Positions 1-64,000 of a stretch of 64,000 nt of DNA are shown one piece after another. Under the pieces are notes generated by a model, which was given only the letters and a program-made list of their open reading frames with translations, ran no database searches and was not told the origin of the DNA. The DNA comes from Propioniferax innocua (GTDB lineage: Bacteria; Actinomycetota; Actinomycetes; Propionibacteriales; Propionibacteriaceae): contig NZ_VFOR01000002.1 in NCBI RefSeq assembly GCF_006716235.1, positions 496,001-560,000 on the forward strand, given 5' to 3'. Each line of letters begins with the position of its first letter. Positions within the stretch are counted from its first letter, which is position 1. A program made the position numbers and the translations under genes.

Positions 1-165
1 GACGCCTACCTGCACGGGCGCCCCGCCGGGGTGACCGGTGACGACATCGTGGTGGCCCGCGTGACGACGCGGCGTCCTCCCCGCATCGGGGAGAAGGTCC
101 ATCTCCAGGTGGATCCAGCAGATATCCACGTGTTCTCCGACGCCACCGGCGAACGCATCTCCTGA
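1..165 (+). CDS. C-terminal end of an ABC transporter ATPase (partial)
   Basis: Only the last 54 residues are inside the window; the gene enters from the left edge and stops with TGA at 163-165. The visible tail ends with a VDPADIHVFSDATGERIS-type sequence, which is how the TOBE/MOP domain of MalK/UgpC-type sugar importer ATPases usually ends. The nucleotide-binding motifs are outside the window, so the family call rests on this tail alone. It lies 42 bases upstream of the DUF4032 gene on the same strand. Confidence 0.6.
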   Translation, partial: DAYLHGRPAGVTGDDIVVARVTTRRPPRIGEKVHLQVDPADIHVFSDATGERIS

Positions 166-207
166 CGCCTCCCCGAGCAGATTTCATCGGCATGCCACAC
201 TGAGGGC

Positions 208-1596
208 GTGCCGAGATTTCTGTCAGCGAAGCCGGATGCCGGCTTGATTCCCCTTCCGTGGAACCTCCCACTCGAGGAATGGCCACCGGAACATCTCGTC
301 GCGCTCCCACGCGGCATCTCCCGTCACGTGGTGCGGTTCATCCGCGTGGGCGATGAGGTGTATGCGGCCAAGGAGGTCATCGAGCATCTGGCGATTCGCG
401 AATATCGCCTGCTGCACGACCTCAACCGCTTGGGAACGCCCTCGGTGGAGCCGGCTGCGGTGATCCGCAGCCGCGTCGACCGTGACGGAAACCCACTCGA
501 CCCGGTGTTGGTCACACGCCACCTGCAGTTCGCCCTCCCTTATCGTTCGCTGTTCACCCAAGGTGTGCGTCAGAACACGGTCAACCGGCTGGTGGACGCC
601 ATGGTGGTGCTGCTGGTCCGCCTTCATCTGGTGGGTTTCCTGTGGGGTGACGTGTCGTTGTCGAACACCCTGTTCCGGCGTGACGCCAGCGAATTCGCCG
701 CGCACCTGGTGGATGCCGAGACCGGCGAGTTCCATGAGAAATTGACCGAGGGGCAGCGTGAACACGATCTGCAGATCGCGCGCGTGAACCTGTTCGGGGA
801 GTTCTGCGATCTCGAGGCCGGTGGTCTGCTGGATGCGGCTCTGGACCCCACGACGCTGGTGGAGGCCATCGAGAACCGCTACCGCGAGCTGTGGCAGGAG
901 CTCACCGGTGCCGAATGGTTCGACGATTCGGAGATGCACCGGATCGAGCGCCGAGTGCGTCGGTTGAACGCCCTGGGGTTCGATGTGGCCGAGCTGGACA
1001 TCACCACCGACATGGAGGGGTCCTCGGTACGGATCCAGCCGAAGGTGGTCGATCCGGGGCACCACTCGCGTCGACTGTTGAAGTTGACTGGACTGGACAC
1101 CGAGGAGAACCAGGCGCGACGCCTGCTCAACGACCTCGACACCTTCCGGGCACGGACCGGGCAGCAGGGGCTCGACGAGGCGATCGTCGCCCACGAGTGG
1201 TTGACGCAGCATTTCGAACCGGTCGTCACCGCCGTTCCCGAGGACCTGCGTGGAAAACGTGAGGCCGCTCAGATCTTTCACGAGGTGTTGGAGTACCGCT
1301 GGTATCGGTCGGAGGAGGCCGGCCACGAGATTCCGTTGGCCGAGGCCGCACAGGGCTATGTGAACGAGGTGCTGAGCTCCCTGCCCGATGAGGAGCTGAA
1401 CGCCGACCCCGTTCTCCCGGGCGGGCGTGAACTGGCCAACCCCTATGACCCGAGCCAGGGTTTCGCCGAGGACGTCGAAGAGATGCCGCTCGATCCGTGG
1501 GAGGAGGCCGCAGCATCGGAGGAGCCTGCCCCCATCGGCCACCTCGACATCGATGCGCTGCGCGCCAAGCACCGCCGCGGCAAGGACGACGAGTAG
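208..1596 (+). CDS. DUF4032 family protein with kinase-like fold
   Basis: A 462-residue protein starting with GTG, of the length usual for actinobacterial DUF4032 proteins. The N-terminal 180 residues read like a degenerate lipopolysaccharide-kinase/RIO-type kinase. There is an AAKE lysine near residue 50, a catalytic-loop-like WGDVSLSNTL near 150, where an HGDxxxxN motif would be expected, and a DAETGE segment near 170 in the DFG position. The C-terminal half is acidic and helical and carries the DUF4032 domain. The substrate is unknown. A CACACT box about 7 bases before the GTG would fit a leaderless transcript. The gene follows the ABC ATPase tail, a pairing I associate with this family in actinobacteria. 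The family call is good; kinase activity is only inferred. Confidence 0.75.
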   Translation: MPRFLSAKPDAGLIPLPWNLPLEEWPPEHLVALPRGISRHVVRFIRVGDEVYAAKEVIEHLAIREYRLLHDLNRLGTPSVEPAAVIRSRVDRDGNPLDPVLVTRHLQFALPYRSLFTQGVRQNTVNRLVDAMVVLLVRLHLVGFLWGDVSLSNTLFRRDASEFAAHLVDAETGEFHEKLTEGQREHDLQIARVNLFGEFCDLEAGGLLDAALDPTTLVEAIENRYRELWQELTGAEWFDDSEMHRIERRVRRLNALGFDVAELDITTDMEGSSVRIQPKVVDPGHHSRRLLKLTGLDTEENQARRLLNDLDTFRARTGQQGLDEAIVAHEWLTQHFEPVVTAVPEDLRGKREAAQIFHEVLEYRWYRSEEAGHEIPLAEAAQGYVNEVLSSLPDEELNADPVLPGGRELANPYDPSQGFAEDVEEMPLDPWEEAAASEEPAPIGHLDIDALRAKHRRGKDDE

Positions 1597-1694
1597 GCGT
1601 GAGAGATCGCGGGCTGCGCCATTTCTCTCCTGAACCAGTCACGCCGGTTCACCCACATGCCCATCCTCACCACCGCCAACGATGAGGAGCCCGA

Positions 1695-2179
1695 ATGAGC
1701 GAAGTGATCGAGGAGGCCCTGTCTGATGCAGGGATTCGAGCGTTGCTCGCCCTCGGACCGGTGATCGATTGGAACGCTCCCCCGAAGCGACGACCCAACA
1801 AGCGCTCGAGTTCGGCTGGACCGACGAGGGCGACGAGCTGTTGTGCTTCGAGGAGATGTTCGGTTCGGTGAGCGGGATCTCCGACACCGCTGCGGTCACA
1901 CTCGAGCACACGACCTGGGCCCCGGGAACCGATACCACGGCGGATGAACCGGTTCGCCGCATCTCCCACGTCATCACCGTCGTCAGGGACGATCTCGGCG
2001 CCAAACCCCAAGCGGTCCGGCTCGACACCGGCGCCTTCGCGGCGCGCTGGCTCCTGCCCGCAGGCACATCGGTTCTCGTGACGGCCGAGGACATTCGTTA
2101 CTGTTCACCGGATCTGACCGAGGCAGAAACCTTTCGAATCGAACAGCCCCACAAGTACGCCCAGTACCTCGGCGAATGA
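1695..2179 (+). pseudogene. Frameshifted copy 1 of a small unknown family (PHKYAQYL tail)
   Basis: The natural start is ATG 1695 behind GAGGAG (1684-1689). That frame gives MSEVIEEALSDAGIRALLAL and then GPVIDW, and is soon lost. The rest, from about 1779, is read in another frame to the TGA at 2177-2179. The intact paralogue at 20676-21173 aligns across the break with no gap: DWNAPPEATTQQALEFGW against DWTLGSDATQRHLESRGW, if one C is added to the C5 run at 1779-1783. Downstream, GAFAARWLLPAGTSVLV and FRIEQPHKYAQYLGE match the paralogue closely. The gene is therefore either a one-base-deletion pseudogene or an intact gene with a homopolymer undercount in the assembly. No function is recognised. 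Confidence 0.75.
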
Positions 2180-2211
2180 GTACCTCGACGAATGAGTACC
2201 TCGGCGAATGA
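2164..2211. repeat. Three tandem 16-bp units spanning a stop codon
   Basis: The unit gtacctcggcgaatga occurs at 2164-2179 and 2196-2211, with a one-base variant at 2180-2195. The first unit encodes the last codons and the TGA of copy 1 of the PHKYAQYL family, so each unit repeats the peptide YLGE or YLDE plus stop, out of frame with its neighbours because 16 is not a multiple of three. A fourth, weaker echo (cacctcggcgagcgag) follows. It looks like a recent slippage duplication of the gene end. Confidence 0.9.
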
Positions 2212-2247
2212 GCCGTAGGCACCTCGGCGAGCGAGCCGTCGGCGTCG

Positions 2248-3375
2248 TCAGAGATCGCGGGCGATCACGAGCCGCTGGATCTGGTTGGTGCCTTCGAAGA
2301 TCTGGGTCACCTTCGCCTCGCGCATGTAGCGCTCGACGGGGAAGTCGCGGGTGTACCCGTATCCGCCGAGCACCTGGACGGCGTCCGTGGTGACCGACAT
2401 GGCGGCATCGGTGGCAACCATCTTGGCGATGGCGGCCTCACGGACGAATTTCATGCCCCGGTCACGGCGACGGGCCGCGTCCAGATACAGGGCCCGGGCC
2501 GACGCCACCTTCGCGGCCATGTCGGCGAGCATGAACTGCATGCCCTGAAAGCCCGCGATGGCCTGACCGAACTGGTGACGTTCCTTGGCGTAGGCGCTGG
2601 CGGCGTCGAGAGCAGCCTGTGCCAGACCGGTGGCGCTGGCGGCGATGCCGAGGCGCCCTGAGGTGAGCGCGCTGAGCGCGATGGACATGCCCTTGCCCTC
2701 ACCACCGATGAGGTTGTCGACCGGGACGCGGACATCGTCATAGGTGACGGTGGTGGTGCTCGAACCGGTGAGGCCCATCTTCTTCTCGGGAACCCCGAAC
2801 TCGAGTCCGTCCGCGTCGGCGGGCACGTGGAAGCAGCTGATACCGCTCTTGCCCTCTCCCGTGCGGGCGAAGGTGATGTAGAAGTCTGCGTGTCCTCCGT
2901 GGCTGATCCAGGATTTGGTGCCGCGGAGGACGTAGTCGTCTCCATCGCGGGTGGCCCGGGTAGTCATCGCCGCGACATCCGAACCCGCGCCGGCCTCGGA
3001 GAGTGCATAGGCGCCGAGCAGCGAGCCGCCGAGCATCTCGGGGAGGAAACGCTGCTTCTGCTCATCGGTGCCGAAGGTGGCGACCGGGTAGCAGGTCATG
3101 GTGTGCACCGAGGTCCCGACGCCGACGCTCATCCACGCAGCAGCGATCTCCTCCAACGCCTGCAGGTAGGTCTCATATGGCTGACCGGAACCGCCGTACT
3201 CCTCCGGATAAGCCAGTGACAGCAACCCCATCTCGCCCATCTGGCGGAAGGTCTCCCGAGGGAATTCCTCGTTCTCCTCCGCATCGGCAGCCCGCGGCGC
3301 CAGTTCGGACTGAGCGAAATCTCGGACGACCTCGAGCAGATCTGTGGCGTCATCATTCGGCAACAGGCGTTCCAT
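2248..3375 (-). CDS. Acyl-CoA dehydrogenase
   Basis: A 375-residue flavoprotein, full length for the family. It oxidises acyl-CoA to trans-2-enoyl-CoA, passing electrons to ETF; chain length cannot be told. The N-terminal helical domain starts MERLLPNDD. The FAD/substrate segment YALSEAGAGSDVA lies mid-protein, followed by a GLTGSSTTTVTYDDVRVP beta-domain stretch. The C-terminus has QVLGGYGYTRDFPVERYMRE and IFEGTNQIQRLVIARDL, with the catalytic glutamate of the family in the EGT motif. ATG 3375 was chosen because GGGAGAG lies just upstream and the fold begins there; the open frame extends further up through repeat DNA without family similarity. It stands alone between two unrelated plus-strand genes. 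Confidence 0.9.
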   Translation of the reverse strand: MERLLPNDDATDLLEVVRDFAQSELAPRAADAEENEEFPRETFRQMGEMGLLSLAYPEEYGGSGQPYETYLQALEEIAAAWMSVGVGTSVHTMTCYPVATFGTDEQKQRFLPEMLGGSLLGAYALSEAGAGSDVAAMTTRATRDGDDYVLRGTKSWISHGGHADFYITFARTGEGKSGISCFHVPADADGLEFGVPEKKMGLTGSSTTTVTYDDVRVPVDNLIGGEGKGMSIALSALTSGRLGIAASATGLAQAALDAASAYAKERHQFGQAIAGFQGMQFMLADMAAKVASARALYLDAARRRDRGMKFVREAAIAKMVATDAAMSVTTDAVQVLGGYGYTRDFPVERYMREAKVTQIFEGTNQIQRLVIARDL

Positions 3376-3454
3376 CGTCTCTCCCTTGAGTCCCCGATCG
3401 GGTGAGTGAAGATTAACTGAAGGTGGCCCGGCGGTCCAAGCCTGCACCTCCATG

Positions 3455-3606
3455 CCCAGCGCTTGGCGCGGAGCCATGTGGTCGCCACAGATGATCGACA
3501 TGGATGTCTCGCCATACCCAGCGCTTGGCGCGGGTCCCTGCGATCGCGTCTGGCGCGGATCCATGGCCAGCGTCTGGCACGGCTCCATGGCCAGCGTCTG
3601 GCACGG
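3455..3606. repeat. Cluster of five AGCGYYTGGCRCGG repeats, partly in 24-bp tandem
   Basis: Two copies of cccagcgcttggcgcgg lie at 3455-3471 and 3517-3533. They are followed by a 24-bp tandem array (3546-3569, 3570-3593, partial 3594-3606) of the form gcgtctggcRcggNtccatggcca. The array sits upstream of the acyl-CoA dehydrogenase start. There is no unique spacer between units, so it is not a CRISPR. Regulatory or slippage origin cannot be decided. Confidence 0.85.
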
Positions 3607-4155
3607 AAATCGACACTCCCCATGTTCCACAACAGCAGTAGCTCCACAACACGGTGACGCGAACAGTCCCACACTGCGCTTGGCCTCCCACCGATAGGGG
3701 CCCCACACTTCGTTTTTCATTGAGGACACCTCATGTCCTCAACTCCGCTCCTCAGCGACAGATCCGGGGCCGCCGAGGTCAAGATCTGTCCTCAATGTTT
3801 TTCCATCCATATAGGGGGGTGCGCTCGATCCCTGCAATACATCGCCCCGAGCCAACCGGTCTCGCGGATTGACTCGGAATATAGGGACGCCCCTTGCAAG
3901 ACGGCTGAGTCCTTCCGCGTCGAGCAGCCCCACAAGTACGCCCAGTACCTCGGCGGCTGAGCCCCACCCTCGAGTCCGCCACGGGTGCCGACGTCTCCGT
4001 GTCAGGACGCGCGCGCCACCTTCACCGAGATCGTGTCGGACGGCTCTGCCAAAGTGCTCCGTGAAGTCGGCCGTTCCCGGAAAGTCCAAGAGCGCTGACG
4101 TCGTCGCGCATGTACCCTCACCCAAAAGAGCTCACAGCTAAAATCTCGCCCTCAG
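3607..4155. other. Gene-poor gap with one gene remnant
   Basis: Apart from the 3'-end remnant at 3906-3960, I see no convincing gene here. The short frames lack ribosome-binding sites and family similarity. A TAAAAT box at 4139-4144 could be the -10 element of the methylase gene that begins at 4156. Confidence 0.5.
3906..3960 (+). pseudogene. 3'-end remnant (copy 3) of the PHKYAQYL family
   Basis: The last 18 codons read AESFRVEQPHKYAQYLGG plus TGA, matching the ends of copy 1 (1695-2179) and copy 2 (20676-21173). The DNA shares about 31 consecutive identical bases with copy 1 around 2144-2174. Nothing upstream in this frame resembles the family, so only the tail was duplicated or has survived. 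It is a remnant, not a functional gene. Confidence 0.75.
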
Positions 4156-5177
4156 GTGAATCGCTTGGCCACCCCCTACGATCTGTCCGCACCACGGGCC
4201 GCGTTCTCCGTCTCCGCGGTGACGCGCGTACTCCGTGATCTTCTGGCCCCCGGCAGTCCGAGGCGCAGAAGAACTGGTTGCGCGCAGTCGCCAGTGTCAC
4301 CACGGCACAGCGGCCGGGTCTGGCGGAAGATCTCGTCGACATCCTCGAGGCCGAGCCATTCGAGGACGGGCACAGCCCGCTCGCGGCGCTGACCATCGGT
4401 GAAGTGGGCGTGTGTTACGAAGCGTTGATCGCGCTGACCGACAGTACCGCCCGCAAATCATCGGGCCAGTACTTCACCCCTGACGATGCGGCACATTTCA
4501 TGGCCGGGCAGTCCAGGACGTTCCCCGACGGGGGCTGGATGGATCCGTGCTGCGGCGTCGGGAATCTCGCGTGGCATCTGGCGTCGGTTCAGAACGATCC
4601 CGCTGAGTTCGTCCAGGGCCGGCTCATCCTGGTGGACTCCGACCGGGCCGCGCTGCTGTCGGCGGTCGCACTGATCGGGGCCGATTTCCTCGCCCAGGGC
4701 GACAGGGAAGGCCTGCGCGCGCTCCACTCGCGCGCGGTGCAGCGGGACTTCCTCTCCCCGGCTCCCCTGCCCCAGCACGATCACGTGATCGTCAACCCTC
4801 CGTACGCTCGCGCCCCCATGCAGCCGGGTCTGCGGACCCGGGCCACCCGCGAGTTCTTCGCGTTCTTCATCGAGCGGGTCGCGACCTCCGCCCGGGGCTT
4901 CATCGCCGTGACGCCGGCGTCGTATCTGGCGGCGCCCAAGTTCCAGATCCTCCGAGACGTTCTGGATGAGGCGAACGACGAAGACCGCGACCGCGCGGCC
5001 CTCGTGTTGAACTCCTCCATCCCGTACATCTGGTGGCGTGCATTGGATGGCGGGGTCCCCCTACCCAAGGGGGTGTTGTTCGGGACGCCCATCCCCGACT
5101 GCGCTGCCGACGACGCCACCCTCGCCGCGTTGGCCCGTGAGCTGCAGGAGACCGAGGACATGGCTGCTCCCGGTTGA
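4156..5177 (+). pseudogene. Class I N6-adenine DNA methyltransferase, frameshifted near the 5' end
   Basis: From TTG 4278 onward the frame encodes an adenine methylase. It has SGQYFTPDD near the N-terminus, SAM-binding motif I WMDPCCGVGNLAWHLA, and catalytic motif IV VIVNPPYARAP. The true N-terminus appears to be GTG 4156 (MNRLATPYDLSAPR), in another frame. The two frames join as RDLLAPRQSEAQKNWLR if one C is added to the C5 run at 4247-4251. The repaired protein would be about 340 residues, short for an Eco57I-type enzyme, and I see no target-recognition domain. No restriction gene is adjacent, so it is an orphan methylase or a decayed one. A start at TTG 4278 would lose only the N-terminal helices, so some function is possible. 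Confidence 0.7.
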
Positions 5178-5229
5178 GCGATCCCGCAGTGTCGGTAAGC
5201 GCATTCTCGATCACCGTGGCGCGGGCCGG

Positions 5230-5235
5230 TAGGCT
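5230..5235 (+). promoter_or_regulatory. -10 box of cysS, leaderless arrangement
   Basis: TAGGCT ends 6 bases before the GTG start at 5242, so transcription should begin at or next to the start codon. There is no Shine-Dalgarno sequence between them, which supports leaderless translation. No clear -35 is seen. Confidence 0.55.
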
Positions 5236-5241
5236 GAACGG

Positions 5242-6665
<1,424 letters not shown>

Positions 6666-6666
<1 letters not shown>

Positions 6667-7571
6667 TGGCCAAGAGCAGACGCACCGCAGGATCCGGTGG
6701 TCGGATCCGTCGCGGCCTCAAGGGGCGGGGACCGACCCCGAAGGCCGAGGACCGCCCCGCCCACAAGGCCTACCGCGCCAAACAGGCGCAGGGCCAGGCG
6801 AAGGCGAAGCAGTCGGCCAAGCCGAAGGCCGGTGCCGAGTGGGTGTTCGGACGCAACCCGGTGTTCGAGGCCCTGACCGAGGGCGTCCCGGTGCAGGGCG
6901 CCTATGTGGCCGAGGGTGCCGAACGCGATGACCGCATGCGGGACATCCTCAAGCACTGCGCCGACCATTCGATCGCGTTGCTCCAAGTGACCCGCGGTGA
7001 ACTCGACCGTCTGACCGGCGGTGGCGTCCACCAGGGCGTCGCGGTGAAACTGCCGACCTACGAGTACAAGGAAACCGCCGACCTCATCGAGGCCGGACGT
7101 GAGCCCGGCGCCGGTCCGGTCGTGGTGTGCGACCACATCACCGACCCCCGCAATCTGGGCGCCATCATCCGTTCGGCAGCGGCTTTCGGATCGGTCGGTG
7201 TGCTGATTCCGACCAGGCGATCGGCGTCGATGACCGCGGTGACGTGGAAGACGTCGGCCGGTGCGGCGGCGCGGGTTCCAGTGGCTCAGGCCACGAACCT
7301 GAATCAGGCTCTGCGCAGCTTCGCGAAGGCCGGCTTCCAGATCGTGGGGCTGGCAGGCGATGGGGACGCGACGATCGAGGAACTGCCCGGGCTCGATGGG
7401 CCCTTGGTGATCGTGGTCGGCTCCGAGGGCGAGGGGATGGCCCGATTGGTGCGCGAGAACTGCGATCAGGTGGCGTCGATCCCCATCACCAGCTCGATCG
7501 AATCGTTGAACGCCAGCGTTGCGGCGGCCATCGCCCTGTATGAGGTGAGCCGCCGCCGGCCGAAGGAGTGA
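6666..7571 (+). CDS. rlmB: 23S rRNA (guanosine-2'-O-)-methyltransferase RlmB, SpoU/TrmH family
   Basis: A 301-residue SPOUT methyltransferase that, by family, methylates the ribose of G2251 in 23S rRNA. The first 50 residues are a basic, disordered extension typical of actinobacterial members. The substrate-binding domain begins at EWVFGRNPVFEAL. The three SpoU motifs are clear: DPRNLGAIIRSAAAFG, IVVGSEGEGMARLVRENC and SIESLNASVAAAIALYE, which together form the trefoil knot. ATG 6666 overlaps the cysS stop codon. Confidence 0.93.
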
Positions 7572-7575
7572 CCCG

Positions 7576-7950
7576 GTGACCGCATGGCAGGTGCTCGGGC
7601 TCATCGCGCTGCTCGGCGTGGTGATTCTGACGACGCTCTCCTACGGTGCCGCCACCCATCAGTTGCGTCGAGACACCCGGATCGGGCTACCTGGAAAGGC
7701 CCTGCTCACTTCGAACAAGGCGTGGAATGACGGCCACCGTGCCGCACTCCCCTGGCTCATCGTCGCCGACGGTGCCATGTTCGTGGTGATGATCGCGGCG
7801 ATGATCGCGGTGGAGGCGAACTCGGCGCTTCCGGCCGTGGCTGTCGTGCTCGGCGGTCTGGCCACCGTCGCCGCTCTCGTACGCGGGACTCAGGTGGCCA
7901 ATGGTTCGGCGGACAGGGTGCGTCGACGGTCCAAGCGTCAACTCCGCTGA
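7576..7950 (+). CDS. Small SdpI-like membrane protein
   Basis: A 124-residue protein with an N-terminal transmembrane helix (residues 5-25) and two more hydrophobic stretches (about 60-82 and 85-102), ending in a very basic cytoplasmic tail. The central SNKAWNDGHRAALPW segment resembles the conserved AW..GHR motif of SdpI/YhfL-type proteins found singly in actinobacteria. It starts with GTG 4 bases after the rlmB stop, so it is probably co-transcribed. The role is unknown. Confidence 0.6.
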   Translation: MTAWQVLGLIALLGVVILTTLSYGAATHQLRRDTRIGLPGKALLTSNKAWNDGHRAALPWLIVADGAMFVVMIAAMIAVEANSALPAVAVVLGGLATVAALVRGTQVANGSADRVRRRSKRQLR

Positions 7951-8032
7951 GTCTGCGGCGTCGAACCCTGCCGCATCGGTGTTTCCATCTGCCGCAGCGG
8001 ACCCGCCCCACCTACCGCATCGAACCCTGCCG

Positions 8033-8078
8033 CCACCTCTACGTTGCGCCGGGCAGACGCGGCCCAGCGTCAAGATGG
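8033..8078. repeat. Imperfect palindromic intergenic element, copy 1
   Basis: A 46-base element beginning ccacctctacgttgcgcc and ending cccagcgtcaagatgg. It is nearly identical to copy 2 at 8126-8171. The arms can pair imperfectly around the core GCCGGGCAGACGCGGC. The two elements, plus the related perfect hairpin at 8985-9038, flank the pterin-dehydratase/SRPBCC gene. Confidence 0.8.
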
Positions 8079-8125
8079 AACCCCCGCTCAAGCACCACAA
8101 GCCACTACACCAAGCCAAACGCCAC

Positions 8126-8171
8126 CCACCTCTACGTTGCGCCGGGCAGACGCGGCCCAACGTCAAGGTGG
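8126..8171. repeat. Imperfect palindromic intergenic element, copy 2
   Basis: Differs from copy 1 at only two positions in 46 (agcgt/aacgt and aagatgg/aaggtgg). Those changes improve the pairing of its arms: ccacctctacgttg with caacgtcaaggtgg, two mismatches in 14. It lies 68 bases before the next start codon. Confidence 0.8.
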
Positions 8172-8239
8172 GGCCTCGGGTCTCAGGCGTTACCGGTAGC
8201 GTGACTCGCATCACCATCCGGCGCTCGAAGGAGGACGCG

Positions 8240-8971
8240 ATGAAGCTCGACATCACCACGTTGCCCGAGGGCTGGCGTCCTCTCGACGCAACCATCTGCG
8301 CCCGTTATCGAACCGGCAACTTCGCGACCGGACTCAGTTTCGTCCAACAGGTCGGCGAGCTGGCCGAGGAAGCAGATCATCACCCCGATGTGACGTTGAC
8401 GTTCCCCACCGTGGAGGTGCTGCTGATCAGCCATGACGTCGGCGAGGTCACCGACCGCGATCTCGCGCTCGCAGGCCGGATCACCCAGCTCGCGACCGAA
8501 CGCGGTCTCGAGCCCGATCTCGAACGCACCCACGAGGTGTCGGCGTGGGTTCCGGCATCGCCCGAAGACGTCTACGCATTGGTCTCGAATGTGCCCCGCA
8601 CCGGCGAGTGGAGCCCCACCTGCCGGAGTGCCGAATGGCACGATCCAGCGCAGACCGGCGTCGGCGCATTGTTCACCGGTCACAACGACGACGGAAAACG
8701 CCAGTGGACCTCTACCTCGAAGGTGACCGCCGCTGAACCTGGCGAGCGGTTCGAATGGGAGGTCAACGACGGCGCCACGCGCTGGGGCTACGTCCTCGCG
8801 CCGCACGAAGGCGGGACGCTGGTCACCCATACCTGGCACTTCACCGAGCGTGGGCACGCCTTCTTCATGGAGAAGTTCCCCAAGCCCTTGGTGGGCATGG
8901 CCAAACGCGAACAGGCTGCCCGTAAAGACATGCCGATCACTCTCACGCGAATCGCACGGCTCTTGGGGTGA
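8240..8971 (+). CDS. Fusion of pterin-4a-carbinolamine dehydratase-like and SRPBCC domains
   Basis: A 243-residue protein with AAGGAGG before ATG 8240. Residues 1-90 carry the full pterin-4a-carbinolamine dehydratase pattern: E-EAD-HHP at 43-49, F55, H65 and a following aspartate. The active-site histidine pair is therefore intact. From about residue 98 a SRPBCC (polyketide cyclase/START-like) domain begins at HEVSAWVPASPEDVYALVS and runs to the end, with the typical GEWSPTCRSAEW and GTLVTHTWHF strands. SRPBCC domains bind hydrophobic ligands. No aromatic amino acid hydroxylase, the usual partner of the dehydratase, is nearby. The joint function is unknown. Confidence 0.8.
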   Translation: MKLDITTLPEGWRPLDATICARYRTGNFATGLSFVQQVGELAEEADHHPDVTLTFPTVEVLLISHDVGEVTDRDLALAGRITQLATERGLEPDLERTHEVSAWVPASPEDVYALVSNVPRTGEWSPTCRSAEWHDPAQTGVGALFTGHNDDGKRQWTSTSKVTAAEPGERFEWEVNDGATRWGYVLAPHEGGTLVTHTWHFTERGHAFFMEKFPKPLVGMAKREQAARKDMPITLTRIARLLG

Positions 8972-8984
8972 CCCAACCGCACCA

Positions 8985-9038
8985 CGCTCCACTCCGGCGT
9001 TGCGCCGCATAGACACGGCACAACGCCGGAGTGGAGCG
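8985..9038. terminator. Perfect 18-bp hairpin between convergent genes
   Basis: cgctccactccggcgttg (8985-9002) pairs perfectly with 9021-9038 around an 18-base loop. It lies between the stops of the plus-strand SRPBCC fusion (8971) and the minus-strand cupin gene (9062), where a bidirectional terminator is expected. No T-tract follows. The loop core (gccgcatagacacggc) resembles the core of the two elements at 8033 and 8126, so it is also a member of that repeat family. Confidence 0.7.
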
Positions 9039-9061
9039 CTAAGTGAATACGGAGTCCGCTG

Positions 9062-9598
9062 TCAGCGGGTCAACTCGTCGATCAAATGCGCGCCCAAACC
9101 AACCTTCTCATAGTGCTCCTTGCACACCTGGATGTAGTCGAACACGTCGAAATGTCCGATGCTCTCACCGTTCTCGTCGAGCCAGATCAGCGGGCCTTTG
9201 ACCACGAAGTGCACTCGCATGGGCTCATCAGACTCATACGCCACCAGTGTGTGTGAACCACCCGGCGTCTCATACACGAAAGACCCGGCTGTAGCGGTCC
9301 AGTCGTACTCCAGGTATGCCCATTTGCCGCTGATCGTCCACGCGAACACCTCCTGAGGGTGGTAGTGCCGATTGACGAGTCCGGCTTCCTTGGCCATGAG
9401 CACATCGGCCCACATATTTTGCTGGACGTTGATCCACAAGGGTCGAGAGAACGCCGTGTCGCTCAAGGGCGCGAAATAGCGCTCATCACTGAGATCGGCA
9501 GCATTTGGAATATGCACCTCGGGCAGTGACCCAGGCTTGGAGTAGTTCTCGATCGGCTTGATGCCCCGCCAGAACTCCGTTGTTGCTTCTTCGGGCAT
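9062..9598 (-). CDS. 2,4'-dihydroxyacetophenone dioxygenase-like cupin
   Basis: A 178-residue single-domain cupin. The 2,4'-dihydroxyacetophenone dioxygenase family cleaves the side chain to 4-hydroxybenzoate and formate using non-haem iron. The metal motif VNRHYHPQEVFAW supplies H78, H80 and E83, and GGSHTLVAYE supplies H116. ATG 9598 has AGGAGG just upstream. It is the last gene of the minus-strand operon and follows the amidohydrolase by 89 bases. With pobA in the same operon, the expected product 4-hydroxybenzoate would be used directly. Other cupins of this family act on different ketones, so the exact substrate is inferred. Confidence 0.7.
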   Translation of the reverse strand: MPEEATTEFWRGIKPIENYSKPGSLPEVHIPNAADLSDERYFAPLSDTAFSRPLWINVQQNMWADVLMAKEAGLVNRHYHPQEVFAWTISGKWAYLEYDWTATAGSFVYETPGGSHTLVAYESDEPMRVHFVVKGPLIWLDENGESIGHFDVFDYIQVCKEHYEKVGLGAHLIDELTR

Positions 9599-9687
9599 GT
9601 TCCCTCCTGTTGCCTTCTTCCTGTCTTCTGCGGGCTGTTCGCCGCCCTTGACTGTGTGATGGTGACTCGTCTTTGAGCGGTCATGCC

Positions 9688-10701
9688 TCACCTGGGCCCG
9701 GAAGCGATCTCTATCCCGAGAAGCTTTGCAGCCGAGCTGAGAACGATGGCAGCCTGCTGTGGCTCCACCGACGCCTCGACGAACTGCACAGGTGCGCGCT
9801 CGGCGAGATCGAACGGGAAGTCGGTGCCCATGAGCACATGTTCGGGCCCCACCTGCGCCACGAGTGAACGCAGCAGGTCGGCGTCGAAGACGGCGGTGTC
9901 GTAGTACAACTCGTCGATGTGGTTCCGTGGGTCATCATCGATCGTGTGTGCTTGCGGTTTACGGTCCCACCCCATGGAGAGACGCCCACGCAGGGAGGGA
10001 AGACAACCACCTCCATGCGCCAGACAGAGCGGAAAGCGATGCCGCGAGGTCACACCACCGAAGATCAAGCGGGACGCCGCCAACGCGGTCTCCATGGGGT
10101 AGCCGACGAGTTGTGGGAACCAAAAGTCTCCGGTGCGTTCAGGATTCGGCGAACCGCTCGGGTGCAGGAACGTGAAGACCCGACGCTCAGCGAGAAGCGC
10201 CCACAGTGGCTCGTTCACCTCGGCATCTAAGTCTTTGCCCGCGCCTTGAGATCCGATAGCGATACCGGCCATGCCGAGGTCGTCCAGACACCGACGCGCC
10301 TCATCGGCGGCCACATCCAGACCGACCGGCGCGGTCCCCAAGGCGACGAGCCTGTCCGGGGCGATGCCGACGAGTTCGGCCAACGCGTCATTCCCGCGAC
10401 GCACGATCTCGAGGGCCAGATCCGGATCCGGGCAGGACGAGGCCATGAGGAACGGCGGCAGCGACACCGCGTGGATATCCACACCCGCTGCGTCCATCGC
10501 CTTGAGTCGGCTCCGCACGTCGTACATCATGCGAGGCAGCGGAAGCTTGGCTGCCGGTCCGACGCCGCTCACGCGCGGGTCGAGCCACACTTTCGCATCA
10601 CTCAGCTCGCCGAGATCGCACAACCCCTCGTCCTGCAACCACTCGAGCACTGGCATCGGCATGGCGTGCGCGTGCACGTCGATGATCGGTCCGGGGTTCA
10701 T
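9688..10701 (-). CDS. ACMSD-like amidohydrolase (probable decarboxylase or hydratase)
   Basis: A 337-residue amidohydrolase-superfamily protein with the metal-binding start IIDVHAHAMPMPVLEWL. It has the usual LHPSGSPNP, LVGYPMETALAASRLIFGG, LCLAHGGGCLPSLRGR and GTDFPFD motifs of the aminocarboxymuconate-semialdehyde decarboxylase branch. That branch also contains orsellinate-type and resorcylate decarboxylases and 4-oxalomesaconate hydratase. Its start overlaps the ligB-like stop by four bases (ATGA), so it very likely acts on the ring-cleavage product. Removal of the remaining carboxylate from a carboxy-hydroxymuconate semialdehyde is one option. Hydration of 4-oxalomesaconate is another, but no other genes of that route are visible. 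Confidence 0.75.
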   Translation of the reverse strand: MNPGPIIDVHAHAMPMPVLEWLQDEGLCDLGELSDAKVWLDPRVSGVGPAAKLPLPRMMYDVRSRLKAMDAAGVDIHAVSLPPFLMASSCPDPDLALEIVRRGNDALAELVGIAPDRLVALGTAPVGLDVAADEARRCLDDLGMAGIAIGSQGAGKDLDAEVNEPLWALLAERRVFTFLHPSGSPNPERTGDFWFPQLVGYPMETALAASRLIFGGVTSRHRFPLCLAHGGGCLPSLRGRLSMGWDRKPQAHTIDDDPRNHIDELYYDTAVFDADLLRSLVAQVGPEHVLMGTDFPFDLAERAPVQFVEASVEPQQAAIVLSSAAKLLGIEIASGPR

Positions 10702-11606
10702 CGTGTGCCTCCCTGTCTCCCGTCGGCGGAGAAGATCGATGTCGCGGGACCATCCCCGATGGTCCCGTCCACCTCGTGTACAGCGACGCCCATGCCGTTG
10801 ATCCACTCATGAATCGGCTCATAGGCCACGGCAGTCGTGGTGATGGGTGGCGCGCCGGCCTCCGGCGACATGGCACCAGCGACAGTGACCCATGCGCGGA
10901 TCTCCCCGGTGCCGTTACCGGCCAGCATGAGTTCCTCATTGCCGATGTCGAGAAGGTCGGGTGGGCAGCCTTGCTCCAGTCGGCGCAGGAACCACAGGTC
11001 GAAGTCGATATCGATATCACCGACACGTGGCTCACCCACGAAATGGGACGGACCGCCGGCTCCCACCAGCAAAACACGTTCTAGGCCATCGTGAGCTCGG
11101 ATGGCCTGCCCCAACGCGATTCCGAAGTTCCAGCAGTGACGCAATGTCATCAACGGTTCGTAAGTACAGTTCATGATCATCGGAACCAGCGGCAATGACG
11201 CGTCGGGGCTGAGCGAGTGATAGACGGTCATGAAGCCGTGATCCACGGTCAGATCATGTGAGAGTCCGGGCATATGCCCACGAGCGATGGTCCCTGCGAG
11301 GATGTGTTCGGCGAGTTCGGGCGCCCCGGGAACCTGCACACGATCAATACCGAGCCACTTCTCCACCGGCCCGAGGTGAGTCTCTCCCAAACCGACGCTC
11401 ACCTGCGGCAGATTGTCGAGGAAGAAATTGGTGAAGTGCTCTCCAGAGACCATCACCACCGCTTGAGGCTCCAGTGCGAGGGCCCGGCTCTCGGCCTCGT
11501 GCAGGCCGGCGAAGAACCGTTCAGCCATCTCGGGCTGCGCCGATTCGGGATTCGCCGACATCATCGGCGCATGGGCGCTGCTGTAGGCCATCACGATGTC
11601 AGCCAT
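10698..11606 (-). CDS. ligB: Class III extradiol ring-cleavage dioxygenase, LigB-type catalytic subunit
   Basis: A 302-residue protein of the LigB family (protocatechuate 4,5-dioxygenase beta/gallate dioxygenase). H12 in SSAHAPMM, H57 in SGEHFTNFF and E235 in GNGTGEIRAW correspond to the iron ligands; H123 (VDHG) and H188 (GGPSHF) fit further conserved active-site histidines. ATG 11606 follows AGGAGG. It overlaps the LigA-like subunit by 16 bases, matching the two-subunit form of the enzyme. PobA upstream would supply protocatechuate. The cleavage position (4,5 or 2,3) cannot be read from sequence. Confidence 0.85.
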   Translation of the reverse strand: MADIVMAYSSAHAPMMSANPESAQPEMAERFFAGLHEAESRALALEPQAVVMVSGEHFTNFFLDNLPQVSVGLGETHLGPVEKWLGIDRVQVPGAPELAEHILAGTIARGHMPGLSHDLTVDHGFMTVYHSLSPDASLPLVPMIMNCTYEPLMTLRHCWNFGIALGQAIRAHDGLERVLLVGAGGPSHFVGEPRVGDIDIDFDLWFLRRLEQGCPPDLLDIGNEELMLAGNGTGEIRAWVTVAGAMSPEAGAPPITTTAVAYEPIHEWINGMGVAVHEVDGTIGDGPATSIFSADGRQGGTR

Positions 11607-11890
11607 CGGACCTCCTGGTTGTGACGCATGCGTTCGGCTTCACCTTCGGGGAAGAGCACAGCGTAATCAGCTCGTTTCCACCCCATCTGGCGGCAGAACG
11701 CGTTGATGAGCACCGGGTGGACGCCCAATTCGTACAGGGCTCCTACATCGGCGCGATCGAGTGCGGTGCGTTCGGCGTCGGTCAATTCGTAGCCGTCGGT
11801 CTCCACCTTGTCGGCGGGCCGATCGTTGTCGATCTTCTCCAGTTCACGGAGGTGGTCGAACAGGCATCGCTGCATCCAGTAACGACTCAT
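11591..11890 (-). CDS. ligA: LigA-like small subunit of extradiol dioxygenase
   Basis: A 99-residue LigA-type helical subunit. The region DRADVGALYELGVHPVLINAFCRQMGW matches the characteristic alpha-subunit core that caps the LigB active site in protocatechuate 4,5-dioxygenase. Its ATG overlaps the pobA stop (ATGA) and its end overlaps ligB, so hydroxylase and ring-cleavage enzyme are translated together. It is short compared with Sphingobium LigA (about 140 residues): the N-terminus is trimmed. Confidence 0.8.
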   Translation of the reverse strand: MSRYWMQRCLFDHLRELEKIDNDRPADKVETDGYELTDAERTALDRADVGALYELGVHPVLINAFCRQMGWKRADYAVLFPEGEAERMRHNQEVRWLTS

Positions 11891-13077
11891 GCCAAGGCCT
11901 TTCCGGCCCAGCCGGTGTAGGCGTCAGCGAGCCAAGCCCTTCCGTGGTCGGATTCCAGCAGCATCCGCAGCTCTCCGAGCGAGCGCTTGCGGTCGAAGCC
12001 ACTGTCATCAGCAGTGGTGTGCAGCATGGAGGTCATCCAGTAGGAGAAGTGCTGTGCCTTCCACACGCGGTCGAGGCAACGTCCGCTGTACTCGTCAAGC
12101 ATGGCGTCATCACCTGTTTCAGCCCAGCGCCCCAGCACATCCCCCAAGATGCGAACATCCTGTAGCGCAAGGTTCAGTCCCTTGGCCCCCGTGGGCGGCA
12201 CAGTGTGGGCAGCATCTCCGGCGAGGAAGAGCTTGCCCCAACGCATCGGTTCGGAGACGAAGCTGCGAAACGGCAGCACGACCTTCTCGGTGACAGGCCC
12301 CTCGTTGATCTCGAACCCGTTGAAATTCAATCGAGAACGGAAGGTCTCCCAGATCTGCTCGTCGCTCCAGTCCTCGGCGCGCTCGCGCGGATCGCATTGG
12401 AAGTAGAGCCGCTGGAGGGTCTCGGTGCGTTGACTGACGAGCGCGAATCCAGCCTCGGAACGGGAGTAGATGAGTTCCTCATGGCTGGGTGGGGTCTCCA
12501 CCAGGACGCCGAACCAGGCAAAGGGGTATTCGCGAAAGTGTGCGGTGCGGTGCTGCTCGGGAATCGCGCCGCGACAGACGCTACGTGAGCCATCGGCACC
12601 AACCAGCAGGTCGCACTCGATCTCCACCGTGCCACCGCTGTCCGGGTCGGAGTAGGTGATGAGAGGTCGGGATTCCACGTCGGAGACCTGTGCCGGTCCG
12701 ACGCCGTACCGAATATCGCCCCCGTCCGCCTCACGACGGTCAGCGAGGTCGATGAACACGTCGGTCTGGGGGTACAGGTAGGTCGACGCGCCGACCAGCT
12801 CCTGGAAGTCGATGGGATGCCGCTCCCCCTCGATCCTGATGTCGATGCCGTCATGACGGTCACCATCGGTGAGGATGCGGTCGCTGACCCCGTCGAGCAG
12901 CAGGTCGGCCGACCCCTGCTCCAGGATCCCGGCCCGATGGGTGTTCTCGATCTCGTGGCGCGTTCGCGCCTCGACGACGATGTGGTCGATGCCCTGCTGT
13001 GCCAGAAGATGCGAGAGCATCAAGCCTGCCGGGCCTCCTCCGACAATTCCGATACGAGTTCGTTCACGCTTGGGCAC
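11887..13077 (-). CDS. pobA: 4-hydroxybenzoate 3-monooxygenase
   Basis: A 396-residue class A flavoprotein monooxygenase that converts 4-hydroxybenzoate, NAD(P)H and O2 to protocatechuate. The FAD-binding GIVGGGPAGLML is at residues 9-20, DLLVGADGSRS lies mid-protein, and FLAGDAAHTVPPTGAKGLNLA is the second FAD motif. The length and the TYLYPQTDVFIDLAD segment are characteristic of PobA rather than of salicylate-type hydroxylases. It starts with GTG inside the end of the transporter gene (14-base overlap). It is the central step of the operon, joining both peripheral routes to ring cleavage. Confidence 0.9.
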   Translation of the reverse strand: MPKRERTRIGIVGGGPAGLMLSHLLAQQGIDHIVVEARTRHEIENTHRAGILEQGSADLLLDGVSDRILTDGDRHDGIDIRIEGERHPIDFQELVGASTYLYPQTDVFIDLADRREADGGDIRYGVGPAQVSDVESRPLITYSDPDSGGTVEIECDLLVGADGSRSVCRGAIPEQHRTAHFREYPFAWFGVLVETPPSHEELIYSRSEAGFALVSQRTETLQRLYFQCDPRERAEDWSDEQIWETFRSRLNFNGFEINEGPVTEKVVLPFRSFVSEPMRWGKLFLAGDAAHTVPPTGAKGLNLALQDVRILGDVLGRWAETGDDAMLDEYSGRCLDRVWKAQHFSYWMTSMLHTTADDSGFDRKRSLGELRMLLESDHGRAWLADAYTGWAGKALA

Positions 13078-14332
13078 GGGCAGCCTCCTGTTGCGATTCG
13101 GTGTTCTTGAGAACCTGTTCGTGGGGCACCATCACAATGGCCAGAAGCCCCAGCACCGCCACAGCGGCGAAGAAGTAGAAGCCCCACGGGTAGGCGATCC
13201 CCGCAGTCACAAGAGCACCGGTGACCAGCGGTCCCACGATGGCGCCCAGACGTCCCACTGCCGACGCCAGCCCGATCGCAGTGTTGCGCACCTCGGGGGC
13301 GAAGGTGTGGGCGATGTAGGCGTAGATCAACACCATCGCGCTGAACACGAAGATGCCGGTGATGAAAATGACGAGATTCACCAACCACGGGCTCTTCATC
13401 TGCACCGACAGCAGCGCGAGCAATGCTGCGGAGACGCCGAACCACAGCAGGATCGTGGGCTTGACGCCGCGTCGGTCTGCGATGCTTCCGGCGAGCAGGA
13501 GCCCAGCGACCGCGCCGGCATTGAGCACAAACAGCATGGTGATGGAGCTGGCGACGCCGTATCCGGCTTCACGCATCAGCTGCGGCAGCCATGTGTTGAG
13601 GCCGTAGACCAGCAGCAGCCCCATGAAGGACCCGATCCAGACACCGACGATCGCCTTCCGGTGGCCGGGCTGGAAGAGACTCGCCCGGGCAGCGTCCTCC
13701 TTCTCGCGGCTCGCCAGGAAGGCTTCGGATTCAGGAAGCTTGAACCACATCACCGGGACGACGAGCAAACCAATGACGCCGCCGAGGTAGAAAAGCAGCT
13801 GCCAGTCGGGAACCACGGCCAGCGCCACGAGCGAGGCAACGACCGCACCGGCGTGGTATCCGGTCATGGTCAAGGTGCTGGAGTGCGACCGTTTGGATTC
13901 GGGCAGATGCTCCGCCATCAGCGTCAACGCGGTGGGCATACATGCGCCGAGTCCAAGGCCTGCGATGAGCCGGAAGACCGCGAAGATCTCGACCGAACCA
14001 GCCAGCGGAATCACCAACGTGAACACCGAGAACAGGAAGATCGAGCCGATCAGCACGAGGCGTCGTCCGATCCGGTCGGCGATGGGCCCCACAGCCGCCG
14101 CACCAATGGCGACGCCGATCAACGACACCGTGGCCACCAGTGTCGCGCCACCCTTGTCGAACCCCATGTGCCCGTCCTTGATGAGGGTGGGAATGATCGC
14201 TCCCAAGGCGACCAGATCGAAACCTTCGAGCATCACGGTGACCCAGCACAGGACACTCGGCCACGCGGACGCGCCTGCTCGTTGTTGTGTGTTTTCCGAG
14301 CCCGTAGCTCGGGAGGTGAATGAAGACATCAT
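13064..14332 (-). CDS. MFS aromatic acid:H+ symporter (AAHS family, PcaK-like)
   Basis: A 422-residue, 12-helix major facilitator. The DGHMGFDKGGATLVATVS and GPIADRIGRR segments are the loop 2-3 signature of aromatic acid/H+ symporters (PcaK, BenK). GLGACMPTALTLMAEHLPESKR is the TM4-5 region. ATG 14332 is preceded by AAGGA; an ATG directly follows it, so the start may be three bases later. Placed between the aldehyde dehydrogenase and pobA, it most likely imports 4-hydroxybenzoate, protocatechuate or a mandelate-like acid. Confidence 0.87.
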   Translation of the reverse strand: MMSSFTSRATGSENTQQRAGASAWPSVLCWVTVMLEGFDLVALGAIIPTLIKDGHMGFDKGGATLVATVSLIGVAIGAAAVGPIADRIGRRLVLIGSIFLFSVFTLVIPLAGSVEIFAVFRLIAGLGLGACMPTALTLMAEHLPESKRSHSSTLTMTGYHAGAVVASLVALAVVPDWQLLFYLGGVIGLLVVPVMWFKLPESEAFLASREKEDAARASLFQPGHRKAIVGVWIGSFMGLLLVYGLNTWLPQLMREAGYGVASSITMLFVLNAGAVAGLLLAGSIADRRGVKPTILLWFGVSAALLALLSVQMKSPWLVNLVIFITGIFVFSAMVLIYAYIAHTFAPEVRNTAIGLASAVGRLGAIVGPLVTGALVTAGIAYPWGFYFFAAVAVLGLLAIVMVPHEQVLKNTESQQEAARAQA

Positions 14333-14360
14333 CGTCCTTTCCAGCTCGTGCTTGGGCAGG

Positions 14361-15815
14361 TCAGAAGGGATAATCGGCAATCTGCGGACGCATGGTCAGC
14401 CACTGCACCTCGGTGAACGCTTCGATATCGGCCGCAGCGCCACCGAATCGGCTGCCATTGCCTGAGTCCTTGACACCGCCGAAGGGGACGTTGGGTTCGT
14501 CGGAGACGGTCTGCTCATTGATGTGGATCTTCCCCGAATCCACCAGGTCGGCGAGCTCCATCGCCATGCCAACCTCACCGAGAATGCCGACCGAGAGTCC
14601 GTACTCGGAGTCGTTCACCAGTTCCGCGGCTTCCTCGATGGATGCGAAGGTCACCACCGGGGCGACCGGGCCGAAGATCTCCTCGCGCCATGCCGGGGAA
14701 TCCTTGTCACAGGAGATGACCGTGGGCGGATAGAAGCGTCCAGCGGGTTCGCCACCGCCGTGGACGGTGTCCCCGGCGTCCCTGGCTGCGGTGACGATGC
14801 GATGCACGTGCTCACGTTGTTTGTCGTCGATGATCGGGCCGAGAGCCACCTCGTCGGTGTAGGGGTTTCCGACCGGCAAGTGGCGGGCCTTCTCGGTCAA
14901 CGCAGCGATGTATTCTTCCGCAATCGACTCGTGCACAAGGTGGCGTCCGGTGGTCATACAGATCTGGCCCTGGTGGAGCCACGATCCGAAGGCGCCGGCC
15001 GAGGCGGCTTTGGCAACATCCGCTCCCGGCAGGACGACGAGGGCATTGTTGCCACCCAGCTCAAGATGAACACGCTTCAAGGCACCCGACGCAGCAGCGC
15101 CGACATGGCGTCCAGCACCGGTTGAACCGGTGAACGAGACCACTGCCACCTCCGGGGCGGTCACCACGGCCTTGCCAACCTCGGCATCCCCCGGGAGCAC
15201 ATGCAGGAGCCCTTCGGGCAGGCCGGCTTCCTCGAAGATCCGCGCGATGGTGACCCCACCAGAGACAGCCGTGCGCGGATCAGGCTTGAGCACCACGGCA
15301 TTGCCGAGCGCGAGGGCCGGTGCCACCGAGCGGATGGCGAGCAACAGCGGGAAGTTGAACGGGGCGATGACCGTCACCACACCTGCCGGACGTCTGCGGG
15401 ACATCGACCAGCGATCCTCGTTGGAGGCGAGCATCTCACCGGTCGGATGCGTCGGCAACGCCGCAGCCTCCCAGCATGCATCAGCCGTCTGGGCCACCTC
15501 GAGTTCCGCCTTCGCGCGCACTGAGCCCGCTTCCCGGATGAGCCACTCCTGCACCTCACCGGCGCGCTCCTGCCACAGCTGGGCAGCCCGGCGCAGCACT
15601 TGCGCCCGCACAGAGGGAGCGGCTTTACCCCAATCACGCTGGGCGGCGGCTGCTGCCGTCGAGGAAGCAAGGGCCTGGTTCGCATCTGCCATTCCGACTG
15701 CACCCAGAGTCTCACCAGTCGCTGCCTCGACCACGGTGTGCGGAGAAGCCGCACCGACACACCAGTCACCGTTGAAGATCTTCTCGTTCCAGATGTTCTG
15801 TGTCAGCAGGCTCAT
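14361..15815 (-). CDS. Benzaldehyde-type NAD(P)-dependent aldehyde dehydrogenase
   Basis: A 484-residue aldehyde dehydrogenase with N154 (IAPFNFPLLL), general base E252 (HLELGGNN) and nucleophile C286 (QGQICMTTGR). It lies directly downstream of benzoylformate decarboxylase, so the likely reaction is oxidation of (4-hydroxy)benzaldehyde to (4-hydroxy)benzoate, the MdlD role. AAGGAG precedes ATG 15815. Vanillin dehydrogenases share this subfamily, so related aldehydes are possible substrates. Confidence 0.88.
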   Translation of the reverse strand: MSLLTQNIWNEKIFNGDWCVGAASPHTVVEAATGETLGAVGMADANQALASSTAAAAAQRDWGKAAPSVRAQVLRRAAQLWQERAGEVQEWLIREAGSVRAKAELEVAQTADACWEAAALPTHPTGEMLASNEDRWSMSRRRPAGVVTVIAPFNFPLLLAIRSVAPALALGNAVVLKPDPRTAVSGGVTIARIFEEAGLPEGLLHVLPGDAEVGKAVVTAPEVAVVSFTGSTGAGRHVGAAASGALKRVHLELGGNNALVVLPGADVAKAASAGAFGSWLHQGQICMTTGRHLVHESIAEEYIAALTEKARHLPVGNPYTDEVALGPIIDDKQREHVHRIVTAARDAGDTVHGGGEPAGRFYPPTVISCDKDSPAWREEIFGPVAPVVTFASIEEAAELVNDSEYGLSVGILGEVGMAMELADLVDSGKIHINEQTVSDEPNVPFGGVKDSGNGSRFGGAAADIEAFTEVQWLTMRPQIADYPF

Positions 15816-15889
15816 GAGTACTCCTTCGTCTATGGCCCGAATCGTTGCGCGGGCAGCAGTCGTGCCGGTCAGGTCAGAAATCAGAGGGA

Positions 15890-17476
15890 TCAGGGTTGAG
15901 TGAGCGCAGTGTCGATCTGCAGGAGGCGGGGCCCCTCGGGGCGAGGCACAGCAAGCAGTTCGTCAAGGGCTTCGGCGTCGGGGAGATGGAGGGCAGGCAG
16001 GTCGTAACCGGCGGCGATCCTGGTGAGATCCATGCCCGGAACATCGAGTCCGGGAACCTCACCCACATCGAGCAGGTCAGCGAACCATCGAAGGGCCCCG
16101 TAGGTGCCATTGCGGAGGATCACGATGTCCACATCGACGCCCAGGTTCACCGCAGACCACAGAGCTGGCAGGGCGTAATTCGCCGACCCATCACCGATGA
16201 CACCGACGACGTGGCGGCCGGTGCCAAGGTCACGGTGAGCCAGTGCTGCGCCGACCGCCGCAGGAAGCCCGAATCCCAACGCGCCTGAGGCCGGGAAGAA
16301 GTACGAGCCTTGGTGACGCAGATCCATCTGCTTCCAGAAGGAGCTGTTCGTGGAGGTGGATTCCACGATATAAGCAGTATCAGTGGGCATGCGCTTGCGC
16401 AGTGCCGCGAAGACTTCCTCGGGGTGGGTTCCACCCTCGGCACAGGAAGGCTCATCGGGGATCGAATGGTTGTGGCTCGTGTGCGTGGAGGGCAGGGCGC
16501 CGAGCAGTGCCTCGATGACCGCGCGGGGTTCAGCGACGAAGGCTTCGCCCATGGGTGCCCGGGCTGCGGCGGCAAGGTCGTCGGTGACCTGCAGCAGACG
16601 GGTTCCCTCGGCAAGAAGGTCACCGGGGACGTTCTGGTGGTAGCGGAACACCGGAGCCCCGAGAACCACGACGAGATCGTACGGTGCCAAGGCCTGGGAG
16701 ATGGGAGCGATACCTGCGGGCAGCACACCACGAAACAGTTCGTGGCGGTTCGGAAACGGAAGCCGGAACAGCGAAGGCGCGGCCCACACAGGAGAGCCAA
16801 GACGCTCGGCGAGTTGGACAGCCCGATCATTGAGTCCATCGGTGTCGATGTCTCCACCCAACACAAGGACTGGACGCTTGGCCGCCTGCACCAGGTCCAC
16901 CACGCGACGTATCTGCCCAGCGGTGGGTTCCCGCCCCACAGTCACGCTTCGCCGGGACGCCAGACGAGCGTTGTCGTTGCATTCCACGTCCCAGTCGTCG
17001 TAGGGGACCGAGAGGTAGGTGGGCATGCGTCGGCCCACCGCGGTGTGGATGGCTTCGGCCAAGGCACGCGGAACGTCCTGCGCATCGGCCGGCTCGGCGG
17101 CCCAGTCCACCAGCGGCTTGGCCAGCATCGTGGCGTCGACGTTTGCCAGCATTCCCTCCATGCCGATGACTCCACGGACCTGCTGGCCGGCCGAGATCAC
17201 CAACGGTGTCCGGGAATAGCGCGCATTGAGCAATGCCCCCATGGCATTTCCTGTACCTGAACCAGCGTGCAGGTTGCAGAAGGCAGGTCGACCGGTGACC
17301 TGCGCCCATGCATCAGCCATGCCCACAACAACGCCTTCGTGGAGGCCGAGCACGTATTCAATGCTCCCGGGGAGGTCAACGAGGAAGGGAAGCTCATTGG
17401 ATCCGGGATTCCCGAAGATCCGGGTGATGCCGTTCTCGACGAGAACTTGATGCGCAGTGGTGCGCACATCAGTCAT
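15890..17476 (-). CDS. mdlC: Benzoylformate decarboxylase (ThDP-dependent)
   Basis: A 528-residue thiamine-diphosphate enzyme, exactly the usual length. It decarboxylates benzoylformate, probably the 4-hydroxy form here, to the aldehyde. Key residues sit at the numbering of the Pseudomonas putida enzyme: S26 (GNPGSNELPF), E47 (GLHEGVVVGMAD), H70 (CNLHAG) and H280 (VFRYHQN). The ThDP motif GDGSANY ... NGTYGALRWFA is present. It is the first gene of the eight-gene operon, with AGGAGG before ATG 17476, divergent from a LysR gene. No mandelate dehydrogenase or racemase is in the window, so the substrate must enter by a gene elsewhere. Confidence 0.93.
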   Translation of the reverse strand: MTDVRTTAHQVLVENGITRIFGNPGSNELPFLVDLPGSIEYVLGLHEGVVVGMADAWAQVTGRPAFCNLHAGSGTGNAMGALLNARYSRTPLVISAGQQVRGVIGMEGMLANVDATMLAKPLVDWAAEPADAQDVPRALAEAIHTAVGRRMPTYLSVPYDDWDVECNDNARLASRRSVTVGREPTAGQIRRVVDLVQAAKRPVLVLGGDIDTDGLNDRAVQLAERLGSPVWAAPSLFRLPFPNRHELFRGVLPAGIAPISQALAPYDLVVVLGAPVFRYHQNVPGDLLAEGTRLLQVTDDLAAAARAPMGEAFVAEPRAVIEALLGALPSTHTSHNHSIPDEPSCAEGGTHPEEVFAALRKRMPTDTAYIVESTSTNSSFWKQMDLRHQGSYFFPASGALGFGLPAAVGAALAHRDLGTGRHVVGVIGDGSANYALPALWSAVNLGVDVDIVILRNGTYGALRWFADLLDVGEVPGLDVPGMDLTRIAAGYDLPALHLPDAEALDELLAVPRPEGPRLLQIDTALTQP

Positions 17477-17529
17477 GGGTTCACTCCCTCCTCATTGACG
17501 GGTACGAGAAACCTAAAGCGAGCGGCACC

Positions 17530-17580
17530 AACTATCCAATAGATCTTGTGGCGCGACTCACATAGACTGCATCTATAGTT
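17530..17580. promoter_or_regulatory. Divergent LysR-type operator and LysR promoter
   Basis: The 109-base gap between mdlC and the LysR gene contains aactatccaatagat (17530-17544) and atctatagtt (17571-17580), which share inverted half-sites (AACTAT/ATAGAT against ATCTATAGTT). That spacing fits a recognition plus activation site of a LysR regulator. TATAGT at 17574-17579 lies 6 bases before the LysR ATG at 17586, so that gene should be leaderless and would be autorepressed by binding at this half-site. Confidence 0.6.
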
Positions 17581-17585
17581 GGGGC

Positions 17586-18527
17586 ATGCCGAAGGTTGAT
17601 CTGAATTTGGTACGGACGTTCGTCACGGTCTTCGAGACCCGCTCGGTAACGGCAGCGGCACGCAGTCTCCATTTGACCCAGCCCACAGTGACGCACAGCC
17701 TAAACCGGCTCCGACGCCAGCTCGAGGACGACCTGTTCGTGCGCAGCCCGCAGGGCGTAACGCCGACTGCAGTAGCGGTGCGCGCATATCCACGGTTCAT
17801 CGAAGCTCTCAACGCGATCGATAGCGTGTTCCTGCAGTCGGCTCCATTCCAACCGGCCACGTCGACATCGACGTTCCGCGTCGGGATGTCCGACGCCGGC
17901 GAGGTTTCGGTGCTACCACCACTGGCAGCGGCCATTACCGAGTCAGCACCCCACGCGAGTATCGAGGTGGCTCCGCTGGACATCGACCTGGTCGAACGTC
18001 AACTCACGCACGGCGAACTGGACTGTTTCGTCTCGAGCGCACAATTCCACTCACCCTTGATCAACCGCGACGAGCTGTTTCAGGAGCGATACGTGGCGCT
18101 CGTGGCTGATGAGCACCCCCGCATCGGCACGTCAGTCACCGCGCATGCCCTGGACGCCGAACCGCACATCGCCGTCGTCGGAGTGACCGGTCACCAAGAG
18201 CCGGCTCGCCTCCAACGTGAACGCGACGTACACATTCGCGTTCAGGTTCCGCGGTTCACCGCTGTCCCTCACCTGGTGGCCCAGAGTGACGCGGTGGCGA
18301 TCCTCCCCCACTACATCGCAGAGGGCTTCACCGATGGCGGAAGTCTGCGCTGGGTCGATCTGCCGTGGCCCGTCGCACCCATCAAGGTCTGCCTCCACGC
18401 ACGCCATCCCCACTCACGTTCCCCCGAGCAGGCATGGTTCATCGACACTGCGCGTGAAGCGCTGCGTCGGCGCTATGGCGATGGAAGCACCCCGGCCACC
18501 GAGCCTGAGGAGCCACCCACCCATTGA
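17586..18527 (+). CDS. LysR-family transcriptional regulator
   Basis: A 313-residue regulator. The N-terminal winged HTH (about residues 5-62) includes VTAAARSLHLTQPTVTHSLNRLRRQLEDDLFVRSP in pieces typical of LysR. The rest is a LysR substrate-binding domain starting near FRVGMSDAGE. It is divergent from the aromatic operon and shares its control region, so it most likely regulates that operon in response to mandelate-, benzoate- or protocatechuate-like inducers. The C-terminal 25 residues are a proline/glutamate-rich tail outside the domain. Confidence 0.88.
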   Translation: MPKVDLNLVRTFVTVFETRSVTAAARSLHLTQPTVTHSLNRLRRQLEDDLFVRSPQGVTPTAVAVRAYPRFIEALNAIDSVFLQSAPFQPATSTSTFRVGMSDAGEVSVLPPLAAAITESAPHASIEVAPLDIDLVERQLTHGELDCFVSSAQFHSPLINRDELFQERYVALVADEHPRIGTSVTAHALDAEPHIAVVGVTGHQEPARLQRERDVHIRVQVPRFTAVPHLVAQSDAVAILPHYIAEGFTDGGSLRWVDLPWPVAPIKVCLHARHPHSRSPEQAWFIDTAREALRRRYGDGSTPATEPEEPPTH

Positions 18528-18715
18528 CCGTTCGATATGCGCCTGTCTCTGATCAGCATCCTCAGAGACCAGCGATCCAATCCTCACCTACGAATTCCCT
18601 TCAGGGGTATCTCAGCAACGGGTCGGCTTCGATCAGGGTGACCCAGGAGGCACACGCCGCACACTGTCCTACGCTTGTAGTTGAGCAAGCGGTGCCGCTG
18701 CTCAGAAGGGTAACG

Positions 18716-20625
18716 ATGCGTACCCCGCTGCGCTTTCTCACCGCGCTGCTCGCCCTCATGGCGAGTTTTCTCCTCCTCACCTCCGGCACCGATCGGGCCG
18801 CACAACCGGCCCCGCTGCTCCGTCCACCACCCCGCCGAAATCACCAAGGCTGACGTCGGTGCCTGGCTCGATAGCGCTGTGTTTCCCATGCTGGATCAGG
18901 CCGAAGCCCCCGGTGTCACCGTTTCGGTCGTTCACGACGGCGAGCTGCTCACTGCCCGCGGCTACGGCAGCTCCGACCGGGCCACACGGCTCCATGACTG
19001 CGCCACTCCCGTCGATCCCGAACGCCATCTGTTCCGCATCGGTTCGGTCTCGAAACTGTTCACTGCGGTTTCGGCGATGCCGCTCGTCGGAGAGGGGCAA
19101 TTGGGCCTCGACGCCGATGTGCAGAAATACTTGGATTTCGACTCAACACACCCAGGGGCACGGTGACCGCCCGCCACCTCCTCACACACAGGTGGCTTCG
19201 AGGAGTACATGGGCGAAGGCTTCATAGTGCCCACACCTGAACAGATGAAGCCACTGGGAGAAGCCGTGCAGGATCAGCCTGACCAGATCTACGAACCCGA
19301 CACCGTGACGGCGTACTCCAACTTCGGCACAGCTCTGCTGGGTCGGCTCGTCGAGATCATTAGTGGCCAGAGCTACGCCGATTACGTCGACCAGCACATC
19401 CTCCAGCCCCTCGATATGACGCACTCAAGTGCTGCTCAACCGCTGCCCGCCGACCTGCAGCCCGACATGGTCTCAGGCTTCACCACGTTCGCGGGCACCG
19501 AGCCTGCGCCGTTCGAGCACATCTCCGGCGCCCCGGTGAGGTCGATTTCTGCAACGAGCGTCGACATGGCCAGGTTCATGAACTTCGCGCTCGGGCATGA
19601 GCCGCGGATCCTGAAGCGAGAAACCCTGCAAGTGATGCAGACGCCCGCCCTCGACCCAAGCAAGGCTGGCGTGGCCACCACGTCCACCGAGACCATGGGG
19701 TTGCAGTTCTGGCTGGGTCAACGCAACGGCCACGACATCGTCTATCACAGCGGAGACACCGGCGTGTTCCACAGCATGTTGATGGCCGTCCCCGACAAGG
19801 ATCTGGCGGTCTTCATCTCCAGCAATGGCAACGGCAACGGTGACATCAACATGCGCGCCCTCATCGCGTCATTCGACGACCGCTATCTGGGTGCTGCTGC
19901 TCCTGTGGGCCCGGCCATCGACAGCGCACCGGAGGACGCCGCGAACTCGCCGGCAGCTACGCCCTTTCGCGTCAACAGAGGTCCGGCGTGCTCAAGCTCG
20001 TGAGCCCGATCTCGCAGATGCACGCCTCGGCCGATGCCGACGGCACCCTCACTCTCGCCGGCATGAAGCTCCGGGAGGCGAGCCCGAGCGTCTGGCAGCA
20101 GTTCGAAGGCCGTGACCCGATGGGTGGAGCCATCCATCGGGTCACGGCACGCTCGTTCTCTTCTCGGCGCATTCGCTGCTGAAGGTCCCGTGGTATGAGC
20201 ACAAGCATCTGGTGTTCGGGCTGGCGCTGTTCTGGGTCATCGTCACCGTGGCTGCGGCCGTGGCACTGCGTCGCAGAAGGGCGTCCCGGGCTTGAGAGGC
20301 GGAACAGGTGTCGCGGCTGACGCTGTGGGCTCGGCGTCTGACCCCATTCGCGGCCTTCGCGCCGCTCGCCGTGCTGATGGCCATGATGTTCGTGCAGAGC
20401 ATGACGAACATGACGCCCGCTCCCGTTCTGGTGCACATTGCGCACGTGTTCATCGTGATCGCGCTGATCGCCGGGGTGGCCGCAGCCGTACGGGCGGTCA
20501 GGGCGTTCCGAGGATACGACGGGTGGCGTCCGATCGTCGGCAACGGCGTCCTGACGCTGGCGTTGCTGGTGTTCGCCATCCAATGCGTGCAGTTCAACCT
20601 GCTCGATTTCGGAGTTCGCTTCTGA
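18716..20625 (+). pseudogene. Class C beta-lactamase-like serine hydrolase with C-terminal membrane domain, multiply broken
   Basis: ATG 18716, behind AGAAGGG, starts a signal peptide (MRTPLRFLTALLALMAS). The mature domain follows in other frames: IGSVSKLFTAV with the SxxK nucleophile near 19040, VTARHLLTH near 19160-19190, GGFEEYMGEG and AYSNFGTALLG (YxN) from 19190, and HSGDTG near 19750. Later pieces continue at 19946 (LAGSYALSRQQ), 20140 (GHGTLVLFSAH plus a membrane helix) and, after an in-frame TGA at 20293, a last three-helix segment to 20625. I count about five frame changes plus one stop. Several coincide with short repeats: the G4 run near 19155, the CACACACA near 19182 and the AA near 19945. 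It is either a decayed gene or poor local assembly. Confidence 0.8.
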
Positions 20626-20675
20626 AGGAAACCGCGGGCCGTTCCCACCTCAGGACGGGTGAGACGATCAGGAGC

Positions 20676-21173
20676 ATGACGCCAGAGGTCACGCGCAAGA
20701 CACTGTCCGACAAGCTGATACGAGAGTTCTGCACCATCGGATCCGAACTGGATTGGACGCTGGGCTCCGACGCCACCCAACGCCACCTGGAGTCCCGCGG
20801 TTGGGCCATCATCGACGACCTGTCGATGAAGTACGGAGACATGTCCGCCTCCGTCGTGGGCGGTGAGGCATGGACGTTGACGATCAACGTGATGCACACC
20901 CGTTGGGCTCTCGACGCCGACAAGCATCGTGGCCCCGGGGCCGCACGTATCCGTCACGTCATCGGTCTCGTGCGTGAGACGTTGGGAGCCGAGCCAGAGC
21001 CCATCAAACTCGACACGGGGAAATTCGCGGCCCGCTGGCTCCTGCCACCCGGGACGTCGGTGCTGGTGGAGGAATCGCACCTCCGTCATCTCTCGGTCGA
21101 GAGCACCGAGGCAGAGCGTTTCCGCGTGGAGAAGCCTCACAAGTACGCGCAGTATCTGGACGTGGACGAGTAG
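20676..21173 (+). CDS. Small unknown protein, intact copy 2 of the PHKYAQYL family
   Basis: A 165-residue soluble protein with no recognised domain. It is the intact paralogue of the frameshifted gene at 1695-2179 and of the remnant at 3906-3960. Shared blocks are the DW...GW region (about residues 25-45), RIRHVIGLVRETLGAEPEPI, LDTGKFAARWLLPPGTSVLV and the tail FRVEKPHKYAQYL. AGGAG lies just before ATG 20676. Charged, with alternating beta-like and helical segments; no signal peptide. It lies in accessory DNA between a broken hydrolase gene and YrdB. Confidence 0.7.
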   Translation: MTPEVTRKTLSDKLIREFCTIGSELDWTLGSDATQRHLESRGWAIIDDLSMKYGDMSASVVGGEAWTLTINVMHTRWALDADKHRGPGAARIRHVIGLVRETLGAEPEPIKLDTGKFAARWLLPPGTSVLVEESHLRHLSVESTEAERFRVEKPHKYAQYLDVDE

Positions 21174-21204
21174 GCCGGCCGTCCCGATTCGGGCTGCAGT
21201 CGCG

Positions 21205-21504
21205 TCACGTGGACAGGCGGCGGTGGACCAGCACGGCCAACACGACGGCTCCGATGATGAACCAGATGATCCGCAACGTGATGTCCACCGGGTCCGGGAG
21301 GGCGATCGGCGCCTTCGGCGCGTGGAGTGTGCCCCACCACGCGGCCATCACCGCCACGCCCAGGACCCCGGCCAGGGGATGGATCAGCCGCCATCCGGCC
21401 GCGGCGATGGTTGCATAGACCGCCATTTCGGCGGCGAACACCGCCACGTCGAATGGGGCCACACCGGTGTCCTTCAACTCCACTCCTCGCACATTGGCTC
21501 GCAC
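21205..21504 (-). CDS. YrdB-family (DUF2568) small membrane protein
   Basis: A 99-residue protein with four predicted membrane helices. The pattern ...FAAEMAVYATIAAAGWRL, GVLGVAVMAAWWGTLHAPKAP and RIIWFIIGAVVLAVLV is that of YrdB/DUF2568 proteins, including the WGTxxAPKAP loop. GTG start at 21504. Function unknown. It is convergent with the copy 2 gene. Confidence 0.75.
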   Translation of the reverse strand: MRANVRGVELKDTGVAPFDVAVFAAEMAVYATIAAAGWRLIHPLAGVLGVAVMAAWWGTLHAPKAPIALPDPVDITLRIIWFIIGAVVLAVLVHRRLST

Positions 21505-21635
21505 AGACCCTAGGGCAGCAATGCGTCAGAATCATGCTTCTGGGGTCAACGCTCGATGAACATCGCGCTGGCTGTGTTACACCGGACTGCTCATATGACA
21601 CCCTGACGCACAGACCTCCACGATCAGGAGCTGCC

Positions 21636-23432
21636 GTGAGCAATGACCTGCACCTTGACATTCCGCAACTGACGCGGGCGCTGGCCAAACACCCTCCGAG
21701 AATCCCGCTGCCGGAGGTTCCGGACTTGTGGAGTGCCTTTCGGGCCGCTTCGGTCGTCGCACCACTGCAGGACCAAGCCCCCAAACGCGCCCGCACTCCT
21801 GTGCCCTTCGGGCAGGGCCTCACCGGAACCCCGCCCGCAGGCTATGGATGTGGCCCGGCCTTCCTGACCGCGAGCAAGAAGGTGCACGGACACCCCACGT
21901 CGTTCCTACGGGTGTTCGTATCGTTACCGGAACAATTGGAGACGCCTCGGACGGGCAAGGACCGGGTGCGGCTCACCGGACGTCAGGTGCTCACAGCGAT
22001 ACCCGAAGGCTGGGGTCTGCAGATCGTCGCTGGGGGCGTCAAGCATTGGATCTTGCCGGAGGTCGTCGCGCACGAGGCCCGTCGTGCCTCCGAGGAGATC
22101 GAACGCGATCAGCGCGCTGCGGCGCATCATTGGGGTCTGTCGGTGGATCCCGATGCTGGCGGCGGATTCACCCGAACCCGGAGCGTCGACGGCTTGGAGA
22201 CATGGCTAGCCGGCCTGGGAGATCTCGGCGACGCCAAGATCCGGCTTCTGTTCCGGCAGATGGGCGAGCGCTGGGAGGCCCGCGGGTGGGCCGAGCTAGG
22301 GCCGGACCCCATTCCCGAGACGCGCCTCGTGTCCTTCCTCGATCACGGCCTTCCTGCCACCTGCAAGGATGCCGACGCTTCCGATCTGGTAGAATTTGCC
22401 GCGCCCCCACCGGCGATGATCGAGGCGCTCCAGCAGTGGCGCGCCGACGACGCTTGGCCGGGGTTTGGCACCTGGCTCTCGGCGGTGTTCACCATCGATG
22501 TGAGTGATGCGGCCCCGACGCTGACCATGATGCGCCAGCACATCAACAGCGATCACTTGCCTGCGTTCGATCCGCCGCTGACGGCTGCCGACCTACAGTG
22601 TGAGCAACGACGCAATCCGCGCACCGCGTGGTGGATGCCCGATTGGTTCTTGGTTTCCCTCCGCCCGGACACGGAGGAGGCCGCGCTTCCCGAGGCCGAG
22701 ATCCCCGCCCCGCCATCGGGGGTGGACGCCGAGCGGTACTTGAAGCAGCTCGACCGTGCACCGGCACAACCGGCCTCGCCCCGAGATCCGTTGCGGTTGG
22801 GGGATTTCCTGGACCTGAAAGATCAGATCCAGAAGCTGGGTGCGCGGGGGTTCTTGGCGAACCATGAGTCGGAGCTGCCGTGGTTGGCTGCGGAGTTCCG
22901 GCGCATCGCCGCGCCCCCGGATGAAGAACCGATCAGTGGGTTGGGAAATCTACTGCACATCGCGTTGCGGATACGCAACGACGACGAGGGACGCCAGCAG
23001 CTGGTCCGCGCGTTGCTCGCAGCCGGCTGGCCGGTGAGCACGTGCCGGGCAGGGAGCTACAACGAATTGCTGATCTTCCTCGACTCCGCTGTGCCCGATG
23101 ACGTGGAAGACTACGTGGAGCTGATCATGCTGCTGCTCCGTGCAGGCTGTCACCCCAGTTTGATGGATCGTTTCGGCCAACGCTTACTTACGCGACTTGG
23201 AACGCCCCGCATGACCAGGCACGACCTAAAGCCGGTGCTCGATGTGGTGTTCTCCCGAGACGACCTCGAACTGACCCGTATCGACTCCTCCGGCGGCAGC
23301 GCGTTGCGCGTTGTACGGCAGCGTCGCCGCGTCATGCCCGATCGTGCGAACCGCGTGCTCGCATGGTTGATGCATCACGGACATCACGTGCCATTCCTCG
23401 GAGAGGACCCCAAAACCACCGTACTCGTCTGA
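21636..23432 (+). CDS. Large protein of unknown function with SseB-like and ankyrin-like segments
   Basis: A 598-residue protein from GTG 21636 behind AGGAG. I do not recognise the whole. Around residues 105-125, TGRQVLTAIPEGWGLQIVAGG resembles the end of SseB-type domains found in actinobacterial secretion-linked proteins. The middle is tryptophan-rich (TAWWMPDWFLVSL). From about residue 420 the sequence becomes helical with ankyrin-like spacing: RQQLVRALLAAGWPVST, YVELIMLLLRAGCHPS, ANRVLAWLMHHGHHVPF. No signal peptide or membrane helix. The next gene starts 52 bases on. The SseB-like and ankyrin assignments are tentative. Confidence 0.6.
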   Translation: MSNDLHLDIPQLTRALAKHPPRIPLPEVPDLWSAFRAASVVAPLQDQAPKRARTPVPFGQGLTGTPPAGYGCGPAFLTASKKVHGHPTSFLRVFVSLPEQLETPRTGKDRVRLTGRQVLTAIPEGWGLQIVAGGVKHWILPEVVAHEARRASEEIERDQRAAAHHWGLSVDPDAGGGFTRTRSVDGLETWLAGLGDLGDAKIRLLFRQMGERWEARGWAELGPDPIPETRLVSFLDHGLPATCKDADASDLVEFAAPPPAMIEALQQWRADDAWPGFGTWLSAVFTIDVSDAAPTLTMMRQHINSDHLPAFDPPLTAADLQCEQRRNPRTAWWMPDWFLVSLRPDTEEAALPEAEIPAPPSGVDAERYLKQLDRAPAQPASPRDPLRLGDFLDLKDQIQKLGARGFLANHESELPWLAAEFRRIAAPPDEEPISGLGNLLHIALRIRNDDEGRQQLVRALLAAGWPVSTCRAGSYNELLIFLDSAVPDDVEDYVELIMLLLRAGCHPSLMDRFGQRLLTRLGTPRMTRHDLKPVLDVVFSRDDLELTRIDSSGGSALRVVRQRRRVMPDRANRVLAWLMHHGHHVPFLGEDPKTTVLV

Positions 23433-23483
23433 CGACCTGCCCCTTCTTCTCACCTCATGCCGCTTCGTCCTCGAAAGGAAATC

Positions 23484-24077
23484 GTGTCCACACCGCAGAC
23501 GGTCCAGCACTACACGGCCCGCGCCGATGAGTACGCCCATCACCTGGGGTCGCTGGAGGCCACCCATCCGGCGGATCGAGAGCTCATCGGGCGATGGGCG
23601 AGCGGCGTGGGAGGTCGCATCATCGACCTCGGCTGTGGCCCCGGACATTGGGCGGCTTTCCTGCATCAGCAGGGCGCGTCGGTGCGTGGCATCGACCCGG
23701 TGGAACGATTCATCGACATCGCTCAGCGCGCGCATCCGGAGGTCGAGTACGACGTCGGGTCCGTGATGGAGCTGGCCGATGGGGCGGCCAACGGCATCAT
23801 GGCGTGGTATTCCCTGATCCACCTCGAGCCCACGGAGATGGAGCCGGCTCTGAGGCGATGCCGGTCCGCCCTCGTTCCGGGTGGGTCACTGCTGATCGGA
23901 TTCTTCGACGGTCCCGCGGTGGAAGCATTCGATCACGCGGTCACGACCGCCCACTTCTGGCCCGTGCACGAACTCTCGGCCCTACTCGAAACGGTCGGCT
24001 TCTCGATCCTCGAAACGGTGCAGCGTCACGACGAGGGCTCACGACCCCACGCCGCGATCATTGCTGCACTCCCCTGA
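23484..24077 (+). CDS. Class I SAM-dependent methyltransferase
   Basis: A 197-residue methyltransferase. SAM motif I is IIDLGCGPGHWAAFL. Motif II-like VRGIDPVERFIDIAQ, motif IV-like ANGIMAWYSLIHLEP and the post-motif VPGGSLLIGFFDG follow in order. GTG 23484 was chosen because AAAGGAAA ends 3 bases before it; an upstream ATG at 23457 lacks a site. The small-molecule substrate is not predictable. Confidence 0.85.
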   Translation: MSTPQTVQHYTARADEYAHHLGSLEATHPADRELIGRWASGVGGRIIDLGCGPGHWAAFLHQQGASVRGIDPVERFIDIAQRAHPEVEYDVGSVMELADGAANGIMAWYSLIHLEPTEMEPALRRCRSALVPGGSLLIGFFDGPAVEAFDHAVTTAHFWPVHELSALLETVGFSILETVQRHDEGSRPHAAIIAALP

Positions 24078-24158
24078 AACACGGGGCGGCCCTATCGCTG
24101 ACCCAAACCGTGTTGTTCACACTCGTGTGCAGTGCGTCCATTGCCTACCGTGGGGGGC

Positions 24159-25073
24159 ATGTCCACGCCGAGCACAGCCATCACCCATTCGCGTCGCGGA
24201 ATCCTCACCGTGTTGTTGGGTGCGTTGTTTTTCTCGGTATCGGCAATCGTCATCAAGCTCGCCGCTGTCGAGCCCATCACCACCGCGACGCTGCGTTGTG
24301 CGATCGCGGTTCCCCTCTTGGCCCTCCTGGCCCTCCGGGAAAAGTCCTCACACGGTGCACTCTCAGGTCGCAACATCTGGTGGTCGATCGCCGCGGGGAT
24401 AGCCTTGGGAATCGACTACGCGGCATGGACCGCATCCATTTTCAAGGTCGGCGCCGGTGTCAGCACGGTGCTGCTGAACTTCCAAGTGATCGTCCTGCCG
24501 CTGCTGGCGTGGATGTTCGACAAGGAGCCTGTCTCACGACGCTTCAAGCTGGCGGCCCCAGTGATGCTGTTGGGCATCGGCATGTTGGGGGGTCTGTGGG
24601 GATCAAGCGAGCTCGGGCCGGAGGTGTTGACCGGTACTGCTCTGGCGCTGCTGGCAGGCGTCGGCTACGGCATTTACATGTTCATCACCCGACGTACCAC
24701 CCGTAGCGGGAGCAGCAACATCATCCAACAGTTGGCGTGGGCCACCGCGTCGGCGGGAGCGACCACCGCGGTCGTCGGTCTGTTCTTCGGGGGCCTCCAG
24801 TTTGCGGAGATCACGCCCCAAGCATGGGCGCTGCTGATCGCACTCGCCGTGGTCGGGCAGGTTATCGCGTGGCTACTCGTCCATCACGGCAGCGCGAACC
24901 TCAGCCCCTCCACAACGGCGAGTCTGCTGCTGGCCCAACCAGTCTTCGCTCTGATCATCGCAGCGATCGTTCTCGCCGAACGTCCCACAGCGATCCAGCT
25001 GCTCGGGGCCGGTCTGGTCGTCCTGGCTGTGGCGGCGTCCCATGGACTGTTGTCGCGACGCTCGGACGCGTGA
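24159..25073 (+). CDS. DMT-superfamily transporter with two EamA domains
   Basis: A 304-residue protein with ten hydrophobic helices in two EamA repeats (about residues 15-145 and 155-295). The first repeat begins GILTVLLGALFFSVSAIVIK and the second ends LQLLGAGLVVLAV. Such proteins export amino acids or metabolites. TACCGT at 24146-24151, 7 bases before ATG, could make the transcript leaderless; the G-run between them is the only ribosome-site-like sequence. Confidence 0.85.
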   Translation: MSTPSTAITHSRRGILTVLLGALFFSVSAIVIKLAAVEPITTATLRCAIAVPLLALLALREKSSHGALSGRNIWWSIAAGIALGIDYAAWTASIFKVGAGVSTVLLNFQVIVLPLLAWMFDKEPVSRRFKLAAPVMLLGIGMLGGLWGSSELGPEVLTGTALALLAGVGYGIYMFITRRTTRSGSSNIIQQLAWATASAGATTAVVGLFFGGLQFAEITPQAWALLIALAVVGQVIAWLLVHHGSANLSPSTTASLLLAQPVFALIIAAIVLAERPTAIQLLGAGLVVLAVAASHGLLSRRSDA

Positions 25074-25190
25074 GCCAACCTCCGTCGATCGCAGGGGAAA
25101 ACCTCACACCCATCACGCCGGAGCTGCCGCCGATCTCGGGTTCAGCTACGCTGTGCGGCCCATTAACCGCCTGAGCATCAAGGAACGCCC

Positions 25191-25562
25191 ATGCCCCATC
25201 CCCACGGTGCCACCCACACATCCGCCGGTAACCTGGTGACAGACCCCGCCAGCGGACTCGAGAAACTACTGGCCTATCAACCCTTGCAGGCACTGACCGG
25301 GCTGTACGGAAAGATCTCCCTCGGTGGCCACATCCACGTCACGCCGAACGAGCTCGCCTTCATCCCACACAGCCTCAATGCGACGCACACCGAGCTCCAC
25401 ATTCCGCTCGACCACATCACCGGCTTGCGTCCCCACCGCAGACTCGCTGCGGCACTTCTGACCGTCACCACTCAAACCGGTCATGAGTTCAACCTCGTGA
25501 GTTGGAAACGTCAGGCGATCATCGACGCCGTGAACCAAGCACGCAGCACACCACGCTCCTGA
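25191..25562 (+). CDS. Small GRAM/PH-like domain protein
   Basis: A 123-residue soluble protein, ATG 25191 behind AAGGAA. Residues 40-118 follow the GRAM pattern: GHIHVTPNELAFIPH, then LHIPLDHITGLRPHR, TVTTQTGHEFNLVSW and a final helix IIDAVNQA. Bacterial GRAM-like proteins are thought to bind lipids or partner proteins. The first 35 residues are low-complexity. No partner gene is evident. Confidence 0.6.
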   Translation: MPHPHGATHTSAGNLVTDPASGLEKLLAYQPLQALTGLYGKISLGGHIHVTPNELAFIPHSLNATHTELHIPLDHITGLRPHRRLAAALLTVTTQTGHEFNLVSWKRQAIIDAVNQARSTPRS

Positions 25563-25596
25563 CTTCAGTGGCCTTTGAGCATGGCCCGAACGCTCA

Positions 25597-26727
25597 TCAC
25601 GATCGTGCGCGGTGAGACCCCATCAACCGGATGACCATCTCTGCTGCTCGTGCAAGATGAACCTCCGCGTTCGCAAGCGCTTCGGACAAGGGCTCAGGCC
25701 CGGAGCCGATGGGCACGAGTGCGGTGAATCCGTGGTCGTGCAGCACGGCGGCGTCTGCCGCGACCCGCCCGGCGAAAGCCACGAGGGGCACCCCAGCGGC
25801 CCGTGCCTCACATGCCACCCCACTGAGAGTCTTGCCCATCAGGGTCTGGGCGTCGATGGCCCCTTCCCCGGTGAAGACAGCGTCGGCGTCGGCGATCACC
25901 GAGCGGAAGTCAACCGCCTCGAGGACCACGTCGATGCCGGGAACCAGATCGGCCCCGCAGAAAGCCCCCAGCGCGTAGCCCAGGCCGCCGGCCGCACCGG
26001 CCCCCGGCGTCTGCGCCGGCCCTTCCAGATGCCCGGCCGCCTCCGCAACCCGGCGCAGGATCTCATCCAGCACCGGGACATCATCCGGCGCAGCACCCTT
26101 CTGGGGGCCATAGACGGCAGACGCCCCGTTGTCACCCACGAGCGGATTGTTGACGTCACAGGCTGCCCGGACGCGAGTGCGCGCCAGACGCGGATCGACT
26201 CCCGAGGCGTCCACACTGACGACCTGCGCCAATTCCCGCGGCGTGGTGCCCAGCTCTGCCCCGCCACCATCCAAGAAACGGACGCCGAGTTCGGCGAGCA
26301 TCCCGGCACCGGCGTCGTTGGTGGCCGTGCCACCGATCCCCACGATGATCTCGCGTGCTCCCGCATCGAGGGCGGCGCGCATCAGCTGCCCGAGTCCTCG
26401 TGTGTCGGAGTCGAAGATCGACCGATCCTCCGGCGCGATACGCCCCAGTCCCACGGCCTGCGCCGCCTCGACGACCGCCACGTCGCCGGCCAATGCGAAG
26501 TGTGCGTGAGTCGGGCACCCCAGAGCGTCGACGATCTCCACCTGACGCATACCCGCATCCAACGCAGCAGCCATCGCGTCGGTGAACCCCTCCCCACCAT
26601 CTGCCAGGGGCACCGGAACCACCTCGGCACCCGGATCGGCGGCACGCACACCCCGCGCCAATGCCTCGGCGGCCTGCAACGCCGTGGCGGATTCCTTGAA
26701 CGAATCAGGGGCGAGCACGATCTTCAT
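25597..26727 (-). CDS. glxK: Glycerate kinase (GarK/GlxK family)
   Basis: A 376-residue glycerate 2-kinase of the GarK family. MKIVLAPDSFKESATALQAAEA is the conserved start (lysine in the FK motif), followed by ADGGEGFTDAM, VGIGGTATNDAGAGML and PGAGAAGGLGYALGAF, then GEGAIDAQTLMGKTLSGVA. It phosphorylates glycerate from glyoxylate or glucarate breakdown. AAGGAGG lies just before ATG 26727. No other glyoxylate genes are adjacent. Confidence 0.92.
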   Translation of the reverse strand: MKIVLAPDSFKESATALQAAEALARGVRAADPGAEVVPVPLADGGEGFTDAMAAALDAGMRQVEIVDALGCPTHAHFALAGDVAVVEAAQAVGLGRIAPEDRSIFDSDTRGLGQLMRAALDAGAREIIVGIGGTATNDAGAGMLAELGVRFLDGGGAELGTTPRELAQVVSVDASGVDPRLARTRVRAACDVNNPLVGDNGASAVYGPQKGAAPDDVPVLDEILRRVAEAAGHLEGPAQTPGAGAAGGLGYALGAFCGADLVPGIDVVLEAVDFRSVIADADAVFTGEGAIDAQTLMGKTLSGVACEARAAGVPLVAFAGRVAADAAVLHDHGFTALVPIGSGPEPLSEALANAEVHLARAAEMVIRLMGSHRARS

Positions 26728-26805
26728 GGCGACCTCCTTGTCGATTCGACACTGTAGCCGTGCGATCGAGCGTCCTCTGCGCCCCACCCTCGGCGCGGAG
26801 GATCC

Positions 26806-27247
26806 TCACGACGGAGCGCGAGCGAAAGCGCCGCTGCGCAGATCGGCACAGGTCGGGAAGCTCGACAGCAAGAACAGGATCGCCGCTGCGGGCAGGACCG
26901 TCAGGAAGCCGATCGCACTTCCCAGCAAGGCCCCGAACACGCCCCCGAGTAAGAACAGGAAGACGATCATGGTGTGAAGCTGCAGTCGGTTCTTGCTGGC
27001 GCGCACCGGATCGGGGCCGTTCGGGCGATTCCGATAGAGCATCTTGCCGAGTCGATGCCGATGTCGGTCACCATTCCGGTCACATGCGTGGTACGGATCT
27101 GGGCGTCGGTGACTTTGGTGATGAGCGCATTCTGCAGACCCATCGTCCAACAGAGAGTCATCACAATGGGCCAGAAGAGTCCCCGGTCGGTCGTCTTCTC
27201 CGCCAGTAGACCGATGAGGACCGTGGCCAGCGCTTCGAGGCCGACAG
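26806..27247 (-). pseudogene. Truncated, frameshifted DUF1275 (YoaK-like) membrane protein
   Basis: The minus strand from 27247 reads LTVGLEALATVLIGLLAEKT and MGLQNALITKVTDAQIRTTHVTG in one frame. The rest, GKMLYRNRPNGPDPVRASKN and the helices FLFLLGGVFGALLGS and AIGFLTVLPAAAILFLLS, continues in another frame. One missing base near 27045 (GAC TCG for GAx CTC) explains the change. GLQNAxxxxxTDxxxRTTHVTG is the hallmark of DUF1275. The N-terminal half is absent: the frame ends where the vapC gene begins, as if the toxin module replaced it. Confidence 0.75.
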
Positions 27248-27661
27248 TCAGTGCATCGCGCTTGGATCGATCAGCGGCACGGCGGCTCGCATGAAATCCT
27301 TCGTGTTCCGGGTCACCAGCACCAGACCGTGGACCTGCGCGGTCGCTGCGATCAAGGCATCCATCTCGGGCATGGGGTCGGGCACATGCAGTCCCGACGC
27401 GACGCTCGCCACGGACTCATCGACCGCCAGCACACGGCCCGCAAACAGAGGCCGTACGTCCTCATTCAGCCAGAGCCACAGCGGCGCCGCGCCAGCAGGA
27501 TCAGCCCTCTGCTTCCGGCGGATCCCTCGCTCGATCTCCAACAGCGTGATGACGCTGATCGCCAGATCTCCCACTTCCTGCTCGCTCAACCACCGCTCGA
27601 GCTGCTCCGACCGCCGACGCCGCGCGTCGCTCAGGACGTTCGTGTCGAGCAGGTACTTCAC
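27248..27661 (-). CDS. vapC: PIN-domain toxin, VapC family
   Basis: A 137-residue PIN ribonuclease. The acidic residues are in place: D6 (LLDTNVLSD), E42 (LLEIERG), D101 (EMDALIAATA) and N119/D122 (TRNTKDF). GTG start overlaps the stop of the antitoxin gene (GTGA), the usual coupling for toxin-antitoxin pairs. By family it cleaves RNA, often initiator tRNA. The end of the gene touches the truncated DUF1275 gene. Confidence 0.9.
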   Translation of the reverse strand: MKYLLDTNVLSDARRRRSEQLERWLSEQEVGDLAISVITLLEIERGIRRKQRADPAGAAPLWLWLNEDVRPLFAGRVLAVDESVASVASGLHVPDPMPEMDALIAATAQVHGLVLVTRNTKDFMRAAVPLIDPSAMH

Positions 27662-27909
27662 AGCTCTGCCTCGCGAGGCTCCTCCACCTGCCGAGGTTCG
27701 AGCTCGAGCTCGACATCAGCGGTCTGCCGTGCCCACAGACGATTCCCGACTCGTTCGCGTTCACCCGCCAGATGGTCGTAGTCCTCAACGGTCATCAGCA
27801 CATGTGCACGTCTGCCATGGTCGGTGATGGTCACCGGGCCATCGGCTGCAGCGCGCTTCGCCGCAGAAACGTCCCTGTTGAACTCCGCGCTCGAAATCGA
27901 GATGCTCAT
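27658..27909 (-). CDS. Phd/YefM-type antitoxin
   Basis: An 83-residue antitoxin upstream of vapC. MSISISSAEFNRDVSAAKRAA and GPVTITDHGRRAHVLMTVEDYDHL form the Phd DNA-binding fold. The acidic C-terminus (VELELEPRQVEEPREAEL) would wrap the toxin. ATG 27909 gives the family's normal start; the frame extends 10 codons further up. By analogy it represses its own promoter. Confidence 0.88.
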   Translation of the reverse strand: MSISISSAEFNRDVSAAKRAAADGPVTITDHGRRAHVLMTVEDYDHLAGERERVGNRLWARQTADVELELEPRQVEEPREAEL

Positions 27910-27982
27910 GCGCACTCCCCTCGAAAATCCAACGACCACGTTTTACCTACTATAGGCATTCTCCTGCAGCGTCGACGAAAGC

Positions 27983-28558
27983 ATGCTGGTACTGGCGCCA
28001 GAGAGTCTGACCGGACAGGAACAGTGCAACAGCGATGCGCGCTCCCTGCGTGGGGTCGCGCGGCGGGCCGGCGTCGATCCGGCACTGTTGCACCACTACT
28101 TCGACGGCAAGGAGGACCTGTTCGTCCATACCGCGCACCTCGCCGTCGATCCCCGGAAGAACCTCGAAGCGATCCTCGCAGTCCCCACCGACGCGATCGG
28201 CGTCACGCTCGTACGACGACTGCTGATGCTGTGGGACAGCCCCATGGGGCAGGTCACGATCCAGACGCTCACCTCCAACGCCCGTCTCGCCTCCGCGTTC
28301 GGGGCCATGATGACCAAGATCGTTCAGGAACTCGCCGCCATCCGGTTCCCCGAACTCCCCCAGCACGCCCGTGATCAGTTCATCGCACGGATCCAGGTGA
28401 CGATGGTGGGGCTGATGGTCACCCGACATCTGGTGAAACTCGACGCCATCGCCACCGCGTCCCACAAAGAACTGGCACGGACCTACGGCGCGATCATCCA
28501 GGACATCCTCGACTCCGGCATGACCGACGCACGGTCGCCCACGCACCGACACCGCTGA
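27983..28558 (+). CDS. TetR-family regulator with atypical N-terminus
   Basis: A 191-residue TetR protein. The recognition part of the HTH is textbook: SLRGVARRAGVDPALLHHYFDGKEDLF. However, helix 1, normally ILxAAxxLFAExGYxxT, is replaced by VLAPESLTGQEQCNSDAR, so the DNA-binding domain may be damaged. The ligand domain follows to a normal end. No ribosome-binding site is evident before ATG 27983. It may be a decaying gene or have its real start in another frame. Its targets are unknown. Confidence 0.65.
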   Translation: MLVLAPESLTGQEQCNSDARSLRGVARRAGVDPALLHHYFDGKEDLFVHTAHLAVDPRKNLEAILAVPTDAIGVTLVRRLLMLWDSPMGQVTIQTLTSNARLASAFGAMMTKIVQELAAIRFPELPQHARDQFIARIQVTMVGLMVTRHLVKLDAIATASHKELARTYGAIIQDILDSGMTDARSPTHRHR

Positions 28559-28615
28559 TGAAGCCCAGCAGGTTCGGACAAACCTTGCACGCTCCCCCCG
28601 ATCTAACGTGCCCAC

Positions 28616-28987
28616 ATGATCACGCACATAGCGACCGCCATCATCTACGTCAGCGATCAGGACCAAGCCTTGACGTTCTACCGGGACATACTGGGCTTCG
28701 ACATCGTCCAAGACGTCGAGATGGAGCACGAAGGCCGCTGGTTGGAAGTCGCTCCGGCGCACGGCACGACCTCCCTCATGCTGGCCTCAGCATCCGCCTT
28801 CGGCAAACAGCCGGGTGAAGGGGCACATCTGACTTTCGCAACAGATGACGTTGCCGCAACCGCCGAGGCCATCAAAGTTCGAGGCGCAGAGGTCTCCGAG
28901 GTGACAGTCGCTCCGTGGGGCACCTATGCGACGGTCGCAGCACCCGACGGACACGACCTGCAGTTCAACGAACGACACATCAAGTAA
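28616..28987 (+). CDS. VOC-superfamily (glyoxalase/dioxygenase-fold) protein
   Basis: A 123-residue single VOC domain made of two beta-alpha-beta-beta-beta units. It has AIIYVSDQDQALTFYRDILGF at the start, WLEVAPAHG in the middle and APDGHDLQFNE at the end, with acidic/histidine positions available for metal. Function may be glyoxalase-like or resistance-related; not assignable. TAACGT at 28604-28609 ends 6 bases before ATG, so it is probably leaderless. Confidence 0.8.
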   Translation: MITHIATAIIYVSDQDQALTFYRDILGFDIVQDVEMEHEGRWLEVAPAHGTTSLMLASASAFGKQPGEGAHLTFATDDVAATAEAIKVRGAEVSEVTVAPWGTYATVAAPDGHDLQFNERHIK

Positions 28988-29033
28988 CCGCTCCACTACG
29001 GCCATGCGAATGCGAACACGACCCTGCCGGGTC

Positions 29034-29234
29034 TCACTCCTCGGCGTTGCCAGTGTGCACGAGTCGCAGGCGTCCCACCTGGGTGTCGTAGGCCGCGTTC
29101 ATGAGCGGGTGGCCCGTTTCGCTGGTCAAGTCCATCTGCGCCACAGCGCCTGCCCAATAGCGCAGGATTCGGGATGCTTCTGCTGTTGGGGACTTTGTGC
29201 AGAAATCCTCGATGACTAGGAAAACATCCATCAA
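29034..29234 (-). CDS. Small hypothetical protein divergent from the MerR gene
   Basis: A 66-residue frame with codon usage like real genes here. It reads SRILRYWAGAVAQMDLTSET and then GHPLMNAAYDTQVGRLRLV, without a recognised domain. It begins 16 bases from the start of the divergent tandem-MerR gene, which leaves little room for separate promoters. It could be a real small gene or chance. Confidence 0.35.
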   Translation of the reverse strand: MMDVFLVIEDFCTKSPTAEASRILRYWAGAVAQMDLTSETGHPLMNAAYDTQVGRLRLVHTGNAEE

Positions 29235-29250
29235 TCAGGAGGTTTCGGTC

Positions 29251-29979
29251 GTGCGAACCGCCGCATTGGCGCGGGCTGTGGGAGTGAGCACGCAGACCAT
29301 CCGCAATCTGGAGACACGCGGGATCCTGCCCCCGGCCCCTCGACTCGCCAATGGGTACCGAAGCTACGGCGAATGTCATCTTGCGGCTCTCCACGCCTAT
29401 CGCGCTCTCACCGATGCCTTCGACATCGCAACCGCCGGCCACATCCTTATCCTCATCCAAGCAGGAGAGGTGGACAGCGCGCTGCGGACCATCACGGCAC
29501 GAATCTGCCGACACGACGCTGAGCGGCATCATCTGGACGACACCATCGCAGCTCTGCAGTATGACCCACCAAAGCAACAATCTGCCCATCACGGCCTGCG
29601 CACCATCACCGAGACTGCCCGAGCCCTCCACATCAAGGCCAGCACTCTGCGCGTGTGGGAAGGTGAAGGGCTACTCGAGCCCGGACGCTCACCCACCACG
29701 GGATACCGGCACTACTCTCCCAGCCTCGTGCGGCGTGCCAGCCTCATTCTCACCCTGCGTCGCGCCGGACTCGGCATCCCCCACATCCGCGACCTGCTGT
29801 CCACGCTCGACACCGACCAGGACGCCACCCGACTCTTGGAGGCACTGCGCGAACGCCACCAGCAACTTTCCCAACGCACTCGCCGCATCGTCACGGCCAT
29901 GAGCAGACTCGAGAACCATCTGAGTGCTTGGGACGGCACTCAGCAATCCATCGAAGACACCTCGTCGGGTCAAGGATGA
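29251..29979 (+). CDS. Regulator with two tandem MerR-type HTH domains
   Basis: A 242-residue protein from GTG 29251, with AGGAGG eight bases before. Residues 1-40 form one MerR HTH (ALARAVGVSTQTIRNLETRG, then GYRSYGE). Residues about 115-155 form a second (ETARALHIKASTLRVWEGEG, then GYRHYSP), each with its own wing. Each is followed by helical segments, the second with a coiled coil (LRERHQQLSQRTRRIVTAM) at the C-terminus. MerR proteins normally dimerise to bring two HTHs together; here they are fused. No metal-binding cysteines follow, so the signal is unknown. Confidence 0.8.
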   Translation: MRTAALARAVGVSTQTIRNLETRGILPPAPRLANGYRSYGECHLAALHAYRALTDAFDIATAGHILILIQAGEVDSALRTITARICRHDAERHHLDDTIAALQYDPPKQQSAHHGLRTITETARALHIKASTLRVWEGEGLLEPGRSPTTGYRHYSPSLVRRASLILTLRRAGLGIPHIRDLLSTLDTDQDATRLLEALRERHQQLSQRTRRIVTAMSRLENHLSAWDGTQQSIEDTSSGQG

Positions 29980-30097
29980 CGGCTTGATGCGCCGCCCCTC
30001 ACCGTAACCTGCCCGCGTACGAGGCCCACCGGTCGCACGGCGCGCATCCCCCACGCGGGGGAGGTCATGCCACCTCACACGTCGATATCGTCGGCCC

Positions 30098-31387
30098 ATG
30101 CACCGCCACAGCGTCGCCGACTCTCCGGCCCAGCGTCCGGGGCTCGGCGATGCCTTGCTCGCCGCGTCCTGCGGTCTGGTCTCTCTGGCCTACGTCGGGA
30201 TCGCACTGCGCCCCGACGGCACCCCCCGCACGATCGCCCTCACGCAGATGCTTCTCTCTTTCGGATTGACCGGTGCAGCGTTGTTCTGGCGAGTGCGGCC
30301 ACGGGCAGCCGGGTGCGTGATCGCCGCGCTCCTGGCTGGTTGGGCCGCAGTGTTCTGGGCAGCCATGCCCCTCAACACCGGTCTCACGCCGTATCTGCTG
30401 CTGGCCGGGTTCGTGGTGTACGCATGGACGCGGTGGGTCCCGGGACGACGCTGGGAGGCAGTGGCTGGTGTGCTCGGTCTGCTCGGCGCGGTCGTCTCCC
30501 CCGGCAATGCGCTCCCAACGACCGCCGGGTTTCGGTATGACCTGGTGGCTGTCGCCCTGCAGTGCCTCATCCTTGCCTTCGTGTGGTTGCTGGCGCGTCA
30601 TCACCGAGCGCGGGATGCGGCAACGGCACGGGCAAGGAAGGAAGGTGAGGAGCGCCGAGAGGCCGCCGAGCGAGAAAGGGAGCATCGGGTCAAGGCAGCG
30701 GCCCAGGCGGAGCGTCAGCGAATCGCCACAGAGATCCACGATGTCCTGGCCCACAGCCTGACGCTGATCCACGCGCGCTCGACCGCAGGCCTCATCACGT
30801 TGGACGCCGACCCATCCTCGGCCCGAGATGCTTTGAACGATGTGCGCGCCACAGCGTCGGAGGCCCTGAGCGGAGTGCGATCCCTCGTGGGAACTCTTGC
30901 GGGGGCAGGCACTTCCACAAGCCCAATCGCTGCCGAGGAGGCGCCAGCTCCGGCAGGCGACCTGCGGGACATACCGACTCTGCTGGATCGGTTCCGCGCC
31001 AGCGGGCTCCCCGTCCGTGGGCGCATCCCCGCGCTGCCCGAACTCACGACCGCCCAGGAGCATCTGCCGGTTCTCGTGCGTCTGGCAGTGCTGCGTGTGC
31101 TCGAGGAAGCACTGACCAACGCTCTACGCCATGGTGACCCCGCCGCTGGCGCAGACCTCGTACTCGCACTGGATGACCCGGTGCGCCTCGAGGTGCGCAA
31201 CCGTCTCCGCGACGACCTCGACTCCCCCACCGATGCCCCTGCAGTCGTCGGCACTGGAACAGGCCTCACCAGTCTCACCGCCCGTCTCTCCGACCTCGGT
31301 GGCGCGCTGCAGACCGCCATCTCTGGCGGCCACTTCGAGCTGACCGCCACGATTCCCCTGCACAACTCTCTTCTCAGGGAACTTTGA
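30098..31387 (+). CDS. Sensor histidine kinase, NarL-partner type (HPK7)
   Basis: A 429-residue kinase. The N-terminal 170 residues hold about five membrane helices with little extracytoplasmic sequence, which suggests sensing within the membrane or through the transporter. A coiled-coil linker leads to the HisKA_3 box RQRIATEIHDVLAHSL with H214. The ATPase domain has EALTNALRHG (N box) and GTGTGLTSLTARLSDLGG. TATCGT at 30086-30091 ends 6 bases before ATG, suggesting a leaderless transcript. Its stop overlaps the response regulator start (TGATG). Confidence 0.92.
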   Translation: MHRHSVADSPAQRPGLGDALLAASCGLVSLAYVGIALRPDGTPRTIALTQMLLSFGLTGAALFWRVRPRAAGCVIAALLAGWAAVFWAAMPLNTGLTPYLLLAGFVVYAWTRWVPGRRWEAVAGVLGLLGAVVSPGNALPTTAGFRYDLVAVALQCLILAFVWLLARHHRARDAATARARKEGEERREAAEREREHRVKAAAQAERQRIATEIHDVLAHSLTLIHARSTAGLITLDADPSSARDALNDVRATASEALSGVRSLVGTLAGAGTSTSPIAAEEAPAPAGDLRDIPTLLDRFRASGLPVRGRIPALPELTTAQEHLPVLVRLAVLRVLEEALTNALRHGDPAAGADLVLALDDPVRLEVRNRLRDDLDSPTDAPAVVGTGTGLTSLTARLSDLGGALQTAISGGHFELTATIPLHNSLLREL

Positions 31388-32067
31388 TGACCGCTGCTTG
31401 CGATCGCCCGATCCGCGTCCTTCTGGCCGACGACCAACCACTGTTACTGGCGTCTCTGCGCACGATCCTCGATGCCCAAGCCGAGATCGACGTAGTCGAG
31501 GCTGTCGAGGACGGTGACGCCGCACTGGCCGCGCTCGACCGGCGTCTGGTGGACGTGGCCGTCCTGGACATCCGTATGCCCGGCACCGATGGAATCACCG
31601 CTGCTCGCCGCATCGCCGACCGTGCCTCACCGCCGAAGGTCGTCATGCTCACGACCTTCGACTCGGAAGATCTCGTGCGGGCCGCCCTCGATGCGGGGGC
31701 CCAAGGGTTTCTACTCAAGGACGCCGACCCCGCGGAACTGGCCACGGCAATCCGACTGGTCCATGAGGGGCGGAGCGTCCTGGCGTCGGGGGTCACCGGT
31801 CACGTCATCCGCGCCTACCGGGAAGCGGTGGCGCACTCTGCCGGACGCATCTCATCACGCGCCCGCCAAGGGCTGGCGATGCTCACGCCCCGCGAACTCG
31901 ATGTACTGCTGGCGCTCAGCGACGGCGCCAGCAACGGCGAGATCGCCACTGTCCTCGGCGTGGGCGAGGCGACGGTCAAGACGCACATGTCCAACCTGCT
32001 CATCAAGCTCGACTGCCGAGACCGTGTGGCACTGGTGGTGCTGGCCCATCGGGCGGGCTTGGCCTGA
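31387..32067 (+). CDS. NarL/FixJ-type response regulator
   Basis: A 226-residue regulator. The receiver has D15/D16, phosphoacceptor D61 (VAVLDIRMPG), the LTTF threonine and the LLKD lysine. The LuxR-type HTH at the C-terminus reads LTPRELDVLLALSDGASNGE and then VKTHMSNLLIKL. It is partner of the kinase upstream and probably controls the ABC transporter that follows 88 bases later. Confidence 0.94.
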   Translation: MTAACDRPIRVLLADDQPLLLASLRTILDAQAEIDVVEAVEDGDAALAALDRRLVDVAVLDIRMPGTDGITAARRIADRASPPKVVMLTTFDSEDLVRAALDAGAQGFLLKDADPAELATAIRLVHEGRSVLASGVTGHVIRAYREAVAHSAGRISSRARQGLAMLTPRELDVLLALSDGASNGEIATVLGVGEATVKTHMSNLLIKLDCRDRVALVVLAHRAGLA

Positions 32068-32155
32068 CCCCTCCCCCACGCGGCGGAGGCAGAACGGCTG
32101 AATTTCCGTCATGCGCCCGATCCGTCATCACCGGTCCCGGGCTTTGACTTGACCC

Positions 32156-32911
32156 ATGACGACTCCTGCTGCACCGGAACCGCACTCTCCTCCACCCGGA
32201 ACCACTCCTGTGGTCTCGTGTCGCGGGCTCACCAAGTCCTACACAGGTCGTCCTGTCCTCGACGGACTCGACATGGACATCCTTCCCGGGCGGGTCCACG
32301 GATTCCTGGGCCGCAACGGCGCGGGCAAGTCCACCACCATCCGCATGGTCCTCGGTCTCGAACAGCCCGACGCCGGGCATATCTCGCTGTTCGGCCGGCC
32401 GTGGGAGCGGGGCGCACTCGACCGGATCGGTGCGAGCGTCGACGGACCCGCGTTGTATGGGCACCTGTCTGCGCGGGACAACCTGACCGTCCATGCCCGG
32501 CTTCTGGGCTGCTCCCGTTCACGGATCGATGAAGTGCTGGGGCTCGTCGGCCTGGAAGGCACCGGCCGCAAGCGAGCCAGGTCGTTCTCCACCGGCATGA
32601 AGATGCGTCTCACCCTTGCGGTCGCCCTGCTCGGGGAGCCCGAGGTCCTGATCCTGGACGAACCGCAGAACGGGTTGGATCCCCAGGGCATCGTCGAGCT
32701 GCGCATGCTGTTGCGGGATCATGCGGCCGCCGGCGGCACGGTGTTGGTCAGTTCTCACCAGTTGGGCGAGGTGTCTCGTCTCGTTGACGACATCACCGTG
32801 CTCGCCGCGGGACGGTGCCAGTGGAGTGGGCCATTGGAGGACTTCGCCCCCGTGGGCATGTTGGAGGAACGTTTCCTCGAGCTCACGATGACCGCGGAGG
32901 CGTCCCGATGA
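32156..32911 (+). CDS. ABC transporter ATP-binding protein, BcrA/LanF-like
   Basis: A 251-residue ATPase. Walker A GRNGAGKST, Q-loop region LEQPDAG, signature FSTGMKMRL and Walker B VLILDEPQNGLDP are present, with the H-loop SSHQ. The altered signature (FSTGM for LSGGQ) is usual in bacitracin/lantibiotic-immunity and NatA-like exporters. The Q in EPQNGLDP replaces the common T. The stop overlaps the permease start (ATGA). Likely role: drug or peptide resistance under control of the adjacent two-component system. Confidence 0.9.
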   Translation: MTTPAAPEPHSPPPGTTPVVSCRGLTKSYTGRPVLDGLDMDILPGRVHGFLGRNGAGKSTTIRMVLGLEQPDAGHISLFGRPWERGALDRIGASVDGPALYGHLSARDNLTVHARLLGCSRSRIDEVLGLVGLEGTGRKRARSFSTGMKMRLTLAVALLGEPEVLILDEPQNGLDPQGIVELRMLLRDHAAAGGTVLVSSHQLGEVSRLVDDITVLAAGRCQWSGPLEDFAPVGMLEERFLELTMTAEASR

Positions 32912-34329
32912 TCAGAGCTCTTCGCGCCGAGGTGACGCGCACCCGTGGGTCTGCGGCCTTGCTGCTGACACTCAGTGGACTGATCTTCGCCCTGCTCTCC
33001 AGCCGGTTCGCCGTCTCTGCCGGCATGAACGGCAGCGTGCATGATCTGTTGAACTGGCAGGGCTTGTACGCAACAGGGCTCGCCGCACCGATCATGACGC
33101 TCCTGGCTGGCGCTGTCGCCGACCGCGAACGCGGCGCCCGTGAAGGTGGGACCAGATGGCGCAGCACACCCCGTCACCTGATCCTCATCGCTCGCGCGCT
33201 CGTACTCATCGCCCTGTCTGGTGTGTTCCATCTGCTCTCATACGGCGGTATCGCCGTGGTGGCCATGCTGACGGGGTTCACGGATGCAATGGGAAGCATC
33301 GTGATCGCCGCTCTGGTGAGCTGGGTGTCATCGTGGGCGCTGTGCCTGCCGGGTCTGGTGCTGGCCGACCTCTCCGGAACGATCCCGGCCATACTCATAG
33401 CCCTTGGGTTGCAGATCATCGGCACGCTTTCCGCGGAGAAGTCGTGGTGGTGGGCCGTCCCGATGACGTGGCCGGTGCGACCCTCGTTGTGGGCGCTGGG
33501 CGTGCATCAGAACGCGGTGCCACTCGCGCCCGGTGAAACACCGATCATCACCGAGCCGTGGACGGCTTTGGCCGGCTGCATCATCACTGCCGCAGCCTCA
33601 CTTGCAGTTCTGCTGCTTCTCGACAGAAACACCAGGCATCTCCCTTGGGTGGGACGCCGCGCTGTTGTCGCCCCAGCGCCACGTCGTTCGACGCGTGGCG
33701 GAGCCCTCGGAGCCGCGCACCTGGCTCTGCGCGGGACCGCCATCGGCTGGCTCACTGCCGGGGCACTCGCGTTGATGGTGGTCGTCGCGCTCGTGGATCG
33801 GCCCGGTGCCGCAGCCGGGACTTTCTCCTATCTGGTGTTGCCGGTCGGAGCGATCATCCTGCCGGTCGTGGCCTGGTCCGGGGTGCGCGATGCGTGGCGG
33901 ATCACTGCGCTGAAGGGCCCACGAACGCGTCACGCGCTCGTTGCCCGCATCGTCATTCACGTGGCGGCCATGACCGCGGCCGCGGTCATGGCGGTCCTGC
34001 TCGAGGGCTCCCCCGAGGACCTTCCGCGTCGCACATTGCTGTGGGTATTGACCGGCGCTGTGGTGGTACTGGCGTCTCTGACGACCACGATTCGTTTCGG
34101 ACCGGGAATGGCCATCGCCGGAGGACTGCTGTGGTGGATCTTCTCGGTCACCTTCGCCGGCGATGTTCTTGCATCCACTCCCCTATGGGCCGTTTCACTG
34201 CCGCTGTGGGCCGAATGCGCGGACACACCGGCACGCCTCATGCTCGCCGTTCCCACATGCCTGGTGCTGTTCACCGGGCTGCTGTTCATGGTGCGACGCG
34301 CAGAGACAGTTCGGCTGCGAGCGGGATGA
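32908..34329 (+). CDS. ABC-2 type permease partner
   Basis: A 473-residue integral membrane protein with about twelve hydrophobic segments, roughly twice the length of a simple ABC-2 permease. The LLAGAVADRERGAREGG loop near residue 75 is typical of BcrB/LanE-type permeases that export or expel peptides. It overlaps the ATPase gene by four bases. The second half repeats the helix pattern, suggesting an internal duplication or fusion. Confidence 0.85.
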   Translation: MIRALRAEVTRTRGSAALLLTLSGLIFALLSSRFAVSAGMNGSVHDLLNWQGLYATGLAAPIMTLLAGAVADRERGAREGGTRWRSTPRHLILIARALVLIALSGVFHLLSYGGIAVVAMLTGFTDAMGSIVIAALVSWVSSWALCLPGLVLADLSGTIPAILIALGLQIIGTLSAEKSWWWAVPMTWPVRPSLWALGVHQNAVPLAPGETPIITEPWTALAGCIITAAASLAVLLLLDRNTRHLPWVGRRAVVAPAPRRSTRGGALGAAHLALRGTAIGWLTAGALALMVVVALVDRPGAAAGTFSYLVLPVGAIILPVVAWSGVRDAWRITALKGPRTRHALVARIVIHVAAMTAAAVMAVLLEGSPEDLPRRTLLWVLTGAVVVLASLTTTIRFGPGMAIAGGLLWWIFSVTFAGDVLASTPLWAVSLPLWAECADTPARLMLAVPTCLVLFTGLLFMVRRAETVRLRAG

Positions 34330-34440
34330 GCAGGGTCCCGGTTACCAGGCTGTGGTGCGCGATGGTCTGCGTTGGCTGCAAGTCGAACCCCGACGCCATG
34401 CTCACGCCCCGCAAGCCTCCCGACAACTACGATCAAGAGC

Positions 34441-34944
34441 ATGTCTCTCCCCCGCCATCAGCGTTCCGGAGCAATCGCCGCGGGGCGGCGTCACTCCGTG
34501 TGGTGTCGCGACGATGGCACCGTCGTCGCGGTCGAACACGATCGTGCTGGCGAATGCCAGGTTTCGACGTGGGAGAACGTGGTCGCAGTCGCTGCCGGCA
34601 ACGTCCACACCTTCAGCAACACCGGCAAGTCACACACGCTCGGTCTTCGGAATGACGGAACGGTCGTGGCCACAGGGTGGAACGCACACGGTCAATGCGA
34701 GGTCAACGGCTGGCACAGTATCCGCTCACTCGCCGCAGGCTGGCGCTTCACCCTCGGCGTCCGCGAGGACGGCACTGTCATCGCCACCGGCCGCAATGTT
34801 GAGGGCCAGTGCAACACGAGTGATTGGGACGATGTCGTGGCCATCGCTGCTGGCTCTCGCCACTCCCTCGCGCTCCGCTCCGACGGAACGATCCTCTCCA
34901 CCGGAAGCAACGAACACCATCAATGCGATGTGTCAGCGCGGTAG
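34441..34944 (+). CDS. RCC1-like repeat protein (short)
   Basis: A 167-residue protein of about three and a half RCC1/BLIP-II-type repeats. The unit is AAGxxHxxxLRxDGTVxATGxNxxGQCxxxxWxxVxxI, seen at roughly residues 10, 46, 88 and 129. A full beta-propeller needs seven blades, so this one is short: it may be a fragment or assemble as a dimer. There is no signal peptide. ATG 34441 lies behind a weak AAGAG. It follows the ABC module, but no functional link is clear. Confidence 0.75.
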   Translation: MSLPRHQRSGAIAAGRRHSVWCRDDGTVVAVEHDRAGECQVSTWENVVAVAAGNVHTFSNTGKSHTLGLRNDGTVVATGWNAHGQCEVNGWHSIRSLAAGWRFTLGVREDGTVIATGRNVEGQCNTSDWDDVVAIAAGSRHSLALRSDGTILSTGSNEHHQCDVSAR

Positions 34945-35021
34945 CGACCCACCTCTGCTGCAGCGCCGCCATCTTGAGACGTACTGCACTCAGAGCTTCT
35001 CGGCTTGAGAAGCCCCAAGGC

Positions 35022-35067
35022 GTGGTTGCTATTCCCTGCCCTCGTCGCCAGATAGAAAGCACACCCC
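35022..35067 (+). repeat. Intergenic repeat GACCCTCRTCGCC...GCACACCYC, copy A
   Basis: The core gccctcgtcgccagatag continues to aaagcacacccc, ending at 35067. It matches copies at 39381-39434, 40601-40634 and, more weakly, 43024-43050. It lies 77 bases after the RCC1-like gene and 157 bases before the second ABC module. The left arm (gcgtggttgc) is degenerate compared with copy B. Confidence 0.75.
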
Positions 35068-35223
35068 GGTGGATACCCACATCCTACCTTGTTGGACCGG
35101 CACCGACTTGGCCTTGTCCACTGGTGATGACAGTTCTTGCCATCGCCGTGACGCGAACGCCAGCGCTGGGCTTTGCTCGTCGTAAGCCTTCGAATGGAGG
35201 GCCGGTACTGGAAGGAATAGATA

Positions 35224-35964
35224 GTGCAGGCGAACAACGTTAGCGCGGTGAGTGCCGTTGCTGTGGGGCGGCAGATCGCGAGCGGCGACTGGGTTTTGCG
35301 GGAGTGTTCGGTGACGTTCTCTCCAGGGTCGTTGACGGCGATCGTGGGTGCCAGCGGCGCAGGCAAGACGTCACTGATGTATTGCTTGAGCGGGTTGGAT
35401 GCTCCTACCGCGGGTCAGGTGCTGGTTGAGGGTCATGACGTCTATGCGATGTCTCGGCAGGCGCGGGCGACGTTCCTGCGGTCGCGGGTCGGGTTCGTGT
35501 TCCAGCAGTACAACCTGGTGAGCTATCTCAGCGTCGAGGAGAACGTGGCCCTACCGCTGTCTCTGGCCGGCCGGCAGGTTGACCGTCAGGTCCTCACTCG
35601 GCTGCTGGAACGCTTCGGCTTGGCGGCGAAGGCAGGGACGGCCGCGGGGGCGCTGTCGGGCGGCGAGCAACAACGGGTGGCGCTGTGCCGTGTGCTGCTG
35701 CTCCGACCCGCTGTCGTATTCGCCGACGAGCCAACGGGCGCGTTGGACAGCGCCAATTCACGCCTGGTTCTGGAGGTTCTGCGGGAGCTCGCGGATGCAG
35801 GGATCACGGTGGTGATGGTGACGCATGACGTGGATGCCGCTGTCCGTGCTGATCGTGTGGTGTTCATGCGCGACGGGTCGATCACCGGGGTTGGCTCCGG
35901 GCTGGACGCCGGTCAGGTGCTGGCCGGAATGCGTCAACGGGTGCGTGGGCGGGAGGTGCGGTGA
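35224..35964 (+). CDS. ABC transporter ATPase, MacB/LolD-type
   Basis: A 246-residue ATPase with Walker A GASGAGKTS, Q-loop FQQYNLVSYLSVEENV, signature LSGGEQQRVA, Walker B VVFADEPTGALDS and H-loop MVTHD. The YxxLS...ENV Q-loop and GEQQR signature mark the MacB/LolD/BceA group, which works with FtsX-fold permeases rather than moving substrate through a channel. GTG start; the end overlaps the permease gene. The group commonly provides antimicrobial-peptide resistance. Confidence 0.93.
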   Translation: MQANNVSAVSAVAVGRQIASGDWVLRECSVTFSPGSLTAIVGASGAGKTSLMYCLSGLDAPTAGQVLVEGHDVYAMSRQARATFLRSRVGFVFQQYNLVSYLSVEENVALPLSLAGRQVDRQVLTRLLERFGLAAKAGTAAGALSGGEQQRVALCRVLLLRPAVVFADEPTGALDSANSRLVLEVLRELADAGITVVMVTHDVDAAVRADRVVFMRDGSITGVGSGLDAGQVLAGMRQRVRGREVR

Positions 35965-37382
35965 TGCTGCGTCATGTGGTGCGGATCCTTCGCAGCGACT
36001 GGGCTGGGTGGGCGCCAAGTATGGGCGTGGTCGCCGCGGTGACGATCCTGGTCACGGCGTGCACGAACCAGTTCCTCTGGACCAGTTCCACCGAGTTCTT
36101 GGACGCGGCCCGGCGATCAGGTCTCGACGGCGGCGAGTTCGCGATGGTTTCGATGACGATCTACACGGTGATCGCGCTGCTCGCGGTGTGCTCGCTGACC
36201 GTAGTGGGCTCCGCGACGGTGGAACGCACCCGCAGCACGTTCGCCCAGTGGCAGCTGATGGGAGCCTCGCCCCGGCAGGTCCGCGCCTGCCTGTGGGCGC
36301 TGGTCGGGCTGGCCAGCTTCGTCGGGGCCGTTCCGGGGGTGGTGCTCGGCTCGGTCCTGAGTTCGCTCGTGGTGCCGTGGTTCAACGCGATGGCCGGTGC
36401 GAGCTTTCCGGGCGGCACCGGTGACTTCGCTCCACCACCCTTCACGCCAAGCGCTGTCGCGGGTAGCGCGGCGCTTGTGCTCTCGGTGGTGACCTGTCTG
36501 CTGGGAGCTGCCTGGCCTGCGCATCGTGCGGCTCTGGTGGAGCCCGTTGAAGCGATGCGTGGGCCCGCGGCTGTGCAGAGCCGGCGTGCGTGGGGGCGAT
36601 GGCTCGTTGGAGGCCTGCTGCTGGCCTGTGCTGTGGCGATGGCGGTCGCCACGCCCCGAACGCTGGATCCTGCGCAGGTCGGGCGGTCGACCACGGCGAC
36701 GGTGAATGCGGCGACATGGGTCGGCGGATTGAGCGCCGGAGCGGTCTACGTGGCCGGACCCGCTCTGGTGCATGTCGCCCTGAGCCTCGCGCACCAGGTC
36801 CTGCGTCTCCTCCGTGTCCCCGTGGGACAGGTGGCAGCGCGCTCGGCCCGGGCGCAAGCGGCGATGAACGCGAACACGATCGCACCGTTGGCGGCAGCGA
36901 TCGGACTGGGCGGCGTCATCTTCACCGCAACCGGCTCCTACCTAGCCGTGATGACGCGGGCGGGTTTCCCGCTGGAGGATCCGAACCTGACCGACGTCGC
37001 TCTTCTCTCGGGGCTGTTCTGCTTGATGGCGATCGCGACGAGCATGGCGGTCATCGCGCTCAGCGGCCGCGACCAGGTGCGCGAGCACACGACGCTGCGC
37101 GCGTCGGGGATGAGCCCCGTGCAGGTCTCACGCTTGGTCGCGTGGCAGTCGTTCTGTCTGGCTCTGTGCGCAGCCGGGATGGGGCTGCTTCCGGTGGCTC
37201 TGGTCGCGTGGCTGGTGGTCAGCTGCTCACTGGCGCTGGTGGGCTCCGTGGCGCTGAGCGTGCCATGGCTGGGGTTGGCCGCGGGCTTCCTGGTGTGCTG
37301 GTTCGTGCTGTGGGCCGTCCAGTTCAGCCAGGCGATGCCGTGGCTGCGCCGGGAAGCAGCGGCGGGGCTGCGCCACGCCTGA
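35964..37382 (+). CDS. FtsX-like ABC permease
   Basis: A 472-residue membrane protein with about eight to ten helices and an FtsX-type pattern: one helix near the N-terminus, then a three-helix group with TVVGSATVERTRSTFAQWQL and MGASPRQVRACLWALVG, repeated in the second half (TTLRASGMSPVQVSRLVAWQS). That internal duplication is typical of actinobacterial FtsX permeases. GGAGG precedes ATG 35964, which shares the A of the ATPase stop codon; a GTG three bases earlier is also possible. Confidence 0.88.
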   Translation: MLRHVVRILRSDWAGWAPSMGVVAAVTILVTACTNQFLWTSSTEFLDAARRSGLDGGEFAMVSMTIYTVIALLAVCSLTVVGSATVERTRSTFAQWQLMGASPRQVRACLWALVGLASFVGAVPGVVLGSVLSSLVVPWFNAMAGASFPGGTGDFAPPPFTPSAVAGSAALVLSVVTCLLGAAWPAHRAALVEPVEAMRGPAAVQSRRAWGRWLVGGLLLACAVAMAVATPRTLDPAQVGRSTTATVNAATWVGGLSAGAVYVAGPALVHVALSLAHQVLRLLRVPVGQVAARSARAQAAMNANTIAPLAAAIGLGGVIFTATGSYLAVMTRAGFPLEDPNLTDVALLSGLFCLMAIATSMAVIALSGRDQVREHTTLRASGMSPVQVSRLVAWQSFCLALCAAGMGLLPVALVAWLVVSCSLALVGSVALSVPWLGLAAGFLVCWFVLWAVQFSQAMPWLRREAAAGLRHA

Positions 37383-37431
37383 AACACTGGCAAGAGCGAT
37401 CATCAGCAGTCGAGGTCTGGGAGGAGCGGCG

Positions 37432-38667
37432 GTGCAGGCTGTTCGGGACTGGTTCGATCAGACCTGCGGCGAGCGTCGGGAAGCCGGTACGGCGTGGCTG
37501 GTGATCGTGCTCGCCTGCGTCGCGTTCCAGGCACTGATGGTCGCGCGCCTCCTGTTCGCCGGGAGCGCGCGTGACGGAATCGCCTTCGAGCTCGTCCAGT
37601 CGACGCCGGGAGCCGTGGGCATCACGATCGCTGTGGTCCTCACAGGGATGATCTTGCTGTGGAGCCCCCGACGGCCGGTGCTGGCGCTCGCGGTCATCGG
37701 GGCCGCGTACCTGGCGGCGTCCGCGATCGGCATGCACGACTACGTCGCCTTCCCGCTGCTGTTCGCGCTGTTCCGCGTCGTCGCCGACACCGGGCTAGCA
37801 TCCGTGGTCGGCTCGGTCACATCGACGGGCGCCGGCATGCTGGCCAGTTCATGGCTGGCGACCTCGACGACGGTCGTTGACGAGTTCACCGGTCAGCTCA
37901 GCGTGGCAGCGCTCAGCATCCTGGCCGCGGTCGGGGTCCGCAGCGTACGCGGCTGGAGAACAGCCACCCAGCAATCCCACCATGATGCCGAGCGCGCGCG
38001 TGCCATCGCCGCCGAACGGGATCAGGCCATAGCGCGCACGCTCATCGCCGCCGAGCTTCACGACAGCGTCGGGCACAACCTGACCGCCATCATCGCCCTC
38101 TCCCAAGGCCTCGCCGGGGCCACAGAGAATCCAGAACTCGACGAATCATTGGAAGACATCGAGACCCTGGCACGAGAAGGGCTCGACGAGACCAGGCGCG
38201 CCGTCTCCCTGCTCGGACGCCTTGAGGACCCGGCCGCGCCCGCTCCAGACCACCATCACCCCCATAGCTGGGACGACGTCCATGATCTGGCCGACCGCGT
38301 CCGTGCCCTCGACGTCCCGGTGGTGGTGACCGAGACCGGACGACGCCCCAACGGAACGCCCGTCGCCGATCTCGGTTTCAGCATCGTCCGCGAAGCCCTC
38401 ACCAACGCCGTGCGCCACACTGAGCCCCTCGAACGAGCATCCATCGCCATCGACCACCACACGACCAAAGGCACGCGGATCACCATCCGCAGCCACGGGC
38501 ACCCGCGCAAAGCCGACGAGTACGAGCCGGGCAGCGGGCTGCAACGCCTCTCCCATCGAGTCACCAGCCAGGGTGGCACATTCAACGCTGGCCCCGGCGA
38601 GCCCGACGAGTGGATCGTCGATGCCAAACTGCCACCCGCACCGAACGAAGAGAACCACCATGCCTGA
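37432..38667 (+). CDS. Sensor histidine kinase, NarL-partner type (second module)
   Basis: A 411-residue kinase with about five N-terminal membrane helices, a coiled-coil linker, the HisKA_3 box TLIAAELHDSVGHNL with H210, and an ATPase domain with REALTNAVRHTEP and EPGSGLQRLSHRV. The gene starts with GTG and overlaps its response regulator by eight bases. It is downstream of the ABC pair, so the order (transporter, kinase, regulator) is the reverse of the module at 30-34 kb. Confidence 0.92.
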   Translation: MQAVRDWFDQTCGERREAGTAWLVIVLACVAFQALMVARLLFAGSARDGIAFELVQSTPGAVGITIAVVLTGMILLWSPRRPVLALAVIGAAYLAASAIGMHDYVAFPLLFALFRVVADTGLASVVGSVTSTGAGMLASSWLATSTTVVDEFTGQLSVAALSILAAVGVRSVRGWRTATQQSHHDAERARAIAAERDQAIARTLIAAELHDSVGHNLTAIIALSQGLAGATENPELDESLEDIETLAREGLDETRRAVSLLGRLEDPAAPAPDHHHPHSWDDVHDLADRVRALDVPVVVTETGRRPNGTPVADLGFSIVREALTNAVRHTEPLERASIAIDHHTTKGTRITIRSHGHPRKADEYEPGSGLQRLSHRVTSQGGTFNAGPGEPDEWIVDAKLPPAPNEENHHA

Positions 38668-39337
38668 CCGGCTGCGCATCATGCTGGTCGACGACCAGCC
38701 CATGGCACGTCGAGGATTCGCCCTCATGCTCCGACGAAGCCCGAACCTCACCGTCGTCGCCGAAGCCAGCAACGGCCAAGAAGCCCTGGACCTGCTCACC
38801 GCCGCGCGAGAGGAAGCAGCTCCCCTTCCCCACGTGATCCTGATGGATGTTCGCATGCCGGTGCTCGACGGCATCGAAACCACTCGTCGGATCACCCGCG
38901 CATTCCCGTCGGTGAAGGTCCTGGTGCTGACCACCTACGACGAAGATGACTACGCTTTCGGAGCTCTCACCGCGGGCGCGTCCGGGTACCTCCTCAAAGA
39001 CGTCCGCACTCCCGACCTCATCACCGCGGTCCAAGCCGTTGCCCGCGGCGACGCCATCCTCACCCCACGCATCACCCGTCAAGTCATCGAACGCGGCATC
39101 CCCCGCGCCCTCCCCCACCACCAGCAGACCGAGATGCGAGCACTGCTCGACCTGCTCACACCCCGCGAACGCGACATCGCCCGCCTCATCGCCGACGGCG
39201 ACTCCAACGCCGAAATCGCCGAACGACTCGCCATCGAACCAGGATCCGTACGCCGCAACGTCAGCCGCCTCCTCACCAAGCTCAACCTCCGCGACCGCGT
39301 CCAGATCGCCGTGCACTGGCACAAAGCAGGGCTATGA
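38660..39337 (+). CDS. NarL/FixJ-type response regulator (second module)
   Basis: A 225-residue regulator. D11/D12 and phosphoacceptor D63 (VILMDVRMPV) are present, as are LTTYDEDD and the LLKD lysine. The C-terminal LuxR HTH reads LTPRERDIARLIADGDSNAE and RNVSRLLTKLN. It probably controls the MacB-like transporter upstream. A palindromic repeat begins 43 bases after its stop. Confidence 0.93.
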   Translation: MPDRLRIMLVDDQPMARRGFALMLRRSPNLTVVAEASNGQEALDLLTAAREEAAPLPHVILMDVRMPVLDGIETTRRITRAFPSVKVLVLTTYDEDDYAFGALTAGASGYLLKDVRTPDLITAVQAVARGDAILTPRITRQVIERGIPRALPHHQQTEMRALLDLLTPRERDIARLIADGDSNAEIAERLAIEPGSVRRNVSRLLTKLNLRDRVQIAVHWHKAGL

Positions 39338-39380
39338 CACCCGGGTTCTCGCCCGCACACCCACCCTGGAGAGAAACAAC

Positions 39381-39434
39381 AGGGGTGTGCCTGTCATCTC
39401 GCGACCCTCGTCGCCGGATAGAAAGCACACCCCT
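39381..39434 (+). repeat. Intergenic repeat, copy B, with perfect terminal inverted repeats
   Basis: aggggtgtgc (39381-39390) and gcacacccct (39425-39434) are perfect 10-base inverted repeats around a 34-base middle containing gaccctcgtcgccggatag. This copy is the most complete of the four. It could form a hairpin and act as terminator for the module just upstream. Confidence 0.8.
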
Positions 39435-39539
39435 ACGGATGGGGCCATCATAGAGGGACTTCGAACTATTCGACGCAGCTAGACGGTACGGGCGGCCCAA
39501 CGATCGCACCCGTCACTGCACTAGCACCCCGAGCAGGAC

Positions 39540-40274
39540 TTATCGAGGCAGCGCCTCGTCAAAATCATTGCCTGAGATATCGACCCGGATCGAGTGCTCC
39601 TCATTGCGTGGGCAGACAGCCATCGGCATCCACTTCGTCACGTCGCGCTTGGTGCGCTTGCCATTGTTGTCGTAGAAGTCAACCCAGGTCTCGGGGACCT
39701 GCTGGAAACGAAGCTTCTGGTTCTTGCACTTCGGGCACCGCATCGCTAGACGAAGCGAGTACGGGTAGGTCACACCGTCCTCCTCCTTGATGCCCGCCCA
39801 GGCACGGAAGAAGGGATGCTTCGGCAGGCGAAGCACATTTCGGCGAAGGAACCGGAAGAACGACCAGCCAATGAAACTGATGGCGATGACGAAGACAGAA
39901 ACGATGAGCCACCAGTATGCCGTCGGCACCCCGGCCGAAATGTCGAAGCCGCTGCCCGACGCGAAGATATCCACGAGCTGCTTCACCGAGAAGGCCCCCG
40001 TGACGAACCCGGCAATGGTTATCAAGCCAGAGACGACACCGATGAGTGCCGCCGGGGTGGGGATTCGGGTCTTCTTAACGATATCGAAAGTGTGCCGCGG
40101 CTCATCAGAGGTCGGCACCGAGGTGACCACAATGCCGTGGTTGTCGCCACCGAAGGCAACGCCTCCACCCCTTGCGAACGGAGCTTTGACGTCGCCGCCC
40201 GTCTGGATCTGCTGGTTTCCGTTACTGCTATCGCCGATGCGTTGGGCGTTAACCACGGGGTACTCCTTGGTCAC
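39540..40274 (-). CDS. Two-helix membrane protein with C-terminal zinc ribbon
   Basis: A 244-residue protein of unknown function. A glycine-rich, QTGGDVKAPFARGGGVAFGG stretch occupies the N-terminus. Two membrane helices follow at about residues 78-98 and 122-142. The C-terminal cytoplasmic part has CPKC near 185 and CPRNEEH near 222, which could bind zinc. AT content and codon use are somewhat looser than neighbours, suggesting transfer. It lies between repeat copies B and C, alone on the minus strand. Proteins with this layout occur next to defence genes, but no partner is seen here. Confidence 0.6.
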   Translation of the reverse strand: MTKEYPVVNAQRIGDSSNGNQQIQTGGDVKAPFARGGGVAFGGDNHGIVVTSVPTSDEPRHTFDIVKKTRIPTPAALIGVVSGLITIAGFVTGAFSVKQLVDIFASGSGFDISAGVPTAYWWLIVSVFVIAISFIGWSFFRFLRRNVLRLPKHPFFRAWAGIKEEDGVTYPYSLRLAMRCPKCKNQKLRFQQVPETWVDFYDNNGKRTKRDVTKWMPMAVCPRNEEHSIRVDISGNDFDEALPR

Positions 40275-40600
40275 TGGTGCTGGTTGGGTTCAGCGTATGG
40301 CACACCACCGACACTCCCAGCTCTGACCGGACGAACTAAGATTGCCATTGACACCTGACGCGCCTTGGAGACTCGTTCCTCGGACACGACGCAGCGGGCG
40401 CTACGTCGTGGTTGCGACTGTATGCAGCTTCGACCTCCGCAGGCGCGCGGTAATCCGGGGACTCATGCAAACGGTTCTTGTTCCACCAGTGCACCCACCC
40501 CATGGTCGCCGGCATCCCAAGAGTTCTGAGCCGACGTTGCCCGCGTCGAGAGCAACCGTGAACCTAGCCAGGCATCTACATGGTCTACTTTGCAAGCCCT

Positions 40601-40634
40601 CGCGACCCTCATCGCCAGATGGAGAGCACACCTC
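40601..40634 (+). repeat. Intergenic repeat, copy C
   Basis: cgcgaccctcatcgccagat continuing ggagagcacacctc aligns with copy B (gcgaccctcgtcgccggat, then agaaagcacacccc) with only a few changes. The left inverted arm is missing. Confidence 0.7.
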
Positions 40635-40714
40635 AGCGGTTGAATTGACCCTAGATCGACTTTCCGGAACTCGGCAGACACCTCCCAGGACCCCGGTGGT
40701 CCACAAGCAAACGC

Positions 40715-40742
40715 TTGCACAAGTGACTGCTTGTGTTAGCGT
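40715..40742 (+). promoter_or_regulatory. ArsR-gene promoter overlapping a palindrome
   Basis: TTGCAC (40715-40720) and TAGCGT (40737-40742) are separated by 16 bases, a good sigma-70-type promoter. An inverted repeat ACAAG-N6-CTTGT (40719-40734) lies in the spacer. This is where an ArsR repressor would block its own transcription. The start codon is 27 bases downstream, with GAGAGGAG before it. Confidence 0.65.
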
Positions 40743-40768
40743 GGGTCAGACACCGAGAGGAGTGCTGG

Positions 40769-41101
40769 ATGAGTGCCGAAGCTGCCGATCTGGATCTTGC
40801 GTTGCGCGCGCTGGCCGATGGAAACCGGCGCGCGATCTTGAGAGTCATCCGTTCCACGCCTCGCCCGGTGGGCGAGGTGGCCGATGAGGTCGGTCTGTCC
40901 CAGCAAGCAGCGTCGCATCATCTGCGCGCTCTATCGCGTGCGGGACTGGCGACAAGCACCCGCGAGCAGACCCGACACCTCTACATGGTCAACACCGACG
41001 GCCTGGCTGCAGTGCGGTCGTATCTGGATGGCTTCTGGCCCACCAAGCTCGCCGCCTTGAAGGCTGCCGTGGAAGCACACGAGGAGAAGCAGGATGGCTG
41101 A
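40769..41101 (+). CDS. ArsR-family HTH repressor
   Basis: A 110-residue winged-helix regulator: LALRALADGNRRAILRVIRS and GEVADEVGLSQQAASHHLRALSRAGL with a SQQAASHHL recognition helix. There is no CxC metal site, as in ArsR proteins paired with SRPBCC/AHSA1 partners. Its stop overlaps the next gene by eight bases. It probably represses the small operon 40769-42938 from the palindrome at 40719-40734. Confidence 0.9.
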   Translation: MSAEAADLDLALRALADGNRRAILRVIRSTPRPVGEVADEVGLSQQAASHHLRALSRAGLATSTREQTRHLYMVNTDGLAAVRSYLDGFWPTKLAALKAAVEAHEEKQDG

Positions 41102-41528
41102 GTTCACCGATTCCATCGAGATCGCCGCGCCTCCCGAGACGGTCTTCACCTACCTCACCACGAACGAAGGCATGACCGCGTGGATGGGTCAATTCGCCGA
41201 CCTCGACCCAACCGAGGGCGGCCGCTTCTCCGTGGACATCGCCGGACACCCGGTCCGCGGGAAATTCCTGGCCGTCGAACCGCCACACCGAGTGGTCGTG
41301 TCCTGGGGCTTTCCCGGCAGCGATGAGCTACCGGCAGGGGCGTCCACGGTGGAGTTTCGCCTCACCGCAGTACCGGCTGGCACGCGGGTTGATCTGCGGC
41401 ACAGCGACCTGCCCGAGAGTGCTGTCGCCGGTCACGCCGACGGCTGGGCGAACTTCCTGCCACGCCTCACGCTGGCAGCGTCCGGTCGAGATCCCGGACA
41501 CGACACATGGACCCCACTTTCCGACTGA
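41094..41528 (+). CDS. SRPBCC (AHSA1-like) protein
   Basis: A 144-residue START-like domain: IEIAAPPETVFTYLTTNEGMTAWMGQ at the start, GGRFSVDIAGHPVRGKFLAVEPPHRVVVSW in the middle and HADGWANFLPRLTLAAS as the long C-terminal helix. Pairing of such a protein with an ArsR regulator is very common in actinobacteria. The ligand is unknown. Starts inside the arsR gene. Confidence 0.88.
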   Translation: MAEFTDSIEIAAPPETVFTYLTTNEGMTAWMGQFADLDPTEGGRFSVDIAGHPVRGKFLAVEPPHRVVVSWGFPGSDELPAGASTVEFRLTAVPAGTRVDLRHSDLPESAVAGHADGWANFLPRLTLAASGRDPGHDTWTPLSD

Positions 41529-41574
41529 CCGATCACCACCCGATCCCGTCATGACCTGTGAAAGGACTCCGATC

Positions 41575-41925
41575 ATGACCGCCTACGACATCGTCAAGAA
41601 GTACCACCACGCATGGACCACCGGTGACATCGAGACCGCCATGAGCCTGGTAGCCGACGACATCACCTGCCGCGCCCCCGGCATCGACCTGACCGGCAAG
41701 CAGGAATACGAAGGCTTCATCGCCGGGTTCGCGCCCATACTCACCGGCATCGGCGACATCGCCGAGTTCACCGATGGCGACCGGGTCGCCCTGTTCTACT
41801 ACCCCCAGACCGCAGCGACCAGCACCGCACCGGCCGCCGAACTGTTCACAGTGCGCGATGACCTGATCGTCGACAGCGTCCTGATCTTCGACCGACTGTC
41901 CTACGGCCCGCCCTCGGAAGGCTGA
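41575..41925 (+). CDS. SnoaL-like (NTF2-fold) protein
   Basis: A 116-residue NTF2-fold protein: YHHAWTTGDIETAMSLVADDITCRAPG is the typical SnoaL opening, followed by the curved sheet strands through IVDSVLIFDRLSYG. AAAGGA precedes ATG 41575. It is the third gene of the ArsR operon. No catalytic residue pattern is distinctive. Confidence 0.8.
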   Translation: MTAYDIVKKYHHAWTTGDIETAMSLVADDITCRAPGIDLTGKQEYEGFIAGFAPILTGIGDIAEFTDGDRVALFYYPQTAATSTAPAAELFTVRDDLIVDSVLIFDRLSYGPPSEG

Positions 41926-41928
41926 CCC

Positions 41929-42282
41929 ATGGCTGCCATGACCGATACTCAGCAGTCCTTGGTCGAACGTGTTCGTGGCCTTCTGGACCCAGATGTTCCG
42001 GTGCGGGAGGTCTCGATGTTCGGTGGCCGCGCCATCATGGCCAACGACAAGATGATCGTCAGCGTCGGCAAGGACGGCAGCCTGCTCGTCCGCGTCGACA
42101 CCAACGACCACGACAGACTCCTCCAACAACCTGGAGCATCCCAGGCTGAGATGGGCACCGGACGCTCCATGGGCCCCGGGTGGATCACCATCGCCCCAGA
42201 TCACCTCACCACAGACCAAGCCCTTGACGCATGGATAGAGGAAGCAATGATCTACAACCGCACCACCACAGCCCGGCCATGA
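41929..42282 (+). CDS. TfoX N-terminal domain protein
   Basis: A 117-residue protein with the TfoX_N fold: VPVREVSMFGGRAIMANDKM, then GSLLVRVDT, GRSMGPGWITIAPD and a C-terminal helix (TDQALDAWIEEA). This is the stand-alone domain widespread in actinobacteria, not a full competence regulator. Three bases after the SnoaL-like gene; its end overlaps the next gene (ATGA). Confidence 0.85.
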   Translation: MAAMTDTQQSLVERVRGLLDPDVPVREVSMFGGRAIMANDKMIVSVGKDGSLLVRVDTNDHDRLLQQPGASQAEMGTGRSMGPGWITIAPDHLTTDQALDAWIEEAMIYNRTTTARP

Positions 42283-42938
42283 CCCAGTGCGACGGACTCC
42301 CCGCTGGATTCTTCGAGTTCTTCGAGGACCTCGAGCGGAACAACACGAAAGAATTCTGGGCAGCGAACAGACAGCGCTGGGAACGCGATGTTCGCCAACC
42401 GGTGCAAGTTCTGGTCGCAGAACTCAGTGAACGCTTCGAGCCCCTGCGCATTTTCCGTCCTCACCGGGATCTGCGATTCACCAAGGATGCCGCCCCCTAC
42501 AAGACGTGGACCGGAGCGACCAGCACCCGCGATTCCACCGGCGGCATCGGCTACTACCTCGAAGCCTCACCCACCGGCGTGGTCACTGGCTATGGGGCCA
42601 TGCGCATGACGCCCGAGCAGCTCAGGCGATTCCGATCCGCCATCGACGACCACCCCACCGGAACACAGTTCCAACAGATCGTCGACGACCTCCATAGCCA
42701 CTCACTGGAACTCACCCCCGGCGCTGATACCCCACTGAAGACAGCCCCACGCGGCTACCCCGCTGAACACCCGCGCATCCACCACCTCCGTTGGAAAGGC
42801 GCCGCCGTCATCCAGCACTGGCCTCGCGCAGACTGGATACACACCCATCAACTCGCCGACGAGATAGCAACGGTCTGGGAGACCACGCAGCCCCTCCGCG
42901 ACTGGCTAGAGCGGAACGTGCACCCTCAGCAGCTCTGA
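42279..42938 (+). CDS. DUF2461 family protein
   Basis: A 219-residue protein with the DUF2461 signature: GFFEFFEDLERNNTKEFWAA at the N-terminus, HRDLRFTKDAAPYKTW in the middle, GGIGYYLEASPTGVVTGYG, and the C-terminal GYPAEHPRIHHLRWKG. The function of the family is unknown. Last gene of the small ArsR-led operon, overlapping the TfoX-like gene by four bases. Confidence 0.88.
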   Translation: MTQCDGLPAGFFEFFEDLERNNTKEFWAANRQRWERDVRQPVQVLVAELSERFEPLRIFRPHRDLRFTKDAAPYKTWTGATSTRDSTGGIGYYLEASPTGVVTGYGAMRMTPEQLRRFRSAIDDHPTGTQFQQIVDDLHSHSLELTPGADTPLKTAPRGYPAEHPRIHHLRWKGAAVIQHWPRADWIHTHQLADEIATVWETTQPLRDWLERNVHPQQL

Positions 42939-43023
42939 CTCAACGGTCCACAAGGGGCGCTCAAGCGAAGCGAACCCGACGGCAGAGAAACGACATCGAA
43001 GCCCCGGTGTGGCATGCATTCCC

Positions 43024-43050
43024 CGACCTCATCGCCCAACAACACACCTC
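43024..43050 (+). repeat. Intergenic repeat, copy D (degenerate)
   Basis: cgacctcatcgcccaacaac followed by acacctc resembles copy C. Upstream gagaaacgac and gtgtggcatgcat echo the flank of copy B (gagaaacaac, gtgtgcctgtcat). It lies between the convergent DUF2461 gene and the PAS histidine kinase. Confidence 0.45.
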
Positions 43051-43054
43051 AGGG

Positions 43055-44548
43055 TCATTCTTCCGACGATCCGACGCTTTCCACCAGCGGCAGTCGCCCG
43101 GTGGCGATGGTCCCGGGCTCGCCGGAGGTGAAGACGAGTTCTCCGCCGTGGCGTTCGATGATCCGTTCGCAGATGATCAGTCCGATCCCGGCGCCATCCT
43201 GTTTGGTGCTGAAGGCCTGATCGGTGGGTTCGGCCAGGCCGCGTCCCCGGTCGGCCACCGAGAAACAGGCCCAGTCGCCTTCACGGAAGCAGGTCAGCTC
43301 CACCACCGGCGGTGGCGTCAGTCCTTCTGCGATCGCCTCGGACACCTCGTCCACGGCGTTGAAGCACAGGTTGATGACCACCTGCCCGATCAGGATCTGA
43401 TCCACCTTCACCGGTAACGGTTCCTCGCTGAGGTCCGCCTGCAGCTCGATGCCCTTCTCCCTGGCTCGCAACTGTGCGAAGTACAGGGCATCGGCCACGA
43501 CGTCGTCGAGGTCCTCCACCGCCATCGAGGTCTCGATGCGTTGCACGTAACGCTTGACGCTGCTCACGATCTGCGCCGACCGCGTCAACTGCCGTGCGGC
43601 GAGATCCAGCCCGTACTCGAAATCCTCGGTACTGAGATTCCCCGACGCATGCCGCGCCTGCAGACCCATCAACGAGTTGCGGGCCGCAGCCAGAGGCTGC
43701 CCGAGTTCGTGCGCGATCGTCATCGCCATGTCTCCCATGGCGTTGTACCTGCTCATGTACTGCAGCCGCGCCTGCTGGTACTCGTTGTGCCGCGCGAGCT
43801 CCTCGCGTTCAGTCACATCACGGAAAGCCGCCAGGCGCGACTGGATGCCGTCGTGGCGCACCACCTCGATGTCCACCGACAACCACCGCGTCCCGTCCTC
43901 GGCGTCGACCTCGAACGTGATCTCCACCGGATCACCCGGATGTGACAGGTGCCCGGAGACGACCTCTCCATCCAGCGGCAATGAGGGCGTGGCCAGCGCA
44001 TCCAGCCGCTGCCCGGCCGCCTCCTCGGCCGTCGTGCCCAGCAACCGCGCCGCGAAATCCGAGATGTCCTGGACGCGATTCTCCTCGTCCAGCAACGCGA
44101 TCCCCGCCGACGCCGACACCATCAACCTCTGCAGATACCCCTCGGCCCGATCCAGCTCCGCGCGCAGATCGTCCTCGGGCGTCACACCTCGGAAGACCAC
44201 CATGACCACCGGCCCATCGCGGAAGTCGAGCCGCTTGGCCACCGCATCGGTCAAGAACACCTCTCCGTTCTTGGCGCGATACTTCCACCGACGCCGGCTC
44301 TCACCGCGCACCACGGCTTCCTGCAGCCATGCGACGCCGACATCGCGCCGATACCGCTGATCGGGGCTGCTCATGTGGTGCGCCTTCAGCGGACGCAGCT
44401 CCTCGAGACGAAACCCGAACATCCGGCAGGCGGCCTCGTTCGCCCACAGGATGTTCTTCGACGCGGCCTCGTGGATCAGGATGCCCGAATCGAGCCCCTG
44501 CACCATGGCCCTGAAGTCGGGGCCGGACGGGAAGATCTCTCCGTTCAT
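43055..44548 (-). CDS. PAS-PAS sensor histidine kinase of the iac locus
   Basis: A 497-residue soluble kinase. Two PAS domains (about 15-125 and 140-250) precede the phosphoacceptor H280 in MTIAHELGQPLAAARNSL, a FixL/TodS/DctB-type H box. The ATPase domain has VINLCFNAVDE, VADRGRGLAEP and GAGIGLIICERI. It has no membrane helices, so it would sense a cytoplasmic ligand such as the aromatic substrate. It starts 19 bases after the iacF-like stop as the last gene of the operon. The only FixJ-type partner nearby is at 50427-51128, six genes upstream. It may play the part of IacS, reported as a two-component regulator of iac genes in Paraburkholderia (from memory). Confidence 0.88.
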   Translation of the reverse strand: MNGEIFPSGPDFRAMVQGLDSGILIHEAASKNILWANEAACRMFGFRLEELRPLKAHHMSSPDQRYRRDVGVAWLQEAVVRGESRRRWKYRAKNGEVFLTDAVAKRLDFRDGPVVMVVFRGVTPEDDLRAELDRAEGYLQRLMVSASAGIALLDEENRVQDISDFAARLLGTTAEEAAGQRLDALATPSLPLDGEVVSGHLSHPGDPVEITFEVDAEDGTRWLSVDIEVVRHDGIQSRLAAFRDVTEREELARHNEYQQARLQYMSRYNAMGDMAMTIAHELGQPLAAARNSLMGLQARHASGNLSTEDFEYGLDLAARQLTRSAQIVSSVKRYVQRIETSMAVEDLDDVVADALYFAQLRAREKGIELQADLSEEPLPVKVDQILIGQVVINLCFNAVDEVSEAIAEGLTPPPVVELTCFREGDWACFSVADRGRGLAEPTDQAFSTKQDGAGIGLIICERIIERHGGELVFTSGEPGTIATGRLPLVESVGSSEE

Positions 44549-44567
44549 CACCCGGGACACTTCACCA

Positions 44568-45518
44568 TCAGAAGTAGTCGAGCACCAGACGCTCGCCCTT
44601 GCACCGCGAGACGCACACCGCCATCTGGTCACCCGCGGCGCGTTCGGCCTTGGTCAGCACATTGTCACGATGCTCCGGTTCACCCTCCAGCACCGTCATG
44701 ATGCAGGTGCCGCAGATCCCTTCCTCGCAGGAGGTGTCCACCTCGACGCCGTTCTCCTGCAGCACCTCCACGATCGAGCGGTCGGCGGGGATCTGATAGG
44801 TCTCGTCCTCGAACTCCACCTCGAAGGCACTGTTCTCCGACGCATCGGGCTGCTCCGCGGCGTGGAAGTTCTCCTCATGGATCTCGTCCTCGGCCACGAA
44901 CTCCCTGCCGACCTCACGCACCACATCCATGAACGGCCCCGGGCCACACATGTAGATGTGCGAACCCTCCGGCATCTCGGCGAAATACCGACGCAGCAGA
45001 CCGGCATGTTCACCCACGCCCACCCCCAGATGGGTGTGCAGATGTTCGGGGCACCGTTCCTGCAACAACGGCAGGAATGCCGCATCCTCGGTGCTGCGCG
45101 CGAAGTAGTGCAGCTCGAACGAATGTCCGTGCACGTGCATCCACCGCGCCAGACTCAGCATCGGCGTGATGCCGATGCCCGCGCCGATCAGCACATGGTG
45201 CTTGGCCCGCTCATCCATCCCCATCAGGTTGCGGGGTGCACTGATCTGGAGGGTGTCCCCCACCTTCAGTTCATGCATGGCGGCCGAACCGCCGCGGCCG
45301 GCTTCCTCCCGCTTGACCGCGACGGTGTACGACTCCGCATCATCGGGTGTGCTGCACAGCGAGTACTGACGCGTGATCGCGGTGGGCCCCACCACGTCGA
45401 CGTGGGCCCCGGCCTGGTACACGCCCAAGGGCTTGCCGTCGACGCGTTGCAGCCGGATCGACTTGACCGTGGGGGTCTCGTCGACGATCTCGACCACGCG
45501 AACATCGATCATGGACAT
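44568..45518 (-). CDS. iacF: Ferredoxin-NAD(P)H reductase component of the iac Rieske dioxygenase
   Basis: A 316-residue reductase of the phthalate-dioxygenase/VanB type. It has a flavin domain with RQYSLCSTPDD and GRGGSAAMHELKVGD, a nucleotide domain with LIGAGIGITPMLS and YMCGPGPFMD, and a C-terminal plant-type [2Fe-2S] domain with C264, C269, C272 and C302. It would pass electrons from NAD(P)H to the IacCD oxygenase. It follows the SDR gene by 79 bases. The iac assignment is from its neighbours. Confidence 0.88.
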   Translation of the reverse strand: MSMIDVRVVEIVDETPTVKSIRLQRVDGKPLGVYQAGAHVDVVGPTAITRQYSLCSTPDDAESYTVAVKREEAGRGGSAAMHELKVGDTLQISAPRNLMGMDERAKHHVLIGAGIGITPMLSLARWMHVHGHSFELHYFARSTEDAAFLPLLQERCPEHLHTHLGVGVGEHAGLLRRYFAEMPEGSHIYMCGPGPFMDVVREVGREFVAEDEIHEENFHAAEQPDASENSAFEVEFEDETYQIPADRSIVEVLQENGVEVDTSCEEGICGTCIMTVLEGEPEHRDNVLTKAERAAGDQMAVCVSRCKGERLVLDYF

Positions 45519-45597
45519 GGCAGTTCCCCTTCCACCGCTCCACTGCGGTGTCTTCGTTGTTCCCGGCCCCGTGGTCGATCACGGGACCACATCTGCG

Positions 45598-46335
45598 TCA
45601 CCGCAGGTACAGGCCCCCGTTGATGTCCCAGCACGCACCGGTCACGAACGACGCCCGGTCACTCGCCAGAAGCGCGACGGTGTCGGCGATGAACTCCGGA
45701 TCACCGAGATGCCCCACGGGGATCCCGGCCATCACAGCCTCCAACTTCTCCGGCGGCACGGTGCGGTGGACGATCGGCAGGTCGTGCGGCCCCGGCGAGA
45801 TCGAGTTCACCGTGACACCCTTCGACGCCAGTTCACGCGCGAAGATCTTCGTCACCGTCAGGATCGCGCCCTTCGACGCCGCGTAATGCCCGCCGGTGGC
45901 GGTTCCCCCGTTCTGGCCGGCCAGTGACGCCATGTTGACGATGCGTCCGAAACCGGCGTCGGCCATGGCCTGTCCGAACACCTGGCAGCCGAGGAAGGCA
46001 CTGGAGGTGTTGATCCCCAACACCGAGGTGAACTCCTGCGCAGGCAGCGTCATCAGGTCGGCGGCCTGCGTGATGGCGGCGTTGTTGACCAGGATGGTCG
46101 GCTCGCCCCACCGCTCGCGCACCATGGCGAGCGCGGCCTCGAAGTCGTCCCTGCTGCTGACATCCAGACGTGCACCGGCTGCTTCACCCTCGCCCTCGAG
46201 CCGTCCCGCCAGGTCGGTGGCGGCGTCGGCGTCGATGTCGGTGACCAGCACGTGCCGCCCATCGGCGGCCAGCCGGCGGCAGATGGCCTCACCCATGCCG
46301 CCGGCTGCACCTGTGACGACCGCGATCCCGCTCAC
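45598..46335 (-). CDS. iacE: Short-chain dehydrogenase/reductase of the iac locus
   Basis: A 245-residue classical SDR: TGAAGGMGEAICRRL (cofactor loop), NNAA motif in ILVNNAAIT, catalytic serine in NMASLAG, and YAASK (Y-x-x-x-K). GTG start overlaps the iacD stop by four bases. In iac clusters the IacE reductase acts on oxidised indole-acetate intermediates (established for the family). A cis-diol dehydrogenase role would be the alternative if the Rieske enzyme had another substrate. Confidence 0.82.
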   Translation of the reverse strand: MSGIAVVTGAAGGMGEAICRRLAADGRHVLVTDIDADAATDLAGRLEGEGEAAGARLDVSSRDDFEAALAMVRERWGEPTILVNNAAITQAADLMTLPAQEFTSVLGINTSSAFLGCQVFGQAMADAGFGRIVNMASLAGQNGGTATGGHYAASKGAILTVTKIFARELASKGVTVNSISPGPHDLPIVHRTVPPEKLEAVMAGIPVGHLGDPEFIADTVALLASDRASFVTGACWDINGGLYLR

Positions 46336-46823
46336 AGCAGGTATCCCGACGCGGTCACGGCCTCTTCACTGTTGATCAGACGCACAACCTTCAGCTTGAT
46401 GCGGTCACCACCCTCATCGAGCACGATGGTGTGCGTCAGCTCCGCCCCGAGGGTGTCGAAGTGGTTGCGCTTGTAGGCCGAAAGGATCTGCGCCGACTTC
46501 AGCGTCACCTCACTGTCACTGACCGATTCCACGGTGAACCGCGAAACGGTGCGCACCGTGCGCGCTGCAGCCACAGCGGAGGGAGAGAAGCCCTGCATCA
46601 TGCGTTCGACGCGCATCTCACGCATCCGCTTGTCGTCGTAGACCATGTTGAGCGAGCTGGCGAAGTCCTCGGTCTCCGGATCGATCGGCACCACGTAGAT
46701 GCCGTCGTCGGTGAAGAGCTCCTGCCACTCGGGGTAGTTCTTGTCGTCGAGCAGCTTGGCCTCGGACCAGATCAAGGAGATCGCCCGCACCACCCGCTCA
46801 TCGGTGAACAGAATTTCCGACAT
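46332..46823 (-). CDS. iacD: Ring-hydroxylating dioxygenase small (beta) subunit
   Basis: A 163-residue NTF2-fold subunit: LIWSEAKLLDDKNYPEWQELFTDDGIYVVP is the characteristic beta-subunit start, and MVYDDKRMREMRVERM the central stretch. It forms the structural ring of alpha3beta3 oxygenases. ATG 46823 shares a base with the alpha-subunit stop codon, so the two are made in step. Confidence 0.88.
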   Translation of the reverse strand: MSEILFTDERVVRAISLIWSEAKLLDDKNYPEWQELFTDDGIYVVPIDPETEDFASSLNMVYDDKRMREMRVERMMQGFSPSAVAAARTVRTVSRFTVESVSDSEVTLKSAQILSAYKRNHFDTLGAELTHTIVLDEGGDRIKLKVVRLINSEEAVTASGYLL

Positions 46824-48106
46824 CACGCATCGCCCTTCTCGTCGGCTGCCATCATCTTCTTCCACTGCGCATACGCCTCACGCATGCCGGTCTCATCGGT
46901 CACGTGGGAGGTGGGCCAGCCCTCGGGGCTGGTGACCTCACGGTTGAGCCCACGGTTCACCAGAATCGGCATCTCCGGATCTGCGTGCGCGCCCTGCTGG
47001 ACGCGGTCCCAGCCCTCGGCATCATCGGGCGAGCCGAACCCGAAGGGCCCCTGGAAGTGCTCGTGGATGCGCAGGCGCTCCTGGTTGACGATCTCCGGGC
47101 CGCCATCCATGCCGATGGCCATGTGCCAGATCTCGGTCTCGTCGACCGAGATCGGGATCAGCACCCGGAAGAACGCCGAGGACATGCCGATGTTCGGGAA
47201 CAGATTCAGATTGAACCCACAGCCGTGCATCGACCGCATGATGCGACGGATCTCGGCGTCGGAGTACTCGCCCTGCATCGCATCCACAAGGTGCTGGAAA
47301 CGCGGCTGGATCTCCTCGGTGCCGTCGTCCTCGTCGAGGTCCATGTGTGCCTTGGCCATGATCGCGACGCTGTGGCCGTTGCCCAGCGCGTGCGTCACGG
47401 CCTCGGGGTCGTTCATGAACGACATCATGTCGGCGGTCTCGGCGTCGACCGAGGCCATCCACGACTTGTGCACCATCGGGAAGTGGTAGCCGTCGGTGGT
47501 GTTCTCCAGCTGGATCTTCCAGTTGCCGCGGAAACGGAACTTGTGAACGCCGATCACCTTGGGCGCATAGCCGTTGGTCTGTTTGAAGAAGCGCTCCATC
47601 CAGATCTTGGCGTCACCGAGGAAATCCTCGAGCGGCTCGGCGTCCTCGTTGAAGGTCGCGAAGATCATGCCCAGGTGGCTCTCGGTACGTAGCTTGCGCA
47701 GCGGGAAGTCGGCCTTCTCCACCACGTCCTCGTAGCCCTCGGGGTACGGGATGCCGCGCAGACGCCCGTCGAGCGCATACGACCAGTTGTGGTAGGGGCA
47801 GGTGAAGCCGTTGGCCTTACCCTTCGACACATCGCACACGGTGGCGCCACGATGGCGGCAACGGTTGAGCAGGGTGTTGAAGTTGCCCTTGCGGTCGCGG
47901 ACCACGATGACCGGCTGCTTGCCGATCTGCATGGTCTTGAACGACCCGGCCTCGGGGATCTCGCTCTCGTGAGCCACCCAGACCCACGACTTGTAGAAGA
48001 TCTTCTCCATCTCCAGATCGAACAGTTCCGGGTCTGTGTAGAGCCGACCGGCCACGCGGTCGGTCCCGGCCAGATCCGCGTGGCGTGCGGCGTCTGCGGT
48101 TTCCAT
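46823..48106 (-). CDS. iacC: Rieske ring-hydroxylating dioxygenase large (alpha) subunit
   Basis: A 427-residue alpha subunit. The Rieske cluster is formed by C83-R-H85 and C103-PY-H106. The mononuclear iron site has D205, H208 and H213 in NTTDGYHFPMVHKSW, with its third ligand expected in the C-terminal part. AAGGAG lies before ATG 48106. On its own it could belong to a benzoate- or anthranilate-type enzyme; the company of iacA-, iacB-, iacH- and iacI-like genes makes the IAA pathway the best reading, where the Rieske enzyme attacks the ring on the way to catechol. Confidence 0.88.
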   Translation of the reverse strand: METADAARHADLAGTDRVAGRLYTDPELFDLEMEKIFYKSWVWVAHESEIPEAGSFKTMQIGKQPVIVVRDRKGNFNTLLNRCRHRGATVCDVSKGKANGFTCPYHNWSYALDGRLRGIPYPEGYEDVVEKADFPLRKLRTESHLGMIFATFNEDAEPLEDFLGDAKIWMERFFKQTNGYAPKVIGVHKFRFRGNWKIQLENTTDGYHFPMVHKSWMASVDAETADMMSFMNDPEAVTHALGNGHSVAIMAKAHMDLDEDDGTEEIQPRFQHLVDAMQGEYSDAEIRRIMRSMHGCGFNLNLFPNIGMSSAFFRVLIPISVDETEIWHMAIGMDGGPEIVNQERLRIHEHFQGPFGFGSPDDAEGWDRVQQGAHADPEMPILVNRGLNREVTSPEGWPTSHVTDETGMREAYAQWKKMMAADEKGDA

Positions 48107-48217
48107 GGTGCTCCTTGCTTGGTGGGTCCATGTCGGCCCGGGATCGGGCCGACCACGGATCGATGAGGGTCGTTTCGTTGGACTGGGACGCCGTTGGATC
48201 AGGCGCCGGGGGCCGGT

Positions 48218-48733
48218 TCAGGGACCGGGAGTCGCTGCCAGAGGTGCGGCGAACATGCGTCGGGTTCGGAAGTGTCGGATCAGTGCGGTGCAGGATTCGG
48301 CGTCGCGGGTGATCGCGAAGTCGATCGTCAGACGCGCACACAGCAGATCCGGTGGTTTGCCGAGCGACGCGTCGTAGTGCGAGAGCTGCTGCATGATCCA
48401 TTGGCCGCGTCCGGACACGCCGCTGGCTTCGAGCTGTTCACTGCCCACCAGATGCGCATTGCGTTCGAAGTGCACGGCCGGTGGGAGATATCCGGCGACC
48501 ATCTCGGCGATCTGGTGCCGACCGGTGACCCGGCCGAACTTGCCCTCGTACTCGGGCCCGATGCCTTCCCACACCGCCTGGGGTGTGAACAGCTCCGCCA
48601 GTTGGTCGGTGCTGCGCAGCGGGCCGGGCACATCGCACAGGTCCATGTACCGCATGAGCGTCGCACGCATCGCGTCCTTCGCCTCCAGTACATCGAGCCT
48701 GCGCTGCAGGACGCCGATCGACGGATTCTCCAT
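48218..48733 (-). CDS. iacI: SnoaL-like protein, IacI type
   Basis: A 171-residue NTF2-fold protein: RRLDVLEAKDAMRATLMRYMDLCD with VWEGIGPEYEGKFGRVTGR and the H-rich FERNAHLVGSEQLEASG region. IacI is the small SnoaL-like member of iac clusters. ATG 48733 is 5 bases after the iacB-like stop. The enzymatic role of IacI is not well defined. Confidence 0.7.
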   Translation of the reverse strand: MENPSIGVLQRRLDVLEAKDAMRATLMRYMDLCDVPGPLRSTDQLAELFTPQAVWEGIGPEYEGKFGRVTGRHQIAEMVAGYLPPAVHFERNAHLVGSEQLEASGVSGRGQWIMQQLSHYDASLGKPPDLLCARLTIDFAITRDAESCTALIRHFRTRRMFAAPLAATPGP

Positions 48734-48738
48734 CAGCC

Positions 48739-49110
48739 TCAGTCCTCGGGCAGCGTCACATCGGGCCGCACGGTGAGCGCGCGTCCCATCCGCGCCTCGA
48801 TGTGGGCGTAACGCCACAGGCTGTGCTCACCCACCGGCGTGGTGCGGAACAGGTTGCACACGGCCTTGACCGTCTCCTGGTCCTTCACGTCGGCGAGCAC
48901 GTAACAGGTCCACGGCCATCCCTGCGAGGGGCCGACCATGTGGGAGTCGTCGTCCATGTTGCCGAGGACGTCGACGCCCTCCATGTCCTCCATCTCGGCA
49001 AGCATGCCGGCGAAGGCCTTCCAGACCATGCCGCCGCCTCCGGTGGGCAGATCGAAGAAGTTCTGGTTGATTCCGATGCAGAACAGCACTCGGAGAGGTG
49101 TCTCGGACAT
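48739..49110 (-). CDS. iacB: IacB-like protein of indole-3-acetate degradation
   Basis: A 123-residue ferredoxin-like-fold protein: RVLFCIGINQNFFDLPTGGG at the start, AEMEDMEGVDVLGNMDDDSH, then GWPWTCYVLADV and VNLFRTTPVGEHSLWRYAHIEARMGRAL. I recognise this as the IacB-type protein found next to iacA in IAA-degradation clusters, and it is the most specific marker in this locus. AAAGGAAA precedes ATG 49110. Recognition is from memory of family features; a profile search would settle it. Confidence 0.7.
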   Translation of the reverse strand: MSETPLRVLFCIGINQNFFDLPTGGGGMVWKAFAGMLAEMEDMEGVDVLGNMDDDSHMVGPSQGWPWTCYVLADVKDQETVKAVCNLFRTTPVGEHSLWRYAHIEARMGRALTVRPDVTLPED

Positions 49111-49163
49111 GTCTTTTCCTTTCACGACAGCGTGATGTGTGCGGACAGTTCGTGAGGTTCGGG

Positions 49164-50333
49164 TCAGGGGAAGCTGGGGACCGAGGGCTTCATTCCCAGC
49201 AGGATCGCGCCGACCGCTTCATAGGTGGCGCTGTTCAGCATGGCGTGCTGAGCCGGGACGAGGCCGTCCTGGAGATACCGCTGCAGCGGGTGGGTCCGGT
49301 AGATGGCGCCGGTTCCGGCGAGGTCGAACGCATCGAGCACGACGCTGCGGCACTCGTGCGCCACATGTGTGGTGGCCAGACGCAGCAGCGCGCGCAGGTC
49401 ATCATCGATCGGTTCGTCGGCCAGAGCCTTCTGCCAGACCTGATCGGTGGTCTCGTAGAAGAAGGACCGTGCCGAGCGCAGACGCGCCTCCCCACGAGCA
49501 AGACCATCTTGGTAGCTGGGCCGTGCCGAGCGCTTCGACCCACCGGTGATGCTGGTGCGGGCCGATGCCACCTCGGTGCAGTAGTCCAGTGCCGCCCGGG
49601 CGGCGCCGAGCCCGGTGACCGCCAACACCTGCGCGGCGTACGCCAATGCCGGGTACCGGGTGAACGGCTCATCGATCCTGGGCTCGGACCCGCGGATGAA
49701 GGTGCGCGAGGCCGGGATGAACACATCGTCGAGGACCACCTGGTTCGATCCGGTCGCCTTCATCCCCGACACATCCCAGTTGACGCGGATCTCGGCCTGC
49801 GAGGGGTCGACCAGAGCCGTGATGGGGCGTCCATTGGTCTCCTCACCACCGGCGAGCCCGACGCCGAGGATGTCGGCGCCGGCGCAACCGCTGGCGAACT
49901 GCCAGACACCGGTACAGCGGTAGCCTCCCTCCACCACTTCGGGCTCGTGCATGGGGAACAGTCCACCGGCGAAACAGATGTCGGGGCCATCGGCGTAGAT
50001 CTCGGCCTGGGTCTCCTCCGGAAGTGCGGCGAAGTAGGTCAGGGCCGAACCGAAGCTGGCCACCCATCCGGTGGCCGGATCCACTTCGGAGATCCGTTCG
50101 ATCAGACGCAGGAACTCGGCCGGGGGCATCGGTTCACCGCCGAAGCGTTCCGGCGTCGATGCCCGGTAGATCCCGGCCTTCTTGAGCAGGTCGATGAAGT
50201 CCCGCGGCACATATCCCTGTTCGGCGAACTCGTCACGACGCTCGACCAACACGTCCAAGGCGTGCTGGAAAGCCTGTTCGCGGGCCGGGCCGGCCGGCTC
50301 GGCGCTCACACGAGCGGTGTTCTGCATGGTCAT
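49164..50333 (-). CDS. iacA: Flavin-dependent indole-3-acetate monooxygenase, acyl-CoA dehydrogenase fold
   Basis: A 389-residue protein of the two-component flavin monooxygenase group (HsaA/HpaB-like, acyl-CoA dehydrogenase fold). Segments include STPERFGGEPMPPAEFLRLI, GWVASFGSALTYFA, GVWQFASGCAGADILGVG, MKATGSNQVVLDDVFIP and HPLQRYLQDGLVPAQHAML. It lacks the catalytic EGTxQIQR of true acyl-CoA dehydrogenases. In iac clusters IacA, using reduced flavin from IacG, carries out the first oxygenation of IAA. ATG 50333 has GGAGGG at good spacing; ATG 50339 touches that site. A 93-base gap upstream may hold an internal promoter. Confidence 0.82.
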   Translation of the reverse strand: MTMQNTARVSAEPAGPAREQAFQHALDVLVERRDEFAEQGYVPRDFIDLLKKAGIYRASTPERFGGEPMPPAEFLRLIERISEVDPATGWVASFGSALTYFAALPEETQAEIYADGPDICFAGGLFPMHEPEVVEGGYRCTGVWQFASGCAGADILGVGLAGGEETNGRPITALVDPSQAEIRVNWDVSGMKATGSNQVVLDDVFIPASRTFIRGSEPRIDEPFTRYPALAYAAQVLAVTGLGAARAALDYCTEVASARTSITGGSKRSARPSYQDGLARGEARLRSARSFFYETTDQVWQKALADEPIDDDLRALLRLATTHVAHECRSVVLDAFDLAGTGAIYRTHPLQRYLQDGLVPAQHAMLNSATYEAVGAILLGMKPSVPSFP

Positions 50334-50426
50334 CGGCATCCCTCCAGAAGGCCATCGGCTTTGATGGGTGATGCCGAAAAATCTAGGCGCGCTCCCCCGC
50401 CCCTCGGTATTGGAACTTCTCCACCC

Positions 50427-51128
50427 TCAGCTGAAGAATCCTTTAGGGCGGTAGAGCAGGATGTCGCGGACCAGGGTGTTGATCGAGTCCGCATCGGTCT
50501 TGCTCTTGATGCGTGTGCGATGGACGTCCACGGTCTTGACGCTCATCCCCAACCGGCGCGCCACATTCTGGCTCGGAAGCCCTTGGACCACGAGCGTCAG
50601 GATCTCGCGTTCCCGAGGTGTGAGGGTGTCGAGGCGTCGCTGCAGCTCCTCACGCTGCACATGTTCGATGTACATGGTGCGGGCCTTGTCGAGACCCACC
50701 TGCGCCACGTCGAGCAAGTACTGCGGTTCGTACGGTTTCTCCAGAAAGTCGATGGCGCCGCGCTGCATGGAACGCACCGACATCTTGATGTCCCCATGCG
50801 CCGAGACGAAGATGATCGCCACGTGCGGCGCGAAGGCCGCCAGCTCCTGCTGGAGCCTGGTTCCGCTCATCTGCGGCATGCGCACATCGAGGATGACGCA
50901 CGCGGGGTGGTCCCCTTGGTAGTGCTCCAGGAACTCACCGCCGCTGTGGAAGATCGTGGTCTCCACCCCGACGCTCGCGAGCAGCCACGAGACCGACTCA
51001 CAGACCGCGGCGTCGTCATCGACCACGTACAGGCGCGCGGCCGGAACCTGCTCTGCGCCGTTCACCCCAGAAATCCCACTGACGCCCGACATCCCACTGA
51101 CGCCCGACACCACATTGACACCGGACAT
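50427..51128 (-). CDS. FixJ-like response regulator of the iac locus
   Basis: A 233-residue regulator with acidic pocket DDD at 37-39, phosphoacceptor D81 (VILDVRMPQ), the VSAHGD and FLEKPYEP motifs, and a LuxR HTH (LTPREREILTLVVQGLPSQN, then VKTVDVHRTRI). Its receiver and HTH resemble FixJ/TodT, matching the soluble PAS kinase at 43055-44548. The first 24 residues are four copies of a six-residue Ser-Gly-Val-like unit, encoded by an 18-bp tandem repeat. It starts one base after the 98-residue gene and is the likely activator of the locus. Confidence 0.88.
   Translation of the reverse strand: MSGVNVVSGVSGMSGVSGISGVNGAEQVPAARLYVVDDDAAVCESVSWLLASVGVETTIFHSGGEFLEHYQGDHPACVILDVRMPQMSGTRLQQELAAFAPHVAIIFVSAHGDIKMSVRSMQRGAIDFLEKPYEPQYLLDVAQVGLDKARTMYIEHVQREELQRRLDTLTPREREILTLVVQGLPSQNVARRLGMSVKTVDVHRTRIKSKTDADSINTLVRDILLYRPKGFFS
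51055..51126 (-). repeat. 18-bp tandem repeat inside the response-regulator gene
   Basis: atcccactgacgcccgac occurs at 51073-51090 and 51091-51108 without change, with a diverged unit at 51109-51126 and a partial one before. It encodes a flexible (Ser-Gly-Val/Ile/Met)n head of the FixJ-like regulator. Because 18 is a multiple of three, copy number can change without frameshift. Confidence 0.85.
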
Positions 51129-51129
51129 C

Positions 51130-51426
51130 TCAGGCTGCGTCTCGCCATCGGGCCTCGGCCGTCCAATACCGCATCCCCGCAGGGCTCGTGGCCGCTTCCC
51201 ACTCGGTGGTGCGCTCGAGCTCGGGCTCATATTTGTCGATGGATCGGTCTGCGGCGTCCGGCCCGTCCTCGGCCACTCCCCAATGCACCCAGTTCACCTC
51301 GCGGCCGAACTCATCGTGAACGAACAGGTCCACGTGGTGCCAGCCGTAGCCGAAGGTGTCCTCGTAGCAGGTGAGGAACATCCGGTGGTGATTGGTCGGG
51401 CGTGGATTCAACGGCTGCTCGGACAT
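51130..51426 (-). CDS. 98-residue hypothetical protein of the iac operon
   Basis: No domain recognised. It is aromatic- and acid-rich: FLTCYEDTFGYGWHHVDLFV, then VNWVHWGVAEDGPDAADRSI and GMRYWTAEARWRDAA. No signal peptide or membrane helix. It lies between the amidase and the response regulator in a tight operon (68-base and 1-base gaps), so it probably serves IAA degradation or its regulation, perhaps as a binding protein. Confidence 0.65.
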   Translation of the reverse strand: MSEQPLNPRPTNHHRMFLTCYEDTFGYGWHHVDLFVHDEFGREVNWVHWGVAEDGPDAADRSIDKYEPELERTTEWEAATSPAGMRYWTAEARWRDAA

Positions 51427-51494
51427 GGTTCGCTCCCTCGTGGTGTTCTCGGTGCTGTCGATCGTCTGCATGGTTCTCGCGTCCTTTCCCGGCG

Positions 51495-52790
51495 TCATGG
51501 CATGGCCGACGCCACCGGTGGCTGCCCACGGAGCCGTTCCTCGACGCGCATGGCCGCCGCGAGCAGGGCATCCTCCGTGCCCGGTGCGCCGATCATCTGC
51601 AGCCCCAGGGGCAGCCCGGAATCGGTGACGAGACCGGGCACGGCCACCGTCGGAAAGCCCAGCGCCTGCCACGGCCTGCTCATGATGGGTGACCCGGTGG
51701 CCTCCAGTCCCGCAGGTGCGGGCCCCTGAGCGGCGGGGCCGATGATGAATTTCCCCTGCAGCACCTCGGCGAGGTCCCCACGGGAGCGTCCACAACGATA
51801 GTCGGCTCCCCAGTAGTCGTCCTCGTTGATCTGCGTTCCTCCGGTGAGGAGTTCGGCCAGTGGCACACTGAGATCTGCGAGGTGATTCTCCCGTTCCCTC
51901 CGACGCTCCCGTGCCGCCTCGTACGCCATGATCACCGCATGGTCGGCGGCCAGCGTCGTGATGTGGTCGTCGTGGGCGAAATCGGTCACGTCCCAACCAT
52001 CGAGCCACTCGGGCAGACGCCGAAGGGCCGCCCGCATCGCCGGGTCGAGGTCGGCGAGATCGCTGCCGTTCCACACAAGCAGTGGTGCCGTGCCCGCGTC
52101 GACGGGGGCGGTTCCGGTGAAGGCAGCGTGAGCGATGCGGAGGTCCTCCACGGTGCGCGCCATGAAACCCAGCGAATCCAGGCTGGGGCTCAGCCCGGTG
52201 ATTCCGGTGAGATCCGCGGTTCCCCGACCCATGACAAGGCCGGCGATCCCGCAGTAGGCGGCGGGACGGATGAGCGATGCTGCGGTCTGCGTCCCCAGCG
52301 CCAAAGCCACCATTCCCGACGCGACCGCAGCCGCCGAACCACTGGAGGAACCGCCCGGGGTGTGGCCGGTGTTCCAGGGGTTCTTCGTCGGGCCGGGTTT
52401 GAAGTAGGCGAATTCGGTCGTGACGGTCTTGCCGACCACCACCGCGCCGCACTGCTCCAACCGTTCGACGCAGGCGGCCGAAAGCTCGGCCGGGTCGGGG
52501 GACGTGACCGATGAGCCACAACGTGTCGGCAACCCGGCGACGTCGATGATGTCCTTCACCCCGACCGGCACGCCACGAAGCGGCAGCACGTTCGAGACGG
52601 GTCGAGCATCGAGCTCCTCCGCGCGTGAGGTCGCACGAGAATCCAGAGCGGCCCACGCAGAGAGTTGCGGTTCGCACTCCTCGATGCGTGCCCGCGCGTC
52701 GGCATACACCGACGCCGCGGGCGTCCCTCCTGCCACCTTCGTGAGCGTTTCCCGAAGCGTTGGACTGCCATTCCACGGATAACCCTGCAT
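51495..52790 (-). CDS. iacH: Amidase-signature enzyme, IacH-like
   Basis: A 431-residue amidase. Catalytic lysine in PVGVKDIIDVAG, the serine-rich loop HTPGGSSSGSAAAVASG and the nucleophile serine in GTQTAASLIRPAAYCG are all present; alanines replace the common GG before the serine. In iac clusters IacH is the amidase thought to open an amide intermediate formed after ring oxidation. AGGAGG precedes ATG 52790, within ten bases of the preceding small gene's stop. Confidence 0.8.
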   Translation of the reverse strand: MQGYPWNGSPTLRETLTKVAGGTPAASVYADARARIEECEPQLSAWAALDSRATSRAEELDARPVSNVLPLRGVPVGVKDIIDVAGLPTRCGSSVTSPDPAELSAACVERLEQCGAVVVGKTVTTEFAYFKPGPTKNPWNTGHTPGGSSSGSAAAVASGMVALALGTQTAASLIRPAAYCGIAGLVMGRGTADLTGITGLSPSLDSLGFMARTVEDLRIAHAAFTGTAPVDAGTAPLLVWNGSDLADLDPAMRAALRRLPEWLDGWDVTDFAHDDHITTLAADHAVIMAYEAARERRRERENHLADLSVPLAELLTGGTQINEDDYWGADYRCGRSRGDLAEVLQGKFIIGPAAQGPAPAGLEATGSPIMSRPWQALGFPTVAVPGLVTDSGLPLGLQMIGAPGTEDALLAAAMRVEERLRGQPPVASAMP

Positions 52791-52800
52791 CGTGCCTCCT

Positions 52801-53076
52801 TCACCACCTGTTCGCTGGTGCACCTGACTCGTCGTTGCCAACCAAGCGCCATTCCGTCGTCATGGGCGGCACCTCCATGCCCTGCACATGGCGAGCCGAT
52901 TCAGCCATGCGGGCCAGCACGCCACGGCGACAGGCCGAGGCGTCAGCCGCCCGGTGATCGAAGAAGCCCGGACCATCGCGCAATCCCCGCTCCTGTGCGG
53001 CGACCAATTCGTCGATGATCTCTTCGCCGAAGACCTCCGGGGCCTCACATCCTTCCCGATCCACATCGGGTGGCAT
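52801..53076 (-). CDS. 91-residue hypothetical protein upstream of iacH
   Basis: Unrecognised soluble protein: EAPEVFGEEIIDELVAAQER, then GPGFFDHRAADASACRRGVL and HVQGMEVPPMTTEWRLVGN. Codon usage is like genuine genes (strong G/C at third positions), and its stop lies ten bases before iacH, whose ribosome-binding site falls in that gap. No good site precedes ATG 53076, so the true start is uncertain. Confidence 0.5.
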   Translation of the reverse strand: MPPDVDREGCEAPEVFGEEIIDELVAAQERGLRDGPGFFDHRAADASACRRGVLARMAESARHVQGMEVPPMTTEWRLVGNDESGAPANRW

Positions 53077-53149
53077 CTGCGCGTCCGCATGCTGAAGGAG
53101 CTCGCTTTCGGATCAGGGCTGCCGCCCTGACCCATGAGGTGTGCTGGCA

Positions 53150-54466
53150 TCAGGTGCCAGCCATGAGGTTGGGCAGTACGAGGGCGATCGACGGCACCGC
53201 TGCGATCAGGAGCATCACCACGAGGTCCGAGCCGATCCATGGGAGTGCGGCTCGGTAGAGCGTCGACATGGCGGTCTTGGGCGCGACTCCCTTCATGACG
53301 AACAGGCTCATGCCGAACGGCGGTGTGGTGTTCGCGATCTGCAGATTGATCATGAGCAGGATCGAGAACCAGACCGGATCCCAGCCGAAGTGCTCCACCA
53401 ACGGCATGAACAGCGGCGCCGAGACGAGCATGATCGAGACCTGGTCGATGAAGGCGCCCAGGACCAGCACGATCAGCATGATGACCAGAAGCATCACCGC
53501 ACCATTGGTGATGGATCCGGTCACGGCCTCCACCACGCCACGGGTCGCACCGTTGAAGCTCATGAGCTGGCTGTACAGGTTGGAACCGAGGACGATCATG
53601 AAGATCATGACGGTCGTCTGGATCGTGGCCACGGCGGCACGGAAGATCTCCTTGGCCGAGATGCGACGCAGGATGACGCTGAGCACCACGGTGCCGACCG
53701 CGCCGATGGCCGCAGCCTCGGTGGGCGTGGCGAAACCGAAGAAGATGATGCCCAGAACCAGGCCCACCAGCAGACCGGGAGGCAGCGCGTAGCGCACCCC
53801 GTCGCTCATCACCTGGCCGAAGGAACGTCGGGGCGGCAGGTCGCGATCCCCCGCTCCTCCCCGCTTGGCCCAGGCCACGACGATGACCGCGTAGCCGGTG
53901 GCCATGAGGATTCCGGGGATGATGCCGGCCACCAGCAGCGGCCCGATCGGGACTTCGGCGATACCGCCCCACAGGATGGCGAAAGCACTCGGGGGCAGGA
54001 CCATGGCCAACCCACCCGAGGCCAGGATCGACCCCATGGCCAGACGATCGTCATATCCACGCTCCTGCATCTGAGGCAGCAGCGTCTTGCCGAACAGCGC
54101 TGTGTTGGCGAGCGTCGATCCCGAGAGCAGGCCGAACAGCGCACCTCCGCCGACCGAGACCATCGCCAACTGGCCGGGGAGACGCCCAAGGACGCGAGCG
54201 ATCTCGGCCAGCGCATCTTGAGCGACACGTCCGCGGAACAACAGTTCACCCATGAACACGAACAGCGGGATCGCGGTGAACACGAAACTGTCGACGCTTC
54301 CCATGACGCTGAGGCCGACCTGGTTCATGGCAGCCGAAACACGCGGGAAGGAGACGAGGGCTCCGAGGATCCCGACGCCGATCATGGCGAAGGCGACAGG
54401 AACTCTCAGCAGAAGCAGCACAATGAGGGCGCCCATGAAGGCAGCCAAGAACAGGGGCCAATCCAT
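53150..54466 (-). CDS. dctM: TRAP transporter large permease (DctM)
   Basis: A 438-residue, about 12-helix permease. Conserved stretches: VALAxPLF-type FTAIPLFVFMGELLFRG, SGSTLANTALFGKTLLPQM, PPSAFAILWGGIAEVPIGPL, FGFATPTEAAAIGAVG and INLQIANTTPPFGMSLFVMKG. It couples solute uptake to sodium. ATG 54466 shares a base with the dctQ stop. Together with dctQ and dctP it forms a complete TRAP system at the head of the iac operon, so it probably imports indole-3-acetate or a related aromatic acid. Confidence 0.93.
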   Translation of the reverse strand: MDWPLFLAAFMGALIVLLLLRVPVAFAMIGVGILGALVSFPRVSAAMNQVGLSVMGSVDSFVFTAIPLFVFMGELLFRGRVAQDALAEIARVLGRLPGQLAMVSVGGGALFGLLSGSTLANTALFGKTLLPQMQERGYDDRLAMGSILASGGLAMVLPPSAFAILWGGIAEVPIGPLLVAGIIPGILMATGYAVIVVAWAKRGGAGDRDLPPRRSFGQVMSDGVRYALPPGLLVGLVLGIIFFGFATPTEAAAIGAVGTVVLSVILRRISAKEIFRAAVATIQTTVMIFMIVLGSNLYSQLMSFNGATRGVVEAVTGSITNGAVMLLVIMLIVLVLGAFIDQVSIMLVSAPLFMPLVEHFGWDPVWFSILLMINLQIANTTPPFGMSLFVMKGVAPKTAMSTLYRAALPWIGSDLVVMLLIAAVPSIALVLPNLMAGT

Positions 54467-55074
54467 CACGCGTCTCCCTTGACGTCAGTGGTGGCACTCG
54501 CGTCCTTCGCGAGTACGGAAGTGTGCCGACGACGCACATCGGTCATCAGGCGGCGGATGAGTGAAAGCAGCAGGACGATGCAACACACCGCGACCACGCC
54601 TGAGACGTACATCCGGGGGAAGGCCAGCTCACCGGGAAGTGTGGTGCCACGGTCGACGTCCTTGAGGAAGGTCAACCAACAGGCCCAGGAGAGGGCGGCA
54701 CTGACAACGATCTGCACGCCGAGGCTGAAGAGGTTGACCACCTTCAGCGACTTCTCGGTGAGCAGTGGATCGATGACCTCAAGACGTACGTGACCGTCAC
54801 GCATCGCCACAGCAGCGGTGCCGAGGATCACCATCACCACCATCGAGGCCCCGGCCAGCTCCACGATGCCGGTGATCGCGTGACCGGTCAGACGCGCGAT
54901 CACACCCACGGTGATCGCCATGGTCAGCACCATGAGGACGACAGCGCCGAGCCACTCCGGCACCAGCGCGAGCGTCCACACGCGGGAGTCATCGGCCTCT
55001 TCGACCTCGAGCGTGCCCAGCTCCTCCGCGACGTTCGGGTTCTCCGCCTCATGCCGTTCATCTCTCATGTTCAT
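54466..55074 (-). CDS. dctQ: TRAP transporter small permease (DctQ)
   Basis: A 202-residue protein with four membrane helices after a 35-residue acidic cytoplasmic head. ELAGASMVVMVILGTAAVAMRDGHVRLEVI is the DctQ hallmark region (R/H near the second helix). It bridges the binding protein and DctM. It overlaps dctP by four bases and dctM by one. Confidence 0.9.
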   Translation of the reverse strand: MNMRDERHEAENPNVAEELGTLEVEEADDSRVWTLALVPEWLGAVVLMVLTMAITVGVIARLTGHAITGIVELAGASMVVMVILGTAAVAMRDGHVRLEVIDPLLTEKSLKVVNLFSLGVQIVVSAALSWACWLTFLKDVDRGTTLPGELAFPRMYVSGVVAVCCIVLLLSLIRRLMTDVRRRHTSVLAKDASATTDVKGDA

Positions 55075-56123
55075 GACGCGGCCTCGATCCGTGCTCGACC
55101 GGGGACGGCTTCGGACAGATCCTCGCCGTAGCCTTCCTCGTACTTGCGTCGCAACTCAGCGGCTTCGGGGGACTTGCTGGCGATGCGCTTCCAGTCCAGT
55201 TGATCCCAGGAGTCGCGATAGGCGATCTGCATCATCTTCTCGGCGTCGGCGTCGGTGAACTCGATCCGCTCCATGCCGGCTTCCTCCCAGGCAGCGGTCT
55301 CCTGCTCCGAGAGCTTCTGGTAATGCTCGAAGATCTTCGGCTCGGCTTCGATCATGGCTTCGGTCAATGCCTGTCGTGAACGGTCATCCAAGGCCTCCCA
55401 GGTGTCGAGGCTGATGACGGTGTTCGCCAAGGACTCGTACCAGCGCGGTTCCACGTAGTACCCGACCTCGGTGTGGAAACCGAACGTCGACGGACCCACC
55501 GAGGCCCAGACCGTTCCATCGATGACCCCACGTTCGAGTGCGGTGAAGACTTCGTCACCAGGCATGTCGACAGGCGTGCCGCCCAGCGAGGTGATCATGC
55601 TGGTGGCTGCCGATGAGCCGCGGATCGAACGCCCGGTCAGGTCCGGTGACTCGATCCTGTCCTTGAGCAGGAGCGCCTGCGGAACACCTGCATGCGTATG
55701 CCCCAGATAGTGGACGCCGATCTCTTCATGCGCGGTGGCCAAAAGGTCATACACGCCGTTCTCGCGCTCTTCCATGGGCGAATAGGGCGTGAACCGCTGC
55801 AGATCCATCAACGGCATCTGTCCGGCGTAATAGTCACCCGGCAGATGCCCACCGTCATAGGCTCCGGTTGAAACGCCTTCGATCAGGTCGGTCGGCGAGA
55901 CCACCTCCGGCCCGCCCCGGTAATCGACCTCGATCCATGGCGCCTTCTCCTTCAGCACCTCGACGAAAATCCAGAAGCCGTCGTTGTTCTGGCCCTTCTC
56001 GGGGAAGGCGGTGAGGAAGGTCAGGCGAACGTCCTTGCCATCGCCTCCCCCAGCACCGCACCCGCTGAGGACCAGGACTGCGGCGACCAGGGCTGACGCG
56101 AGGGCCAGCAAAGTCTTGTTCAT
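55071..56123 (-). CDS. dctP: TRAP solute-binding lipoprotein (DctP)
   Basis: A 350-residue DctP-family binding protein. The signal MNKTLLALASALVAAVLVLSGC ends in a lipobox, so it is anchored by lipid to the outer face of the membrane. The ligand-binding arginine region lies in SPDLTGRSIRGSSAATSMI, followed by GGTPVDMPGDEVFTALERGVIDG. The ligand pocket suggests a carboxylate; IAA is inferred from the locus. First gene of the long minus-strand operon. Confidence 0.92.
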   Translation of the reverse strand: MNKTLLALASALVAAVLVLSGCGAGGGDGKDVRLTFLTAFPEKGQNNDGFWIFVEVLKEKAPWIEVDYRGGPEVVSPTDLIEGVSTGAYDGGHLPGDYYAGQMPLMDLQRFTPYSPMEERENGVYDLLATAHEEIGVHYLGHTHAGVPQALLLKDRIESPDLTGRSIRGSSAATSMITSLGGTPVDMPGDEVFTALERGVIDGTVWASVGPSTFGFHTEVGYYVEPRWYESLANTVISLDTWEALDDRSRQALTEAMIEAEPKIFEHYQKLSEQETAAWEEAGMERIEFTDADAEKMMQIAYRDSWDQLDWKRIASKSPEAAELRRKYEEGYGEDLSEAVPGRARIEAAS

Positions 56124-56244
56124 AGCGCACTCCTTTGTGGTTCCAGACCCCGATGAGCACGGCCACTCCAAGTGCGGAGGGCGGCACTGCCGAGTCCGTG
56201 CCACACAAGCTAGAGAGCCCGAACGCGCTGCGGAATCGGTGATT

Positions 56245-56274
56245 CCTTTACCCCAAGAACGGTCGGGCTAAAGG
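56245..56274. promoter_or_regulatory. Dyad operator between dctP and iacG
   Basis: cctttacccc (56245-56254) and gggctaaagg (56265-56274) are inverted repeats with one mismatch, 10 bases apart. The site sits in the 223-base divergent region, about 34 bases upstream of the iacG -10 box. It is a good candidate site for the FixJ-like regulator, or for a regulator encoded elsewhere. Confidence 0.55.
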
Positions 56275-56307
56275 TTTCTGGGGCTGTGCGCCGGGCTCGA
56301 GCACGCT

Positions 56308-56313
56308 TAGCGT
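56308..56313 (+). promoter_or_regulatory. -10 box of iacG
   Basis: TAGCGT, identical to the -10 box of the ArsR gene at 40737-40742. It gives a transcript starting near 56320, just before ATG 56323 and 27 bases before the better-placed GTG 56347. No clear -35 is seen, consistent with an activated promoter and the upstream dyad. Confidence 0.5.
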
Positions 56314-56346
56314 GACCGACACATGTCGAGTTCAAGGAGCATTGCA

Positions 56347-57528
56347 GTGCAGCAGAGCGTCCCCCAGATCGATCCCGCGAAGTTCCGAAATGTCCTGGGT
56401 CATTACCCGACGGGCGTCACGATCGTCACCGGGATCTCCGAATCCGACGAGGTTCTCGCCATGGTCGTGGGAACCTTCACATCGGTGTCGATCGAGCCAC
56501 CGCTGGTGGCGTTCCTGCCGATGAAGAGCTCCCGCACGTTCCAGGAACTCAGCAGGTGTGCTTCGGTGTGCGTCAACGTCCTCACCGGCGATCAGGAGAA
56601 GCTCGGGCGTCTCATCGCCAGCCGCCGGGAGAACAAGCTCGACGGCGTCGAATGGGAGTACTCCCCCAACGGGGCCCCCATCCTCACCGGATCGTTGGCC
56701 TGGCTCGATGTACGAATCAGCGACACCATCGAAGCCGGCGATCACTGGATCGCCATGTGCCAGGTGCTCGATCTCGGGGTGGGCGACGCCTCCCCTCCCC
56801 TGATCTTCTTCCAGGGAGGCTACGGGCGCTTCATGGTCAAATCGCTCGTGGCCCGAGTCGATGGCGACAATGTGGGCCCGGTGCGACGCGGCGCGCGTGC
56901 ACGACGCATCCTCGAACGCGTCGCCACCGAACTCGGCGGGCAGGTGCAGCTCATGGCAGCACTGAGCCCCCATGAACTCGTGGCCGTGGCGACAGCGCAG
57001 GGCGCGTGCGTCAACGCGACTGATGACCTCGGCGAGCGCGTGCCGATGATTCCCCCGATCGGTGACACCTACGTGGCCGGGGGTTCCGACGAGGACGTGG
57101 AGGAATGGCTCAGCCGAGGCCCCCGCCTCGAGGATCACGAGCGAGATCTCTTCTGGGGCCGCATCGAGTTCTGTCGGAAGCATGGCTACCTGGCGTCGTT
57201 CCTGCCCCAAGGAGGACGTTCCTCGTACGAAGCCATGGCGGCTGCGGCACAACGCTTCGCCCAAGGAAACCTCACTCCGGCCGAAGAGCGGGAACTGAGC
57301 GAGGCCATCGCACGGGGCGCTGTGGGTTATGAGGCCCAGGAGATCGACGATGACGCGACCTACTCCATCGGCTCGATCGTCATGCCCGTTCCCGACGAGC
57401 ACCAGCGCCCGATCTTCACCATCCGGGTCAGCCAACTTCCTCACGAAGTACCCGGGACGCGCGTCAAGGAATGGATCTCGCATCTGCGTCCGGTGGTGCA
57501 GGAGCTGGCCCAGACGCTGGCGGAATGA
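56347..57528 (+). CDS. iacG: Flavin reductase fused to an IclR-effector-like domain (IacG)
   Basis: A 393-residue protein. Residues 1-165 are a flavin reductase of the HpaC/HsaB type: FRNVLGHYPTGVTIVTG, GTFTSVSIEPPLVAFLP, FQELSRCASVCVNVL and IFFQGGYGRF. It would reduce FAD/FMN for IacA. Residues 170-393 resemble an IclR effector-binding domain: RARRILERVATELGGQVQLM, ELVAVATAQG, then GERVPMIPPIGDTYVAGG and VEEWLSR. No HTH is present, so the added domain probably senses a ligand and tunes activity or assembly. GTG 56347 has AAGGAG seven bases upstream; ATG 56323 is the alternative start. It is divergent from the iac operon. Confidence 0.82.
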   Translation: MQQSVPQIDPAKFRNVLGHYPTGVTIVTGISESDEVLAMVVGTFTSVSIEPPLVAFLPMKSSRTFQELSRCASVCVNVLTGDQEKLGRLIASRRENKLDGVEWEYSPNGAPILTGSLAWLDVRISDTIEAGDHWIAMCQVLDLGVGDASPPLIFFQGGYGRFMVKSLVARVDGDNVGPVRRGARARRILERVATELGGQVQLMAALSPHELVAVATAQGACVNATDDLGERVPMIPPIGDTYVAGGSDEDVEEWLSRGPRLEDHERDLFWGRIEFCRKHGYLASFLPQGGRSSYEAMAAAAQRFAQGNLTPAEERELSEAIARGAVGYEAQEIDDDATYSIGSIVMPVPDEHQRPIFTIRVSQLPHEVPGTRVKEWISHLRPVVQELAQTLAE

Positions 57529-57890
57529 CTCCACACAGTGAACGCGACCGAATCGAAGGTGCGGTCTCATCCCCGCTCACAGGCTGTTCAAACGCACCGG
57601 AACCGGCCGCAGGGGTCAGCCCACGTCGAGTCAACACGGTGTGGGTGAGGGCACGAAGTCCGCGTCGAGCTCGGCACGTGCCAGGCACCCATCCGTCTTA
57701 ACCCTTCCCAGAACCTTGGTCTCCCGAAGCTCAAGGCGCTGAAGATAAACATGGCCCGCCCAGTTGGATGGCCGAGCCTCAATGCCCCCGGTGGCACGAT
57801 CTGGGCCACCATCGATGATCGGCTGCGGTCTGACGCCTGTGGGTACCGGTCGACTAGACTCACCGACGCAGACCAGAAGGAGTGTGTGGC
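57529..57890. other. Intergenic region upstream of glyA
   Basis: About 360 bases with no convincing gene. I looked for a ZTP or THF riboswitch, which can precede glyA, and found no matching conserved core. The promoter-like TAGACT at 57855 leaves only a short leader, which argues against a riboswitch. Confidence 0.5.
57855..57860 (+). promoter_or_regulatory. Probable -10 box of glyA
   Basis: TAGACT with a possible -35 CTGACG at 57830-57835 (19-base spacer, slightly long). Transcription would start near 57867, leaving about 24 bases before GTG 57891, enough for AAGGAG at 57877-57882. Confidence 0.45.
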
Positions 57891-59330
57891 GTGTCCGAGA
57901 CGAACCAGAACCTCAGCAGTGCATACAAGACGATCCTCGATGAGGTCGCGAAGGTCGAGCCGCGTATCGCCGATGCGACGCGGGCTGAGCTGACCGACCA
58001 GCGAGGTTCCCTGAAACTCATCGCCTCTGAGAACTACGCGTCGCTCCCGGTGCTCGCCACCATGGGCACCTGGCTCTCCGACAAGTACGCCGAGGGCACC
58101 GTCGGCCACCGCTTCTACGCCGGGTGCCAGAACGTCGACACCGTCGAGGACGTCGCCGCCGAACACGCCCGCGAGCTCTTCGGCTCCGAATACGCCTACG
58201 CGCAGCCGCACTCGGGTATCGACGCCAACCTCACCGCTTTCTGGGCGATCCTCGCCCACCGCATCGAGCAGCCCGAACTCGCCGATCTGGGTTTGAAGAA
58301 CGTCAATCAGATGACCGAGGAACAGTGGGAGACGCTGCGCCGCAAGTTCGGCGAACAGCGCCTCATCGGCATGAGCCTCGATGCCGGCGGTCACCTCACC
58401 CACGGTTTCCGGCCCAACATCTCGGGCAAGATGTTCCACCAGCGCTCCTACGGCACCGATCCCGAAACGGGCCTGCTCGACTACGACGCCGTTGCCGCCC
58501 TCGCCCGCGAGTTCAAGCCGCTGGTTCTCGTGGCCGGCTACTCGGCCTACCCGCGTCGGATCAACTTCGCCAAGATGCGTGAGATCGCCGACGAGGTCGG
58601 CGCGACGCTGATGGTCGACATGGCTCACTTCGCCGGTCTCGTGGCCGGCAAGGTGTTCACCGGTGACGAAGACCCCGTCCCCCACGCCGATGTCGTGACC
58701 ACCACGACCCACAAGTCACTTCGCGGCCCGCGTGGCGGTCTGGTCATGGCCACCGAGGAGTACGCCCCGTCGGTGGATCGCGGTTGCCCGCTGGTGCTCG
58801 GCGGCCCGCTCTCGCACATGATGGCGGCCAAGGCCGTCGCTTTGGCCGAGGCCCGCACCGAGACATTCCGCACCTACGCACAGAACGTCGCCGACAACGC
58901 CAAAGCACTCGCCGAAGGCTTCCTCAAGCGTGGTGCACGCCTGGTCACCGGTGGCACCGACAACCACATCGTTCTGCTCGACGTCTCCGGATTCGGTCTC
59001 ACGGGGCGTCAGGCGGAGTCGGCCCTGCTGGATTCGGGCGTGGTGACCAACCGCAACTCGATTCCCAACGACCCGAACGGTGCCTGGTACACCTCCGGCA
59101 TCCGTCTGGGCACCCCGGCCCTGACCAGCCGTGGCTTCGGTGCCGATGACTTCGACCGCATCGCCGAACTCATGGTGGAGGTGTTGCAGAACACCGAGCC
59201 GGTCACCGCATCCACCGGCAAACCGGGCAAGGCCAAGTACACGATCGCCGATGGTGTGGCCGATCGCGTGCAGTCCGCCACCGACGAACTTCTCGACGCC
59301 CACCCGCTGTACCCCGGCCTGGAGCTCTGA
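57891..59330 (+). CDS. glyA: Serine hydroxymethyltransferase, long form
   Basis: A 479-residue PLP enzyme interconverting serine and glycine with tetrahydrofolate. [61 protein letters not shown] and the PLP-lysine motif [14 protein letters not shown] are clear. It is about 50 residues longer than the usual 420-430. The extra sequence is an insert after [12 protein letters not shown] ([20 protein letters not shown]) before [12 protein letters not shown], which marks the extended subgroup. GTG 57891 is set by AAGGAG eight bases upstream. Confidence 0.95.
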
Positions 59331-59333
59331 GCG

Positions 59334-60050
59334 ATGCGCCTTCGGCGCTCCATCGCGGCCCTGCTCGTCACCACGCTGACGCTGCTGCTCACCAGCTGCG
59401 GCATCAACACCAATCTGGGTGTGTGGCTGTGGGATGAGCACACCGCATCTGTCGATGTGGATGTGTCGCTCCCGGCGAAGGTGGAGAGCTTCGAGCTCGA
59501 GCCCCTGACGGTCTGTGAACCGATCATGGTGCTCGGCCAGAAGCTCCACCCCTACGTCGAGAACGGTCGCGCCGGTTGCCGTGCATCCGGGCCCATCCCG
59601 GCGGAGGCCTTCAAGATCTCCGACGGCAGCGGGCTCGAACGCGCCGACGGCAAGCTGATCCTGACCCTCAAGGAACCCATCAAGTCTCTCGGCCTGCCCG
59701 AGGAGCTCGACTGGCAGGCCCTGGGCATTCCCGAAGACGTGGAGCTGCCTCCAGAATTCTCCGAAACATCGGTCCGGTTCAGCGTCACGTTCCCCGGCGA
59801 GGTGCTTGAGAACAGCGGTTCATCCACGGTGGAGGGCCGTACCGTCACGTGGACCGACCCTGAGGAGTTCAAGGGAACCATCAGCGCCACCAGCGTCATG
59901 CCACCACGCATCCTGACCCCGATCCTGTTCATCATCGGCGGGATCGCACTGTTCAGTGGTGCCATCGTGTGGTGGTTCACCGCCCGCGAGTCAACGAAGT
60001 CCAACCCACAAGGCACACCGGCAGGGGCTCCGCCGCCATCCGGCCACTGA
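59334..60050 (+). CDS. LppM-like lipoprotein
   Basis: A 238-residue lipoprotein. The signal MRLRRSIAALLVTTLTLLLTSC ends in a lipobox. The extracytoplasmic domain (about 30-190) is beta-rich with VDVDVSLPAKVE and VRFSVTFPGEVLENSGSSTVEG, as in LppM of mycobacteria. A membrane helix (ILFIIGGIALFSGAIVWWF) near residue 205 and a proline-rich cytoplasmic tail follow. It begins 3 bases after glyA, so the two are probably co-transcribed. LppM family members affect cell-envelope lipids and macrophage interaction in mycobacteria; here the role is unknown. Confidence 0.75.
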   Translation: MRLRRSIAALLVTTLTLLLTSCGINTNLGVWLWDEHTASVDVDVSLPAKVESFELEPLTVCEPIMVLGQKLHPYVENGRAGCRASGPIPAEAFKISDGSGLERADGKLILTLKEPIKSLGLPEELDWQALGIPEDVELPPEFSETSVRFSVTFPGEVLENSGSSTVEGRTVTWTDPEEFKGTISATSVMPPRILTPILFIIGGIALFSGAIVWWFTARESTKSNPQGTPAGAPPPSGH

Positions 60051-60145
60051 GCCGAGCAGCCCCTGCCCGAGGGCCTCATCCATCGATCCCTGTTGACGCC
60101 GCCCTCCGGGCACCACCCAGAGCACCCCGGCGAAGCGTCGCGTGC

Positions 60146-60151
60146 TAGAAC
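60146..60151 (+). promoter_or_regulatory. -10 box of fumC, leaderless arrangement
   Basis: TAGAAC ends 6 bases before ATG 60158, and no Shine-Dalgarno lies between them. The mRNA should start at or within a base of the AUG. The -35 region is not distinctive. Confidence 0.55.
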
Positions 60152-60157
60152 TTGGCT

Positions 60158-61552
60158 ATGGAAACCCGCATTGAACGCGACAGCATGGGCACGATTGACG
60201 TGCCCGCCGACCGCTACTGGGGCGCACAGACGCAGCGCTCGCTCGGAAACTTCGATATCGGCCGTGACACCTTCGTGTGGGGCCGCGCCATGGTCCACGC
60301 GTTGGGCGTCCTGAAGAAGTCGGCCGCCGCCGCGAACACCGCGCTGGGCGAGCTCCCGAGCGAAGTCGGGAACCTCGTGGTGCAGGCCGCCGATGAGGTC
60401 ATCGCAGGCAAACTCGACGATCACTTCCCGCTGGTGGTGTTCCAGACCGGCTCGGGAACGCAGTCGAACATGAACTCCAACGAGGTCATCTCCAACCGCG
60501 CCATCGAACTCGCTGGGGGCGAGAAGGGTTCGAAGGACCCGGTTCACCCCAACGACCATGTGAACCGCGGCCAGTCCTCCAATGACACCTTCCCCACCGC
60601 CATGCACATCGCTGTGGTGTGTGAGCTGAACGAGCGTCTGTATGGCTCGGTCAAGCAGCTGCGCGACACCCTTGCGAAGAAGTCCGAGGAATACGCCGAC
60701 GTCGTCAAGGTCGGTCGCACACATCTGCAGGACGCCACCCCCATCACCCTTGGCCAGGAGATCGGTGAATGGGTCGCGCAGATCGACTTCGCCCTCGAGC
60801 GGGTCCGTGAGGCCGATACCGCCACCCGTGATCTCGCCATCGGCGGCACGGCAGTGGGCACGGGTCTCAACGCACATCCCGAGTTCGGCAAGACCTGCGC
60901 GGCGGAGATCTCCAAGGAGACCGGGCTGGAGTTCCGTCAGGCCGAGAACCTGTTCGCCTCCCTCAGCGCCCACGACGCCCTGGTCACCGTCAGCGCTGCC
61001 CTGCGCACGCTCGCCGGCGCGCTCATGAAGATGGCGAACGACGTGCGCTGGCTCGCGTCCGGCCCACGCAACGGCATCGGCGAACTCCTCATCCCCGCCA
61101 ATGAGCCGGGCAGCTCGATCATGCCGGGCAAGGTGAACCCCACCCAGTGTGAGGCCATGACGATGGTCGCCACCCGCGTCTTCGGCAACGACGCCACCGT
61201 CGGTTTCGCCGGGACGCAGGGCAATTTCCAGCTCAACGTCTACAAGCCGGTCATGGCCCACGCCGTGCTCGAGTCGATCCGACTGATCGCCGACGCCTGC
61301 GTCAGCTTCGATGAACACTGTGCCCAGGGAATCGAACCGGACCATGAGGTCATCGCGCACAACCTGGACCGCAACCTGATGGTCGTGACGGCCCTGAACC
61401 GCCACATCGGCTATGACAAGGCCGCCACCATCGCGAAGAAGGCCCACGCCGAAGGAACGACGCTGCGCGAAGCGGCACTGGCCTCCGGTGAGGTCTCCGA
61501 AGCCGACTTCGACAAGTGGGTCGTTCCCATGGACATGACGCACAACAACTGA
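60158..61552 (+). CDS. fumC: Class II fumarate hydratase
   Basis: A 464-residue fumarase of the aspartase/fumarase superfamily, oxygen-stable and iron-free; it hydrates fumarate to malate in the TCA cycle. [35 protein letters not shown], the signature loop [16 protein letters not shown] and the catalytic serine within it are all present. The start [18 protein letters not shown] is typical. TTG 60152 is in frame but unlikely. A strong hairpin follows the stop. Confidence 0.96.
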
Positions 61553-61571
61553 TTCACAACAGAACCCAACA

Positions 61572-61611
61572 TGGTCAGGGCCGCATCCCGAACGGGGTGC
61601 GGCCCTGACCA
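61572..61611 (+). terminator. Strong hairpin terminator after fumC
   Basis: tggtcagggccgcatccc (61572-61589) pairs with 61594-61611 over 18 bases, one of them a G-T wobble, around the tetraloop gaac. It begins 20 bases after the fumC stop. No long T-tract follows. Being nearly symmetrical, it could also stop transcripts of the minus-strand DUF2207 gene. Confidence 0.85.
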
Positions 61612-61652
61612 TTGCTACTGCGCCCTGATCATTGCTTCTGCGCCCTGGCCAT
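61605..61652. repeat. 20-bp tandem repeat next to the terminator
   Basis: ctgaccattgctactgcgcc (61605-61624) is followed by ctgatcattgcttctgcgcc (61625-61644) and a partial unit ctggccat. The first unit overlaps the right arm of the terminator hairpin, so the array seems to have arisen from it. Confidence 0.7.
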
Positions 61653-61743
61653 CAAGTGGAGCGGTGCCGGGCCGTTCCCTCCTGGTCAGGCTTCGAGGCC
61701 GGTGCCCGCAGATGGCACCCGGCTGAATCGCCGCAGGCTCCGA

Positions 61744-63441
61744 TCACCGCGAGAAGAGTTCACCCTCCAGATGCACCACGAGGTTGTGCAGTGAGTCGGG
61801 CAGATCTCTGAGGTGCCAGTCGTCTGGAGCGTGGAACCAGTCGAGATCTACCGGGTCGGCATCGTCATCGTCATCGGCGGTCACGATCGCCTTCAGCCAC
61901 CGCTCACGGCCGCCCAACACGATCGCATAGGGCAGCACCTTCGACAGCTCGGCATACTCGCGTCCCTTGGGCATCTCGTCGGTGTCATGGGCACGAAGCT
62001 CGCTGCCGAGCATCGCGAGCCCCTGCAGGGCCCGCGAGCCCTTGGCCGTGCGCGCCGGCATCTCGGTGGCCACATAGGCCAGCCCCAGAGCCACCACCAG
62101 AGCTGCAAGGCCCGTGAGACCGAACGATGTGAACGCGGCCAACACGGCGGTTCCCACGATGCCGACCACGGCGCCGACCACAGCCACCACCGACCAACGA
62201 TTTCGGGTGGCATCGGGGCGATACTCGTACCAGCCCTGTCGCACCATTTCGTCATAGAGCAAAGACTGCACCTGCGGGATCACCCCGGAGACCTCGCTGA
62301 TCTGCGACACCCGCAGTGGCGCACCGTCCTCACGCGTCAGGCCATCGAGCAAGGCCTTCTCGTAGGGCAGGAGCTCTGCGTCATCGGCGTCATCGCGACG
62401 CTCGATCTCCCAGTCACCACCGCTGAAGCGCCCCTCCCGCGGGAGTTCACGGATCCGCAGGTGTCCACGTACCGCAAGGTCGATGACCGACGCGGTGACG
62501 TCCACCGGGTCGACGCGTTCATCAGCCAGCGTCCCCACCTGACCGGGGCGGATCTCCTGACGCAGCACGAACATGCTCTCGCCCTCACCGGTGGGCTTGA
62601 ACTCGGCGATCCGCTCGACCTCTCCCCGAGAATCCTCATCGGCACCGGCGCGACGATGCAACAGGTACAGCACGAGGACGCCGACGAGGAGCGTCGACAG
62701 TGCCACCACCAGCGGCCACCCGCTGGCGCGGAAGGCCCGCCCCACCGACCACTGCTCGACGATCATCTCGTTGGGCGCCACGGCCGCAGGATCGAAGAGC
62801 ATCCGGAAGCCCACGACCTCCCCGGCGGCCCGCGGACCGTCGAGGAACTCAGGGCTCCCACCCATCTGCGGGAATCCCTGCGCGGCACGGCAACTCGCCT
62901 GCCCGCCGGGGGCTCCGGCATTGCACTTGAAGTCCTGGAACATGGCGGGGATCACCAGCTGCCCGCGGAAGTCGGTGACGCCGACGTCGAGTCCCTGCAG
63001 CACGTTCCAATGGACGAGCGTCGCCCCGCCCTCGTCCCTGGTTGCTGCGCCACGCACCACGTAGCTCAGCTGGATCGGCTTGCCATCACGTGAGCGCATG
63101 GTGGCGGTCAGCACGTCGGAATCCTGTTTCGTCACCTCGCCCGAGGGCCGACCATCGGAGGTGATCTCCACGTTCTCGACCATGTAGCGGTACTCGCGCA
63201 GGTCGGCGATCTCCTCATGCAGGGTGAAGGTCTGTTCGAACTGCTCGGGCCCGGCCTCACCGGGTGTGACCGTGGCGGTCACACGCAACGCACCGTCGGG
63301 TTCCACGATGGTCTTCGCCTCGTACGCCTCGATGGCTTCGGCGGCATGGGCGGGCTGAACGGTGAAGGCGGCCCCCAAGCCCAGGAGCAACACAGTCAGG
63401 AGTCGGCCCACGTGGGTCATTCGCGTCATCACATCAGGCAT
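61744..63441 (-). CDS. DUF2207 domain membrane protein
   Basis: A 565-residue protein with an N-terminal signal (THVGRLLTVLLLGLGAAFTV, cleavage near AHAA). A beta-rich extracytoplasmic DUF2207 domain follows (about 35-250), with the opening YEAKTIVEPDGALRVTATVT. One membrane helix lies near 265 (LVVALSTLLVGVLVLYLL). A cytoplasmic winged-helix-like part has DVTASVIDLAVRGHLRI, then a helical pair near 440-490 and a tail with YAIVLGGRERWLKA. This is the standard DUF2207 layout; function unknown. ATG 63441 is chosen as the first start before the signal; ATG 63429 also fits. Confidence 0.85.
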   Translation of the reverse strand: MPDVMTRMTHVGRLLTVLLLGLGAAFTVQPAHAAEAIEAYEAKTIVEPDGALRVTATVTPGEAGPEQFEQTFTLHEEIADLREYRYMVENVEITSDGRPSGEVTKQDSDVLTATMRSRDGKPIQLSYVVRGAATRDEGGATLVHWNVLQGLDVGVTDFRGQLVIPAMFQDFKCNAGAPGGQASCRAAQGFPQMGGSPEFLDGPRAAGEVVGFRMLFDPAAVAPNEMIVEQWSVGRAFRASGWPLVVALSTLLVGVLVLYLLHRRAGADEDSRGEVERIAEFKPTGEGESMFVLRQEIRPGQVGTLADERVDPVDVTASVIDLAVRGHLRIRELPREGRFSGGDWEIERRDDADDAELLPYEKALLDGLTREDGAPLRVSQISEVSGVIPQVQSLLYDEMVRQGWYEYRPDATRNRWSVVAVVGAVVGIVGTAVLAAFTSFGLTGLAALVVALGLAYVATEMPARTAKGSRALQGLAMLGSELRAHDTDEMPKGREYAELSKVLPYAIVLGGRERWLKAIVTADDDDDADPVDLDWFHAPDDWHLRDLPDSLHNLVVHLEGELFSR

Positions 63442-63630
63442 CTTCGCACACACGAACGCCACCCCGGCCGGAGAAGTCCAGCACGAGGTGGCGGGGTGAT
63501 CGAGTGGACTCGCGGTGCACTCAGTAGGCGGCCACGACGTCCCCGGTCTTGGGAACACCTTCGTAGAAGCTACGAAGGAACACCGAACCCGTCGGAACAG
63601 CGCGCGACCTGGTAGGAGTTCTCCACCTCG

Positions 63631-63636
63631 TAGGAT
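63631..63636 (+). promoter_or_regulatory. -10 box of ispF, leaderless arrangement
   Basis: TAGGAT ends 7 bases before ATG 63644 without a Shine-Dalgarno sequence between. This is the same arrangement as cysS and fumC. Confidence 0.5.
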
Positions 63637-63643
63637 CACCTGC

Positions 63644-64000
63644 ATGAGCGCGAACGTGCCCGAATTCCGTACCGGCATCGGCGTCGACGTCCATGCCCTC
63701 GAAACCGGTCGCCCCATGATGGTCGCCTGCGTCCGGCATCCCGACGATGTGGGACCGGTTGGCCATTCCGACGGCGACGTGGCCGCACATGCGGCCTGTG
63801 ATGCCCTGCTCTCTGCCGCTGGGCTGGGCGATCTCGGCCAGAATTTCGGCACCGGTCGTCCCGAGTGGTCCGGCGCGAGTGGGGCCGCGCTGTTGGCCGA
63901 GACCGCTCGCATGGTTCGCGAGGCCGGTTGGCGGATCGGCAATGTGGCGGTGCAGGTGATCGGCAACCGTCCTCGTATCGGCCCGGTCCGCGAAGAGTGC
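63644..64000 (+). CDS. ispF: 2-C-methyl-D-erythritol 2,4-cyclodiphosphate synthase (5' part)
   Basis: The first 119 residues of IspF, cut by the window edge (family length about 155-160). Metal ligands D15 and H17 (GIGVDVHAL) and H41 ([16 protein letters not shown]) are present, and [10 protein letters not shown] follows. It forms the cyclodiphosphate in the MEP isoprenoid pathway. In many actinobacteria ispD-ispF precede cysS; here ispF begins a new transcript 57 kb downstream of cysS, with no ispD next to it in the visible part. Confidence 0.92.

Follow-up and report, generated by a model that had tools for sequence, protein, structure and literature searches.

A putative operon for aryl-C2 side-chain removal and protocatechuate 2,3-cleavage in Propioniferax innocua

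An eight-gene operon of Propioniferax innocua probably takes the two-carbon side chains off lignin-like phenols and then opens the ring in a rarely seen way. It runs from 17476 to 9062 on the minus strand of the window (the whole 64,000-nucleotide stretch of genomic DNA analysed here). We think it likely that these genes funnel aryl-C2 compounds into protocatechuate 2,3-cleavage, which would drain via 2-hydroxymuconate semialdehyde (HMS) into the catechol meta line. Its ring-opening part is a triad of genes for a LigA-like protein, a LigB-like protein and a decarboxylase, contiguous in all 11 genomes with a strong LigB match among 198 Propionibacteriaceae. We also lean towards a wider proposal, in which a two-subunit protocatechuate 2,3-dioxygenase and an ACMSD-type decarboxylase form a Propionibacteriaceae plug-in ring-opening module set on any protocatechuate supplier, combined here with a double aryl-C2 entry (alpha-ketol via a cupin, alpha-keto acid via benzoylformate decarboxylase, BFD) and with a protocatechuate branch draining into the catechol meta line. 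We found no description, in the literature searched, of a protocatechuate 2,3-dioxygenase with two LigA/LigB-like subunits that is paired with an ACMSD-type decarboxylase.

The gene families, the gene order, the conserved triad and the presence of the lower line are read from the sequence; the substrates (including the specificities of BFD and of the aldehyde dehydrogenase, ALDH), the site of ring cutting, the decarboxylation and the tie to the lower line are predicted as follows. The MFS protein would import aromatic acids. BFD would convert (4-hydroxy)benzoylformate to the aldehyde and ALDH the aldehyde to 4-hydroxybenzoate, while the cupin would yield 4-hydroxybenzoate and formate from 2,4'-dihydroxyacetophenone. 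PobA would turn 4-hydroxybenzoate into protocatechuate, the LigA/LigB-like pair would cut this between C2 and C3 to give 5-carboxy-2-hydroxymuconate-6-semialdehyde, and the ACMSD-family amidohydrolase would decarboxylate that product to HMS. From there, the catechol meta line, whose genes lie at other sites in the genome, would lead to pyruvate and acetyl-CoA.

The region described as one operon by the first-pass annotation carries open, tightly packed genes in a single direction, and this observation was confirmed. A LysR-type regulator gene (17586..18527, plus strand; PF03466/PF00126) diverges from them and is the probable regulator of all eight. Relatives of this LysR adjoin the triad in four g35 genomes (G186-G189; 35-39% identity) and adjoin BFD in Corynebacterium occultum (34%). 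The Paenibacillus pra cluster has PraR instead, a regulator of the IclR type. The MFS transporter (13064..14332, minus strand) falls in the aromatic acid/H+ symport family with 272 bits to TIGR00895, below the 419 cut-off. True starts likely differ from those of the longest frames for the amidohydrolase (10701), the cupin (9598; longest frame from 9691) and the MFS protein (14332; longest frame from 14380). A codon-score pick for a ninth operon gene at 8183-9016 (minus strand) was rejected, as the plus-strand frame there encodes a pterin dehydratase/polyketide-cyclase protein.

BFD (MdlC, a ThDP enzyme; 15890..17476, minus strand) scores over the NCBIfam equivalog cut-off of NF005485 (633 bits vs 493), and its best solved relative is the benzoylformate decarboxylase 6qsi (E 8e-168). 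The benzaldehyde/4-hydroxybenzaldehyde-type ALDH (14361..15815, minus strand; PF00171) has the 4-hydroxybenzaldehyde dehydrogenase 9jw2 as its best solved relative (E 7e-101) and is 49% identical to a Pseudomonas putida S12 gene annotated as benzaldehyde dehydrogenase. These family matches support the route to 4-hydroxybenzoate via mdlC and aldehyde dehydrogenase that had been suggested earlier. The full 'mandelate-type' route did not hold up: a genome look-up limited to the FMN_dh profile gave no FMN-type mandelate dehydrogenase, so that the entry is better worded 'benzoylformate-type'. The profile gave four partial matches, three below the 24.9 cut-off and one above it (34.1 bits); the latter is an IMP-dehydrogenase-family protein (PF00478 129 bits vs FMN_dh 40), and all 14 control genomes also match.

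The cupin (9062..9598, minus strand) is probably a 2,4'-dihydroxyacetophenone dioxygenase (DAD), as had been proposed for the second way into 4-hydroxybenzoate. Its match to the DAD of Alcaligenes sp. 4HAP (4p9g; E 7e-85) covers 180 aligned residues, 123 of them identical. Of the 20 active-site residues named in the available part of PMC4219425, 17 are kept, among them the three iron histidines and both proposed phenol-hydroxyl binders; three differ (Phe43, Val47, Met156), as does the operon context. Tyr93, Glu108, Trp61 and Asp63 are retained. PobA (11887..13077, minus strand), a 4-hydroxybenzoate 3-monooxygenase of the PobA/PraI type, has 8weq as its best solved relative (E 8e-164) and reaches 501 bits to NF006091, above the 351 cut-off, and 403 to TIGR02360, under the 539 cut-off; the NF006091 match is consistent with the place given to it earlier, directly after 4-hydroxybenzoate. 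With BFD, ALDH, PobA and the DAD-type cupin all well supported, the convergence on 4-hydroxybenzoate holds.

This upstream half is less unusual for an actinobacterium than had been suggested, given alike modules on C. occultum pCOCCU and, according to the accessible text of PMC9811514, in Rhodococcus jostii RHA1. The RHA1 4-hydroxybenzoylformate cluster shares BFD and an aldehyde dehydrogenase (vdh) on aryl-C2 lignin fragments but, unlike the operon, includes a glycolate oxidase (PMC9811514), and RHA1 has pcaHG, again unlike here (PMC7814577, as far as the available text goes). The pCOCCU module LysR-BFD-MFS-ALDH has the same four gene types with a divergent LysR; its BFD is 52% identical, whereas its LysR, MFS protein and ALDH reach only 31-35%. 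A nearby gene carries the annotation alpha-hydroxy acid oxidase, and no gene of the 17.6-kb stretch is labelled as a ring-cleavage dioxygenase. Ensifer and Sulfitobacter were considered as further cases of the same BFD beside DAD and rejected: the gene types are alike but the ThDP enzymes are not, that of Sulfitobacter being 26% identical over 502 residues and that of Ensifer matching in two short pieces only (26%, 42%). The literature search found no paper pairing 'dihydroxyacetophenone dioxygenase' with 'benzoylformate decarboxylase'.

The LigB-like catalytic subunit, the proposed protocatechuate 2,3-dioxygenase (10698..11606, minus strand), matches PF02900 at 102.6 bits, and its residues His12, His57, His188 and Glu235 are invariant across 7 rows. 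The neighbouring 99-aa gene (11591..11890, minus strand) is taken as the small subunit of this class III extradiol dioxygenase from its position, its size and its 45-66% identity among relatives. It has no match in Pfam or NCBIfam, scores 13.8 bits to PF07746 (under the 25.3 cut-off, at a threshold that 4 of 14 control genomes also pass) and gives 12-23 bits against five small genes adjoining other LigB-type genes; we call it weakly LigA-like. No enzyme of known structure is close to LigB by sequence. The two-subunit LigA/LigB form could indicate an ordinary protocatechuate 4,5-dioxygenase, with the amidohydrolase as a LigJ- or LigI-like hydratase/hydrolase of the 4,5 route, a reading that we consider unlikely. 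The LigB structure model resembles DesB, MhpB and LigB in Foldseek, including LigAB 1bou, as a 4,5-enzyme might; the models are of middling quality (pLDDT 73.7 for LigB, 68.6 for the decarboxylase) and fold results are therefore treated as supporting only. Against 4,5-cleavage, LigB lies far below the cut-offs of all ten NCBIfam models matched (best 108 bits vs 290).

The amidohydrolase bears on the same question. The first-pass annotation had left this gene (9688..10701, minus strand) unnamed; its ATG overlaps the ligB stop. Among solved structures it matches ACMSD best (E 8e-41), with gamma-resorcylate decarboxylase (1e-24) and 5-carboxyvanillate decarboxylase also present, and no molecule named LigI or LigJ is among its 35 solved matches at E 0.001. 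The amidohydrolase-2 superfamily does take in LigI and LigJ, which counts for the 4,5 route, as does an RraA-like gene in the genome, LigK being of the RraA-like family. However, the genome has a single RraA-like gene, whose open frame of 161 aa is short for a LigK aldolase, and the amidohydrolase matches nothing but itself there at E 0.001. A class III dioxygenase with an ACMSD-family decarboxylase is instead what protocatechuate 2,3-cleavage shows in Paenibacillus (PraA/PraH), and the earlier reading of the ring step as LigAB-type 4,5-cleavage was probably mistaken. On chemical reasoning, the carboxylate lies beta to the aldehyde in the 2,3-product but not in the other meta-cleavage product, and the ACMSD relatives OpaD and PraH are reported for the corresponding decarboxylations in the available part of PMC6362003.

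The residues His10, His12, His180, His229, Arg240 and Asp294 of the amidohydrolase are invariant in 7 rows. It is very unlikely that this enzyme decarboxylates an aromatic acid (giving catechol, for example) and not the ring-fission product, leaving the cut to a catechol 2,3-dioxygenase. The latter enzyme is present, aryl decarboxylases stand among the solved relatives, and a fold search with the predicted structure places 2,6-dihydroxybenzoate decarboxylase (1.8e-14) close behind ACMSD (5.5e-16). By sequence, however, ACMSD is much the better match, and such a role would leave the conserved overlap of the decarboxylase gene with ligB purposeless. Aryl decarboxylases of this fold also use ortho-hydroxy acids, and protocatechuate is none.

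In the survey of 198 genomes, where up to 12 candidates per genome were scored in one step, protocatechuate suppliers of three kinds adjoin the triad in 7 of the 11 genomes: PobA in four (P. innocua, G186, G187, G189), a MobA-like hydroxylase in one (G009) and a quinate module with a QuiC-like dehydratase in two (G014, G100). That three unrelated protocatechuate-producing modules recur beside it argues against the least probable alternative, in which the dioxygenase uses another catechol and the PobA neighbourhood is coincidental; such an enzyme would fit the rough equidistance of LigB from MhpB, DesB and LigB, in both sequence and fold, and the four genomes (G101, G102, G103, G188) where none of the queried suppliers lies near the triad. 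The decarboxylase frame is broken in G187. A scan with two narrow patterns, which could miss distant relatives, gave six loci (Granulicoccus, Enemella twice, Raineyella and two MAGs labelled Propionibacteriaceae or Propionibacterium), the genera being members of Propionibacteriaceae; Granulicoccus phenolivorans, Raineyella and Enemella are not named among the literature matches listed. Rhodococcus opacus has a related LigA/LigB pair near PobA, without such a decarboxylase in the 16.8-kb stretch.

The HMS line is encoded at two loci outside the operon, one on C1 (HMS dehydrogenase, oxalocrotonate-decarboxylase-type gene) and one on C2 (hydratase, aldolase, acetaldehyde dehydrogenase). HMS dehydrogenase (TIGR03216, 761 bits vs 693), hydroxyoxovalerate aldolase (TIGR03217, 482 vs 286) and acylating acetaldehyde dehydrogenase (TIGR03215, 424 vs 282) exceed their cut-offs; the oxalocrotonate-decarboxylase-type gene (216 vs 351) and the pentadienoate hydratase (234 vs 409) fall under the equivalog cut-offs but have the right families and context. 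With up to 7 candidates scored per genome, TIGR03216 is passed in 9 of the 11 triad genomes and 10 of 198 overall (Fisher p 5e-13, phylogeny ignored); G102 and G103 show no HMS dehydrogenase at E 1e-150. This co-occurrence may reflect catechol use, since a catechol 2,3-dioxygenase is over cut-off in all 12 genomes searched (the 11 with the triad and one other) and adjoins HMS dehydrogenase in P. innocua and in 9 of 10 stretches from other genomes, one copy being broken. That broken copy, in G100 next to an HMS dehydrogenase gene and an oxalocrotonate-decarboxylase-type gene with open frames, was rejected as proof, as G100 has a second over-cut-off copy elsewhere. No PF00775 intradiol dioxygenase match (pcaGH) was found in the P. 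innocua genome (2.79 Mb, 98.98% complete by listing), and 4 of 14 controls match; this supports the earlier reading of a class III dioxygenase in place of the 3,4-intradiol beta-ketoadipate route. The first-pass interpretation stands for the two C2 entries to 4-hydroxybenzoate, PobA and the lack of a pcaGH match, and not for the 4,5 ring step, the full mandelate route or the rarity of the upstream half.

In the literature consulted, protocatechuate 2,3-cleavage is represented by one Paenibacillus cluster, called the 'best studied' in the available part of PMC12455638, which gives AB505864 as the accession of the pra genes. The pra pathway of Paenibacillus sp. JJ-1b shares with our proposal a PobA-type hydroxylase, an extradiol dioxygenase, an ACMSD-related decarboxylase and an HMS line to pyruvate (PMC6362003, PMC7814577, PMC12455638, in their accessible parts). 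It differs in that praA is treated there as a single gene, whereas the dioxygenase here has a LigA-like small subunit beside it, and in that our HMS line lies at two other loci, one with the catechol 2,3-dioxygenase. In Pseudomonas sp. PTH10, opaC/opaD likewise couple an extradiol dioxygenase to an ACMSD-related decarboxylase yielding HMS, but with 2,3-dihydroxybenzoate as substrate and another dioxygenase (available text of PMC6362003). The praA gene serves to make 2,5-pyridinedicarboxylate from lignin (PMC7814577, same proviso). If our reading is true, a second, actinobacterial and two-subunit version would be a new enzyme for producing this compound, and would add new relatives for testing what determines where class III dioxygenases cut. 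It would also correct the reading of the Propionibacteriaceae triad as a protocatechuate 4,5-dioxygenase with an unexplained amidohydrolase.

Eight minus-strand genes, several with overlapping ends, run from 17476 to 9062, with a divergent LysR gene at 17586–18527. They encode a benzoylformate decarboxylase (BFD), an aldehyde dehydrogenase, an aromatic-acid MFS transporter, PobA, a 99-residue LigA-like protein, a LigB-like protein, an amidohydrolase and a cupin. The P. innocua genome (2.79 Mb, listed completeness 98.98%) gave no match to pcaGH, in keeping with the first-pass reading of a class III dioxygenase in place of the 3,4-intradiol route.

The LigB-like protein belongs to the class III extradiol family. 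Its top score is 108 bits against a cut-off of 290, it falls below cut-off in all ten models matched, and its predicted structure, of middling confidence, resembles DesB, MhpB and LigB to a similar degree. Rhodococcus opacus plasmid pRho-VOC14-C342 also has a LigA/LigB pair (L042, 7735–8882; 38% and 47% identity with the P. innocua proteins), near a PobA (45%) and with the small subunit absent from the listed gene table; a BFD lies ~32 kb away on the same plasmid, and no ACMSD-type decarboxylase was matched within the 16.8-kb stretch.

The first-pass annotation had read the pair as LigAB, the name of the 4,5-cleaving enzyme. By similarity, however, the amidohydrolase gene that overlaps the ligB-like stop is not a Lig-pathway gene, its best solved relatives being 2-amino-3-carboxymuconate-semialdehyde decarboxylases (ACMSD). 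At E 0.001 there are 35 solved relatives; the top 13 are all ACMSD (best E 8e-41), followed by gamma-resorcylate decarboxylase (1e-24) and, far behind, a biphenyl meta-cleavage-compound hydrolase (8e-6) that we take to be LigY; none is named LigI or LigJ. A fold search with the predicted model (pLDDT 68.6) likewise placed ACMSD top, with 2,6-dihydroxybenzoate decarboxylase a close second. His10, His12, His180, His229, Arg240 and Asp294 are invariant across seven relatives, and the last four pair in alignment with ACMSD residues, presumably at positions with functional roles. In the accessible part of PMC6362003, the ACMSD relative OpaD decarboxylates 3-carboxy-2-hydroxymuconate semialdehyde (3-carboxy-HMS) after extradiol cleavage, and PraH, also an ACMSD relative, is cited as a 5-carboxy-HMS decarboxylase. 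We infer that, of protocatechuate's two meta-cleavage products, only the 2,3-product would carry its carboxylate beta to the aldehyde.

Strong LigB matches (E below 1e-140) occur in 11 of 198 Propionibacteriaceae genomes, P. innocua included, and the order LigA–LigB–decarboxylase (the triad) is kept in all 11, the decarboxylase frame being broken in G187 (L074, 8044–8688). Two further genomes have weak matches only, near 1e-21, and G014 also carries a second, weak copy. Protocatechuate suppliers of three unrelated kinds adjoin the triad in seven of the 11: PobA in P. innocua, G186, G187 and G189; an FAD hydroxylase with a phenol-hydroxylase dimerisation domain, which we take to be MobA-like, in G009; and a shikimate-dehydrogenase set with what are presumably AroQ and a QuiC-like enzyme in G014 and G100. 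The queried suppliers were not seen near the triad in G101, G102, G188 or G103, whose contig is just 9.5 kb. As the 9.5–19 kb surrounding each of the ten other triads gave no cupin or BFD match at E 1e-6, the union of triad with cupin and BFD is, within this set, found only in P. innocua.

The proposed two entries, from benzoylformates through BFD and aldehyde dehydrogenase and from 2,4'-dihydroxyacetophenone through the cupin, are well supported at the sequence level: BFD scores 633 bits (curated cut-off 493), the closest solved structure to the dehydrogenase is a 4-hydroxybenzaldehyde dehydrogenase, and the cupin is identical to Alcaligenes 2,4'-dihydroxyacetophenone dioxygenase (DAD) at 123 of 180 aligned residues. 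PMC4219425, in the part available, names 20 active-site residues; with the numbering offset inferred from the iron histidines, 17 of them are identical in the cupin, including each of those three histidines, Tyr93, Glu108 and the two proposed phenol-OH holders. Both predicted substrates are aryl-C2 compounds, an alpha-ketol for the cupin and an alpha-keto acid for BFD. No mandelate dehydrogenase of the FMN type was found: an FMN_dh profile search gave four partial matches in the genome, the single one over cut-off being an IMPDH-family protein.

Related arrangements exist elsewhere. In Rhodococcus jostii RHA1, BFD and vdh belong to a 4-hydroxybenzoylformate cluster, linked to lignin breakdown in the portion of PMC9811514 available. 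Corynebacterium occultum carries a plasmid-borne LysR–BFD–MFS–aldehyde dehydrogenase set, its BFD 52% and the other three 31–35% identical to those of P. innocua. On plasmids of Ensifer sp. PDNC004 (L046) and Sulfitobacter sp. DSM 110093 (L047), DAD-type cupins 64–66% identical to the window cupin adjoin an aldehyde dehydrogenase, an SDR and a ThDP enzyme different from the window BFD; association of DAD with a ThDP enzyme thus recurs.

The lower line is split between contigs. C1 carries HMS dehydrogenase (761 bits, cut-off 693), oxalocrotonate-decarboxylase-type, catechol 2,3-dioxygenase and ferredoxin-like genes, and C2, the contig of the window, carries hydratase, acetaldehyde dehydrogenase and aldolase. 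With up to seven candidates scored per genome, HMS dehydrogenase exceeds cut-off in at least 10 of the 198 genomes and at least nine of the 11 with the triad (Fisher p 5e-13, kinship ignored). This association may instead stem from catechol use, since all 12 genomes searched have a catechol 2,3-dioxygenase over cut-off, and the gene adjoins HMS dehydrogenase in nine of ten stretches from other genomes, one copy being broken. That copy, in G100 (contig C46; L089, 4267–4820), has as neighbours an HMS dehydrogenase gene and an oxalocrotonate-decarboxylase-type gene, both with open frames, and a second copy, over cut-off, lies elsewhere in G100. A second oxygenase cluster in the window (43055–57528) encodes Rieske alpha and beta subunits, a reductase, an SDR, an HsaA-like monooxygenase, an HsaB-like flavin reductase, an amidase, TRAP transporter genes and a PAS-kinase/response-regulator pair. 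Its oxygenase matches fall below their equivalog cut-offs; at a guess, the C1 meta line might draw catechol from it.

We found neither this triad nor a 2,3-cleavage of protocatechuate described for Propionibacteriaceae in the literature searched, which took in few subscription papers and much of it in part; the lone paper joining the family with protocatechuate, dioxygenase and meta-cleavage was a phenanthrene metagenome. The portions available of PMC12728593, PMC13406360 and PMC12997858 held nothing on the triad route, and the primary work on pra, the Paenibacillus 2,3-cleavage route, is represented here through citing papers. We see in the operon a variation on known systems, with already known aryl-C2 entries joined to a probable Pra-like ring opening that includes a LigA-like subunit.
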